Shown here piece after piece: positions 1-64,000 of a stretch of 64,000 nucleotides of DNA. The translations under genes and the position numbers were made by a program. The first letter of the stretch is position 1. Each line of letters opens with the position of its first letter. The notes under the pieces are model-generated. The model made no database searches and was not told the DNA's origin. It saw only the letters and a program-made list of their open reading frames with translations. Source of the stretch: Congeria kusceri (Eukaryota; Mollusca; Bivalvia; Myida; Dreissenidae); contig CM051027.1 in NCBI GenBank assembly GCA_027627225.1, forward strand, positions 42,221,618-42,285,617, written 5' to 3'.

Positions 1-1577
1 ATAAACAGGGCACTTTTGCACGCTAACTTCGATATTGAAATATATCCAAAGCAGCTAGGACCGTATTGTATAAGGTGAAATCTGCGAGTGGACATAATTC
101 AAAGCTACAAACACTGTAGCCACACTAGTGTCACATTATTTTTAAGGTATCGAGTTCGAAGCGTTTACGCAATAAAACTATGATATGGTCAAGCGATTTT
201 CTCTTCGTCGTGCCAAATTGCGTCTCTCGAGAAGAACCATTGCGATACTTGAGAGTGAGAGAGAGCAACTATCTCTGTTAGCTACACGTTCGAAGCTTAC
301 AACCGGTTTTTCAGAAACAAGTCTGAAATACATCTAAAACTGTTTGCAACGTTTTGTAATCGTTGCGATTTTATCGGCGTTTTCGGTGACACCTGCGAAT
401 TGAAATAAATGGGAATTATAACTGCGTTAGACACCTCAATTTTATATTCATCTTTTGACTTAACGAAGCGCATTCCAAATACTTTTCGTCGAATACTTGA
501 ATATCTTCGCTAGAATCATTGCGATACTTTGGAGAGAGAGTTATAACTGCGGTAGCCACGCCAATCGTAAATTCATCTTTTGACTACACCAAGCGCATTC
601 TTTTTGCCAAGCATTTCACTTTTCGTTGGGCTTACATGAATATCTTCGCTAGAATCTTTCCGATACTTTGGAGAGTGTACGCGTTCGAAGTTTACAATTG
701 ATGTTTATGCGTAAACCATGAAATTGATCCAAAACAGTTTGCAACGTATTGTATACGTTTCGTTATGTTGGCGTTTTCGGTGAAACCTGCGAATGGATAT
801 AACTGAAAGCTACAAACACTGAAGCCACACGAGTCTCACATTCATTGTAAGGTGTCGAGTCCGCAACCGCTTTCGCAATATAACGATGATATTGCCAAGC
901 GTTTCTCTCTTCTTCGTGATGAATTGCGTCTGTTGAGAAGAATCATTGCAATACTAAATTTCTCATTTAGCGACCCGTTCTAAGTTCACAATGGATGTTC
1001 ATGTAAAAACAATAAAATGTATCTATTTATCCAAAACAGTTTGCAACGTATTGTATACATTTCGTTATGTTGGCGTTTCCGGTGAAACTTGCGAGTATAT
1101 ATAACTGAAAGCTACAAACACTGTAGCCACACTAGTGTCACATTCATTTTAAGGTATCGAGTCCGCAACCGCTTTCGCAATAAAATATTGCCAAGCGTTT
1201 CTCTCTTCGTCGTGATGAATTGCGTCTGTCGAGAAGAATCATTGCGATACTTTGGAGAGAGCAACTATCTCTGTTTGATACACGTTCAAAGTTCGTAACC
1301 GGATTTTCAGAAACAAGTCTGCAATGCATCTAAATCTGTTTGCAACATTTTGTTATCGTTGCGATTTTATCGGCGTTTCCGGTGAAACCTGTGAATTGAA
1401 ATAAATGGGAGTTATAACTGCGTTAGACACCCCAATTTTATATTCATCTTTTGACTTAACGAAGCGCATTCAAAATACTTTTCGTCGGGCGTACTTGAAT
1501 ATCTTCGCTAGAATCATTGCGATACTTTGGAGAGAGTAAATTACTCAGTAAGCAACGCGTTCAAAGTTCACAATTGA
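1..1577. repeat. Diverged satellite array, left block
   Basis: Tandem degenerate monomers of roughly 270-305 bp. Each carries the same ordered landmarks: GGTGAAACCTGCGAATGG, CACTGTAGCCACACTAGTG, AACTATGATATTGCCAAGCG, a TCTCTCTTCGTCGTG block, GAATCATTGCGATACTTTGG, and CCAAAACAGTTTGCAACG. Copies here are more diverged and partly deleted compared with the right end of the window, as expected at an array edge. Short open frames on both strands recur with the repeat and are not genes. The array ends near 1577, where the CACAATTGAT landmark gives way to unrelated sequence. Confidence 0.9.
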
Positions 1578-4500
1578 TCGTTGGTCGTAGCTGTCTTAGA
1601 TCACTTTTGACCTAGATTTTCTTGAGATAATTATGCAGCGGGAAAATTGAATGCCAATAGAATTCGGCAAATTTTCTAGTTCTAGGGAATGGAAACTTCA
1701 AACAATGGTTTAACGTATACCAATAACTGTTGCATACTTTTGGGGATTAAACATTTCCATAATTGTTTACATAAGCGGTTAAAATGAAGTTATAAACACA
1801 TCGTCAACATATACTTTAGAACTGAGACTAATTATGAACGTATTTTTTCATTGCATGCCATAAACAAAATGGTATATTCATTCACGTAACGAAATAACTA
1901 TTTTGTTTAGCCTATATTTATATAAGCTGTATACGCTCTATAAATAGCAATTGTGCAATGTTCCCATTCTTAAATCTCATTCACAATGTTGCCGTTCCAT
2001 GTAGCCCATTGTAGCGAGTTCATCACATTCCAGAATCAGTAGTGTCATTCTAAAAATAGCGCGCGTATCTAGCAACCGTTGCATAGCTGTGTTAATATAC
2101 TCGTACATGCATCAATAATAGCGTTCAAAGAATCATAAACCTACAAAATTTAATAAATGGGGAATTTATATTTATAAACTTACTGTTAATTTGAATTAAA
2201 ATTGTGGTTACGATTTATAAACGATTATTTATAATTGCATCTTTCTATCAACTTCACCAGTAGATGTTATTTTATCTATATAAAAAATGCTACATTTTCA
2301 GTAGATAAAATGTTATAAAAGAAGAATCGGAATACGTCGAATTGTTATTCGCGAAGCATGAATACACAATTTGCAATACTAATTATGAACAGGAACCCCT
2401 GCTATATCGTATTTCTACTGATATAATTTAAAATCGTCAAAGTCTATTTAATTTTTATGGTTGCGTTATCAAAAATAAAGTCTGAACATTTCAAAAATCG
2501 CTGAATGTTCCCTGGTTATTGCTTTTTATTGTGATACACAGTATAAATGCTTGTTTGACTTCAAATCGTTATTATATTAGATAACTAACATGAATGGTAT
2601 ATTACCGGTACTATAAAAACGTATATAGACTCGTCTGATACATAATAATTTTCATTCATTCCCGAATTAGGTTTTTAATCCGTTTCGAACAACATTTTTT
2701 TTAAGTTTCTGCATTTGTTGGGGTAAAATCCATATATATGTAGCATTTCAGATGCCATTTGACCCAAGAAAAGGGTTTGTTTACATAGCATTCAACAGAT
2801 TTGACCTCCTGTCACACAACAAAAAAAGAATTTGACCCCAAACTGTCAATGTCAGATATTAATTAACAGTCTTCTGTCACACCTGAACCTGTGGGTGAGG
2901 TCAGCCGCCTGCAATCTTCAATCTGTTTCAGATACTTTCTCCTGTGTAATCTGTGAAAATAAAAAGATTTTCTGTGCATGTTTACTCAATATTGTGATTA
3001 CTAGTGTAAGTTAGATACAATAAGTGTACATACACAATAGTTTACAAAGTCTTAATTACTGCCAATAGGCTATAGTCGCTATGCAGGCTTCACATTGTCG
3101 AGCTCACGTGCGAACAGTTCAGTTCAAAAACGGGTTTGAGAGTCCCAACAAGGGTTAAACTCTTGCTTTTCCTACTGGTGTTGATAAGAAGTATGCCAGG
3201 CTGGAAAAGAAGTCATTAGATAGAATACATGACAATAATCATGTACTAACCTTTAAAGATTCCGATGGTACGGACACGACTGTGTCAGCTTTACTGCCCC
3301 GCCCCAACGCTCCAGTGTAGTTGACAAGTTCAGTAGTTTCACTTAGACTTGTATATCAATGAGTTGATGGTTCCGGCTGAGGTCCTGGTTTTTTTCAACA
3401 CTGCATTAAAAAACATACTCACATTAAACCAAACTGTGATGGTGATTTAAATTTTGATGCCGCTATCTCCATTAGGTGGGGTCTAGGTTGGCGTGAGCGG
3501 CCAATTCCTTCTTTGTTACATATAAAATATTCAAAATTTGATCTCACTTTTCACCATGACCAAGCTACTTTCCACTATATCACCATACATTGTTGGAAAG
3601 ATGAGGACATAACCCTTAGAAAAAACAGCATCAAAATTTTTTATGTGTTGTAACTCAAAATATTCACCTATAAAAAACGCATCGGTTTTGACGGACATGG
3701 AGGCTGCCATTTTGCGCATGAATACATGAGCCAAAAGTTATGAAGCTGGGAACCACTAGACAATAGTACCACTAAAACAGCCTTTTTCTTATAGCTTACA
3801 TATATACCTTTAAAATGATACCAAAACATATCATTTAAACTGTATTTTACAAATGATATGCATCCTGCACTCAACCATATGTGCTTATTATCTAACCGTT
3901 TTGGGGTAATCAGACCTTAATTAGACTTGTAAATTACCTGGATTCCCAGCGTTTAAATCGGACACATGTTTACATAGTGATGTTTAACCCTAGGTGGCAT
4001 TATTGATTCACGTGAATAACAAACTGCTGTCAAACTTTTCATTGTAATTTATTTCATTGTTTTAATATTTAATACCTTTTGGAAAATTGTCATAATGCAG
4101 GTCATTGATTAATTATGTAATTTTTTGTGTATATATAGTGAAACATTGTATACTTTCATTCAAAAATCGATGGTTTGAACTGTTTCTGTCAGTCTTCTGT
4201 TGTTCACGTTGTAACGTTCTAAATTTTAGCAGAATTCTGCGATGGCAGAATTTTTGGAGGTAGTATAAAAGGCCGAGATTTTTGTATTAGACTCAGAACG
4301 GTTGGGTCGGTATATATGATGACATGAAAAATTAAGAACAAATATTGTGATTTGATATTATAGACTACTGTATAAAAGTCTTGCATAAAACTGAAAAAGA
4401 ACTGGCAGAATTTTGGCAGAATTTTCCTATTTATTTATTGTCAATTTTGTGATTGCACATTTTTAGCTGCTATGACACTATATTATTGATACATGAATTA

Positions 4501-4671
4501 ATTTCTTATAATTGTATATTTATGAGATATTTAAACTCTTTAATACAATTAAGACATTTACATTATGTCTTCATTCTCACTTTGTTAGTTAAATAAAAAC
4601 AGAACTCCTAAATGAATTCTAGATAAATGAATCCGCCTCCGTTGGTATTCTCAAAGTCAGAGTCGTGATAA
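1578..4671. other. Non-satellite island, mostly unassigned
   Basis: About 3.1 kb of AT-rich sequence without the satellite landmarks. No long open frame and no recognisable transposon end were found. The only coding-looking stretch is a short frame at 3159-3320, listed separately. A run rich in GCAGAATT motifs lies near 4228-4440 and looks like degenerate short repeats. The rest is unassigned. Confidence 0.5.
3159..3320 (+). pseudogene. Possible exon or exon relic, unknown product
   Basis: A 53-codon stretch open from 3159 to a TAG at 3318-3320. Its composition looks more protein-like than its surroundings: mixed charged and hydrophobic residues such as DKKYARLEKKSLDRIHD, then a proline-rich end (LLPRPNAPV). 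There is no ATG and an in-frame TAA lies immediately upstream at 3156-3158, so it could only be an internal or terminal exon or a relic. No clear AG acceptor stands at the 5' edge. I do not recognise the family. Chance is a real alternative. Confidence 0.2.
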
Positions 4672-4915
4672 TATAACTATAATATTGCCAAGCGTTTCTC
4701 TCTTCGTAGTGGCAAATTGTGTCTCTGGAGAAGAATCATCTCAGTTAGCGACCCGTTTCGAACTTCACAATGGATGTTTATGTAAAAACTATGAAATATA
4801 TCCAAAACAGTTTGCAACGTAATGTATACGTTTCGTAATGTTGGCGTTTACGATAAAACCTGCGAATGGATATAATTGAAAGCTACAAACACTGTAGCCA
4901 CACTACTGTCACATT
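4672..4915. repeat. Satellite segment left of element 1
   Basis: Resumes the monomer at the ATAACTATAATATTGCCAAGCG landmark and runs to GTCACATT, where element 1 begins. The 3' flank of element 1 restarts at ACTATAATATTGCC. About 50 bp of monomer between these two points is missing, so the insertion appears to have deleted target DNA instead of duplicating it. Confidence 0.85.
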
Positions 4916-4924
4916 TTATTTGGT

Positions 4925-5923
4925 TTTAAATTTATTTGGTCATCTTCTTTTGAACCTGTGTCTAGAAAAACCTTATATTTACCGTTCATATATGGCGGTT
5001 TAAATGTACCAAATGTCCTATATAAATGGTATTCTTTATCATTATCGCATTTGCAAAAGTTTATATCTGATTATAAAGCACCATGGACACATTTTACTAG
5101 ATACTGGATAGGTTTTAAACTAAGAAAATACAATAAGAAATTTGAAAGTGATTTATATCCAAAAAGTGATTGTGTACCTGTTTTCTAAGAAAATTGTCTC
5201 AAAGCTTTAGATACTATTTTAAAAATGCAAGAAGATGTTAATTTTATGAACATTACAACGAAGGAATTTTACCTTACATTGTTACAAGTAGAAGATACAA
5301 ATGTAAAATGCAAAGTGAATTTTCCACAAATTCACTTTTCAACTTATTTTAAAAATGTTTTTTCAAATGCTATTGACCCATGTCACAGAAATATTTGTTT
5401 TACCTTACTTCATGATGTAACTTATGTAAATTACTACCTTTATTTAAAAGGAATTTTTAAAATGAAACATTGCTATTTTTGCAAGAATATTGAGACTGTT
5501 TCTCACTTATTTATAGAATGTTCTTTTTTCAACACGTTAAATAGAGTTGTATTATACTTATTAAATATTGCATCAGATACCAAAATTACTCTATCTGAAA
5601 AGATGTTTAGATTTTTTGATTTTAAATCAGACAGTGTAGGCCATAATTACACATTTTTGGTCATTTTGTCAATTTCAAGGTATGTTATTTGGTACATTAG
5701 AAACCAAACCAAGCATCACAATAAGCATTTTAAAATTGTTGACAGTATTTCCATGTTTTTGTCATTATTAAGATTAAGAATATTTGTGGATTTTAAAAGA
5801 ATGAATGAATACAAATTTTTAGAAACATGGGGCTTATATGACATCCTTGGTACAGTAAACAATGAACTTATTTTTGGTAAAGATACTTTTGTAGAATTTT
5901 ATGTCAAAAAGCATAAATTGTAA
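4925..5923 (+). pseudogene. ORF2 C-terminal fragment, family A reverse transcriptase
   Basis: Encodes the region downstream of the reverse transcriptase core. It starts near the FKFIW / FEPVSRKTL segment conserved in Tx1/L1 ORF2 proteins and ends at the natural TAA (5921-5923). Open frames 4958-5188 and 5225-5923 are in the same frame, separated by a nonsense codon at 5186-5188 where the full-length copy has a tyrosine codon. The C-terminal zinc-knuckle-like motif CYFCKNIETVSHLFIEC (C-x2-C-x7-H-x4-C) is intact. The endonuclease and catalytic YADD are absent, so this is a dead fragment. Confidence 0.9.
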
Positions 5924-5950
5924 CAAGTTTTCTTTCTGCTGTTTTCTTCT

Positions 5951-6028
5951 TCTTTCTGCTTTCAGGATGATGGCAGCCGGATGGTGACCGGGTGAGCCTT
6001 GGGGCTGTCATCCTGCCAGCAGAAAGAG
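5951..6028 (+). other. Post-stop RNA hairpin, family A (element 1)
   Basis: Inverted repeat just after the ORF2 stop. CAGGATGATGGCAGCC (5963-5978) pairs with GGGGCTGTCATCCTG (6001-6015), enclosed by a second pairing between TTTCTGCT upstream and AGCAGAAA downstream. The same structure lies at the same place in family B with different stem bases. The 5' arm is preceded by a pyrimidine tract ending in CAG, so it also resembles a 3' splice site. Confidence 0.7.
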
Positions 6029-6169
6029 AAAGATTTTGTTCTTTATGTGAACTACACTGTAATGCATTGTGTATTGTGTAAAGGGTTGTATTGTATATTG
6101 CATCATCCTGTTTCATGGTCGTTCCGTAGTGTTTCCATTTCAGTCATGGTTTTCATATTTGTTGTGTAA

Positions 6170-6275
6170 CCCACTATTGGGAATCATCTCTTTTCATGCT
6201 TTCATATCCATATCACTCATACTTCATCACTATGTAGCCACGCCATACCATTGCCTCATATTCACTCATGTAGGT
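6170..6275 (+). other. Conserved 3' UTR block, family A (element 1)
   Basis: Opens with the mini-hairpin CCCA-CTAT-TGGG (6170-6181) and continues to CATGTAGG near 6275. It matches the family B 3' UTR (23657-23763) far better than the surrounding non-coding sequence does: TATCACTCAT, TTCATCACTATGTA, ATACCATTGCCTCAT and CATGTAGG are shared in order. The function is unknown; recognition by the element's own protein is one possibility. Confidence 0.6.
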
Positions 6276-6761
6276 CCTATAGAACGACTTACTAACCTTT
6301 CTCATTAATGGATTATATCCATGCACACTATTTTTGCTGAATTGCCATTATGTCACGTGATTCAGGCTGTGCTTGGTTTTGGGGCCCGAGGGGAGGTTGT
6401 GGTCGTGTCCATCACGATCTCGCCTCGAGCTCTGAACCCAGCGCCGCCGTAGACTACGGATGCATACGGGTGTTTGGTGGCCTTTTCCGGATGAGGAGAC
6501 CCGGGTCCTGTTGTCCGGGAGACGCCGCCGCACGCCTGCGCATCAATGTTACTTTTATGTATATAACGTTTTCATAATTTTAAATAATATTTTCATTACC
6601 CGTAAGGTACGTGACATCTTTTCAAAAATAAACAATATATCGTTAATAATCCATTAATATTCTAATAGTGCCCGACTCATTTAGGAACGGTGGAAAATGT
6701 ATTGTATGTGAAAATATTTTCATACATATTTATTATTACAGTTTAATAACAAATTTAACGT

Positions 6762-6871
6762 TTAAACGTGCAGACGTGAAAGACTGTTATAACATCAGTG
6801 TACGTGCAGACGTGAAAGACTGTTTTTATCGTCAGTATTTAAACTTATACGTGCATACGTGAAAGACTGTT
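6762..6871 (+). repeat. Three mini-hairpin repeats in family A 3' UTR
   Basis: Three copies of ACGTGCAGACGTGAAAGACT-type sequence at about 6764-6788, 6801-6823 and 6848-6871, spaced ~40 nt. Each can fold as a 4-bp ACGT/ACGT stem with a GCAG (third copy GCAT) loop, followed by GAAAGACTGTT. Equivalent repeats occur in family B and in element 5. Confidence 0.65.
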
Positions 6872-6969
6872 TAACATCTGTTTTCAAACCTGTACTTGCA
6901 TACTTTCTGTGATATGTCCACCAATAATTTATATTTTAATTTCAATTTAGTTTTCTCTTTTATCGGGCC

Positions 6970-6990
6970 CTGGGCCGCTTTACAGCCCAG
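6970..6990 (+). other. 3'-terminal hairpin, family A (element 1)
   Basis: CTGGGC (6970-6975) pairs with GCCCAG (6985-6990) around the 9-nt loop CGCTTTACA, about 30 nt before the A-rich tail. Family B has the same loop length and TACA end with a different but fully paired stem. In stringent-type LINEs such hairpins are what the reverse transcriptase recognises at its RNA 3' end. Confidence 0.7.
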
Positions 6991-7029
6991 TTGTTACGTA
7001 AAACAATAAAGTTTTATGACAAAGAAAAA

Positions 7030-7176
7030 AACTATAATATTGCCAAGCGTTTCTCTCTTCGTCGTGGCAAATTGTGTCGAAGTTCACAATGGATGTTTAT
7101 GTAAAAACTATGAAATATATCCAAAACAGTTTGAAACGTAATGTATACGTTTCGTAATGTTGGCGTTTCCGGTATA
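7030..7176. repeat. Satellite segment right of element 1
   Basis: Continues the monomer from ACTATAATATTGCCAAGCG to GGCGTTTCCGGT, with one internal deletion after AAATTGTGTC. Ends near 7173-7176, where unique DNA begins. Confidence 0.85.
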
Positions 7177-7199
7177 TGGAAAGCCGGTTGGGACCCCCG

Positions 7200-7830
7200 C
7201 TAAATTACATTAAAATATATAGTAACTATCGGACTATCGGAGATTTTCATTTTGCGGAACTTTAATATTCCGCGAAAAACAACGCTAATATAAGAATATA
7301 GCAGCCGTCGGAATTTCGGGAATCAACATTTTCCGACGGACAGAAAGATACTAATTACTTAACAATTTTCGGGACATTTGTTCCCACGGGAAGAATTCGG
7401 AATCTAAAAATCGCGGAACTTGCAACATTTTCCGACGGACAGAAAGATCCTAACTTAAATAGCATTTTTCGGGACATTTGTTCCTACGGCTAGAAAGCGA
7501 AATCTAAAAAGCGCGGAACTTTGCAAATCTTCCAACGGAACAATTTAGCATTAAACACCGCACAAAAAGCGGAATCTAAAAAGCGCGGAATTTTGCAAAT
7601 CTTCCGAAAAATTGAGCATTGAACACTGCAAAAAAAGCGGGTTGCCATTGGTTACCCGCGAAAATTATAACACATTGAATACTGCACAAACAGCGGGTTG
7701 CCATGGGTACCCGAGAAATCGGAATCTAAAAAGCGCGGAACTTTGCCAATCTTCCGACGAAAATTATAACACATTGAATACTGCACAAAAAGCGGGTTGC
7801 CATGGGATACCCGAGAAATTGATTTGATTG
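7200..7830. repeat. Degenerate tandem repeat with GCGCGGAAC and GGTACCCG motifs
   Basis: Several imperfect copies of about 60-110 bp built from the blocks AAAAAGCGCGGAACTTTGC, ATCTTCCGACGGA, ATTGAATACTGCACAAA and AGCGGGTTGCCATGGGTACC. It is richer in CG dinucleotides than its surroundings. It ends directly before a promoter-like stretch with paired CCAAT boxes, so it could be an upstream regulatory or CpG-rich array. The short open frame at 7612-7827 is a by-product of the repeat. Confidence 0.6.
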
Positions 7831-7940
7831 GTTCCGATACCTAGAAACAACCAATCAGAAACGTTGACACAAATACATCTAGAAGCTATATTTAAACATG
7901 GTAGACGTCGGTTGTGTATACAGAGTGGAATTAGTAAAGA
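7826..7940 (+). promoter_or_regulatory. Candidate RNA polymerase II promoter and first exon
   Basis: An inverted CCAAT (GATTGG, about 7826) and a direct CCAATCAG (7851-7858) are followed by TATATTTAA at 7887-7895. About 30 bp further, near 7918-7925, is a plausible start, and a donor AGA|GTAAGTG stands at 7940/7941. Spacing and order fit a CCAAT plus TATA promoter with a short non-coding first exon. This is pattern evidence only; no conserved protein downstream confirms it. Confidence 0.35.
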
Positions 7941-8584
7941 GTAAGTGATTTAAATATATTACTTATTATAGTGTCATTAATGTGAAATTGGTTGGAATTC
8001 ATTGAGGCAAATGGAGTTTTATTTGCAAACATGCACACTTATAACCAAAGGGGCAGAGGGAAATTAAATACGAGTAACGCTTTGCCCAATATCGGTTCGC
8101 ACCTGCCTATATTAACTACCCACTAATCCACATTTTTATACATAGATCTAGGCAGAATAATATTATGTTATAAATGTATGGATCAGTGTATGTAGGACCA
8201 TATTTGTACAAATCATATTGTTAAAAAAAATAGGATCTCATTCTTGACATGTGATGATGTGTGGAAATGATTCTTAACACATCATATTCACAGTCTCATT
8301 CTTCACATTTTCTGTCCATTTTGTGATAAGATCTACAGTCTGGTATTTTATATGCAATGAGCTCATATTCTTCACATATGAAAATAAGTGTGCCAATTGT
8401 CTGAGAGATGATAATGATTTTGATTACATCTATAAACAAAATCAATTTGAAATGGTCAATGGAATGTCTATTTCCATTATCTAGTATGGTAAGTAATTAT
8501 TCCAAAATAAGTGCTATTTCACATGGATTGGATACTTCGGGCACTAAAATAAAACTAGAAAACGAGATTTTTCATTCTTTTCAG

Positions 8585-8635
8585 ATGATGTTCGCAAAGA
8601 TAGAAGACGCTGACAGCAATATTTGCAAAACGAAG
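8585..8635 (+). CDS. Candidate internal coding exon, unknown small protein
   Basis: A 51-nt block bounded by TTCTTTTCAG acceptor (AG at 8583-8584) and GTATGT donor (8636). It reads MMFAKIEDADSNICKTK in a frame also open upstream, so the ATG codons need not be the start. It is a multiple of three, in phase with the exon-like block at 9672-9794. A weaker exon-like piece ending in a GTAAGTA donor lies just upstream around 8406-8492. I do not recognise the product. Confidence 0.3.
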
Positions 8636-8704
8636 GTATGTTTACTAGGTTAAGGAATGATTGTAATCATTTTATACTTCGTTGTTAGGAAAGTGAAATC
8701 TTTT

Positions 8705-9331
8705 TAGCTCGACTTTTCACCGCATAGTTCGAGCTATACTACTCACCCATTCGTCGGTGTCGCTGTAATGCTCTGGTTAAAGTTTGCGTGCAACAAGTGC
8801 ATATCTCTCTAACTACTGCAGATATTCAATTGAAACTTCACACATGTCTTCGGGGTCATTATGTAAGGTCACTGACCAAGGCACATAACTCTGATCTACA
8901 ATTTAGCAGAATTATGCCCCTTTTTTACTTAGACATTTCAGATTAGAGTTTGCAAGCAACAACTCTATATCACTATAACTAATACAGATATTCAATTAAA
9001 ACTAGACACATGTCGTCTTTGGGTCAATATAGAAGGTCACTGATCAAGGCCCATAACTCTGGCTTGCAATTTAGCCGAATTATTCCCCGTTTTGTACTTG
9101 GAAATTTCAGGTTAAAGTTTGCGTGCTACAACTTCATATCTCTATATCTGCTACAGATATTCAATTAAAACTGCACACATGTTTTCAAGGTCATAATATA
9201 AGGTCACTGGCCAAGGCACATAACTGTGGCCAGCATTTTAGCAGAATTATGCCCTTTTTGTAGTGATAAATGCCAATAACTCTGACAAAGCGGTTGAATA
9301 GTCAAGCGCGCTGTCCTGAGACAGCTCTTGT
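8705..9331 (+). mobile_element. HINE/Helentron-like non-autonomous element (copy 1)
   Basis: Starts at AGCTCGAC and ends in GAATAGTCAAGCGCGCTGTC...AGCTCTTGT. Near its 3' end GCTGTC-CTGA-GACAGC forms a perfect 6-bp hairpin. Subterminal inverted repeats of the TCGA(A)TAGTCGAGC type sit at both ends, and the interior is about four diverged ~150-bp tandem units (CAATTTAGCAGAATTATGCCCC...GGTCACTGACCAAGGC). Subterminal repeats, internal minisatellite and a terminal hairpin are the known layout of non-autonomous Helentrons, including the bivalve 'pearl' elements. It lies inside a putative intron. No Rep/helicase is encoded. Confidence 0.5.
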
Positions 9332-9671
9332 TTTATTTCTTTATTGACCAAAACCATAGTTAACGAGACAACTTGTATGTTGCTCAAGAAAAGAAAACAC
9401 AGAACAGTAGTTAACCAGTAATTTAAAATACCATGCAAAATTCATTTGAAAGTGCCCAAAAGTGCAATGTACAATTACTGGGCAGATTATAATAATGGCC
9501 AGGAATGTATTTCAATAATGTATTAGAAAAATCCTCCTAAGGTGGACTCCTTTAATTGGAAAGGCTTTTTGGAAGATTGTTGTACTGTAATTTATATTCA
9601 AGTTTACATTGATATGTTAACATTACATTCTGATGTTATGCACTTATAAATATCTAGTGTTCTTATTGTAG

Positions 9672-9794
9672 GACCTGCATGACTGTGTGTTGAAGTGCCC
9701 TGTATGACACTTGGCCGCAGAGGAATATCACCTTGGATCCAGTATTATTAAGAGGATGATGAACATTCCTCCCGTGTTATTGGTTAATGAAGAG
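9672..9794 (+). pseudogene. Candidate internal exon with in-frame TGA
   Basis: Exactly 123 nt between CTTATTGTAG acceptor (AG at 9670-9671) and GTAAGT donor (9795). In phase with the 8585-8635 block it reads DLHDCVLKCPV, then TGA (9705-9707), then 28 open codons (HLAAEEYHLGSSIIKRMM and on). The other two frames close quickly, so this frame looks like the former coding one. A cysteine codon (TGT/TGC) mutated to TGA would restore a C-x2-C pair, suggesting a decayed gene. A recoded TGA or non-coding RNA are less likely alternatives. Confidence 0.3.
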
Positions 9795-9849
9795 GTAAGT
9801 TCACATTTTTAAACAAACAGATGACACTTGTTTATTGTTCAATACTAGC

Positions 9850-10035
9850 AACTTGAGTCACAACAGTGTAATGGTATTGGTGTCCACCTTGCGATGAGGG
9901 ATCATGAGTTTGATCTCTACTTAGGACTCTCAAAAAGACATTAGTTCTGGTTCTTCCAAGAAAAAGATTTGCAAGTGTCGCAATAAGTCTCGAGCATTCG
10001 AGGAATGCAGACTGAAATACATAGGTTCAAACTAA
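9850..10035 (+). mobile_element. tRNA-derived SINE, degenerate
   Basis: The head resembles a pol III tRNA promoter: A-box-like GTGTAATGGTATTGGTGTCC, then a degenerate B box in ATCATGAGTTTGATCTC. It is followed by a body with CTCAAAAAGACATTAGTTCTGGTTC and TCGAGCATTCG, typical of mollusc tRNA-headed SINEs. The promoter boxes are eroded, so it is probably inactive. It lies in the putative last intron of the candidate gene. Confidence 0.5.
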
Positions 10036-10442
10036 ATACTAGTCACTTCAATACAATATTTGTAGTTGCTGTTGTAAACAATTAGTAAATAGTTCTATTT
10101 TACTTGATTATCTGTGACAAGTAAATATATACCGGTACAGGCCGGTAACTTTTTACTTTATCTGTGATTACACTGATCATAACATATTATTTATCTTTTC
10201 GCCTAAAGCATTTAAAGTATTCAATAAATGCAAACAGTCTGATAGTCCAAAGCTTGCTTATTTTAGCATGCTTCAACAATTATATGCTACAGCATTTAAA
10301 AATAATTGACTTGTGATTACTGACACAGTTGTTGCGATTTCTAGAAATACAATGTAGGTCATGTGTTGTATATATTTAAAAAAATAACGGATGTAATGAA
10401 ATTGTTCAGTATTGAGTGTGTACTTTGTTTCGTGTTTTTCAG

Positions 10443-10997
10443 ACCCACAATGATGGATCTTCTTGTTGAATGGTTAAACATGCAAGGACACATTATAATC
10501 TTTGAAGATTTGTTAGCCATCTGTGGACATTGTTAGACATTGAAGAGCATTGTGTTGCAGTTTCTTTAAAGAGACACTATATGTATACATGTGTGTTTTA
10601 CTTTTTTTTTTTCGCATGCAAAATCAGATTGTTGGTGTTGTGAACTCACATGTGTATGACAAAACTGATGAAGTTATTGCCTGGATTTCATTCAAAAAGT
10701 TTATGTGTGCCTTCAAGCACATTTGGCCTGTTCTAAACATAATTTTGTTAATTTTATTTTGATTCATTCATTTTAAGAGTCAATTCTGTATTGTTTCTTA
10801 TTAGTGGATCCATTTTAAGCTCCATATTTCTCATAATATTCCTAATTTTTTTTAACATTTAGACTATTCACTTGTCTGATGTACAAATAATTTTGAACTA
10901 GAGTATTTACAATTTTGTGAAAATGTGATATTGTAATCATATTGTTATTGATATTCTGGTTAAAATTGCTTTAATAAATATAAGGATAGTATCGACT
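10443..10997 (+). other. Candidate terminal exon and 3' UTR
   Basis: Begins after the acceptor TGTTTTTCAG (AG at 10441-10442). In phase with the preceding block it encodes THNDGSSC and a TGA at 10467-10469; the rest would be a ~500-nt 3' UTR ending after AATAAA at 10973-10978. The splice signal, phase and poly(A) signal agree with a small gene, but the nonsense codon in the previous block argues for decay. Confidence 0.3.
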
Positions 10998-11258
10998 GTG
11001 TTGCTTCACAATATACGCGAACTAATTCCTAAATATGACAAGTGTCCAACCACACAAAAAAGCTTCGTGACAACAAAGTTTCGTACCATGTTTTACATGA
11101 AAAAATCTCATTAAAGGTGCATGCTACACAGTCAAGATGCTGAATGTAACAGATTGTTTTCTCTGCAAATTATTTCAGAATACTGTTTCTTGGTGTTTGC
11201 ATTATAATTATTAATTATGAGAACTTGACTAATTGCTCAGTAAACAAGACAATAATAA

Positions 11259-12260
11259 ACAAGAGCTGTTTGTAAAACAGGCATGCCTCTTTGGGTCCAA
11301 AACAGCCTCTGTAGAAAATTGCAAGGATGAAAGTAAAATTAAACAATTTTTTTTGTCAACTTTAGGTCAGTTTTAATTTTACAAACCCATGCCAAAGGGT
11401 TCCATGGACAATGTTTTACAATTTTTGGTCAATTTGACATTTGACCCAAGGACTCCATTATTAACAGGGATCCTTTACTTGTCATGACAAACCTAACTAC
11501 CAAGTTTGACGAGTCTAGGCCCAAGGGCTGCAAAGTTATTGCCTGGACAAGCTTTTATTGAACTGAGAATTATCGGGCGTTTTCTTCAATCATATTTTAT
11601 AGACACAGGGCTTTCATTAACTTTTGAAAACTGTAAGTTTGAACTTCCTGGCCTCTAATTTTGGAAGTTTTGCTCATAATATTTGGAAGGTATGACAATA
11701 TTGCGCTACAGTAGTCCTGAGCATTTCAGAAATGTGTATATTAAGTATAAATTTTTTAAGGCCAGTTCTTTTTCATCAAGTGCTTATATGCCAATTTATT
11801 CAGTGAAAGAGGGTCATTTAGAAAAAATTCATAATTTTTCTTCTAACTCGTTCATCCTTACATGATGGAACTTCCATGGCTGCAATTTTGGAAGTTCTGT
11901 GACAAAAACTGGGAGTAAATTACTCCCAAACTTCCCTTAATGGAAGCCCTGTAGTCAGTTTGACATTGACCTTTCACCCAAGGATCTAAAGCTTTAAGAA
12001 CCTATACCAAAGGGTTGTGAAGTTATTGCCTGATTATTGGGCATTCTTTGTTAATCTTTTAGTCAGTTTGACCCACAGACTCCCAAATAAATATGGATCC
12101 TCGACTAATCTTAACCAACCTAGCAACCAAGTTTCAAGAACCCTGGCCTAAGTGTTTTGTAGTTATCGCTCAGACAAGGTTTTGTCTACTGACATACAAA
12201 CGTACACACGGACCGACATTTGCAAAATAATATACCTCTGCTTTTCGAAAGGGAGCATAA
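11259..12260 (+). mobile_element. Interspersed non-autonomous element, HINE-like family 2
   Basis: Left end ACAAGAGCTGTTTGTAAAAC contains the hairpin CTGTTT-GTA-AAACAG (11266-11280). The interior has repeated units (CAGTTTGACATTGACC, CCTAGCAACCAAGTTTCAAG, AAAGGGTTGTGAAGTTATTGCC). The right end CTGCTTTTCGAAAGGGAGCA lies near 12260. It starts with the same ACAAGAGCTGT motif as the other HINE-like copies but the interior differs. No coding capacity. Confidence 0.4.
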
Positions 12261-13032
12261 TTAATAATAACAACATCTTAATAGATATGTTTATGTTTAT
12301 TGAGAAAAGACAACTGTCATAAGAATGTTCATTTACTTAAAAGTGTGTGCAAAGTATTAACAAGTAATAATTGTGCCAGGGCCCATATCGCTAAAGCTCC
12401 TTAGTTTAAAGTTGAGTTATATTCCTAAAACCTGCATTAAAATCCATAAGTTTATGTCTGTTTCATTAAACTTTGCTATGAAATTTATTTTTGTAAGGAA
12501 CTAGGAAATTATATAGGAAAGTACCAATTTCAAATTGAAAATACTGATTTTGAAACAAACATTTTTAATTTGACTAATTTCAGTTAAAATTGTTCTTAGG
12601 GTCTGTATTGAAATGGATACCGAACGGTGGAAGAAACAATTCATACATTAACAAACTTAAAAGTTCTTTGTTTCCAATTCTAACAAACTGTGCAGGTTAA
12701 TAGATTTTGGCCAATTAATCCATAAGCATTTGAACCAAATAGATCATAAACGTATATATTGAAAAACTGTTCTTTGTTTTGGAAAAAAATGGCTTAAATG
12801 CCCTTAACAAAATGTCTATTCCTGAAGTTAATAAGCATAAACTTATTTTTTTTTCAACAATTCTATATGCCCGGGGTAACTAGGTAATGTTGATTTTAAA
12901 GAGACTTGTTCACAGATGTTTGCATATTTTGAAGTAGGCCATTAAATGTCTTTACTTCACAGATTTAAGCATCAGAACTAAATAGCTCAAGTATAACAAG
13001 AAAAGGATTTTTTTTTAAGAAAAGAAAAAAAA
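12261..13032. other. AT-rich intergenic stretch
   Basis: No open frame, repeat end or RNA signature seen. Contains a few short A/T runs only. Confidence 0.5.
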
Positions 13033-13103
13033 GGTCCCACCGGGGTTTGAACCCGGGACCTTCGGATTAAAAGGCTGTCGCCATAACCACTTGGCCAGTC
13101 CAA
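13033..13103 (-). tRNA. tRNA-like sequence or tRNA pseudogene
   Basis: On the minus strand: an A-box-like TGGCCAAGTGGTTATGGCG, a near-perfect B box and T arm (CCGGG TTCAAAC CCCGG), acceptor 3' strand TGGGACC, then a long T run that could terminate pol III. The D-arm region resembles type II (Ser/Leu) tRNAs, but the long variable arm is missing. The 5' acceptor strand pairs poorly with the 3' strand (about 5 of 7 including wobbles) and a normal anticodon stem cannot be drawn. I therefore favour a tRNA-like pseudogene or SINE-head remnant. No amino acid is assigned. Confidence 0.45.
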
Positions 13104-14099
13104 TTTCTATATTTATCCCTGCCTTATTTACTTTATGTAAGTGACCCACGTATTGTCAATAATTTAAACGAAAACAACACAAACACACCAAATTATTCAT
13201 CGATTAGCATTACAAACGCTATATAATTTTATCAATTTCAACTGATGATTACTCATTAAAAAAAACGCTATTTACTGTATATATTTATGTCCAAAGTGTT
13301 ATTTCGCTCCCTTATATACACTGTTCTTTTATTTTTGGAATCTGTAACAAAAAGTTGAAAAAAAATTCAATTTGCCAATCTGTGAACAGGTCACTTTAAC
13401 AACTTAATTAAGAACTACATAGAACAATATATCTATGCTGCTGCTTTTTCTTAAATTAACATTTTTGTAAATGTAATGTGTCTTAAATCGAAATTGAATC
13501 GAAACAATCAAATCAAAACAACAACAACATTATTTTCATTGATATACATGGTATAGTCGATATATATACACAAGTTGAAGTGCACACATTTCATTAATAA
13601 AAAAGTAAAAATGTAATACATAGACAACTGTATATATTTGGTCAAAAACAATATGGAAGGTAATAAATACATTTAACAACAAACTACAAGTTGGTACATT
13701 ACTAATATAACGGTGAAATTGGTTGCATATGAAACAAAAGTAACAAAAACCGTCAAAGAAATTAAGTAAATTCTATTTAATAGAATTCGTATAAGAAATA
13801 GATTGGATTACAACTAGAATAAGTATATTTTGCACATATAATGCAGTAAATTACTACAATTCATTCTAAAATATTTTCTCGTATAACATGTGCACATCTA
13901 TACATAATTGTCTCTTCTTAGTATATCTTCTTCATAAGCTCTAATAATTTCATCATATTAAGAACATGCTCTGACAATGGTAGTTCATCCTTGTGAAAGT
14001 AATTTCTTTATTAAACCCTGTTGTAAGTTTATCATTATTACTGCTGCACAAGTTATTGACGGCTGAAAAAATTGGTTATTGATATTAAGAAGGACCTAT
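13104..14099. other. AT-rich intergenic stretch
   Basis: No gene, terminal repeat or tandem array recognised; only short A/T-rich simple sequence. Confidence 0.5.
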
Positions 14100-14583
14100 A
14101 CAAGAGGACTGGGCCTAATAGACCTCGGTCGCTCACCTGAGTTTAATAATTAATACTGGATAAACCTTGTAAAAATTTAAAAGCATGTTCATACATGTTT
14201 AAAGGAAAATGTTGGACCACTGACAACCATGTTTTTAGTAATACAAATAATTTGTAAGGAATTTTGTAGACAGTCACCCAACAAACTGTTCAGTTAAATA
14301 ATTTTTAAATACAAGAAGTTTTTCAAGTTTTCAATATAGCCATTTAAGGAAAACTTTTACAGCCCTGGCCGCCATGTCAAAATAATTTGAAGGAATTTTG
14401 AAGAGGGTCATGCATGGAACATTAATTACCTTGATATCCAGCATGCACTTACAAAAAATATCAAATTAATAGCTAACATGCTTTTGAAGATATGAAGGAA
14501 AAACATGAAAATGTGGACAGAAGGACGGACAGACAGGGAAAATTACTACAGGGTACCCACAAAAACTTGTGGGGCCCTAATTG
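14100..14583. mobile_element. Short interspersed repeat with terminal hairpin
   Basis: Left end ACAAGAGGACTGGGCC followed by GGTCGCTCACCTGAG; right end GGACGGACAGACAGGG and then a perfect hairpin CCACAA-AAAC-TTGTGG (14557-14572) beside GGGCCC. The ends look like those of common bivalve interspersed repeats, and the terminal hairpin is again compatible with a Helitron-type non-autonomous element. No coding capacity. Boundaries are approximate. Confidence 0.4.
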
Positions 14584-15695
14584 AAATGTGTAAAATGCTG
14601 TAGCAAAGGCAAATCATGTCTTGAATAATGGATCCAGTCAGTTGAAGATGTCCATCTAAGGTGCAGAAGTCATTCAAGTTTGCACAGTACTTTTGAAGTA
14701 GAAGAATCCACTGCATACTCTGACACTTGTGTTACCGTACCATAGTTGTTGTGCTGAAATAATCATCAAGAAATAATATTTAAGTTGAATCGTGATCTGT
14801 GTTGCCTCACCACTGTAATGAACATCTTCAATGTTTGCTTTTTACTAAGTAAGTATTTGAAAGAATTTTTTTTAATGTAAACAGGGACTATGCTAAATAT
14901 ACAGTTTAACAACCAATACAGTCCTTAGCATGGACCAGGCATAACTTTCTCATGCAGTAATAACATAAATATGCATACTCCAAAAAGACAACCTTAAATC
15001 TATAAAAATTTATCCACATGAATAATTTATCATAATCCGTTAGCCTGATGTACATTCTGTCAACAATCAAGACATCATTGTTGGAAAATATTTATCAACA
15101 TTATGTCTCTAAAGTGTCTGAATGTTTGTTGTCATCAAGATAAGCAAATTCATGTTCATTAAAATGATTGAACACTGCTTAATGGACCTTTAAATAATTA
15201 AGAAAATAACTACTGAATCATATGATTTATGTCAGTAAGATCTTGTTTACTTCCTATTTGAGAAGTTTCATGCAATGCTTTCAGACATGAAATTATTTCA
15301 GCAATCATCTGATTGTACACATGGTGGCCACTGAAATTCTGAATAAAAAAATCCCTGTCTTCCTGATTTTCTTTGACCAGAATGCGATTTTTCCTGATAT
15401 TTTTTGTCTAATTGCCATTCTAATTTGTGCATATCGGTGACAGTGTTGAATTATGTCTTAGATTTTATATTTCACTTTTCATCTGTCTTTGGAATTTTTT
15501 CCTGAGACTATGGTCAAATTTCCTGAATTTTCTGATTTTTCACCATTTTTAAATTCCTCTCTTTTTCAACACTTTCCCTTGTTTCCAGTGGCCACCTTGG
15601 AATAATAGAACAAATCTATGAATGAAGCTAGTCAGGAAAAAGGTCTCTTGAATCAAGCCATGAACATCATATATCATGATTTTATTGCACATAAT
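14584..15695. other. AT-rich intergenic stretch
   Basis: Nothing recognised. A degenerate short repeat built on CTGATTTT / TTTCCTGA lies near 15350-15540. Confidence 0.45.
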
Positions 15696-16412
15696 ACAAG
15701 AGCTGTCAGAGGACAGCGCGCTCGACTATTCGAAGTATTTCAGTTGGTATGTATTTTGGATAGTGGAAGGGGCATACATTTGTTAAAATACAAAACTTTT
15801 AAGTGAAGCCTTGTATAGTTTATAAATTTTTGGAACAAAAACGTTAACAAAAAAGTATATGTAAAAAGTGAGCTAACTCTGTAAAAATACAAAACAGAGT
15901 TATGGGTAATATTGCCCCTAATACTACAGTTGATGACAAAGGTTAGTTCCAAGTTTCAAGTTAATAACTTGTGTAGTTTTGAAGTAACCAAACTTTTCGA
16001 TATAAACTTTAAACAGAAACTCTAAGTGAAAAGGGGGCATAACTCTGTCAAAATACAAAATAGACTTATGTGTAATGTTGCCACTGATAATAGAGTTGAT
16101 GAAAAAGGTTAGTTCCAAGTTTCAAGTGAATACCTTATGTAGTCTTGAAGTTACAAAACTTTTGAATATAAACTTTAACCTGAAAATCTAAGTGAAAAAG
16201 GGGCATAACTCTGTCAAAATACAAAACAGAGTTATGGGGAATGTTGCCCCTGACACTGGAATTGATGACAAAGGTATATTCCAAGTTTCAAGTGCATAAC
16301 TTAAGTAGTTTTGTAACAAGACTTTTTAATAAAAACTTTAACCAAATTCAGACGGGGACGCCGACGCCGGGGGTAGTAGAAAGCTCACCTATTCTTCGAA
16401 TAGTCGAGCTAA
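15696..16412 (-). mobile_element. HINE/Helentron-like non-autonomous element (copy 2)
   Basis: Read on the minus strand it starts TAGCTCGACTATTCGAAG, has GGCGTCGGCGTCCCCGTC close behind, and ends ...AGTCGAGCGCGCTGTC-CTCT-GACAGCTCTTGT. The subterminal inverted repeat (AGCTCGACTATTCGAA / TTCGAATAGTCGAG) is nearly perfect. The interior is three to four ~180-bp tandem units sharing GGGGCATAACTCTGTCAAAA and GTTCCAAGTTTCAAGT. It is the best preserved of the three related copies. Confidence 0.55.
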
Positions 16413-16482
16413 AATATATTTTATAGTTTTATAAATGAACTAACCAGTACACTTGAATAATGTTAACAGATGTCTGCAAATA

Positions 16483-17275
16483 ACAAGAGTTGTCTCAGGA
16501 CAACATGCTTGACAATTCATTCCGCTTTGATAATATATATATTCTGTCAGTGACCTTACGTAATGACCCGGAGGACCTTTGTGAAGTATCAATTGATTAT
16601 CTGTAGTAATTACAGAGATACATATTTGCACGCAAACCTTAAACTGAATATTTCTAAGTACAAAAAGAGGCATAATAATTCTGCTAAAATGCTGGTCACA
16701 GTTATGGGCCTTGGAAAGTAACCTTATATTATTACCCTGAAGACACGTGTGAAGTTTCAGCAGAATATCGGTAGTAGTCACAACGATATTTACTTGCACA
16801 CAAATCTTAACCTTAATTTTCGCTTGCACACAAACCTAACCTGACTTTCCTAAGTACAAAAAGGGTATTATTCTGCTGAAATGCTGGTCACAGTTATGGG
16901 CCTTTGCCAGTGACCGTATATAATGACCCTGAACACGTGTGAAATTTTAATTGAATATATGTAGTAGATATGGAGTTGATACATGCAAACTGAAACCTGA
17001 AATTGTTGAAGGGGCATAAGGGGCATAATTCTGTGTACAAAGGGGCATAAGGGGCATAATGTTGTGTACAAAGGGGCATAATTATGCTAAATTGCAGGTA
17101 ACAGTTATAGACCTTGGTCTATGACCTAACAAAATGACCCCGAAGACATGTGTCAATTTTCGATTAAATATCTGTAGTAGTTAACAGACATATATACTTG
17201 TTGCACCATAACCAGAACATTACGCCAACGCTGACGAACGGGTAAGAAGTTTACCTAGGACTATTCGATACAGAC
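16483..17275 (-). mobile_element. HINE/Helentron-like non-autonomous element (copy 3)
   Basis: Same layout and orientation as the copy at 15696-16412. Its hairpin is GTTGTC-TCAG-GACAAC near 16490-16506, in which a C/G pair has become a T/A pair relative to the other copies, keeping pairing. The internal units resemble those of the 8705-9331 copy (GGTCACAGTTATGGGCCTT, CTAAGTACAAAAAG). Near 17007-17080 a short AAGGGGCATAA unit is amplified. The far end CTAGGACTATTCGATACAG is diverged. Confidence 0.5.
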
Positions 17276-17724
17276 TGAAATATAATTAACCTTGGAAATG
17301 TACTGCCTCCTGCTTTGTCATCTTTTTGCTCTTCTTATCACTTCATCACATCCAGTATGCTCATAGTGTCACTGCAATAAACATATTTATTTTAAACACC
17401 TGATTACTATAAAATCTTGCACAATCAGGTTTATTCTATTTGTACATTTATCTAACTGAAAGGCTTAGTAATTTAAAAATGTGCATTTTTTTTTTTTTAC
17501 TTGACAAAGATGTGCCAGTATTACTAAAGGGTTCACAAATTAAACTTTCAATTTGTTGTTTCAGCATTGTTTCTTACATGAGGCGTTTAAATTCTATACA
17601 TGTGCATCTCTATATGAATGAAAGCACAATACATCAATTTAGATATTGTTATAGTTTTTTACTTAAGATAATTTAATACTATAAAAATCAACAGCACATT
17701 CCTACAATAGCAATAAGTAAACAA
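17276..17724. other. AT-rich stretch before satellite
   Basis: No feature recognised other than a T-rich run near 17487-17500. Confidence 0.5.
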
Positions 17725-18164
17725 CCGGTAAAACCTGCGAATGGATATAATTGAAAGCTACAAACACTGTACTGTCACATTCATGTTAAGGTATCGACTC
17801 CGTAACCGCTTTCGCAATATAACTATAATGAAGCAAAGCATTTTTCGCTTCGTCGTGCTGAATTGCGTCCTTCGAGATGAATCATTGCGATATCATTGCG
17901 ACAGAGCAAATATCTTAGTAAGCGACACGTTCGGAGCTAATAGATAATCGATGTTTAAACAAGAAATATGAAATGTATCCAAAACAGTTTGCAACGTATT
18001 GTATACGTTTCGTTATGTTGGCGTTTCAGGTGAAACCTGCGAATGGATATAAATGGAAGGTATAAATACGATCGACACTGTGTGCTGCTACCGACGTTTT
18101 GGTATTGTGTAAACAACGCATTTCGTGCACGCTATCTCGGATATTGAAATACATCCAAAACAGA
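17725..18164. repeat. Satellite segment left of element 2, with target duplication copy
   Basis: Resumes at CCGGTAAAACCTGCGAATGG. Its last 31 bp (18134-18164, from ATCTCGGATATTG to AAAACAGA) are repeated exactly at 24552-24582 behind element 2. They are therefore the 5' copy of the target-site duplication. Confidence 0.9.
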
Positions 18165-18200
18165 CCTTACTTACCTGGTACAGGGAACACCGTGTGCCAG
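18165..18200 (+). promoter_or_regulatory. U1 snRNA-like 5' head of element 2
   Basis: The first bases after the target duplication contain TACTTACCTGG (18168-18178), identical to nucleotides 2-12 of U1 snRNA. They continue TACAGGGAACACCGTG (18179-18194), which aligns with U1 nucleotides ~13-28 (CAGGG and ACC-TG kept) with small indels. The position at the extreme 5' end parallels the U2 head of element 5. Similarity beyond nucleotide 12 is imperfect, so the U1 origin is an inference, strengthened by the parallel. Confidence 0.6.
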
Positions 18201-18241
18201 ATCTGCCGATTTATAATCGAGAGAAAAGTATTTCGTTCGCA

Positions 18242-19311
18242 ATGTCAACAATAACGAAAAGGTTCGGGCCCCTGGTAGGCCCCGCTATAAACGAAGGTGT
18301 GTTGAATCGAACCCTGAAGATCCAAGGTCAACGTGGCGCCTCAATGGTTAACATAGTTAACCTCATCAGGAGCGTCGGGATTTTGAATGAGGATGTGGAC
18401 GCTGTGGCCTCCGGACCTCCAGGATCTTTGACATATGATGTCGTCTTTACTTCATCAGATAAGTTGTCTTCCTGTTTTACAAATCTAAAGACTGAAACAT
18501 TAACTTTTAAAGATGTGAAATACACATTTGAATCTTATGGCAACCAGGTGGTCAAACTTAGAGTGCATTGGCTGCCGATCTTTGCAGAAAATGGTGTATT
18601 GGAAGAACTGTTCTCCCAGTACGGAACAGTGCTTAAGATCGAGCACGAGAAGCTGACTGTCGGTGATTTTAACACAGTATCTGGTGTTAGGATTATAACA
18701 CTAGAGATTGATGAGAAGGCCAAGACCAATATTCCTCATTTGGTCTCATTTGAATGTGGAGCCAAGGCGCTGGTCACCATGCGGGGGCGGCCCCCTCTGT
18801 GCCTGAGGTGTTGTACCTCGGGCATGTTAGAGGAGACTGCCCCGGCAGTGGGGCTACACGGGCAGTCTCACTTTCAGGCAAGAAAACAGCGGTTGAGCCA
18901 CCCAAGACGGCTCCGGTTTCGGCTCCTGCGCCCGCCCCACCTGTAACAGTCGGGTCGACGGAGTGGACAGAAGTAGTGAGGAGGAAAAAATCCAAAAAGT
19001 CCAAAAATAGTGGTCCGGCGGCCCACCTTGCGACGGACGTGGCCCCGTCTACAACCCCTGATGCTTCTGGGATTGTTACCGCTCCCGAGGTGAAGACCCC
19101 AGCCGACACGCAGGAAATGGAGGTCAGTTGCCAAGGTGCCAAGCGTACCCGTAAACCGGAGGACGACGACCTTGATCTGACTCCACTGCCCCCCAATCGA
19201 GTGGCGAAGAAGGCCATTCGAGGGGGGAGCAGTGGGTCAGATATGATGGGCATTTTATCCCAAGATAGCATCTTAGATGATATCTTGGGAGTCCAGTCCC
19301 CTCATTCTTAA
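18242..19311 (+). pseudogene. ORF1 protein of family B (element 2), frameshifted
   Basis: The ATG at 18242 lies inside the element; the frame also runs back to an ATG in the satellite (18125), not used here. An N-terminal region of ~100 residues is followed by an RRM-like segment beginning KLRVHWLP (~residue 105) and then a zinc knuckle starting PPLCLRC (~residue 185). A 1-nt loss near 18812 shifts the frame inside the knuckle; the downstream frame (YLGHVRGDCP...) continues to TAA at 19309-19311. The C-terminal half is rich in Pro, Thr, Lys and acidic residues. It ends in GILSQDSILDD...QSPHS, a tail shared with family A. The likely role is binding element RNA. The antisense frames here are shadows. 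Confidence 0.85.
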
Positions 19312-19917
19312 TGTTATCTTCGACCCTGACAACGAAATGGCAAGCCTAATGGACATTGATTTTGGATTGTGCTTTTATTTCTACATTATTAATTATGTAG
19401 TTCTCTTATTTATTATTGTGTTAAATATCACAGACTCATTTTGTAAATATTGCACGTTGATTAATGTTAATTTTACGTATGTAAAATGTAACATCTGTGT
19501 ACATGCTGGCTGTATAGTTCTACTGTACAGGTTGCATGTACACATATTCTGTGTAAACTTTATTTTAAACCTTTTAATTATCTCCCCTTTCAATTGTGTT
19601 TTCTCAAAGTATCCAAAACACTACACGTTTAAATCAATCAATAAAATATCAATATACACCTAGTACTTGTAAACGTTATTTTATCGATAGCGATTTACAT
19701 TCACTGTGTTTACATTTAAACCTCGTCTGTCGCTACGACTCGATAAAGTCATCGACTCATTATCGGTTTTATTTCTACCTATTCAGTTCTAAGCGTATTC
19801 TGTACTATCACAACTATTGTTTATTTATCTTACAGCGTACGTTAAACCTCAGTTTATGGGCGCCGCCATCTTTGTTTTAAACTTTGACCTTTTAAGTTTA
19901 AAAAACAGAACATTAAG
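19312..19917 (+). other. ORF1-ORF2 spacer of element 2
   Basis: About 600 bp of AT-rich spacer. A hydrophobic 128-codon frame starts in the end of ORF1 (19277-19663) and is also present, slightly shorter, in element 3. It is not conserved in family A and probably not coding. Near the end is TTTATTTATCTTACAG, a 3'-splice-site look-alike about 80 nt before the ORF2 start. Confidence 0.5.
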
Positions 19918-22900
19918 ATGTCTCTTAAAATAGAAAGCATAAACATTAATGGATTTAGATCCAAAAATAAGCAGCAATATATTAAGGAATATATCATAAA
20001 AAATAAACCTAATGTTTTATGTATTCAAGAAACTTTTATCGATATTTATTTTTTGGCAAAAGACATTGAAAATTTTATTTCTAAAGACTTACTTATATTT
20101 GGAGTTTTTCAAATGGTCAATCGTGTGGTGTCTGTACTATAATTATTGATCCAACTTTAATATGCAGTAAATTTCAGACCGATTTTGATGGTCGGTTTAT
20201 ATATGTTGATGTAAATTATTTAGCACATGATTTCAGAATTTGCAATATTTATGTTCCAAATACTCCTGGGGAAAGAAATGATTTTTTTGAATAAATCAAG
20301 AAATTTCTAGTTTCAAGTAGTAATCTTATTGTCCTTGGAGATTTTAATTTTGTGTCAAATCCAAAATTAGATCAATTAGGTGGTAATATTGATAAATCTT
20401 CTGTGGGTTGTTCTGTTTTTAAAAATATTATTGAAAAATACAAATTAAAAGATACTTACAGATATCTAAACCCTACCTCTAAAGCTACAACATGGGGTAG
20501 AAAATCTAATAATGGAGAGCTCATTAGTTGTAGACTGGATAGAATTTATGTCTGTAATTTAATTATTGAATGTTGCTATGATTCTAAAATTATCCCATTT
20601 CCATTCTCGGACCATGATCTTGTTAGTATTTCTGTTAAATTAGATAATGCTAATGAAAGTATTACTGTTGGTAAGTCTTATTGGAAGCTAAATAATTCTA
20701 TTTTAGAAGATGAAGATTTTGTATCTGCCTTTGAATTTTATTTTCAAGTTATTACAAAAACAAAATTAAATACATTAGACTGGTGGGATGATATAAAAGT
20801 TAAAATCAAAGAATTTTGTATTGATTATAGTAAATCAAAAAGTAAAAATTCATATAAGGAACTTAAAGAATTAATTAAGCAATATCACACTTGTACAGAT
20901 ACCTCTAAAAAATTAGATATAAAAAATTCATTAAATAATTTACACACCAATATTTTTAAAGGGGCATATATTAGAAGTAAAATTAATGTGCTTGATAACA
21001 ATGAGAATTCTAGCACATATTTTCATGACAAAGAATTCCAGAATGGAAATGATAAAATTATTACCCATATAATTGATGGTGATATTGATAAAAAAATCTT
21101 CTAGTGAAATTCTACAAACCTTTAAATCATTTTATGAAACTCAATACACTGAAGAACCTGTAGATATATCCTTAAATTGTAAATTTTTAAACAATTTACC
21201 TAAAGTTTCAATTGATGACAATGTTATGCTTAGCAGTCCTTTAACTTTAGATGAGATCACGTTAGCTCTTAAACAAATGGACCATACAAAATCACCTGGT
21301 AGTGATGGTCTTACTTCTTTTATTTATATCAAATTTATTCATTTATTTGGCCCCATATTGTTAGAATTATATACTACATGTTTTCAACTTGGCCACATGT
21401 CAGAATCTCAAAAATTGTCATTTATTACTCCATTATGTAAAGATAAAGATAATAAAACATCTGTTAAAATCTATAGACCTATTTCTTTATTAAATATTGA
21501 TAGGAAAATTTTATCAAAGGTCATGGCCAATAGATTAAGTAAGGTTTTGGCCTCTATAGTTGGAATTTCACAAACCTGTTCTATTCTTGGGAGATCCATT
21601 TTTGATAATGTACATTTACTGAGAAATATTATCAGTTATGTCGAGCAGAAAAATTTAACAGCTTGTTTTATCTGCTTAGACCAGGAAAAGGCTTTTGACC
21701 GTGTCTCATGGCCTTTCCTGTTTAGCACCCTCCAAGCATTTGGTTTTGATAATAGTTTTATAGATTGGATTAAGGTTTTATACAAAAATATCAAGTCATC
21801 CGTCATTGTAAATGGACATATTTCTGAGTCATTTGCATTGACACGTTCAGTCCGCCAGGGCTGTTCGTTATCTCCTCTCCTATATGTCTTATGTTTAGAA
21901 CCCTTTGCTAAGGTTATACAAGATGACTCAAATATTAATGGCATAAAAACTCCAGGGGGAAAATTTCACGTTAAAATATCCCTTTATGCTGATGACAATA
22001 CTACTTGTCTATCAGATGACAGGTCAATGTCCTTATTTTTTAAACATGTATCAGACTTTGAAAAGGTCTCTGGGTCTAAAATTAATTATAAGAAAAGCTG
22101 TGGAATGTTTTTGGGGAAATGGAAATCAAGGTCTGATCATCCTTTCGGCATTTCTTGGGTAAAAAATTGCAAATTATTAGGTTATAAATTTGGTCACAAT
22201 TTAACAGATGATGATTTATTTCATGATTTGTTAATTAAATTTGAAAGAACACTAAACTTATGGAAATCTCGTGGTAAATCCTATAAAGGTAGAAGTTCTA
22301 TTTTAAACACGTTTGTATTATCTAAAATAATATATTACATACAATGCCAGACAGTCCCTTCGAATTATATTAATTTATTTCAGAAACTTTGTTTCAAATT
22401 TATTTGGGGTAGAAAATTCGAACCTGTGTCAAGAAAAAGTTTATATTTGCCGTTTGTAAAAGGGGGCTTGAATGTTCCAAATATTGCTTTGAAAATATAC
22501 GCATTTTATTTAAGTCACATTTTTTAAATTATTAACAGTCATCCATCTCCATGGGTTGAGTTTGCAATCTATTGGATTGGGATGCAGTTAAGGGAATTTA
22601 ATCCTTCTATTGCCTCAAATAACATTCCTCATAGTGATGTTATTCCCCCGTTTTATTCTAAATGTTTAAAAGTTTTTAATAATTTTGTTGAAAATTCTCA
22701 AACAAGTGTTCATTCAACATGGCCTGTCAAATACATTTATAATTATTTAATTGAATCAATGAATCATGAACCAAAATGTATTAAAGATTTTAAGTCTGTG
22801 AATTTCAAGAATACTTTTAAGAATGTGTTTTCTGCTGCAATCGATTCAGTGTGTAGAAACACCTGTTATAACTTAGTCCATAACACTATTTTCATAAATC

Positions 22901-23382
22901 AATTTTTATATTGTAAAAACATGTCAAAATCTAGTAAGTGCACTTTTTGTTCTAGTCCTGAAACTATTGATCATTTGTTTATCCAATGTTATATGTCTAC
23001 TTCGGTTAACAAAGTTGTATTATACTTAATGCATGTCCTTACTGCAGATAACCATAAACTTTCTGTAAAAGAATTTCACTATTTAGACCTTGATAATGCA
23101 TATGGTTCTGAAATCAATTATGTATTTTTAATCTTATTGTCAGAATCCAGACATATTATTTGGAAATGCCGAAATGAAGTAAAGTATGAAAACAAGTTGT
23201 ACAGTCCTTTTGATATTATATGCAAATTGATAAGTAGATTAAAATACCGCATTTTGTTGGATTTTAAAAGATTGAAATTAGAAAAATTTGAATTAATTTG
23301 GGGAGAATATTGTGATGTTGTTTCAGATAAAATACTTTTTAGACAGGATTTAAATCCTGCAGTTTATGCTAATGTACATTAA
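19918..23382 (+). pseudogene. ORF2 endonuclease-reverse transcriptase, family B (element 2)
   Basis: Starts at ATG 19918 (MSLKIESININGFRSK), the N terminus of an AP-endonuclease; LCIQETF, LGDFNF and FSDHDLVSI carry expected catalytic motifs. The reverse transcriptase follows: KSPGSDGLT, YRPISLLNIDRKI, LDQEKAFDRVSW, RQGCSLSPLLY and catalytic YADD at 21985-21996. A C-terminal knuckle CTFCSSPETIDHLFIQC (C-x2-C-x7-H-x4-C) precedes the stop at 23380-23382. Lesions: a ~2-nt loss near 20088; TAA at 20292-20294; an extra A in an A7 run (21090-21096); a nonsense change near 22525. Corrected length would be about 1,150 residues. The TAA and A7 lesions are shared with element 3. Confidence 0.92.
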
Positions 23383-23440
23383 TTAATTTATCGTATTTGA
23401 TTGTATAAGTCTACTTCCTTTGTGCTGTTTGTGTTCTTCT

Positions 23441-23515
23441 CTCTGATTTCAGGATGACGACGTCGAGGTGCGCTGAGAAGAGGTACTCGGGTTGTCATCC
23501 TGAGTCGGAGAGGAG
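23441..23515 (+). other. Post-stop RNA hairpin, family B (element 2)
   Basis: CAGGATGACGAC (23450-23461) pairs with GTTGTCATCCTG (23491-23502) with one G-U; flanking CTCTGATT and AGTCGGAG extend it imperfectly. The position after ORF2 and the GGATGA/TCATCC core match family A while inner stem bases differ. The pyrimidine tract plus TTTCAG before the 5' arm resembles a splice acceptor. Confidence 0.7.
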
Positions 23516-23656
23516 GCCACATAGTGTTTATAGTGCTTTGAGTGTTCATAGTGTGCATATTTGAATGTTATGTATATTTATATTAATGTACATCATCTCT
23601 TTTTATCATCAGTGTTCCTGTGTTTCATTTCAATCATAATTTCATATACTCTGTAA

Positions 23657-23763
23657 CCCAGTAATGGGCTCATTTTCATTTCACTCATTGAAGTCCATTA
23701 TCACTCATATTTCATCACTATGTATATTCGACATACCATTGCCTCATTTTTCACCCATGTAGG
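23657..23763 (+). other. Conserved 3' UTR block, family B (element 2)
   Basis: Begins with the CCCA-GTAA-TGGG mini-hairpin (23657-23668) and ends at CATGTAGG. Shares ordered blocks with family A (6170-6275, 42145-42249) although the two families differ widely elsewhere in non-coding sequence. Confidence 0.6.
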
Positions 23764-23863
23764 ACATAGGAACATTGTACTAATATTTCCCTATAGTATA
23801 GAGGTTCATTTGTTTTCTAATCAAACACAATTTATTATAGTGTCACACAATTTCAGGCCTAAC

Positions 23864-24010
23864 TGGTTGGTGGGGCTGGGGCGGGTGGATAGTGGTACCG
23901 AAGGCTATAGACGTGCCTCAGCCCCACCACCCAGAGCAGCCGTAGACTTCTTTTTATATTCTCTGCGGATCTTCACAGAGAGTGCCCGAGCATGATCTGG
24001 GGGGGTTTGC
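23864..24010 (+). other. GC-rich structured patch in family B 3' UTR (element 2)
   Basis: A GC-rich island in an otherwise AT-rich element. GGTGGGGCTG (23869-23878) pairs perfectly with CAGCCCCACC (23919-23928) around a 40-nt loop. It is followed by GCCGTAGACT, a motif also present in the GC-rich patch of family A, and by a G run. The 91-codon frame across it (23720-23995) recurs in elements 3 and 4 but is not conserved in family A. Confidence 0.55.
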
Positions 24011-24282
24011 GGAGAATACACTTTTTCAAACCTTTTTTATATTACGGTCTACAGTTTCTATTATTTTGTATCACTTACTTCAGTTTTATTTGCCTCATTA
24101 AGTAGTGTGACAAATTTTCATGTTTGATAATTTTAATATGTATATATATATATACAGATATAACCTCTATACAACCTACTAATTAAGACCCGCTTCATAT
24201 AGGTCGGTGACTTACTATTTGTTAAAATATCATACTTCCATTTGACTAAATTATTTACAATATTAATACGTATCTCCAATTT

Positions 24283-24390
24283 AAAAGCGTGCAGACGCAG
24301 TGAAAGACTGTTATTTCCTCTTTAAACGTGCAGACGTGATAATGACTGTTTTACTTATTATTTAAACGTGCAGACGTGTGAAGACTGTTT
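24283..24390 (+). repeat. Three mini-hairpin repeats in family B 3' UTR (element 2)
   Basis: Three copies spaced ~40 nt. The first is GCGT-GCAG-ACGC; the second and third are ACGT-GCAG-ACGT. All are followed within a few bases by GACTGTT. The G-C pair in copy one replacing the A-T pair in the others is a compensatory change supporting a 4-bp stem with a GCAG loop. Confidence 0.65.
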
Positions 24391-24494
24391 CAGTGAACTA
24401 CATATAATCTCTTTTATTTCAATCTTAAATGTTTAGTATATAAAAAAGTCACCCTCATACTTGTAAATATTAATTTAGATTCTTTTAGCGGGTA

Positions 24495-24517
24495 CTTGGG
24501 GCTATCTACACCCCAAG
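24495..24517 (+). other. 3'-terminal hairpin, family B (element 2)
   Basis: CTTGGGG (24495-24501) pairs with CCCCAAG (24511-24517) around the 9-nt loop CTATCTACA; the surrounding GTAC bases extend the stem with one bulge. AATAAA and TTTTATGCAAAAG follow, as in family A. Confidence 0.7.
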
Positions 24518-24551
24518 GTACGAATGAATAAATTTTATGCAAAAGAAAAAA

Positions 24552-25395
24552 ATCTCGGATATTGAAATACATCCAAAACAGAGAGCACCGTATTGTATCA
24601 GGTAAAACCTGCGACTGGATATAACTTAAATCTACAAACACTGTAGCCAAACTATATGGCACATTCTTTTTAAGGTTTCCAGGTGGCAAGAGTTTTCGCA
24701 ATACTTATTATCTCTTCGTCGTGCCGAATTGCGTCTCTCGAGTAGAATCATTGCGATAATTTGGAGACCGCAACTATCTCTGTTAGATACACGTTCGAAG
24801 TTCGTTACCGGTTTTTCTTAAGCAAGTCTGAATATCTCAATTTGTTTGCAACGTTTTGTTATCGTTGGGATTTTATCGGCGGTTCCGGTGAAACCTGCCA
24901 ATTGAAATTAATGGGAGTTATAACTGAGGTAGCAACCCCAATTTTATATTGATCTTTTGACAATATGAAGCGCATTCACTTTGCCAAGCGTTTTACTTTT
25001 CGTCGGGCTTACTTGAATATTTTAGCTAGAATCTTTGCAATACTTTGGAGAGTGTAAATTACTCAGATAGCGACGCGTTCGAAGTTCACAATTGATGTTC
25101 ATATTTGTTTTTTAATATATCCAAAACTATTTGCAACGTATTATAAACGTTTCGGTCCGTTGGCGTTTCCGTTTCCGGTGAAACCTGCGAATGGATATAA
25201 CTGAAAGCTACAAACACTGTAGCCACACTAGTGTCACATTCATTTTGAGGTATCGTGTTCGGAAGTGCTTTTGCCATATAACTATCATATTGCCAAGCGT
25301 TTCTCTCTTCGTTGTGGCAAATTGTGTCTCTGGAGAAGAATCATCTCAGTTAGCGACCCGTTTCGAAGTTCACAATGTATGTTTATGTAAAAACT
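24552..25395. repeat. Satellite segment between elements 2 and 3
   Basis: Starts with the 3' copy of the element 2 target duplication (24552-24582) and contains about three monomers. Ends at TATGTAAAAACT, where element 3 begins. Confidence 0.9.
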
Positions 25396-26435
25396 GGTAG
25401 GCCCCGCTATAAACGAAGGTGTGTTGAATCGAACCCTGAAGATCCAAGGTCAACGTGGCGCCTCAATGGTTAACATAGTTAACCTCATCAGTTGAGCGTC
25501 GGGATTTTGAATGAGGATGTGGACGCTGTGGCCTCCGGACCTCCAGGATCTTTAACATATGATGTCGTCTTTACTTCATCAGATAAGTTGTCTTCCTTTT
25601 TTACAAATCTAAAGACTGAAACATTAACTTTTAAAGATGTGAAATACACATTTGAATCTTATGGCAACCAGGTGGTCAAACTTAGAGTCCATTGGCTGCC
25701 GATCCTTGTAGAAAATGGTGTACTGGAAGAACTGTTCTCTCAGTACGGAACAGTGCTTAAGATCGAGCACGAGAAGCTGACTGTAGGTGATTTTAGCACA
25801 GTATCTGGTGTTAGGATTATAACACTAGAGATTGATGAGAAGGCCAAGACCAATATTCCTCATTTGGTCTCATTTGAATGTGGAGCCAAGGCGCTGGTCA
25901 CCATGCTGGGGCGGCCCCCTCTGTGCCTGAGGTGCATGTACCTCGGGCAATTTAGAGGAGACTGCCCCGGCAGTGGGGCTACACGGGCAGTCTCACTTTC
26001 AGGGAAGAAAACAGCGGTTGAGCCACCCAAGACGGCTCCAGTTTCGGCTCCTGCGCCCGCACCACCTGTCAAAGTCGGGTCGACGGAGTGGACAGAAGTA
26101 GTGAGGAGGAAAAAATCCAAAAAGTCCAAAGAGAGTGGTCCGGCGGCCCACCTTGCGACGGACGTGGCCCCGTCTACAACCCCAGATGCTTCTGGGATCG
26201 TTACCCCTCCCGAGGTGAAGACCCCAGCCGACACGCAGGAAATGGAGGTCAGTTGCCAAGGTGCCAAGCGTACCCGTAAACCGGAGGACGACGACCTTGA
26301 TCTGACTCCACTGCCCCCCAATCGAGTGGCGAAGAAGGCCATTCGAGGGGGAGCAGTGGGTCAGATATGATGGGCATTTTATCCCAAGATAGCATCTTAG
26401 ATGATATCGTGGGAGTCCAGTCCCCTCATTCTTAA
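25396..26435 (+). pseudogene. ORF1 of element 3 (family B)
   Basis: Lacks the original start. A short insertion after AACCTCATCA near 25491 shifts the frame; a long frame then runs 25492-26370. The RRM-like region and knuckle are in one frame here, unlike element 2. The knuckle reads CLRCMYLGQFRGDC: the histidine expected in C-x2-C-x4-H-x4-C is glutamine. Loss of one G near 26350 shifts the conserved C-terminal tail out of frame before the stop at 26433-26435. Confidence 0.85.
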
Positions 26436-27041
26436 TGTTATCTTCGACCCTGACAACGAAATGGCAAGCCTAATGGACATTGATTTTGGATTGTGCTTTT
26501 ATTTCTACATTATTAATTATGTAGTTCTCTTATTTATTATTGTGTTAAATATCACAGACTCATTTTGTAAATATTGCACGTTGATTAATGTTAATTTAAC
26601 GTATGTAAAATGTAACATCTGTGTACATGTTGGCTGTATAGTTCTACTGTACAGGTTGCATGTACACATATTCTGTGTAAACTTTATTTTAAACCTTTTA
26701 ATTATCTCCCCCTTTCAATTGTGTTTCATCAAAGTATCCAAAACACTACACGTTTAAATCAATCAATAAATATCAATATACACCTAGTACTTGTAAACGT
26801 TATTTTATCGATGGCGATTTACATTCACGGTGTCTACATTTAAACCTCGTCTGTCGCTACGACTCGATAAAGTCATCGACTCATTATCGGTTTTATTTCT
26901 ACCTATTCAGTTCTAAGCGTATTCTGTACTATCGCAACTATTGTTTATTTATCTTACAGCGCACGTTAAACCTCAGTTTATGGGGTCCTCCATCTTTGTT
27001 TTAAACTTTGACCTTTTAAGTTTAAAAAACAGAACATTAAG
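26436..27041 (+). other. ORF1-ORF2 spacer of element 3
   Basis: Counterpart of 19312-19917 in element 2, nearly identical, with the same TTTATTTATCTTACAG motif. No independent gene supported. Confidence 0.5.
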
Positions 27042-30000
27042 ATGTCTCTTAAAATAGAACGCATAAATATAAATGGATTTAGATCCAAAAATAAGCAGCA
27101 ATATATTAAGGAATATATCATAAAAAATAAACCTAATGTTTTATGTATTCAAGAAACTTTTATCGATATTTAGCTTTTGGCAAAAGACATTGAAAATTTT
27201 ATTTATAAAGACTATACTTATATTTGGAGTTTTTCAAATGGTCAATCGTGTGGTGCCTGTACTATAATTATTGATCCAAATATAATATGCAGTAAATTTC
27301 AGACCGATTTTGATGGTCGGTTTATATATGTTGATGTAAATTATTTAGCACATGATTTCAGAATTTGCAATATTTATGCTCCAAATACTCCTGGGGAAAG
27401 AAATGATTTTTTTGAATAAATCAAGAAATTTCTAGTTTCAAGTAGTAATCTTATTGTCCGTGGATATTTTAATTTTGTGTCAAATCCAAAATTAGATCAA
27501 TTAGGTGGTAATATTGATAAATCTTCTGTGGGTTGTTCTGTTTTTAAAAATATTATTGAAAAATACAAATTAAAAGATATTTACAGATATCTAAACCCTT
27601 CTTCTAAAGCTACAACATGGGGTAGAAAATCTAATAATGGAGAGCTCATTAGTTGTAGACTGGATATAATTTATGTCTGTAATTTAATTATTGAATGTTG
27701 CTATGATTCTAAAATTATCCCAATTCCATTCTCGGACCATGATCTTGTGTTAGTATTTCTGTTAAATTAGATAATGCTAATGAAAGTATTACTGTTGGTA
27801 AGTCTTATTGGAAGCTAAATAATTCTATTTTAGAAGATGAAGATTTTGTATATGCCTTTGAATTTTATTTTAAAGTTATTACAAAAGCAAAATTAAATAC
27901 ATTAGACTGGTGGGATGATATAAAAGTTAAAATCAAAGAATTTTGTATTGATTATAGTAAATCAAAAAGTAAAAATTCATATAAGGAAATTAAAGAATTA
28001 ATTAAGCAATATCACACTTGTACAGATACCTCTAAAAAATTAGATATAAAAAATTCATTAAATAATTTACACACCAATATTTTTAAAGGGGCATATATTA
28101 GAAGTAAAATTAATGTGCTTGATAACAATGAGAATTCTAGCACATATTTTCATGACAAAGAATTCCAGAATGGAAATGATAAAATTATTACCCATATAAT
28201 TGATGGTGATATTGATAAAAAAATCTTCTAGTGAAATTCTACAAACCTTTAAATCATTTTATGAAACTCAATACACTGAAGAACCTGTAGATATATCCTT
28301 AAATTGTAAATTTTTAAACAATTTACCTAAAGTTTCAATTGATGACAATGTTATGCTTAGCAGTCCTTTAACTTTAGATGAGATCACGTTAGCTCTTAAA
28401 CAAATGGACCATACAAAATCACCTGGTAGTGATGGTCTTACTTCTTTTATTTATGTCAAATTTATTCATTTATTTGGCCCCATATTGTTAGAATTATATA
28501 ATACATGTTTTCAACTTGGCCACATGTCAGAATCTCAAAAATTGTCATTTATTACTCTCTTATGTAAAGATAAAGATAATAAAACATCTGTTAAAAACTA
28601 TAGACCAATTTCTTTATTAAATATTGATAGGAAAATTTTGTCAAAGGTCATGGCCAATAGATTAAGTAAGGTTTTGGCCTCTATAGTTGGAATTTCACAA
28701 ACCTATTCTATTCCTGGGAGATCCATTTTTGATAATGTACATTTACTTAGAAATATTATCAGTTATGTCGAGCAGAAAAATTTAACTCCTTGTTTTATCT
28801 GCTTAGACCAGGAAAAGGCTTTTGACCGTGTCTCATGGCCTTTCCTGTTTAGCACCCTCCAAGCATTTGGTTTTGATAATAGTTTTATAGATTAGATTAA
28901 AGTTTTATACAAAAATATCAAGTCATCCGTCATTGTAAATGGACATATTTCTGAGCCATTTGCATTGACACGCTCAGTCCGCCAAGGCTGTTCGTTATCT
29001 CCTCTCCTCTATGTCTTATTTTAGAACCCTTTGCTAAGGTTATACAAGATGACTCAAATATTAATGGCATAAAAACTCCAGGGGGGAAAATTTCACGTTA
29101 AAATGTCCCTTTATGCTGATGACAATACTACTTGTCTATCAGATGACAGGTCAATGTCCTTATTTTTTTAAACATGTATCAGACTTTGAAAAGGTCCCTG
29201 GGTCTAAAATTAATTATAAGAAAAGCTGTGGAATGTTTTTGGGAAATGGAAATCAAGGTCTGATCATCCTTTCGGCATTTCATGGGTAAAAAATTGCAAA
29301 TTATTAGGTATAAATTTGGTCACAATTTAACAGATGATGATTTATTTCATGATTTGTTAATTAAATTTGAAAGAACACTAAACTTATGGAAATCTCGTGG
29401 TAAATCCTATAAAGGTAGAAGTTCTATTTTAAACACTTTTGTATTCTCTAAAATAATATATTACATACAATGTCAGACAGTCCCTTCCCATTATATTAAT
29501 TTATTTCAGAAACTTTGTTTCAAATTTATTTGGGGTAGAAAATTCGAACATGTGTCAAGAAAAAGTTTATATTTGCCGTTTGTAAATGGGGGCTTGAATG
29601 TTCCAAATATTGATTTGAAAATAAACGCATTTTATTTAAGTCACATTTTTAAAATTATTAACAGTCATCCAGCTCCATGGGTTGAGTTTTCAATCTATTG
29701 GATTGGGATGCAGTTAAGGGAATTTAATCCTTCTATTGCCTCAAATAACATTCCTCATAGTGATGTTATTCCCCCGTTTTATTCTAAATGTTTAAAAGTT
29801 TTTAATAATTTTTTTGAAAATTCTCAAACAAGTGTTCATTCAACATGGCCTGTCAAATACATTTATAATTATTTAATTGAATCAATGAATCATGAACCAA
29901 AATGTATTAAAGATTTTAAGTCTGTGAATTTCAAGAATACTTTTAAGAATGTGTTTTCTGCTGCAATCGATTCAGTGTGTAGAAACACCTGTTATAACTT

Positions 30001-30508
30001 AGTCCATAACACTATTTTCACAAATCAATTTTTATATCGTAAAAACATGTCAAAATCTAGTAAGTGCACTTTTTGTTCTAGTCCTGAAACTATTGATCAT
30101 TTGTTTATCCAATGTTATATGTCTACTTCGGTTAACAAAGTTGTATTACTCTTAATGCATGTCCTTACTGCAGATAACCATCAACTTTCTGTAAAAGGAT
30201 TTCACTATTTAGACCTTGATAATGCATATGGTTCTGAAATCAATTATGTATTTTTAATCTTATTGTCATAATCCAGACATATTATTTGGAAATGCCGAAA
30301 TGAAGTAAAGTATGAAAACAAGTTGTACAGTCCTTTTGATATTATATTCAAATTGATAAGTAGATTAAAATACCGCATTTTTTTGGATTTTAAAAGATTG
30401 AAATTAGAAAAATTTGAATTAATTTGGGGAGAATATTGTGATGTTGTTTCAGATAAAATACTTTTTAGACAGGATTTAAATCCTGCAGTTTATGCTAATG
30501 TACATTAA
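27042..30508 (+). pseudogene. ORF2 endonuclease-reverse transcriptase of element 3 (family B)
   Basis: Same domain order as in element 2. Private lesions: TAG near 27172, a 2-nt gain near 27748, TAG in the palm region near 28896, several 1-nt indels between 29020 and 29300, and TAA near 30270. Shared with element 2: TAA at 27417-27419 and the extra A in the A7 run at 28217-28223. The YADD codons survive at 29112-29123 but the frame around them is broken. Clearly inactive. The natural stop is at 30506-30508. Confidence 0.9.
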
Positions 30509-31676
30509 TTAATTTATCGTATTTTATTGTATAAGTGCACTTCCTTTTTGCTGTTTGTGTTCTTCCCTCTGATTTCAGGATGACGACGTCGAGGTGCGCT
30601 GAGGAGAGGTACTCGGGTTGTCATCCTGAGACGGAGAGGAGGCCACATAGTGTTTATAGTGCTTTGAGTGTTCACAGTGTGCATATTTGAATGTTATGTA
30701 TATTTATATTAATGCACATCATCTCTTTTTATCATCAGTGTTCCTGTGTTTCATTTCAATCATACTTTCATATACTCTGTAACCCAGTAATGGGCTCATT
30801 TTCATTTCACTCATTGAAGTCCATTATCACTCATATTTCATCACTATGTATATTCGACATACCATTGCCTCATTTTTCACCCATGTAGGACATAGGAACA
30901 TTGTACTAATATTTCCCTATAGTATAGAGGTTCATTGGTTTTCTAATCAAACACAATTTATTATAGTGTCACACTCTTTCAGGCCTAACTGGTTGGTGGG
31001 GCTGGGGCGGGTGGATAGTGGTACCGAAGGCTATAGACGTGCCTCAGCCCCACCACCCAGAGCAGCCGTAGACTTCTTTTTATATTCTCTGCGGATCTTC
31101 ACGGAGAGTGCCCGAGCATGATCTGGGGGGGTTTGCGGAGAATACACCTTTTCAAGCCTTTTTTATATTACGGTCTACAGTTTTTATTATTTTGTATCAC
31201 TTACTTCAGTTTCATTTGCCTCATTAAGTAGTGTGACAAATTTTCATGTTTGATAAATTTTATATGTATATATATATATACAGATATAACCTCTATACAA
31301 CCTACTAATTAAGACCCGCTTCATTTAGGTCGGTGACTTACTATTTGTTAAAAAATCATACTTCCATTTGACCTAATTATTTACAATATTAATACGTATC
31401 TCCAATTTAAAAGCGTGCAGACGCAGTGAAAGACTGTTATTTCCTCTTTAAACGTGCAGACGTGATAATGACTGTTTTACTTATTATTTAAACGTGCAGA
31501 CGTGTGAAGACTGTTTCATTGAACTACATATAATCTCTTTTATTTCAATCTTAAATGTTTAGTATATAAAAAAGTCACCCTCATACTTGTAAATATTAAT
31601 TTAGATTCTTTTAGCGGGTACTTGGGGCTATCTACACCCCAAGGTACGAATGAATAAATTTTATGCAAAAGAAAAA
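30509..31676 (+). other. 3' UTR of element 3
   Basis: Carries the same structures in the same order as element 2: post-stop hairpin (CAGGATGACGAC / GTTGTCATCCTG), CCCA-GTAA-TGGG block, GC-rich inverted repeat, three mini-hairpin repeats, and the CTTGGGG/CCCCAAG terminal hairpin before the tail. Confidence 0.75.
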
Positions 31677-31965
31677 TAATGCATATGGTTCTGAAATCAA
31701 TTATGTATTTTTAATCTTATTGTCAGAATCCAGACATATTATTTGGGAATGCCGAAATGAAGTAAAGTATGAAAACAAGTTGTACAGTCCTTTCTATATT
31801 ATATGCAAATTGATAAGTAGATTAAAATACCGCATTTTGTTGGATTTTAAAAGATTGAAATTAGAAAAATTTGAATTAAATTGGGGAGAATATTGTGATG
31901 TTGTTTCAGATAAAATATTTTTTAGACAGGATTTAAATCCTGCAGTTTATGCTAATGTACATTAA
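31677..31965 (+). pseudogene. ORF2 C-terminal fragment of element 4
   Basis: In-frame with the family B ORF2 end (NAYGSEINYVFLILLSES ... AVYANVH) and terminated at 31963-31965. No domain with known activity is retained; the initiating ATG lies in the tail of element 3 and is fortuitous. Confidence 0.85.
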
Positions 31966-33140
31966 TTAATTTATCGTATTTGATTGCATAAGTGCACTTC
32001 CTTTTTGCTGTTTGTGTTCTTCTCTCTGTTTTCAGGATGACGACGTCGAGGTGCGCTGAGGAGAGGTACTCGGGTTGTCATCCTGAGTCGGAGAGGAGGC
32101 CACATAGTGTTTATAGTGCTTTGAGTGTTCATAGTGTGCATATTTGAATGTTATGTATATTTATATTAATGTATATCATCTCTTTTTATCATCAGTGTTC
32201 CTGTGTTTCATTTCAATCATAATTTCATATACTCTGTAACCCAGTAATGGGCTCATTTTCATTTCACTCATTGAAGTCCATTATCACTCATATTTCATCA
32301 CTATGTATATTCGACATACCATTGCCTCATTTTTCACCCATGTAGAACATAGGAACATTATACTAATATTTCCCTATAGTATAGAGGTTCATTGGTTTTC
32401 CAATCAAACACAATTTATTATAGTGTCACACTCTTTCAGGCCTAACTGGTTGGTGGGGCTGGGGCGGGTGGATAGTGGTACCGAAGGCTATAGGCGTGTC
32501 TCAGCCACACCACCCAGAGCAGCCGTAGACTTCTTTTTATATTCTCTGCGGATCTTCACAGAGAGTGCCCGAGCATGATCTGGGGGGGGGGGGGGTTTAC
32601 TGAGAATACACTTCTTCAAACCTTTTTTATATTACGGTCTACAGTTTCTATTATTTTGTATCACTTACTTCAGTTTCATTTGCCTCATTAAGTAGTGTGA
32701 CAAATTTTAATGTTTGATAATTTTTATATGTATATATATATATACAGATATAACCTCTATACAACCTACTAATTAAGACCCGCTTCATATAGGTCGGTGA
32801 CTTACTATTTGTTAAAAAATCATACTTCCATTTGACCTAATTATTTACAATATTAATACGTATCTCCAATTTAAAAGCGTCCAGACGCAGTGAAAGACTG
32901 TTATTTCCTCTTTAAACGTGCAGACGTGATTATGACTGTTTTACTTATTATTTAAACGTGCAGACGTGTGAAGACTGTTTCATTGAACTACATATAATCT
33001 CTTTTATTTCAATCTTAAATGTTTAGTATATAAAAAAGTCACCCTCATACTTGTAAATATTAATTTAGATTCTTTTAGCGGGTACTTGGGGCTATCTACA
33101 CCCCAAGGTACGAATGAATAAATTTTATGCAAAAGAAAAA
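31677..33140 (+). mobile_element. Element 4: 5'-truncated family B LINE directly behind element 3
   Basis: Begins at TAATGCATATGG, equivalent to ~23094 in element 2. It contains the last ~95 codons of ORF2 and the full 3' UTR with all conserved structures; the G run after the GC-rich patch is expanded (32581-32595). The A-rich tail joins satellite at AACTATAATATTG, the same monomer position used by elements 1 and 5. No satellite separates it from element 3. Confidence 0.9.
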
Positions 33141-36100
33141 TAACTATAATATTGCAAAGCATTTTTTGCTTCGTCGTGCTGAATTGCGTCCTTCGAGATG
33201 AATCATTGCGATATCATTGCGACAGAGCAAATATCTTAGTAAGCGACACGTTCGGAGCTAATAGATAATCGATGTTTAAAAAAGAAATATGAAATGTATC
33301 CAAAACAGTTTGCAACGTATTGTATACGTTTCGTTATGTTGTCGTTTCAGGTGAAACCTGCGAATGGATATAAATGGAAGGTATAAATACGATCGACACC
33401 GTGTTCTGCAACCGACCTTTTGGTGTTGTGTAAACAATGCACTCTTTGCACGCTATCTCGAATATTGAAATTCATCCAAAACAGAGAGCACCGTATTGTA
33501 TCATGTAAACCCTGCGACTGGATATAACTGAAATCTACAAACTCTGTAGCCACACTAGTGTCACATTCTTTTTAAGGTTTCCAGTTCGCAAGAGTTTTCG
33601 TAATAGTTATTGTCTCTTCGTCGTGCCGAATTGCGTCTCTCGAGTAGAATCATTGCGATAATTTGGAGACCGCAACTATCTCTGTTAGATACACGTTCGA
33701 AGTTCGTTACCGGTTTTTCTTAAACAAGTCTGAATATCTCAATTTTTTTGCCACGTTTTGTTATCGTTGCGATTTTATCGGCGGTTCCGGTGAAACCTGC
33801 CAATTAAAATAAATGGGAGTTATAACTGAGGTAGCAACCCCAATTTTATATTGATCTCTAGAGAATATGAAGCGCATTCACTTTGCCAAGCGTTTTACTT
33901 TTCGACGGGCTTACTTGAATATTTTCGCTAGAATCTTTGCAATACTTTGGAGAGTGTAAATTATTGAGATAGCGACGCGTTCGAAGTTCACAATTGATGT
34001 TCATATTTTTTTTTTTATATATCCAAAACTTTTTGCAACTTATTATAAACGTTTCGGTCCGTTGGCGTTTCCGTTTGTGGTGAAACCTGCGTATGGATAT
34101 AACTGAAAGCTACAAACACTGTAGCCTCACTAGTGTCACATTCATTTTGAGGTATCGTGTTCGGAAGTGCTTTTGCCATATAACTATGATATTGCCAAGC
34201 GTTTCTCTCTTCGTTGTGGCAAATTGTGTCTCTGGAGAAGATTCATCTCAGTTAGCGATCCGTTTCGAAGTTCACAATGTATGTTTATGTAAAAACTATG
34301 AAATATATGCAAAACAGTTTGCAACGTAATGAATACGTTTCGTAATGTTGGCGTTTCCGGTAAAACCTGCGAATGGATGTAATTGAAAGCTACAAACACT
34401 GTAGCCACACTACTGTCACATTCATATTAAGGTTTCGACTCCGGAACCGCTTTCGCAATATAACTATAATATTGGAAAGCATTTTTGGCTTCGTCGTGCT
34501 GAATTGCGTCCTTCGAGATGAATCATTGCGATATCATTGCGACAGAGCAAATATCTTAGTAAGCGACACGTTCGGAGCTAATAAATAATCGATGTTTATA
34601 CAAGAAATATGAAATGTATCCAAAACAGTTTGCAACGTATTGTATGCGTTTCGTTATGTTGGCGTTTCATGTGAAACCTGCGAATGCATATAAATGGAAG
34701 GTATAAATACGATCGACATTGTGTTCTGCTACCGACCTTTTTGTATTGTGTAAACAACGCATTTTTTGCACGCTATCTCGGATATTGAAATACATCCAAA
34801 ACAGAGAGCACCGTATTGTATCAGGTAAAACGTGCGACTGGATGTATCTTAAATCTACAAACTCTGTAGCCAAACTAAATGGCACATTCTTTTTAAGGTT
34901 TCCAGTTCGCAAGAGTATTCGCAATAGTCATTCTCTCTTCGTCGTGCCGAATTCCGTCTCTCGAGTAGAATCATTGCGATAATTTGGAGACCGCAACTAT
35001 CTCTGTTAGATACACGTTCGAAGTTCGTTACCGGTTTTTCTTAAACAAGTCTGAATATATCAATTTTTTTGCCACGTTTTGTTATCGTTGCGATTTTATC
35101 GGCGGTTCCGGTGAAACCTGCCAATTAAAATAAATGGGTGTTATAACTGAGGTAGCAACCCCAATTTTATATTGATCTCTTGAGAATATGAAGCGCATTC
35201 ACTTTGCCAAGCGTTTTACTTTTCGACGGGCTTACTTGAATATTTTCGCTAGAATCTTTGCAATACTTTGGAGAGTGTAAATTATTGAGATAGCGACGCG
35301 TTCGAAGTTCACAATTGATGTTCATATATTTTTTTTAATATATCCAAAACTTTTTGCAACTTATTATAAACGTTTGGTCCGTTGGCGTTTCCGTTTGCGG
35401 TGAAACCTGCGTATGGATATAACTGAAAGCTACAAACACTGTAGCCTCACTAGTGTCACATTCATTTTGAGGTATCGTGTTCGGAAGTGCTTTTGCCATA
35501 AAACTATAATATTGCCAAGCGTTTCTCTCTTCGTTGTGGCAAATTGTGTCTCTGGAGAAGAATCATTTCAGTTAGCGACCCGTTTCGAAGTTCACAATGT
35601 ATGTTTATGTAAAAACTATGAAATATATCCAAAACAGTTTGCAACGTAATGTATATGCTTCGTAATGTTGGCGTTTCAGGTGAAACCTGCGAATGGATAT
35701 AAATAGAAGGTATAAATGCGATCGACACTGTGTTCTGCTACCGACCTTTTGGTATTGTGTAAACAACGCATTTTTTGCACGCTATCTCGGATATTGAAAT
35801 ACATCCAAAACAGTGAGCACCGTATTCTATCAGGTAAAACCTGCGACTGGATATAACTTAAATCTACAAACTCTGTAGCCAAACTAAATGGCACATTCTT
35901 TTTCAGGTTTCCAGTTCGCAAGAGTATTCGCAATAGGCATTCTCTCATCGTCGTGCCGAATTCCGTCTCTCGAGTAGAATCATTGCGATAATTTGGAGAC
36001 CGCAACTATCTCTGTTAGATACACGTTCGAAGTTCGTTACCGGTTTTTCTTAAACAAGTCTGAATATCTCAATTTTTTTGCCACGTTTTGTTATCGTTGC

Positions 36101-36381
36101 GATTTTATCGGCGGTTCCGGTGAAACCTGCCAATTAAAATAAATGGGAGTTATAACTGAGGTAGCAACCCCAATTTCATATTGATCTTTTGACAATATGA
36201 ATCGCATTCACTTTGCCAACGTTTTACTTTTCGTGGGGCATGCTTGAATATTTTAGCTAGAATCTTTGCAATACTTTGGAGAGAGTAAATTACTCAGAGA
36301 GCGACGCGTTCGAAGTTCACAATTGATGTTCATATCTGTTTTTAATTTATCCAAAACTATTTGCACCGTATTATAAACGTT
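33141..36381. repeat. Satellite block between elements 4 and 5
   Basis: About 3.2 kb of tandem monomers. The stretches 33300-34620 and 34620-35950 resemble each other over more than 1 kb, indicating higher-order repetition with a unit of roughly 1.3 kb here. It ends at TATTATAAACGTT before element 5. Confidence 0.85.
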
Positions 36382-36385
36382 CTCT

Positions 36386-36414
36386 TCGCTTCTCGGCCTT
36401 TTGGCTAAGATCAA
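36386..36414 (+). promoter_or_regulatory. U2 snRNA 5' head of element 5
   Basis: Twenty-nine bases identical to nucleotides 2-30 of the highly conserved U2 snRNA, including TCGCTTCTCGGCCTTTTGGC (36386-36405) and CTAAGATCAA at the end. The next bases (AGTTTTTCTG) diverge from U2. This is the U2 5' stem-loop I region. It stands at the extreme 5' end of the element, immediately upstream of its 5' UTR. An exact 29-nt match at this position is not plausibly chance. It is too short to be a U2 gene. Confidence 0.9.
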
Positions 36415-36458
36415 AGTTTTTCTGTGCGACAGAATCGTTTTTGTGTTAAACTTTCAAT

Positions 36459-37446
36459 ATGATTTCGGTGGAATTACCTGCTATAGAGGGGAAGGCGGTG
36501 ATGACGGACGTGATGGAAAGATCCATAAGACTATTCAATAAGAATGGAATTACGGTGTATGAAGCTGCCAGAGCGTTGACAACTTGTAACGTTAAACCGG
36601 ACGAAATTGAAACAATTTCTAAGGGACAATCCAACACCTCTGTTGAGATTGTTCTTAAATTCAAAGAGTCCATGAGAAAGATCAGTCTTACAGGACAGAC
36701 ATTGAAAAGTGGCAGTAAACAGTTTGAAGTGTCTAAACTGAACGTGAAGAGAATTCTTTTAAAGGTACACTGGTTGCCAGTGTACTTTGATGCGGAGTTG
36801 CTCAAGAACATCTTTTCTTCATATGGAAAGGTGCTAAAAGTAATGGAAGATTTTTTCATGTATGAAGACGTTCAAATTGCGTCCGGCGTGAAGCGTGTGT
36901 TATTAGAAGTTGAGAATGACAAAATTGCGTCCATTCCCCACTTATTGAATTTTAGGTGCGGGACGAGAGCGCTAGTCACTCTCTATGGACGTCAAGTGCC
37001 ATACTATCGGACATATTAGGAAGGACTGCCCGGACTTGGTAGCGAAAGCTGCGCCAGTCGTAGAAAACGTCCAGACAAGGGAAACTGAAAAACCAACTCC
37101 AGAAGCCCCCAGGACGGAGGAACTGTCACCCGTGCAGACAGAACCAGTAAGGGAACCAGAAGAGGAACCGGCTACCACCAGCGAGCCTGAGTCTCGGGTC
37201 GAGACTCAGTCCATGGAGGCGTCGGTGACGGAAGAAGAAGAAGCCATAGATGTCGACCCGGATGGTCGGGACAAGAGACGAGCAGGACCGGATGACGATG
37301 TCCTGTCTCCACTCCCTAAGAACAAGCGGATGGCGTCCGGCACAACAGGTAAAAAGACTAAGTCTAGCGGTAGGAGGCTGTCTGGGATACTTTCCCAGGA
37401 CAGCTATATGGATGATTTGTTATCAGCACAGTCGCCGCACTCTTAA
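36459..37446 (+). pseudogene. ORF1 protein of family A (element 5), frameshifted
   Basis: Starts MISVELPAIEG at 36459, 45 nt after the U2 head. An RRM-like segment begins LLKVHWLP (~residue 100). After ALVTLYGR (near 36990) about 14 nt are missing relative to the family B layout; this removes the first cysteines of the knuckle and shifts the frame. The rest (KCHTIGHIRKDC ...) continues from 36985 to the stop at 37444-37446. That part is rich in Glu, Pro and Thr and ends GILSQDSYMDD...QSPHS. Role by family: RNA binding in the retrotransposition particle. Confidence 0.85.
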
Positions 37447-38438
37447 TGTATGTATATGTAGATTGTAGATAAATATATATAAAAATGCAAATAAAAAGTA
37501 TAAAAATAGACCATAAAATTACAAAAAAACATGCATTTAGAAGTAAAAGTATACTTACCTTGTATATAATGACCATATTTTGTGTTTTTGATATATATGT
37601 AGACGAACTGAAACGAATAATGGACTATGAGATAAGAAAAATGCTTGTGTATATGCTTACCTTTATTCTACTTACCTGTGTTATACTTACCTGTGTTTTT
37701 GATACCTTGATTCTGTATATGCTTACCTTTATTTTACTTACCTGTGTTCTTGATTCATCTTCATTGAATGTTCCTGAAATAGAAAATATTTATATGTATT
37801 TATATCAATGTTCAATTTACATAGAAAATACTAGTAATAATATAAAAATAATACTTACCCACTTTTCAGCAATTAACTCCCCTTTCCATAAATGTTCAAA
37901 TTCTAATACCTCTTTTTATAAAAACCGGTTTATAAATCTGGCCAGGTTTACACACCTACTACATGTATTAAAGACTTCTTTCCACTGCTACCCAAGTCAC
38001 GGTAGATTAAATATCGATAAGCGCATTGACAATCTAATACACATTTTACATATTGATTTATATGCCGTTTGCTATTGGTTTTACCAACGATGTATTTATA
38101 GTCAAATATTTCAACTCCCATTTTCTTTCTGGATAGTTATATATTACAGTTGTAAACATATTCTAACTTATTTGCCGGCTTTTAATTTACAATATCAGTT
38201 AAAATGTATTTCTTTAAACGCATTGATTTATTATCTAACTTTCTTGTTAGGTTTATTTTTCCATTTGTACGTATTGTTTATCGAGACGTTGTACTATATA
38301 CAGGTAGATAGCAGTAGTCGGTGTTGTTTTAAAAGCTTTGTCCGCCGTAGTCACAATGGACTACAGTGTGATTTATATTGGCTCAATGTTTCAATTAGTA
38401 TTTACATATAACGAATGAACTTTCTAAAATGAACAAAA
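37447..38438 (+). other. ORF1-ORF2 spacer of element 5 with U1-end/donor-like motif cluster
   Basis: About 1 kb of AT-rich spacer. Seven CTTACC motifs lie at 37551, 37655, 37670, 37683, 37721, 37736 and 37851. Several are ATACTTACCTG or ACTTACCTG, identical to the 5' end of U1 snRNA; on the minus strand they are consensus splice donors (CAGGTAAGT). Part of the cluster is a ~66-bp direct repeat (37650-37680 and 37716-37746). No such cluster is visible in the family B spacer. Confidence 0.6.
37485..38411 (+). CDS. Uninterrupted 308-codon frame in the spacer, doubtful
   Basis: Begins MQIKSIKIDHK and runs without a stop between ORF1 and ORF2. The product would be hydrophobic, rich in Ile, Leu, Tyr, Cys and His, with an internal duplication (LTFILLTCV appears twice) produced by the DNA repeat. 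No domain is recognised, and family B has nothing similar in its spacer. AT-rich composition makes long Ile/Leu/Tyr frames easy to get, so I consider it probably non-coding. Confidence 0.15.
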   Translation: MQIKSIKIDHKITKKHAFRSKSILTLYIMTIFCVFDIYVDELKRIMDYEIRKMLVYMLTFILLTCVILTCVFDTLILYMLTFILLTCVLDSSSLNVPEIENIYMYLYQCSIYIENTSNNIKIILTHFSAINSPFHKCSNSNTSFYKNRFINLARFTHLLHVLKTSFHCYPSHGRLNIDKRIDNLIHILHIDLYAVCYWFYQRCIYSQIFQLPFSFWIVIYYSCKHILTYLPAFNLQYQLKCISLNALIYYLTFLLGLFFHLYVLFIETLYYIQVDSSSRCCFKSFVRRSHNGLQCDLYWLNVSISIYI

Positions 38439-41400
38439 ATGGCGAATCTAAAAATAGCAACTTTAAATGTGAACGGTCTTATCACTAAAGAAAGACAACT
38501 CTTTTTACACAACTTTTTATCTTCAAATAACTTAGACATACTTTGTTTGCAAGAAACTCATGTTAATAATTGTATAACGGCAAAGAATATTGAAAATGTT
38601 TTAAATTTGAAAAATAAAATTGCATGGAGCTTTGGAGAGGTGTTGCTACTATTGTAATAAATCCCGATATAAAAATAGATTGCTTTCAAAGTGACTTAGA
38701 CGGGAGATTACTATACGTTGATTTATCTGTTCTTGACTTTAAATTTAGAATTATTAATATTTATGCTCCTAATGTAGAACATGAAAGGACGGAATTCTTT
38801 GAAAGTTTAAATATTCATTTAGTCACTAGTAGACATGTATTCATAGCAGGAGATTTTAACTGTGTTTTAAATACTAAATTAGACAAAATTGGCGGTAATG
38901 CTGATAGAGGAATTATTGGTTCTAAATCTCTGTCACAGATAGTTTCTAAATTTAATTTATTTGATGCCTATAGATATTTATACCCAACACAAAAATGTGT
39001 TACATGGTTTAGAAAATTAGGGGATGACGATAATTCATATATAGGATGTAGATTAGATAGATTTTATGTCAGTAAATTATTGCAAACGAATGTTATAAAT
39101 TGCACTAATATGCCTTTTTCAATTTCAGATCATGATCTGGTATTAATAGAATTAAATATTGAACACACCATTACTTTTGGCAATTCTTATTGGAAATTTA
39201 ATAATTCATACTTAGAAGACAATGACTTTATTGAAACCTTTAAATATTATTGGGCAATTATATCCAGAACTAATGACATTACTTTAGAATATTGGGAAAA
39301 TATTAAACTTTTGATAAAAGAATTCTGTATTGGTTATGGTAAATGTAAAAGAAATGAATTATATTACAATGTTAAACTTCTAAAAAATCAATATAAAACT
39401 TCGACGGATTTAAAAGAAAAACATGAATATAAAATACAAATTGCTAACTTAGAAAATGAATTACATAAAGGTTTCGTTATTAGAAGTAAATCAAATCTTA
39501 TTGACAGTAATGAAAATCCTTCTTCTTCTTTTGCAAACGTTGAACAAGCCCATGGCTTAAACAAAACCATAACTTGTATTAATTATAATGGAACAGATTG
39601 TAAATCTTCTGAAACTATTTTAAACAGTTTTAGAGATTTTTATTCAACATTGTATACCAGTGAACCTGTTAATGATTCTCTAAATGACGTATTTTTAAAT
39701 GATTTACCGAAAGTTTCAATTGAAGAAAATGAAATGTTATCACAAAATATAACAACAGAAGAAATTTTAATTGCTTTAAAGGACATGGAGAAAAATAAAT
39801 CCCCTGGTAGTGATGGTCTGACTGCAGAATTCTATTTGAAATTTTTTGATTTGTTTGGAAATATATTAAAAGCTATTTATGATAAATGTATTGACTTAGG
39901 TCACATGTCATCATCACAAAAATTATCATATATAACACTTCTATGTAAAGATAAAAATAATACTTGTGATGTTAAAAATTACAGACCGATTTCCCTGTTG
40001 AATATTGATAGAAAACTTTTGTCAAAAATTTTAACAACTAGATTAGGTGCTGTTTTACCGTCTATTATCTCTGACAGTCAAACTTGTTCAATAATAGGAA
40101 AAACCATCTTTGATAATGTTCATCTACTAAGAAATATTTTTGATTATTGTGAACAAAAGAATATGTCTGCGTGTTTTATCAACTTAGACCAAGAAAAGGC
40201 ATTTGATAGAGTATCTTGGGATTATATGTATAATGTTCTAAAATCTTTTAATTTTTCCCCCAAATTTATATCCTTTATTAAAGTTCTATATGCTGATATA
40301 CAATCATCAGTTATTGTAAACAACCATATATCTGCGCCTTTTAAATTATCAAGATCTGTAAGACAAGGCTGTTCACTCAGTCCCCTTTTGTATATTTTAT
40401 GTTTAGAACCTTTTATTTTAAAAATAAGAAATAACCCAATGATTAAAGGAATAAAAGTACCCGGTTCAAACTTAGAAGTAAAGATTTCCGCATACGCTGA
40501 TGACAACACTTCAATTTTAACAGATGATGTGTCCATATCCCATTTCTTTAAAGATGTCAAACTTTTTGAATCAATTAGTGGGTCGAAAATTAATTATAAG
40601 AAATCTAATGGTGTTTTTATTGGAAAATGGAGAAACAGATCTGACCACCCTTTTGGTATATCATGGGTAAAACATTGTAAAGTGTTAGGTTATTATTTTG
40701 GTTATGATATTAATTATGATGAAATATGGTCTAATTTATTTTTAAAATTTACAAAAGTTCTTAATTTATGTAGATCCTTTAAAATGTCATATAAAGGAAA
40801 GAGCAACATTCTTAATTCTTTAGCCTTTTCTAAAATACTATATTACATAAGTGCTGGACATTTTCCAGAAATATATATTAATATGTTTCAAAAAGCATGC
40901 TTTAAATTTATTTGGTCTTCTTCTTTTGAACCTGTTTCTAGAAAGACTTTATTCCTGCCTCTGAAAGAGGGTGGTTTAAATGTTCCAAATGTTTTGTTTA
41001 AATGGTATTCTTTGTTGTTATCACATGTACAAAAGTTTATTTCTGATTATAAAGCCCCATGGACTCATTTTACTAAATATTGGATAGGTTTTAAATTGAG
41101 AAAATATAATAAGAAATTTGAAAGCAATTTATACCCAAAAAGTGATTGTTTACCTTTATTCTATAAAAATTGTCTCAAAGCTTTAGATGTAATTTTAAAA
41201 ATAAAAGAAGATATTAGTTTTATGAATATTACAGCAAAAGAGTTTTACTGTACATTGCTGGCAGTAGATGACACAGTTGTTAAATGTAAAGTAAATTTCC
41301 CACAAATTAACTTTTCTACTTCTTTTAAAAATGTATTTTCAAATGCCATTGATCCATGTCATAGAAATATTTGTTTTACTTTAGTTCATGATGTAGCTTA

Positions 41401-41899
41401 TGTTAATTATTTCCTTTATTTAAAAGGAATTTCAAAAGTCAAGAATTGCTATTTCTGTAAGAATATTGAGACTGCTTCTCACCTATTTATAGAATGTTCC
41501 TTTTTCAATCCTCTCAATAAGACGGTTTTATATTTATTAAATATTGCTTCAGATTCCAAAATTACTCTTTCTGAAAAGATGTTTAGATTTTTTGATTTTA
41601 AATCAGATAGTGCTGGTCACAATTACACCTTTTTAGTTATTTTGTCTATTTCTAGATTTGTTATTTGGTTTTTAAGAAATCAAGCAAAACATCATAAAAA
41701 ACAATTTAAAGTTATTGATAGCCTCATTATGTTTTTGTCATTATTAAGATTGAGAATTTTCATTGACTTTAAAAGAATGACTGATTTTAAATTTGTAGAA
41801 ACATGGGGTTTGTATGACATAATTGCTAATGTAAATAACCAACTTATTTTCGGTCAAGACAGTTTTGTTGAATTCTATGTTAAAAAATTTAAACTGTAA
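38439..41899 (+). pseudogene. ORF2 endonuclease-reverse transcriptase, family A (element 5), one frameshift
   Basis: ATG at 38439 gives MANLKIATLNVNGL, an AP-endonuclease N terminus, with LCLQETHV. Near 38630 a small deletion shifts the frame after KIAWSFG. The downstream frame (from 38624) is open for 1,091 codons: endonuclease motifs INIYAPN, IAGDFN and SDHDLVLIEL; reverse transcriptase motifs KSPGSDGLT, YRPISLLNIDRKL, LDQEKAFDRVSW, RQGCSLSPLLY and YADD (40493-40504). The C-terminal knuckle CYFCKNIETASHLFIEC begins at 41447. Total corrected length is about 1,150 residues. It would nick target DNA and copy element RNA at the nick. One lesion only, so it decayed recently. Confidence 0.93.
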
Positions 41900-41928
41900 T
41901 AGTATTCTTTCTGCTGTTTTCTTCTTCT

Positions 41929-41999
41929 TTCTGCTTTCAGGATGACGGCGGCCGGCTGGTGACTTGGTGAGCCCTGGGGCTGTCATCCTGCCAGCAGAA
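41929..41999 (+). other. Post-stop RNA hairpin, family A (element 5)
   Basis: CAGGATGACGGC (41938-41949) pairs with GCTGTCATCCTG (41979-41990), closed outside by TTCTGCT (41929-41935) with AGCAGAA (41993-41999). Same place and form as in elements 1 to 4. Preceded by a pyrimidine tract and TTTCAG. Confidence 0.7.
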
Positions 42000-42144
42000 G
42001 GAGGAAGATTTATGTGAACTATATTGTAGTGCTTTGTGTATTGTGTAAAGTGTTGTGTAAAGTGTATTGTATATCGCATCATCCTGTTTTCATAGTCGTT
42101 CCGTGGTTTTCCATTTCAATCATGGTGTTCATATTTGTTTGTAA

Positions 42145-42249
42145 CCCAGTATTGGGATTCTTTTCATTTCATGCATTCATATCCATATCACTCATACTTC
42201 ATCACTATGTAGCCATGCTATACCATTACTTCATATTCACTCATGTAGG
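42145..42249 (+). other. Conserved 3' UTR block, family A (element 5)
   Basis: CCCA-GTAT-TGGG (42145-42156) followed by the shared blocks ATCACTCAT, TTCATCACTATGTA and CATGTAGG. The loop bases differ between elements 1, 2 and 5 while the CCCA/TGGG stem is constant. Confidence 0.6.
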
Positions 42250-42325
42250 TCCTACGGCCCGACGTACTAACCTTTCCAATTATTGGATTATATCCATGTT
42301 CATCATTTTAGATTGAAAATCATCA

Positions 42326-42525
42326 TGTCACGTGATTCGGGCTATGCTTGGTTTCGGGGCCCGGGGGGAGGTTGTGGTCGTGTCCGCCGCGACCTCGCCT
42401 CGGGTTCTGAACTCGACATCGCCGTGGACTACGGATGTGATCGGGTGCTTGGTGGCCTTTTCCGGATGGGGAGACCCGAGTCTTGTCGTCCGGGGGACGC
42501 CGCCGCGCACCCGCATATCGATGTT
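42326..42525 (+). other. GC-rich patch in family A 3' UTR (element 5)
   Basis: About 200 bp of GC-rich, CpG-containing sequence (GGGGCCCGGGGGGAGG, GACGCCGCCGCGCACCCG) in an AT-rich element; the same patch is at 6346-6545 in element 1. It includes a GCCGTGGACTACGG motif corresponding to GCCGTAGACT in family B. Overlapping open frames on both strands are composition effects. Confidence 0.55.
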
Positions 42526-42717
42526 ACTTTAACATATATTACGCTTTTATATTTTTAAATAATTTTTTCGATTCCAGTAAGGTACGTGACACCTTTTCAA
42601 AAACAACAATATAAATATTCAATGATCCATTAATACACTAATATGACCCGATTCATTTAAGAAAGGTGGAAAAGTTATTGTTAAGAAATGTTTTTCATTG
42701 CTATTTGTTAATTAATT

Positions 42718-42791
42718 AAACGTGCAGACGGGAAAGACTGTTCTTAATATCCAATAATTAAAAGTTTACGTGCAGACGTGAAAGACTGTTT
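42718..42791 (+). repeat. Two mini-hairpin repeats in family A 3' UTR (element 5)
   Basis: Copies of ACGTGCAGACGTGAAAGACT; the first has ACGG in the 3' arm, breaking one pair, and the second is intact. Element 1 has three copies, so copy number varies within the family. Confidence 0.6.
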
Positions 42792-42881
42792 ACTATCAGA
42801 GTGTTTTTCGAAAGTGTAATTCTGTGATATTTCCACCATAAATCTATATTTTAGTTTCAATTTTGTTTCTTTTATCGGGCC

Positions 42882-42902
42882 CTGGGCCGCTTTACAGCCC
42901 AG
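42882..42902 (+). other. 3'-terminal hairpin, family A (element 5)
   Basis: CTGGGC (42882-42887) and GCCCAG (42897-42902) around the loop CGCTTTACA; AATAAA, TTTTATGCAAAAG and the A tail follow. Confidence 0.7.
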
Positions 42903-42950
42903 TTGTTACGTATATTAATAAAGTTTTATGCAAAAGAAAAAAAAAAAAAA

Positions 42951-45900
42951 CTATGATATTGCCAAGCGTTTCTCTCTTCGTTGTGGCAAATTGTGTCTCT
43001 GGAGAAGAATCATCTCAGTTAGCGATCCGTTTCGAAGTTCACAATGTATGTTTATGTAAAAACTATGAAATATATGCAAAACAGTTTGCAACGTAATGAA
43101 TACGTTTCGTAATGTTGGCGTTTCCGGTAAAACCTGCGAATGGATGTAATTGAAAGCTACAAACACTGTAGCCACACTACTGTCACATTCATATTAAGGT
43201 TTCGACTCCGGAACCGCTTTCGCAATATAACTATAATATTGGAAAGCATTTTTGGCTTCGTCGTGCTGAATTGCGTCCTTCGAGATGAATCATTGCGATA
43301 TCATTGCGACAGAGCGAATATCTTAGTAAGCGACACGTTCGGAGCTAATAAATAATCGATGTTTATACAAGAAATATGAAATGTATCCAAAACAGTTTGC
43401 AACGTATTGTATGCGTTTCGTTATGTTGGCGTTTCATGTGAAACCTGCGAATGGATATAAATGGAAGGTATAAATACTATCGACACTGTGTTCTGCTACC
43501 GACCTTTTGGTATTGTGTAAACAACGCATTTTTTGCACTCTATCTCGGATATTGAAATACATCCAAAACAGAGAGCACCGTATTGTATCAGGTAAAACGT
43601 GCGACTGGATGTATCTTAAATCTACAAACTCTGTTGCCAAACTAAATCGCACATTATTTTTAAGGTTTCCAGTTCGCAAGAGTATTCGCAATAGTCATTC
43701 TCTCTTCGTCGTGCCGAATTCCGTCTCTCGAGTAGAATCATTGCGATAATTTGGAGACCGCAACTATCTCTGTTAGATACACGTTCGAAGTTCGTTACCG
43801 GTTTTTCTTAAACAAGTCTGAATATCTCAATTTTTTGTCAACGTTTTGTTATCGTTGCGATTTTATCGGCGGTTCCGGAGAAACCTGCCAATTGAAACAA
43901 ATGGGAGTTATAACTGCGGTAGTAATCCCAATTTTATATTGATCTTTTGACAATATGAAGCGCATTCACTTTGCCAACGTTTTACTTTTCGTCGGGCTTG
44001 CTTGAATATTTTAGCTAGAATCTTTGCAATACTTTGGAGAGAGTAAATTACTCAGATAGCGACGCGTTCGAAGTTCATAATTGATGTTCATATTTGTTTT
44101 TTAATATATCCAAAACTATTTGCACCGTATTATAAACGTTTCGGTATGTTGGCGTTTCCGTTTCCGGTGAAACCTGCGAATGGATATAACTGAAAGCTAC
44201 AAACACTGTAGCCACACTAGTGTCACATTCATTTTGAGGTATCGTGATCGGAAGTGCTTTTGCCATATAACTATGATATTGCCAAGCGTTTCTCTATTCG
44301 TTGTGGCAAATTGTGTCTCTGGAGAAGAATCATCTCAGTTAGCGATCCGTTTCGAAGTTCACAATGTATGTTTATGTAAAAACTATAAAATATATGCAAA
44401 ACAGTTTGCAACGTAATGTTTACGTTTCGTAATGTTGGCGTTTCCAGTAAAACCTGCGAATGGATATAATTGAAAGCTACAAACACTGTAGCCACACTAC
44501 TGTCACATTCATATTAAGGTTTCGACTCCGGAACCGCTTTCGCAATATAACTATAATATTGGAAAGCATTTTTGGTTTCGTAGTGCTGAATTGCGTCCTT
44601 CGAGATGAATCATTGCGATATCATTGCGACAGAGCAAATATCTTAGTAAGCGACACGTTCGGAGCTAATAGATAATCGATGTTTAAACAAGAAATATGAA
44701 ATGTATCCAAAACAGTTTGCAACGTATTGTATGCGATTTTATCGGCGGTTCCGGTGAAACCTGCCAATTGAAATAAATGGGTGTTATAACTGAGTTAGCA
44801 ACCCCAATTTTATATTGATCTTTCATCAATATGAAGCGCATTCACTTTGCCAAGCGTTTTACTTATCGTCGGGCTTACTTGAATATTTTCGCTAGAATCT
44901 TTGCAATACTTTGGAGAGTGTAAATTATTCAGATAGCGACGCGTTCGAAGTTCACAATTGATGTTTATGTACAAACTATCAAATGTATCCAAAACAGTTT
45001 GCAACGTTTCGTTATATTGACGTTTCCGGTGAAACTTGCGAATGGTTATAATTTAAAGCTACAAACAGTGTAGCCACACTAGTGTCACATTCATTTTTAA
45101 GGTATCGTGTTCGCAAGAGCTTTCGCAAGACATAAGTCTCCAAGCGTTTCTCTTTTCGTAGTGTCGAATACTGCATTTATCAGTTAACGACCTGTTCTAA
45201 GTTCACAATGGATCTTAATGTAAAAACAATGAAATATATCGATTTATCCAATACAGTTTGCAATCGAAGATATAAATACGTTCGACACAGTGTTCTGCAA
45301 CCGATCTATTGGTTATGTGCAAACCACGATCTTTTGCACGCTAACTTGGATATTGAAATGTATCAAAAACTGTTAGCGCCGTATTGTATATTTTGAAAGC
45401 TGCAAACACTGTAGCCACACTAGTGTTACATTCGTTTTAAGTTAACGCGTTTGTAAGTGTTTTCGCAATTTAACTATGATATTGTCGAGCGATTCTCTCT
45501 TGGTCGAGCCGAATTGCGTCGCTCGAGAAGAATCATTGCGATACTTTGGACGGAGCAACTATCTGTTAGACACGTTTGAAGTTCGTAACCGGTGTTTCAG
45601 AAACAAGTCTGAAATACATCAAAAACTGTTTGCAACATTTTGTAATCGTTGCGATTTTATCGGCGTATCCGGTGAAACCTGCGAACTGAAATAAATGGGA
45701 GTTATAATTGAGGTAGCAACCCCAATTTTATATTGATCTTTTGACAATATGAAGCGCATTCACAATTGATGTTCATATTTGTTTTTTAATATATCCAAAA
45801 CTGTTTGCACCGTATTATAAACGTTTCGGTATGTTGGCGTTTCCGTTTCCGGTCAAACCTGCGAATGGATATAACTGAAAGCTACAAACACTGTAGCCAC

Positions 45901-46459
45901 ATTCATTTTGAGGTATCGTGTTCGGAAGTGCTTTTGCCATATAACTATGATATTGCCAAGCGTTTCTCTATTCGTTGTGGCAAATTGTGTCTCTGGAGAA
46001 GAATCATCTCAGTTAGCGACCCGTTTCGAAGTTCACAATGTATGTTTATGTAAAAACTATGAAATATATGCAAAACAGTTTGCAACGTAATGTATACGTT
46101 TCGTTATGTTGGCGTTTCCGGTAAAACCTGCGAATGGATATAATTGAAAGCTATAAACACTGTAGCCACACTACTGTCACATTCATATTAAGGTTTCGAC
46201 TCCGGAACCGCTTTCGCAATATAACTACAATATTGGAAAGCATTTATAGCTTCGTAGTGCTGAATTGCGTCCTTCGAGATGAATCATTGCGATATCATTG
46301 CGACAGAGCAAATATCTTAGTAAGCGACACGTTCGGAGCAAATAGATAATCGATGTTTATACAAGAAATATGAAATGTATCCAAAACAGTTTGCAACGTA
46401 TTGTATGCGATTTTATCGGCGGTTCCGGTGAAACCTGCCAATTGAAATAAATGGGAGTT
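42951..46459. repeat. Satellite block between elements 5 and 6
   Basis: Resumes at CTATGATATTGCCAAGCG directly after the A tail of element 5. About 3.5 kb of monomers, partly rearranged. From ~44700 it takes the form seen in the right-hand array (landmark ATGATATTGTCGAGCG at 45476). Its last 10 bp, AATGGGAGTT (46450-46459), are the left target duplication of element 6. Confidence 0.88.
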
Positions 46460-49400
46460 CTTCTTCTTCTTCTTCTTGTCGATCATTCAGATGGACACGC
46501 CGGCTCTCTGCGCAAAGGTCGCCGTGCGCCGCAGGTCCTCCAGACTGCCATAGAGCTTCCCTTGCATCGTGGTCTCCTCCGCCCAGATCTGGCGCCTGAG
46601 GCCATTGTGTAGTGTGCAGGACTGCAGCAAGTGTTCTGTTGTCATGCTATCTGTCTGACAGGGGCACTGGTCTGACTGGCCAAATCTGAACTTGATGAAA
46701 AGGTGGTGGTTCATACGGTTGTGGCCTGTCCGCAGCCTGAATATGAGGACCTGCTCAGATCTTGAGAGCAGGTGGTATGGGTCATTTCGGTTGTATCGTG
46801 GGTGCTGTTGTAGCCACTTGGTGTGTTGCTTTGCCTTGATGATGGTCTTGGCTTCTTTGAAGGTGGTTGACCTGTCATTCTGTTCTTTTGTGGTGCCCTC
46901 CTTTGCCAGAGTGTCTGCGGCTTCATTGCCTAGTATGTTGCAGTGAGAGGGGACCCATTGCAGCACGACCGTGTGGGCTCTGCACAGGGAGGTCAAGGCA
47001 GATGACAGGTCGTTCAGTTCTTTGTCTCTGGCAGTGTCTAGGGCCTGCAGGACTGACTTTGCGTCGCTGAAGAACACAACGTTGTTGGAGGAGAGTGGAC
47101 TGTGCTCAATGTGGACTGCACCTGTCTTGAGCGCTACTGCTTCAGCCTTGAAGTTGGTGGAGTAGAGGCCAGTAGCGAGGGAGATGTGTTGTTCTCTACC
47201 TCCTGGATACCTGATGTAGATTCCGGCACCACCACTTCTGACAGCCTGGTCAGCAGACCCATCAGTGTAGACATGAGTCCAGTTGTGTTGTGGGTAGGAG
47301 TTGTTGATGTGTTCCATGGAGATGGACTTCTTTTCAGCATCGCTCTGGGAGTCTTTCTTGCCAATGCCAGGAATACTGCTGTGTATCTGGGGTCTTTCAG
47401 CATCGCTCCAGCCTGGGTTTTCAAGGTACGGGGGGATATCTTTGGGTTCTTGATCCAGGATATCTTGGCATTTCCTTTCCAAAACCCTCGTCTGGTGGAT
47501 GAAGCTCCCTCTCTTCAGTCTTCCTTTTGTTGGTTGGCACAGTCTGTCTTTCATGGGATGATTTGGCAGTCTTTTGAACTTTGCTGCCTGGGTGAGGAGT
47601 TTGGTGTCCCTTCTGTCTTCTATGGGCTCAAGACCCGTGATGGTTTCCAGCTCTTGAATAGGGGTTGACCGCATGGCGCCAGTGATGATTCTGGCCGCCT
47701 GGTTCTGCACCTTGCTGACTCTGTCAAAGTTTGACTTGCTTGCTGTGCCCCATGCCGTCACCCCATACTCAAGGACTGGTCTAACGCTGCCCATGTACAT
47801 CTTCTTGAGGATTGCTGCATCTGCCCCCCATGTTGTGCCGGTTAGCTTTTTCATGAGTGCTAACCGCAGTTTGGCTCTAGCTTCGACTTTCTCTGTCTGC
47901 TGTTTCCAAGTGAGTCGCCTGTCGAAGGTCACGCCAAGATACGTGGGGGTGTGGTCAGCTTGCAGCGTCTGTCCGCAGAGCTTGAGATTGGCCTTCACTT
48001 CTTTTGGGGAGAGGCTAAAGATCGTGTAAGTGGTCTTCCTGGAGTTGATGGTGATGAGCCACTTCTTTGTCCAGTCCTCAAGAACTTTCAGCGCCTCTTG
48101 CATCCGGTAGTTTGCGGTTGTGATGTGTTCTTCTGAGCACCAGAGTGCAAGATCGTCCGCATAGATGGCCCCATGGACATTTCGAGGGAGGTCCTTGACG
48201 ATGTCGTTGATGAAGACTAGGAACAAGGTGGGGCTGAGGACTCCGCCTTGCGGGACTCCGTCTTTCAGTGTCTTCTTCCGGCTGTACTGTCCACTTACAT
48301 GGACTCTTGCTTTCCTGCTGTTCAAGTACTGGCAGATCCATTGGAACATACAACCGGCCACACCACTTTTCTGGAGCTTCAGCTTCAGCCCTTCCTTCCA
48401 GACCTTATCGAAGGCCTTCTCCATGTCAATCCAGATTGTCAGGGTGTTTTTCTTGTCCTGGAAGCCATCTTCAATCTTCTGGGCGATATACGTCACCTGG
48501 TCCTCAGTCGAACGATTTTGCCTGAATCCTGCCTGCTCTGGGGAAATAGTGTTGTTCTTCTCCAAGGGAGCCTGGTGTTGATTAGCCGTTCCATGAGTTT
48601 GCCCACACAGCTGGTGAGACTGATGGGTCTGTAGCTGTCCACCTTTGCTCGGTCTTTGCCCTTCTTGTGGATGGGGACCATATCAGCCTCTCGCCAGATT
48701 TGTGGAACATGGCCAGTCTTCCAGCTGTTGTTGAAGATTTTCAATAACTGTGTTTTTGCCCTTGTGCCTAAATGTAGAAGCATCTCATTGGTTATTTTGT
48801 CTGGCCCTGGGGATTTTCTTTCTTGCAAGGCTTTCATGGCGTCTGCTAGTTCATGATGGTTGAACGGCTTGTTCATGTGTTCCTCTGGCTGATACTCCTT
48901 GGAGGTTCTTCTCTCCTCCTGTACCTGGGCCTTTCTTTCTTCAGGTACAGTGATGTTGCTGACTTCCTCATAATTATCTATAAAAAGGTTGGCAGCTTCT
49001 CTCCCTGTCAGCAACTCTTGGCCTTGTGAGATGGTAATTGGCTCTGCCCTTGTGTCTTCACCATTCATCGCCTTGGTCAGCTTCCACAGCTTGTTTCCGT
49101 CCCTATCTAAGTTTAGCTTCTCGGTTTTTTCTCTCCAGCTAGATCTTGCTGCTTGAAGGTAGGCTCTTCTGTACTTGGCAGTGGCTGCTTTCAGGGCGAT
49201 GTTGTTGTCAACAGAGGGATTCTCCTCTACTTCCTGTCTGCTGCTGCTGACTTGGTCCTCAAGTTCTTGAAGCTCTTCCGTCCAGTAGGGCCTGTAGTTC
49301 TTACGTGCGCCCCGTGGGATTGTCTCGGAAGCCGCTTTCAGAATGGCCTGATTGAAGTTCCTGGTGACTCGGTTGATGTTAAGGTCGTCTGTTTTTAGGC

Positions 49401-50685
49401 CCCTGGTGTAGAGGTCTGTGAGGCTTGCAAACATGTTCCAGTCTGCCTTCTTGTAGTTCCACCTTGGGAACGTTGTTGAGTTCTGTGGTCTGTACTGCAG
49501 GTTGATGGCCAGCTTTACTGGTCTGTGGTCGCTGCCTCCTAACTGGCTCAGTACCCCTCTGGTGGTCTTCTTGGAGAGATCATCAGTTGCAAAGGCGAGA
49601 TCTGGGGTAGAAGTTGACAGCCACCTGCGTGAGAAGAAGGTGGGTGGGTCTTCTGGATCATTCAGCAGAACCATTTGGGTATCAATCTGCCAGTCCTCCA
49701 CTTCCTCTCCTCTTCTGTCCGTCTCTTCATAGCCCCAACAGGTTGAGTGGCTGTTGAAGTCTCCAACAACCAAGCAGTTCTCAGTGGGTAGGTTTTCCAG
49801 GTACTGCAGGGAAAGTTCTTTGTCTTGGGGGCAGTACAGATTGTATATTGTAATTACAGACCTGTCCATTGTGATATTGACTCCTTGGATTTCAGCTTGT
49901 TGGTTAGTGACTACTTTAATTTCTTGTGCTGGGATATTGTTCTTGATGAGCATCAGCACTCCTCCTTTGTGTCTTCCTTCTCTGTCTAGCCTGAAGGTTT
50001 GGTATCCTCTGATGGTGAACCGGTGGTTTGAATTCAGGTGGGTTTCTTGGATACAGGCTACATCAATATTGTCGGCGTGCAGTCTTTCAGTGAAAGGAAG
50101 CTTTTTGTTGTGTATTCCCTCCGCATTCCATTGAAGGATGTTCAGCGGTCGAGGGGTCTCTTGAGTGCTTGGTGTTCTTTCTTGGCCAGCCGCATTTACC
50201 CTCCGCCTCCGTAGCCTGGCTCCTCGCAGCGGGACGGGGTGACCTCCGGTAGCTTGGGTTGGACCCCTTCGAGGCATGGGGTCCGGCACTCTACCAGCCC
50301 GGGGGGACTCCACAGGCAGAGCACCATCACGCAAAGATCCATTGTTGTCCATCATTGGAGTGGAAAGCGTTGCACTGTCGTTATGCGCACTCTGGCCCAG
50401 TGCATCCGTCTTCAGCAGTGGTTTATTCTCCGACTTTTCCTTGTCGTAGGAGACTTGCCTGCCATGGCTGTAGAGCATCTCCTGCCCTTGGTTTTTCTGT
50501 CAGAGTGATCCTTCTCATACCCCTTAGCCTCGAGGAGAGGTGACTGATATTCGTCTGTCCTCTACCCTTCGACCTGTCCAGCTTGGGAAGCCCTGCCAGG
50601 AGTTTACACTCCCGCTGGCGTAGCTCGCCGGGTCATCGAGGCACTCAAACCACCACACCACGTTAAGGAATCAGCCATGTGGTAG
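46460..50685 (-). mobile_element. Element 6: I/ingi-type LINE with RNase H, minus strand
   Basis: A 4.2-kb element flanked by 10-bp duplications AATGGGAGTT (46450-46459 and 50686-50695). Read on the minus strand it has a ~200-bp GC-rich leader, a single long ORF encoding endonuclease, reverse transcriptase and RNase H, and a 3' tail of AAG triplets immediately after the ORF stop. No separate ORF1 is visible. Domain content places it in the I group (I, Nimb or ingi-like clades); the exact clade is not decided. Base composition is much more GC-rich than the neighbouring satellite and Tx1-type elements. One frameshift only, so the insertion is recent. Confidence 0.92.
46487..50478 (-). pseudogene. 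Endonuclease-reverse transcriptase-RNase H polyprotein of element 6, one frameshift
   Basis: First frame 50478-48493 (661 codons): a low-complexity N terminus, then AP-endonuclease from LNILQWNAEG (~residue 113) with CIQETHL, VGDFNSH and GGSDHRPV, then the start of the reverse transcriptase (KSPGPDKITNEM, YRPISLTSCVGK). A 1-nt loss near 48565 moves the frame. The second frame (48565-46487) continues with SPEQAGFRQNRSTEDQ, DMEKAFDKVW, PQGGVLSP and catalytic YADD (48152-48163). Then RNase H with VYTDGSAD and WVPSHCNILGNEAAD, and a C-terminal CPC...HLLQSC knuckle. The start at 50478 is the first long-frame ATG. Plus-strand frames here are shadows. Confidence 0.92.
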
Positions 50686-53600
50686 AATGGGAGTTATAAC
50701 TGAGGTAGCAACCCCAATTTTATATTGATCTTTTGACAATATGAAGCGCATTCACTTTGCCAAGCGTTTTACTTTTCGTCGGGCTTAATTGAATATTTTC
50801 GCTAGAATCTTTGCAATACTTTGGAGAGTGTAAATTACTCAGATAGCGACGCGTTCGAAGTTCACAATTGATGTTTTATGTACAAACTATCAAATGTATC
50901 CAAAACAGTTTGCAACGTTTCGTTATATTGACGTTTCCGGTGAAACTTGCGAATGGTTATAATTTAAAGCTACAAACAGTGTAGCCACACTAGTGTCACA
51001 TTCATTTTTAAGGTATCGTGTTCGCAAGAGCTTTCGCAAGACATAAGTCTCCAAGCGTTTCTCTTTTCGTAGTGTCGAATACTGCATTTATCAGTTAACA
51101 ATGGATGTTAATGTAAAAACTATGAAATATATCGATTTATCCAATACAGTTTTAATCGAAGATATAAATACGGTCGACACAGTGTTCTGCAACCGATCTA
51201 TTGGTTATGTGCAAACCACGATCTTTTGCACGCTAACTTGGATATTGAAATGTATCAAAAACTGTTAGCGCCGTATTGTATATTTTGAAAGCTGCAAACA
51301 CTGTAAGTTAACGCGTTTGTAAGTGTTTTCGCAATTTAACTATGATATTGTCGAGCGATTCTCTCTTGGTCGAGCCGAATTGCGTCGCTCGAGAAGAATC
51401 ATTGCGATACTTTGGAGGGAGCAACTATCTGTTAGACACGTTTGAAGTTCGTAACCGGTGTTTCAGAAACAAGTCTGAAATACATCAAAAACTGTTTGCA
51501 ACATGATGTAATCATTGCGATTTTATCGGCGTATCCGGTGAAACCTGCCAACTGAAATAAATTTGAGTTATAATTGAGGTAGCAACCCCAATTTTATATT
51601 GATCTTTTGACAATATGAAGCGCATTCACTTTGCCAAGCGTTTTACTTTTCGTCGGGCTTACTTGAATATTTTCGCTAGAATCTTTGCAATACTTTGGAG
51701 AGTGTAAATTACTCAGATAGCGACGCGTTCGAAGTTCACAATTGATGTTTATGTAGAAACTATCAAATGTATCCAAAACAGTTTGCAACGTTTCGTTATA
51801 TTGACGTTTCCGGTGAAACTTGCGAATGGTTATAATTTAAAGCTACAAACAGTGTAGCCACACTAGTGTCACATTCATTTTTAAGGTATCGTGTTCGCAA
51901 GAGCTTTCGCAAGACATAAGTCTCCAAGCGTTTCTCTTTTCGTAGTGTCGAATACTGCATTTATCAGTTAACAATGGATGTTAATGTAAAAACTATGAAA
52001 TATATCGATTTATCCAATACAGTTTTAATCGAAGATATAAATACGGTCGACACAGTGTTCTGCAACCGATCTATTGGTTATGTGCAAACCACGATCTTTT
52101 GCACGCTAACTTGGATATTGAAATGTATCAAAAACTGTTAGCGCCGTATTGTATATTTTGAAAGCTGCAAACACTGTAAGTTAACGCGTTTGTAAGTGTT
52201 TTCGCAATTTAACTATGATATTGTCGAGCGATTCTCTCTTGGTCGAGCCGAATTGCGTCGCTCGAGAAGAATCATTGCGATACTTTGGAGGGAGCAACTA
52301 TCTGTTAGACACGTTTGAAGTTCGTAACCGGTGTTTCAGAAACAAGTCTGAAATACATCAAAAACTGTTTGCAACATTTTGTAATCGTTGCGATTTTATC
52401 GGCGTATCCGGTGAAACCTGCGAACTGAAATAAATGGGAGTTATAATTGAGGTAGCAACCCCAATTTTATATTGATCTTTTGACAATATGAAGCGCATTC
52501 ACTTTGCCAAGCGTTTTACTTTTTGTCGGGCTTGCTTGAATATTTTAGCTAGAATCTTTGCAATACTTTGGAGAGTGTAAATTACTCAGATAGCGACGCG
52601 TTCGATGTTCACAATTGATGTTCATATTTGTTTTTTAATATATCCAAAACAGTTTGCACCGTATTATAAACGTTTCGGTATGTTGGCGTTTCCGTTTCCG
52701 GTGAAACCTGCGAATGGATATAACTGAAAGCTACAAACACTGTAGCCACATTCATTTTGAGGTATCGTGTTCGGAAGTGCTTTTGCCATATAACTATGAT
52801 ATTGCCAAGCGTTTCTATATTCGTTGTGGCAAATTGTGTCTCTGGAGAAGAATCATCTCAGTTAGCGACCCGTTTCGAAGTTCACAATGTATGTTTATGT
52901 AAAAACTATGAAATATATGCAAAACAGTTTGCAACGTAATGTATACGTTTCGTAATGTTGGCGTTTCCGGTAAAACCTGCGAATGGATATAATTGAAAGC
53001 TATAAACACTGTAGCCACACTACTGTCACATTCATATTAAGGTTTCGACTCCGGAACCGCTTTCGCAATATAACTACAATATTGGAAAGCATTTATAGCT
53101 TCGTAGTGCTGAATTGCGTCCTTCGAGATGAATCATTGCGATATCATTGCGACAGAGCAAATATCTTAGTAAGCGACACGTTCGGAGCAAATAGATAATC
53201 GATGTTTATACAAGAAATATGAAATGTATCCAAAACAGTTTGCAACGTATTGTATGCGATTTTATCGGCGGTTCCGGTGAAACCTGCCAATTGAAATAAA
53301 TGGGAGTTATAACTGAGGTAGCAACCCCAATTTTATATTGATCTTTTGACAATATGAAGCGCATTCACTTTGCCAAGCGTTTTACTTTTCGTCGGGCTTA
53401 CTTGAATATTTTCGCTAGAATCTTTGCAATACTTTGGAGAGTGTAAATTACTCAGATAGCGACGCGTTCGAAGTTCACAATTGATGTTTATGTAGAAACT
53501 ATCAAATGTATCCAAAACAGTTTGCAACGTTTCGTTATATTGACGTTTCCGGTGAAACTTGCGAATGGTTATAATTTAAAGCTACAAACAGTGTAGCCAC

Positions 53601-56600
53601 ACTAGTGTCACATTCATTTTTAAGGTATCGTGTTCGCAAGAGCTTTCGCAAGACATAAGTCTCCAAGCGTTTCTCTTTTCGTAAGTGTCGAATACTGCAT
53701 TTATCAGTTAACAATGGATGTTAATGTAAAAACTATGAAATATATCGATTTATCCAATACAGTTTTAATCGAAGATATAAATACGGTCGACACAGTGTTC
53801 TGCAACCGATCTATTGGTTATGTGCAAACCACGATCTTTTGCACGCTAACTTGGATATTGAAATGTATCAAAAACTGTTAGCGCCGTATTGTATATTTTG
53901 AAAGCTGCAAACACTGTAAGTTAACGCGTTTGTAAGTGTTTTCGCAATTTAACTATGATATTGTCGAGCGATTCTCTCTTGGTCGAGCCGAATTGCGTCG
54001 CTCGAGAAGAATCATTGCGATACTTTGGAGGGAGCAACTATCTGTTAGACACGTTTGAAGTTCGTAACCGGTGTTTCAGAAACAAGTCTGAAATACATCA
54101 AAAACTGTTTGCAACATTTTGTAATCGTTGCGATTTTATCGGCGTACCCGGTGAAACCTGCGAACTGAAATAAATGGGAGTTATAATTGAGGTAGCAACC
54201 CCAATTTGATATTGATCTTTTGACAATATGAAGCGCATTCACTTTGCCAAGCGTTTTACTTTTTGTCGGGCTTGCTTGAATATTTTAGCTCGAATCTTTG
54301 CAATACTTTGGAGAGTGTAAATTACTCAGATAGCGACGCGTTCGAAGTTCACAATTGATGTTTATGTACAAACTATCAAATGTATCCAAAACAGTTTGCA
54401 ACGTTTCGTTATATTGACGTTTCCGGTGAAACTTGCGAATGGTTATAATTTAAAGATACAAACAGTGTAGCCACACTAGTGTCACGTTCATTTTTAAGGT
54501 ATCGTGTTCGCAAGAGCTTTCGCAAGACATAAGTCTCCAAGCGTTTCTCTTTTCGTAGTGTCGAATACTGCATTTATCAGTTAACAATGGATGTTAATGT
54601 AAAAACTATGAAATATATCGATTTATCCAATACAGTTTTAATCGAAGATATAAATACGGTCGACACAGTGTTCTGCAACCGATCTATTGGTTATGTGCAA
54701 ACCACGATCTTTTGCACGCTAACTTGGATATTGAAATGTATCAAAAACTGTTAGCGCCGTATTGTATATTTTGAAAGCTGCAAACACTGTAAGTTAACGC
54801 GTTTGTAAGTGTTTTCGCAATTTAACTATGATATTGTCGAGCGATTCTCTCTTGGTCGAGCCGAATTGCGTCGCTCGAGAAGAATCATTGCGATACTTTG
54901 GAGGGAGCAACTATCTGTTAGACACGTTTGAAGTTCGTAACCGGTGTTTCAGAAACAAGTCTGAAATACATCAAAAACTGTTTGCAACATTTTGTAATCG
55001 TTGCGATTTTATCGGCGTATCCGGTGAAACCTGCGAACTGAAATAAATGGGAGTTATAATTGAGGTAGCAACCCCAATTTTATATTGATCTTTTGACAAT
55101 ATGAAGCGCATTCACTTTGCCAAGCGTTTTACTTTTTGTCGGGCTTGCTTGAATATTTTAGCTAGAATCTTTGCAATACTTTGGAGAGTGTAAATTACTC
55201 AGATAGCGACGCGTTCGATGTTCACAATTGATGTTCATATTTGTTTTTTAATATATCCAAAACTGTTTGCACCGTATTATAAACGTTTCGGTATGTTGGC
55301 GTTTCCGTTTCCGGTGAAACCTGCGAATGGATATAACTGAAAGCTACAAACACTGTAGCCACATTCATTTTGAGGTATCGTGTTCGGAAGTGCTTTTGCC
55401 ATATAACTATGATATTGCCAAGCGTTTCTCTATTCGTTGTGGCAAATTGTGTCTCTGGAGAAGAATCATCTCAGTTAGCGACCCGTTTCGAAGTTCACAA
55501 TGTATGTTTATGTAAAAACTATGAAATATATGCAAAACAGTTTGCAACGTAATGTATACGTTTCGTAATGTTGGCGTTTCCGGTAAAACCTGCGAATGGA
55601 TATAATTGAAAGCTATAAACACTGTAGCCACACTACTGTCACATTCATATTAAGGTTTCGACTCCGGAACCGCTTTCGCAATATAACTACAATATTGGAA
55701 AGCATTTATAGCTTCGTAGTGCTGAATTGCGTCCTTCGAGATGAATCATTGCGATATCATTGCGACAGAGCAAATATCTTAGTAAGCGACACGTTCGGAG
55801 CAAATAGATAATCGATGTTTATACAAGAAATATGAAATGTATCCAAAACAGTTTGCAACGTATTGTATGCGATTTTATCGGCGGTTCCGGTGAAACCTGC
55901 CAATTGAAATAAATGGGAGTTATAACTGAGGTAGCAACCCCAATTTTATATTGATCTTTTGACAATATGAAGCGCATTCACTTTGCCAAGCGTTTTACTT
56001 TTCGTCGGGCTTACTTGAATATTTTCGCTAGAATCTTTGCAATACTTTGGAGAGTGTAAATTACTCAGATAGCGACGCGTTCGAAGTTCACAATTGATGT
56101 TTATGTACAAACTATCAAATGTATCCAAAACAGTTTGCAACGTTACGTTATATTGACGTTTCCGGTGAAACTTGCGATGAAAATTATTAAAGCTACAAAC
56201 AGTGTAGCCACACTAGTGTCACATTCATTTTTAAGGTATCGTGTTCGCAAGAGCTTTCGCAAGACATAAGTCTCCAAGCGTTTCTCTTTTCGTAGTGTCG
56301 AATACTGCATTTATCAGTTAACAATGGATGTTAATGTAAAAACTATGAAATATATCGATTTATCCAATAAAGTTTTAATCGAAGATATAAATACGGTCGA
56401 CACAGTGTTCTGCAACCGATCTATTGGTTATGTGCAAACCACGATCTTTTGCACGCTAACTTGGATATTGAAATGTATCAAAAACTGTTAGCGCCGTATT
56501 GTATATTTTGAAAGCTGCAAACACTGTAAGTTAACGCGTTTGTAAGTGTTTTCGCAATTTAACTATGATATTGTCGAGCGATTCTCTCTTGGTCGAGCCG

Positions 56601-59600
56601 AATTGCGTCGCTCGAGAAGAATCATTGCGATACTTTGGAGGGAGCAACTATCTGTTAGACACGTTTGAAGTTCGTAACCGGTGTTTCAGAAACAAGTCTG
56701 AAATACATCAAAAACTGTTTGCAACATTTTGTAATCGTTGCGATTTTATCGGCGTATCCGGTGAAACCTGCGAACTGAAATAAATGGGAGTTATAATTGA
56801 GGTAGAAACCCCAATTTTATATTGATCTTTTGACAATATGAAGCGCATTCACTTTGCCAAGCATTTTACTTTTTGTCGGGCTTGCTTGAATATTTTAGCT
56901 AGAATCTTTGCAATACTTTGGAGAGTGTAAATTACTCAGATAGCGACGCGTTCGATGTTCACAATTGATGTTCATATTTGTTTTTTAATATATCCAAAAC
57001 TGTTTGCACCGTATTATAAACGTTTCGGTATGTTGGCGTTTCCGTTTCCGGTGAAGCCTGCGAATGGATATAACTGAAAGCTACAAACACTGTAGCCACA
57101 TTCATTTTGAGGTATCGTGTTCGGAAGTGCTTTTGCCATATAACTATGATATTGCCAAGCGTTTCTCTATTCGTTGTGGCAAATTGTGTCTCTCGAGAAG
57201 AATCATCTCAGTTAGCGACCCGTTTCGAAGTTCACAATGTATCTTTATGTAAAAACTATGAAATATATGCAAAACAGTTTGCAACGTAATGTATACGTTT
57301 CGTAATGTTGGCGTTACCGGTAAAACCTGCGAATGGATATAATTGAAAGCTATAAACACTGTAGCCACACTACTGTCACATTCATATTAAGGTTTCGACT
57401 CCGGAACCGCTTTCGCAATATAACTACAATATTGGAAAGCATTTATAGCTTCGTAGTGCTGAATTGCGTCCTTCGAGATGAATCATTGCGATATCATTGC
57501 GACAGAGCAAATATCTTAGTAAGCGACACGTTCGGAGCAAATAGATAATCGATGTTTATACAAGAAATATGAAATGTATCCAAAACAGTTTGCAACGTAT
57601 TGTATGCGATTTTATCGGCGGTTCCGGTGAAACCTGCCAATTGAAATAAATGGGAGTTATAAATGAGGTAGCAACCCCAATTTTATATTGATCTTTTGAC
57701 AATATGAAGCGCATTCACTTTGCCAAGCGTTTTACTTTTCGTCGGGCTTACTTGAATATTTTCGCTAGAATCTTTGCAATACTTTGGAGAGTGTAAATTA
57801 CTCAGATAGCGACGCGTTCGAAGTTCACAATTGATGTTTATGTACAAACTATCAAATGTATCCAAAACAGTTTGCAACGTTTCGTTATATTGACGTTTCC
57901 GGTGAAACTTGCGAATGGTTATAATTTAAAGCTACAAACAGTGTAGCCACACTAGTGTCACATTCATTTTTAAGGTATCGTGTTCGCAAGAGCTTTCGCA
58001 AGACATAAGTCTCCAAGCGTTTCTCTTTTCGTAGTGTCGAATACTGCATTTATCAGTTAACAATGGATGTTAATGTAAAAACTATGAAATATATCGATTT
58101 ATCCAATACAGTTTTAATCGAAGATATAAATACGGTCGACACAGTGTTCTGCAACCGATCTATTGGTTATGTGCAAACCACGATCTTTTGCACGCTAACT
58201 TGGATATTGAAATGTATCAAAAACTGTTAGCGCCGTATTGTATATTTTGAAAGCTGCAAACACTGTAAGTTAACGCGTTTGTAAGTGTTTTCGCAATTTA
58301 ACTATGATATTGTCGAGCGATTCTCTCTTGGTCGAGCCGAATTGCGTCGCTCGAGAAGAATCATTGCGATACTTTGGAGGGAGCAACTATCTGTTAGACA
58401 CGTTTGAAGTTCGTAACCGGTGTTTCAGAAACAAGTCTGAAATACATCAAAAACTGTTTGCAACATTTTGTAATCGTTGCGATTTTATCGGCGTATCCGG
58501 TGAAACCTGCGAACTGAAATAAATGGGAGTTATAATTGAGGTAGCAACCCCAATTTTATATTGATCTTTTGACAATATGAAGCGCATTCACTTTGCCAAG
58601 CGTTTTACTTTTTGTCGGGCTTGCTTGAATATTTTAGCTAGAATCTTTGCAATACTTTGGAGAGTGTAAATTACTCAGATAGCGACGCGTTCGATGTTCA
58701 CAATTGATGTTCATATTTGTTTTTTAATATATCCAAAACAGTTTGCACCGTATTATAAACGTTTCGGTATGTTGGCGTTTCCGTTTCCGGTGAAACCTGC
58801 GAATGGATATAACTGAAAGCTACAAACACTGTAGCCACATTCATTTTGAGGTATCGTGTTCGGAAGTGCTTTTGCCATATAACTATGATATTGCCAAGCG
58901 TTTCTATATTCGTTGTGGCAAATTGTGTCTCTGGAGAAGAATCATCTCAGTTAGCGACCCGTTTCGAAGTTCACAATGTATGTTTATGTAAAAACTATGA
59001 AATATATGCAAAACAGTTTGCAACGTAATGTATACGTTTCGTAATGTTGGCGTTTCCGGTAAAACCTGCGAATGGATATAATTGAAAGCTATAAACACTG
59101 TAGCCACACTACTGTCACATTCATATTAAGGTTTCGACTCCGGAACCGCTTTCGCAATATAACTACAATATTGGAAAGCATTTATAGCTTCGTAGTGCTG
59201 AATTGCGTCCTTCGAGATGAATCATTGCGATATCATTGCGACAGAGCAAATATCTTAGTAAGCGACACGTTCGGAGCAAATAGATAATCGATGTTTATAC
59301 AAGAAATATGAAATGTATCCAAAACAGTTTGCAACGTATTGTATGCGATTTTATCGGCGGTTCCGGTGAAACCTGCCAATTGAAATAAATGGGAGTTATA
59401 ACTGAGGTAGCAACCCCAATTTTATATTGATCTTTTGACAATATGAAGCGCATTCACTTTGCCAAGCGTTTTACTTTTCGTCGGGCTTACTTGAATATTT
59501 TCGCTAGAATCTTTGCAATACTTTGGAGAGTGTAAATTACTCAGATAGCGACGCGTTCGAAGTTCACAATTGATGTTTATGTACAAACTATCAAATGTAT

Positions 59601-62600
59601 CCAAAACAGTTTGCAACGTTTCGTTATATTGACGTTTCCGGTGAAACTTGCGAATGGTTATAATTTAAAGCTACAAACAGTGTAGCCACACTAGTGTCAC
59701 ATTCATTTTTAAGGTATCGTGTTCGCAAGAGCTTTCGCAAGACATAAGTCTCCAAGCGTTTCTCTTTTCGTAGTGTCGAATACTGCATTTATCAGTTAAC
59801 AATGGATGTTAATGTAAAAACTATGAAATATATCGATTTATCCAATACAGTTTTAATCGAAGATATAAATACGGTCGACACAGTGTTCTGCAACCGATCT
59901 ATTGGTTATGTGCAAACCACGATCTTTTGCACGCTAACTTGGATATTGAAATGTATCAAAAACTGTTAGCGCCGTATTGTATATTTTGAAAGCTGCAAAC
60001 ACTGTAAGTTAACGCGTTTGTAAGTGTTTTCGCAATTTAACTATGATATTGTCGAGCGATTCTCTCTTGGTCGAGCCGAATTGCGTCGCCGTCGCTCGAG
60101 AAGAATCATTGCTTTTTGTCGGGCTTGCTTGAATATTTTAGCTAGAATGTTTGCAATACTTTGGAGAGTGTAAATTACTCAGATAGCGACGCGTTCGATG
60201 TTCACAATTGATGTTCATATTTGTTTTTTAATATATCCAAAACTGTTTGCACCGTATTATAAACGTTTCGGTATGTTGGCGTTTCCGTTTCCGGTGAAAC
60301 CTGCGAATGGATATAACTGAAAGCTACAAACACTGTAGCCACATTCATTTTGAGGTATCGTGTTCGGAAGTGCTTTTGCCATATAACTATGATATTGCCA
60401 AGCGTTTCTCTATTCGTTGTGGCAAATTGTGTCTCTGGAGAAGAATCATCTCAGTTAGCGACCCGTTTCGAAGTTCACAATGTATGTTTATGTAAAAACT
60501 ATGAAATATATGCAAAACAGTTTGCAACGTAATGTATACGTTTCGTAATGTTGGCGTTTCCGGTAAAACCTGCGAATGGATATAATTGAAAGCTATAAAC
60601 ACTGTAGCCACACTACTGTCACATTCATATTAAGGTTTCGACTCCGGAACCGCTTTCGCAATATAACTACAATATTGGAAAGCATTTATAGCTTCGTAGT
60701 GCTGAATTGCGTCCTTCGAGATGAATCATTGCGATATCATTGCGACAGAGCAAATATCTTAGTAAGCGACACGTTCGGAGCAAATAGATAATCGATGTTT
60801 ATACAAGAAATATGAAATGTATCCAAAACAGTTTGCAACGTATTGTATGCGATTTTATCGGCGGTTGCGGTGAAACCTGCCAATTGAAATAAATGGGAGT
60901 TATAACTGAGGTAGCAACCCCAATTTTATATTGATCTTTTGACAATATGAAGCGCATTCACTTTGCCAAGCGTTTTACTTTTCGTCGGGCTTACTTGAAT
61001 ATTTTCGCTAGAATCTTTGCAATACTTTGGAGAGTGTAAATTACTCAGATAGCGACGCGTTCGAAGTTCACAATTGATGTTTATGTAGAAACTATCAAAT
61101 GTATCCAAAACAGTTTGCAACGTTTCGTTATATTGACGTTTCCGGTGAAACTTGCGAATGGTTATAATTTAAAGCTACAAACAGTGTAGCCACACTAGTG
61201 TCACATTCATTTTTAAGGTATCGTGTTCGCAAGAGCTTTCGCAAGACATAAGTCTCCAAGCGTTTCTCTTTTCGTAGTGTCGAATACTGCATTTATCAGT
61301 TAACAATGGATGTTAATGTAAAAACTATGAAATATATCGATTTATCCAATACAGTTTTAATCGAAGATATAAATACGGTCGACACAGTGTTCTGCAACCG
61401 ATCTATTGGTTATGTGCAAACCACGATCTTTTGCACGCTAACTTGGATATTGAAATGTATCAAAAACTGTTAGCGCCGTATTGTATATTTTGAAAGCTGC
61501 AAACACTGTAAGTTAACGCGTTTGTAAGTGTTTTCGCAATTTAACTATGATATTGTCGAGCGATTCTCTCTTGGTCGAGCCGAATTGCGTCGCTCGAGAA
61601 GAATCATTGCGATACTTTGGAGGGAGCAACTATCTGTTAGACACGTTTGAAGTTCGTAACCGGTGTTTCAGAAACAAGTCTGAAATACATCAAAAACTGT
61701 TTGCAACATTTTGTAATCGTTGCGATTTTATCGGCGTATCCGGTGAAACCTGCGAACTGAAATAAATGGGAGTTATAATTGAGGTAGCAACCCCAATTTT
61801 ATATTGATCTTATGACAATATGAAGCGCATTCACTTTGCCAAGCGTTTTACTTTTTGTCGGGCTTGCTTGAATATTTTAACTAGAATCTTTGCAATACTT
61901 TGGAGGGTGTAAATTACTCAGATAGCGACGCGTTCGATGTTCACAATTGATGTTCATATTTGTTTTTTAACATATCCAAAACAGTTTGCACCGTATTATA
62001 AACGTTTCGGTATGTTGGCGTTTCCGTTTCCGGTGAAACCTGCGAATGGATATAACTGAAAGCTACAAACACTGTAGCCACATTCATTTTGAGGTATCGT
62101 GTTCGGAAGTGCTTTTGCCATATAACTATGATATTGCCAAGCGTTTCTCTATTCGTTGTGGCAAATTGTGTCTCTGGAGAAGAATCATCTCAGTTAGCGA
62201 CCCGTTTCGAAGTTCACAATGTATGTTTATGTAAAAACTATGAAATATATGCAAAACAGTTTGCAACGTAATGTATACGTTTCGTAATGTTGGCGTTTCC
62301 GGTAAAACCTGCGAATGGATATAATTGAAAGCTATAAACACTGTAGCCACACTACTGTCACATTCATATTAAGGTTTCGACTCCGGAACCGCTTTCGCAA
62401 TATAACTACAATATTGGAAAGCATTTATAGCTTCGTAGTGCTGAATTGCGTCCTTCGAGATGAATCATTGCGATATCATTGCGACAGAGCAAATATCTTA
62501 GTAAGCGACACGTTCGGAGCAAATAGATAATCGATGTTTATACAAGAAATATGAAATGTATCCAAAACAGTTTGCAACGTATTGTATGCGATTTTATCGG

Positions 62601-64000
62601 CGGTTCCGGTGAAACCTGCCAATTCAAATAAATGGGAGTTATAACTGAGGTAGCAACCCCAATTTTATATTGATCTTTTGACAATATGAAGCGCATTCAC
62701 TTTGCCAAGCGTTTTACTTTTCGTCGGGCTTACTTGAATATTTTCGCTAGAATCTTTGCAATACTTTGGAGAGTGTAAAGTACTCAGATAGCGACGCGTT
62801 CGAAGTTCACAATTGATGTTTATGTACAAACTATCAAATGTATCCAAAACAGTTTGCAACGTTTCGTTATATTGACGTTTCCGGTGAAACTTGCGAATGG
62901 TTATAATTTAAAGCTACAAACAGTGTAGCCACACTAGTGTCACATTCATTTTTAAGGTATCGTGTTCGCAAGAGCTTTCGCAAGACATAAGTCTCCAAGC
63001 GTTTCTCTTTTCGTAGTGTCGAATACTGCATTTATCATTTAACAATGGATGTTAATGTAAAAACTATGAAATATATCGATTTATCCAATACAGTTTTAAT
63101 CGAAGATATAAATACGGTCGACACAGTGTTCTGCAACCGATCTATTGGTTATGTGCAAACCACGATCTTTTGCACGCTAACTTGGATATTGAAATGTATC
63201 AAAAACTGTTAGCGCCGTATTGTATATTTTGAAAGCTGCAAACACTGTAAGTTAACGCGTTTGTAAGTGTTTTCGCAATTTAACTATGATATTGTCGAGC
63301 GATTCTCTCTTGGTCGAGCCGAATTGCGTCGCTCGAGAAGAATCATTGCGATACTTTGGAGGGAGCAACTATCTGTTAGACACGTTTGAAGTTCGTAACC
63401 GGTGTTTCAGAAACAAGTCTGAAATACATCAAAAACTGTTTGCAACATTTTGTAATCGTTGCGATTTTATCGGCGTATCCGGTGAAACCTGCGAACTGAA
63501 ATAAATGGGAGTTATAATTGAGGTAGCAACCCCAATTTTATATTGATCTTATGACAATATGAAGCGCATTCACTTTGCCAAGCGTTTTACTTTTTGTCGG
63601 GCTTGCTTGAATATTTTAGCTAGAATCTTTGCAATACTTTGGAGAGTGTAAATTACTCAGATAGCGACGCGTTCGATGTTCACAATTGATGTTCATATTT
63701 GTTTTTTAATATATCCAAAACTGTTTGCACCGTATTATAAACGTTTCGGTATGTTGGCGTTTCCGTTTCCGGTGAAACCTGCGAATGGATATAACTGAAA
63801 GCTACAAACACTGTAGCCACATTCATTTTGAGGTATCGTGTTCGGAAGTGCTTTTGCCATATAACTATGATATTGCCAAGCGTTTCTCTATTCGTTGTGG
63901 CAAATTGTGTCTCTGGAGAAGAATCATCTCAGTTAGCGACCCGTTTCGAAGTTCACAATGTATGTTTATGTAAAAACTATGAAATATATGCAAAACAGTT
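50686..64000. repeat. Higher-order satellite array, ~1,739-bp unit of six ~290-bp monomers
   Basis: The landmark ATGATATTGTCGAGCG occurs at 51342, 52215, 53955, 54828, 56565, 58304, 60043, 61547 and 63286. Spacings are 873, 1740, 873, 1737, 1739, 1739, 1504 and 1739. The 1739 unit holds six monomers (GGTRAAACYTGC landmarks 271-305 bp apart); the 873 unit holds three. Units are nearly identical to one another, while monomers within a unit differ clearly: the hallmark of higher-order homogenisation. One unit (60043-61547) has lost ~235 bp at ~60090-60115. The array runs off the window end. Recurrent 60-74-codon frames on both strands are repeat artefacts. Confidence 0.93.

Follow-up and report, generated by a model that had tools for sequence, protein, structure and literature searches.

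Introduction

The element described here invites comparison with a small set of known systems, among them Keno, which we take to belong to the Tx1 clade. Keno, Utopia (U2), Dada-U1 and Dada-U6 are the only elements of snRNA genes named in PMC4640811 (2015); Keno is given there as a U2-gene LINE of frogs, fish, lancelet and hydra, and the 3′ U2 flank of Phytophthora Utopia is placed at nucleotide (nt) 39. Like Keno (PMC4640811), the LINEs of Congeria kusceri studied here have an apurinic-type endonuclease and sit in the same region of U2 genes; unlike Keno, they occur in a bivalve, as several co-resident families, with off-target copies that carry a U2 head and with a sister lineage in U1 genes. 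Utopia (PMC4640811) shares the U2 target region, precise 3′ and variable 5′ boundaries and some off-target copies, but its endonuclease is restriction-like, as in R2, whereas the one found here is L1-type.

Crocodilian SINEU elements have similar short 5′ heads derived from U1 or U2; they are non-coding, whereas here ORF1 and ORF2 are coded and sisters reside in U1 and U2 genes, which sets the element apart from a SINE. SINEU are reportedly moved by a Tx1 LINE. The R2 element of 28S rDNA is likewise a LINE inside a multicopy RNA gene. R2 is believed to be co-transcribed with 28S rDNA, and its RNA is released from the rRNA leader by a ribozyme; inserted copies of the present LINEs, by contrast, retain their snRNA leader. 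Dada-U1 elements also insert in U1 genes (PMC8869645), but they are DNA transposons and not LINEs. Among titles and abstract openings of the best-ranked literature matches, with few subscription journals covered, we found no U1-targeting LINE and no U2-headed LINE copies; two mollusc LINE papers (PMC10294476, PMC11203168) mention Tx1 and gave no match for Keno or snRNA.

Results

A U2-headed LINE in satellite DNA

The window, i.e., the whole 64,000-nucleotide stretch analysed, contains a full-length LINE, family A, which sits in satellite DNA and has a segment of U2 snRNA (the U2 head) fused to its 5′ end:

36098..36381 (+), 5′ satellite flank of family A
36382..36385 (+), CTC and T, four additional bases separating the satellite from U2 nt 2; the T occupies the place of U2 A1
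36386..36415 (+), U2 head, U2 snRNA nt 2-31 (identity to nt 33, 36417), based on the match, shuffles, Rfam and array sisters
36420..36434 (+), weak candidate hairpin TTCTG-TGCGA-CAGAA just 3′ of the head, with counterparts at about the same position in sister families
36459..37019 (+), start of ORF1, open for 186 aa and then continuing in another frame
38624..41899 (+), ORF2, endonuclease/reverse transcriptase, 1091 aa open (1159-1161 aa in intact array copies)
42917..42950 (+), 3′ end, AATAAAGTTTTATG and A-rich tail, then satellite CTATGATATTGCC; the boundary lies inside the A run

The first-pass annotation had read 29 bases as U2 nt 2-30, ending up 45 nt before ORF1, and this was borne out by an exact match (TCGCTTCTCGGCCTTTTGGCTAAGATCAA, 36386-36414) and by an ORF1 ATG at 36459, 45 nt on. 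U2 of this genome, in the array and in single genes, begins ATCGCTTCTCGGCCTTTTGGCTAAGATCAAAGTGTAGTATCTG and reads ...GATCAAAGTGTAGTATCTG; human U2 has one A fewer, and this extra A carries the identity of the window copy on to nt 33 (36417). Comparison with the array sisters L051 and L052 places the boundary between head and element at U2 nt 31 (36415). A chance match was rejected as the source of the head, since its core 24-mer occurred once in the window even at 3 mismatches and in none of 100 shuffles; a U2 pseudogene beside an unrelated LINE was rejected because sisters join at the same place. An Rfam scan at the gathering threshold missed the head, and a relaxed run recovered it (34.2 bits, E 0.0035, gathering score 46), the low score being explained by the presence of only the head of U2. 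Several heads have T in place of the snRNA A1, and an extra G, which could be cap-derived, precedes some of them (window 36385 and 18167; L055, L070, L075, L095).

The window copy is damaged, as ORF1 continues in another frame. Its ORF2 matched RVT_1 (E 1.4e-31) and, in this copy lacking the N-terminus, Exo_endo_phos below the curated cut-off (E 0.0036); full-length ORF2 relatives have PF03372, and the best solved-structure match is LINE-1 ORF2 (E 5e-69). The element is thus an L1/Tx1-type LINE, with an apurinic-type endonuclease and an RVT_1 reverse transcriptase in ORF2. A putatively coding open frame of about 270-310 aa lies between ORF1 and ORF2 (window 37485-38411; also in L033, L036 and L037). 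In the candidate hairpin, 3 of 11 predicted pairs showed changes on both sides, with a covariation term of -0.47.

LINEs resident in U2 gene arrays

The genome searched comprises 1.55 Gb, with contigs numbered C and fetched loci numbered L; matches are duplicated on contig pairs (C134/C209, C297/C623), perhaps two haplotypes, so that genome counts may be inflated. The U2 core word gave 380 matches at up to 3 mismatches, with positions listed for 100. Contig C183 is a U2 array with a unit of 1574 bp, in which many spacings are about 6.7 kb longer. Twenty stretches were fetched, and in the nine read at both junctions U2 was interrupted by a LINE or LINE remnant, including one 5′-truncated LINE and one remnant of about 29 bp. 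GTATCTG followed the LINE tail in all nine. Genome-wide, 97 LINE tails were joined to U2 GTATCTGTTCTTATC, all at one base, nt 37 as counted in this genome's U2, the A-tail in front of it masking one base; a search with a closely related, slightly different pattern gave 133 exact tails (100 listed). Insertion into U2 snRNA genes, a hallmark of Keno, is therefore present here with 97 junctions, alongside off-target copies.

Array copies were 81-86% identical to the window element over aligned parts, and several had open ORF1 and an ORF2 of 1159-1161 aa, others being broken. At L036 (C183:60000-67300) the sequence after the tail of a family X LINE is GTATCTGTGCGACAGAT, with which a family Y LINE begins; we read this arrangement as a family X insertion at a U2 target site kept in front of the older family Y resident. 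Families X and Z of the same array (L032 versus L037) have different leaders and junctions and identical RT regions, as if their 5′ parts had been swapped.

Sisters and off-target U2 heads

A search with the first 315 bp of the window element returned 387 candidates, of which 40 were scored, all beginning at query base 1, i.e., at the head; the query itself included the head, and the scored set, which left the C7 array outside, may be biased towards copies with a head. Recurrence of one head across many copies, proposed at first pass as a sign of fixation, was thus observed among near kin, within the bounds of a headed query. The two sisters C297:19170-19486 and C623:18205-18521 are 98% identical to these 315 bp and are preceded by the U2 promoter and U2 nt 1-31, with a 2-nt difference from the window leader just after nt 31; both contigs also have tail-U2 junctions. 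They are close kin of the window element, not necessarily its parent.

At L093 (C183:177780-178000), U2 nt 1-45 and one G precede a second U2 nt 1-31 with a family X LINE, whose tail joins GTATCTGTT at 6.69 kb, the distance expected for family X; two ends were read. This locus resembles a regular insertion that duplicated 9 bp of its target, the head having arrived with the element. L095 is its U1 counterpart, in a divergent U1 gene. The other on-target residents read have a single head each, from which we infer that the end of the cDNA paired with its target.

Off-target flanks of U2-headed copies comprised the window satellite, a C14 repeat (four copies, one flank), ORF1-like sequence (C134, C209 and C297 copies) and LINE tails on C14 (L054; L055/L056). 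The four C14 copies with their common flank may be DNA duplications. At every flank read the U2 head started at nt 1 or 2, and the same held for all off-target snRNA heads read, U1 and U2 together. The 5′ junction was identical in and outside snRNA genes in the three families compared (Z at U2 nt 38, Y at U2 nt 44, B at U1 nt 28). Exact-pattern searches of the genome revealed no further off-array U2 head: with nt 1 other than A the single match was the window, and with a base other than T before A1 the six matches were the four C14 copies, L093 and one U2 gene. Such patterns need an exact head from nt 2 and miss heads that share the promoter's last base (preceded by T), so that start positions are better tested by the 315-bp search and the family B BLAST described below.

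Two side observations concern these copies. At L054-L056 (C14, about 35.83 and 36.2 Mb), LINEs lie head to tail, their tails abutting the U2 head of the LINE that follows. D-type copies (C134, C209) have a family-like ORF1 start, but over the RT region the longest L045 frame reaches only 30% identity; L045 forms a very long branch in the RT tree, and D-type copies are possibly chimeric or nested.

Family B and the U1 genes

A second family in the window, family B, carries a U1 head:

18165..24552 (+), copy B1, related ORF2, A-rich tail; 30-bp direct repeat at 18135-18164 / 24553-24582
18168..18194 (+), U1 head, U1 snRNA nt 2-28 of this genome, 27 identical bases
25396..33141 (+), copy B2, 5′-truncated and without head, with an internal duplication, 98% identical to B1

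An Rfam U1 search gave 42 matches, 41 above the cut-off; of eight U1 loci fetched, one was an intact U1 gene and seven had a LINE tail joined to U1. LINE tails meet U1 at 19 places in the genome; the U1 sequence resumes with GACAGG (nt 33) in 8 of them and with GGCGG (nt 37) in 11. LINE 5′ ends lie behind the U1 promoter and U1 nt 1-28 at L071, L072, L074, L077 and L078. These fixed-base 3′ joins and promoter-linked 5′ ends, read from separate junctions, identify a LINE that targets U1 genes.

BLAST with the U1-headed 5′ end of family B does not require the head. It gave 23 rows, 15 of which reached the head and started at query 1-6 (U1 nt 1-3; the window itself 4 bases before); the other eight started past the head, none inside it, two of the rows being pieces of one copy. 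Fourteen loci were fetched: five had the U1 promoter and one (L068) retained roughly 22 bp of this promoter; six, representing five distinct sites, were off-target with a U1 head, and two (L065, L066) had no U1. BLAST and pattern searches together yielded 11 distinct off-array U1-headed sites, window and L095 included; five of these came only from the pattern requiring nt 2 onward, and the LINE after the head was judged by eye.

Copies without a head

L065 and L066 (C4, 75.55 Mb and 10.74 Mb) are family B copies that share an alternative 5′ end, CGGATTAAAAAAGCG..., without U1; a degenerate U1-like stretch lies just upstream of it in L066. In a tandem array on C7, with LINE tails spaced at about 6.29 kb, the single junction read (L096, C7:12510640-12510960) joins a tail directly to the 5′ UTR and ORF1 of the next copy, without a U2 head. 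Copies starting at the 5′ UTR, which the first-pass annotation would have counted against a U2 head, are thus represented by this one junction, in a relative. The snRNA head is not universal: a LINE appears to acquire its U2 head while residing in a U2 gene, and not every such LINE has to carry one. From L065, L066 and the C7 junction it follows that use of an snRNA promoter is not the only route to copies.

The satellite as a second target

Two further LINEs lie in the satellite of the window. One is

5225..7029 (+; 5′ limit provisional), remnant of a LINE whose ORF2 C-terminus and 3′ tail resemble those of family A, the tail abutting the same satellite site (CTATAATATTGCC)

and the other, apparently of a different type, lies on the minus strand (46487-50478). 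Three of the four LINE 3′ ends in the window satellite (about 7029, 33141 and 42950) abut A|CTATRATATTG, which occurs 28 times in the window; the fourth abuts TCTCGGATATTG. Genome-wide, 14 tails had ATATTG in the 28 bases that follow; 13 of these tails are LINE-like, and the remaining one (C13) is apparently a chance match. A control pattern gave one match. Of three more off-target tails read, L098 and L100 abut such a satellite site and L097 does not. Between its 5′ and 3′ flanks, the window insertion lacks 119-130 bp of satellite found in intact monomers.

Relatives in other genomes

The ORF2 search scored 7984 candidates and found 1317 relatives, the nearest 80% identical, partly in MAGs of clam symbionts, whose hosts we presume to be clams. 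A contig of a Taylorina symbiont MAG has a LINE with 49% ORF2 identity and a tail joined to U2 GTATCTG, the same base. LINE-bearing contigs in such MAGs (L079, P0014, P0015), which include two proteins annotated as bacterial reverse transcriptases, are probably host contamination. In an RT tree of 80 of 129 segments (own families and metagenome proteins), family B, P0006 and P0008 joined a group with the U2 families of this genome (90/88), and the Taylorina U2 LINE fell outside it. Its position suggests that U2 targeting may be ancestral and U1 targeting derived, with targets known for a minority of the tree rows. Viral contigs contained no exact U2 head, no U1 head of this genome's type and no ORF2 relative.

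Discussion

The window family A element is very probably an off-target copy whose U2 head marks the start of an RNA made from a U2 promoter and reverse-transcribed to its 5′ end. Indeed, the head is most likely the trace of a parent that sat inside a U2 gene, because sisters with 98% identity follow a U2 promoter and U2 nt 1-31; the second complete U2 head at L093 indicates that the head travels with the element, which supports such a parent. A one-off jump is disfavoured. The first-pass annotation had offered transcription from a copy in a U2 gene at about nt 30 as one origin, and both observations speak for it. U1 and U2 genes with resident LINEs would explain the U2-headed and the U1-headed families of the window alike; neither these genes nor the U1-headed family had been noticed at first pass.

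From a mechanistic point of view, RATATAAY, picked after viewing the snRNA genes, lies 44-45 bp upstream of base 1 in all four snRNA genes compared (array U2, two C8 U2, one U1), and 11 off-target flanks all lack it; this placement suggests that it is the PSE, and the LINEs are probably transcribed from the snRNA promoter. RNA polymerase would start at snRNA base 1 and read to the junction and into the LINE, the RNA ending at the element's own AATAAA signal. The LINE proteins would then nick an snRNA gene or, occasionally, satellite DNA at a motif just 5′ of ATATTG, and reverse-transcribe the RNA. Where the target is an snRNA gene, base pairing between it and the snRNA-derived end of the cDNA would give a seamless join; elsewhere that end would stay behind as a scar that identifies the gene from which the RNA came. 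The fuller proposal is that snRNA genes serve as home, promoter and homology arm, that RNA starts at U2 or U1 base 1, that the head guides joining and that the home switched from U2 to U1; for this whole we see the chances as evenly poised.

Other accounts of the heads were weighed against the same data. The segment might have become a fixed module of the 5′ UTR, with off-target parents transcribed from a promoter of their own: the four C14 copies have a common head and flank, and the candidate hairpin follows the head in seven aligned leaders, although some of these leaders disrupt 2 of the 6 pairs. Yet the PSE-like motif was missing from all 11 off-target flanks checked, and separate off-target sites need RNA that begins at exactly nt 1-2, which residence in an snRNA gene supplies; we consider such a module improbable. 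A one-off template jump, in which the reverse transcriptase finishes the LINE RNA, moves to U2 or U1 snRNA and runs to its 5′ end, was the other origin proposed at first pass. It predicts heads that end at the snRNA 5′ end, as they do, and additions of this kind have been proposed for the SINEU heads of crocodilians. The junction within the snRNA should however vary, and it is the same on and off target in families Y, Z and B. Moreover, sisters behind U2 promoters supply the head with no jump, although family A differs from them by 2 nt after nt 31; the jump is thus not needed, and we rate it very improbable.

Spread at the DNA level, recombination having moved fragments of U2 or U1 arrays together with their LINEs, would fit the duplicate loci (C134/C209, C297/C623 and the C14 copies) and the roughly 22 bp of U1 promoter retained before the head of L068. 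Array fragments should nevertheless bring their promoter, and the other off-target sites read break at base 1-2; B1, for its part, carries an A-rich tail and is bounded by a target duplication of 30 bp, so that this account seems scarcely credible.

If snRNA genes do act as home, promoter and homology arm, off-target copies are bar-coded by the gene that transcribed them. The promoters of snRNA genes are PSE-driven, 3′ ends are formed by Integrator and the normal product is a short, non-polyadenylated RNA. Should these promoters also make long polyadenylated LINE messages, promoter and 3′-end choice can be uncoupled. For target-specific LINEs, the heads would preserve in the genome the point at which transcription began, and heads that are merged versus duplicated on target suggest two ways of closing the 5′ junction. 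With a U1-targeting LINE beside a U2-targeting sister, switching of target between snRNA genes becomes testable.
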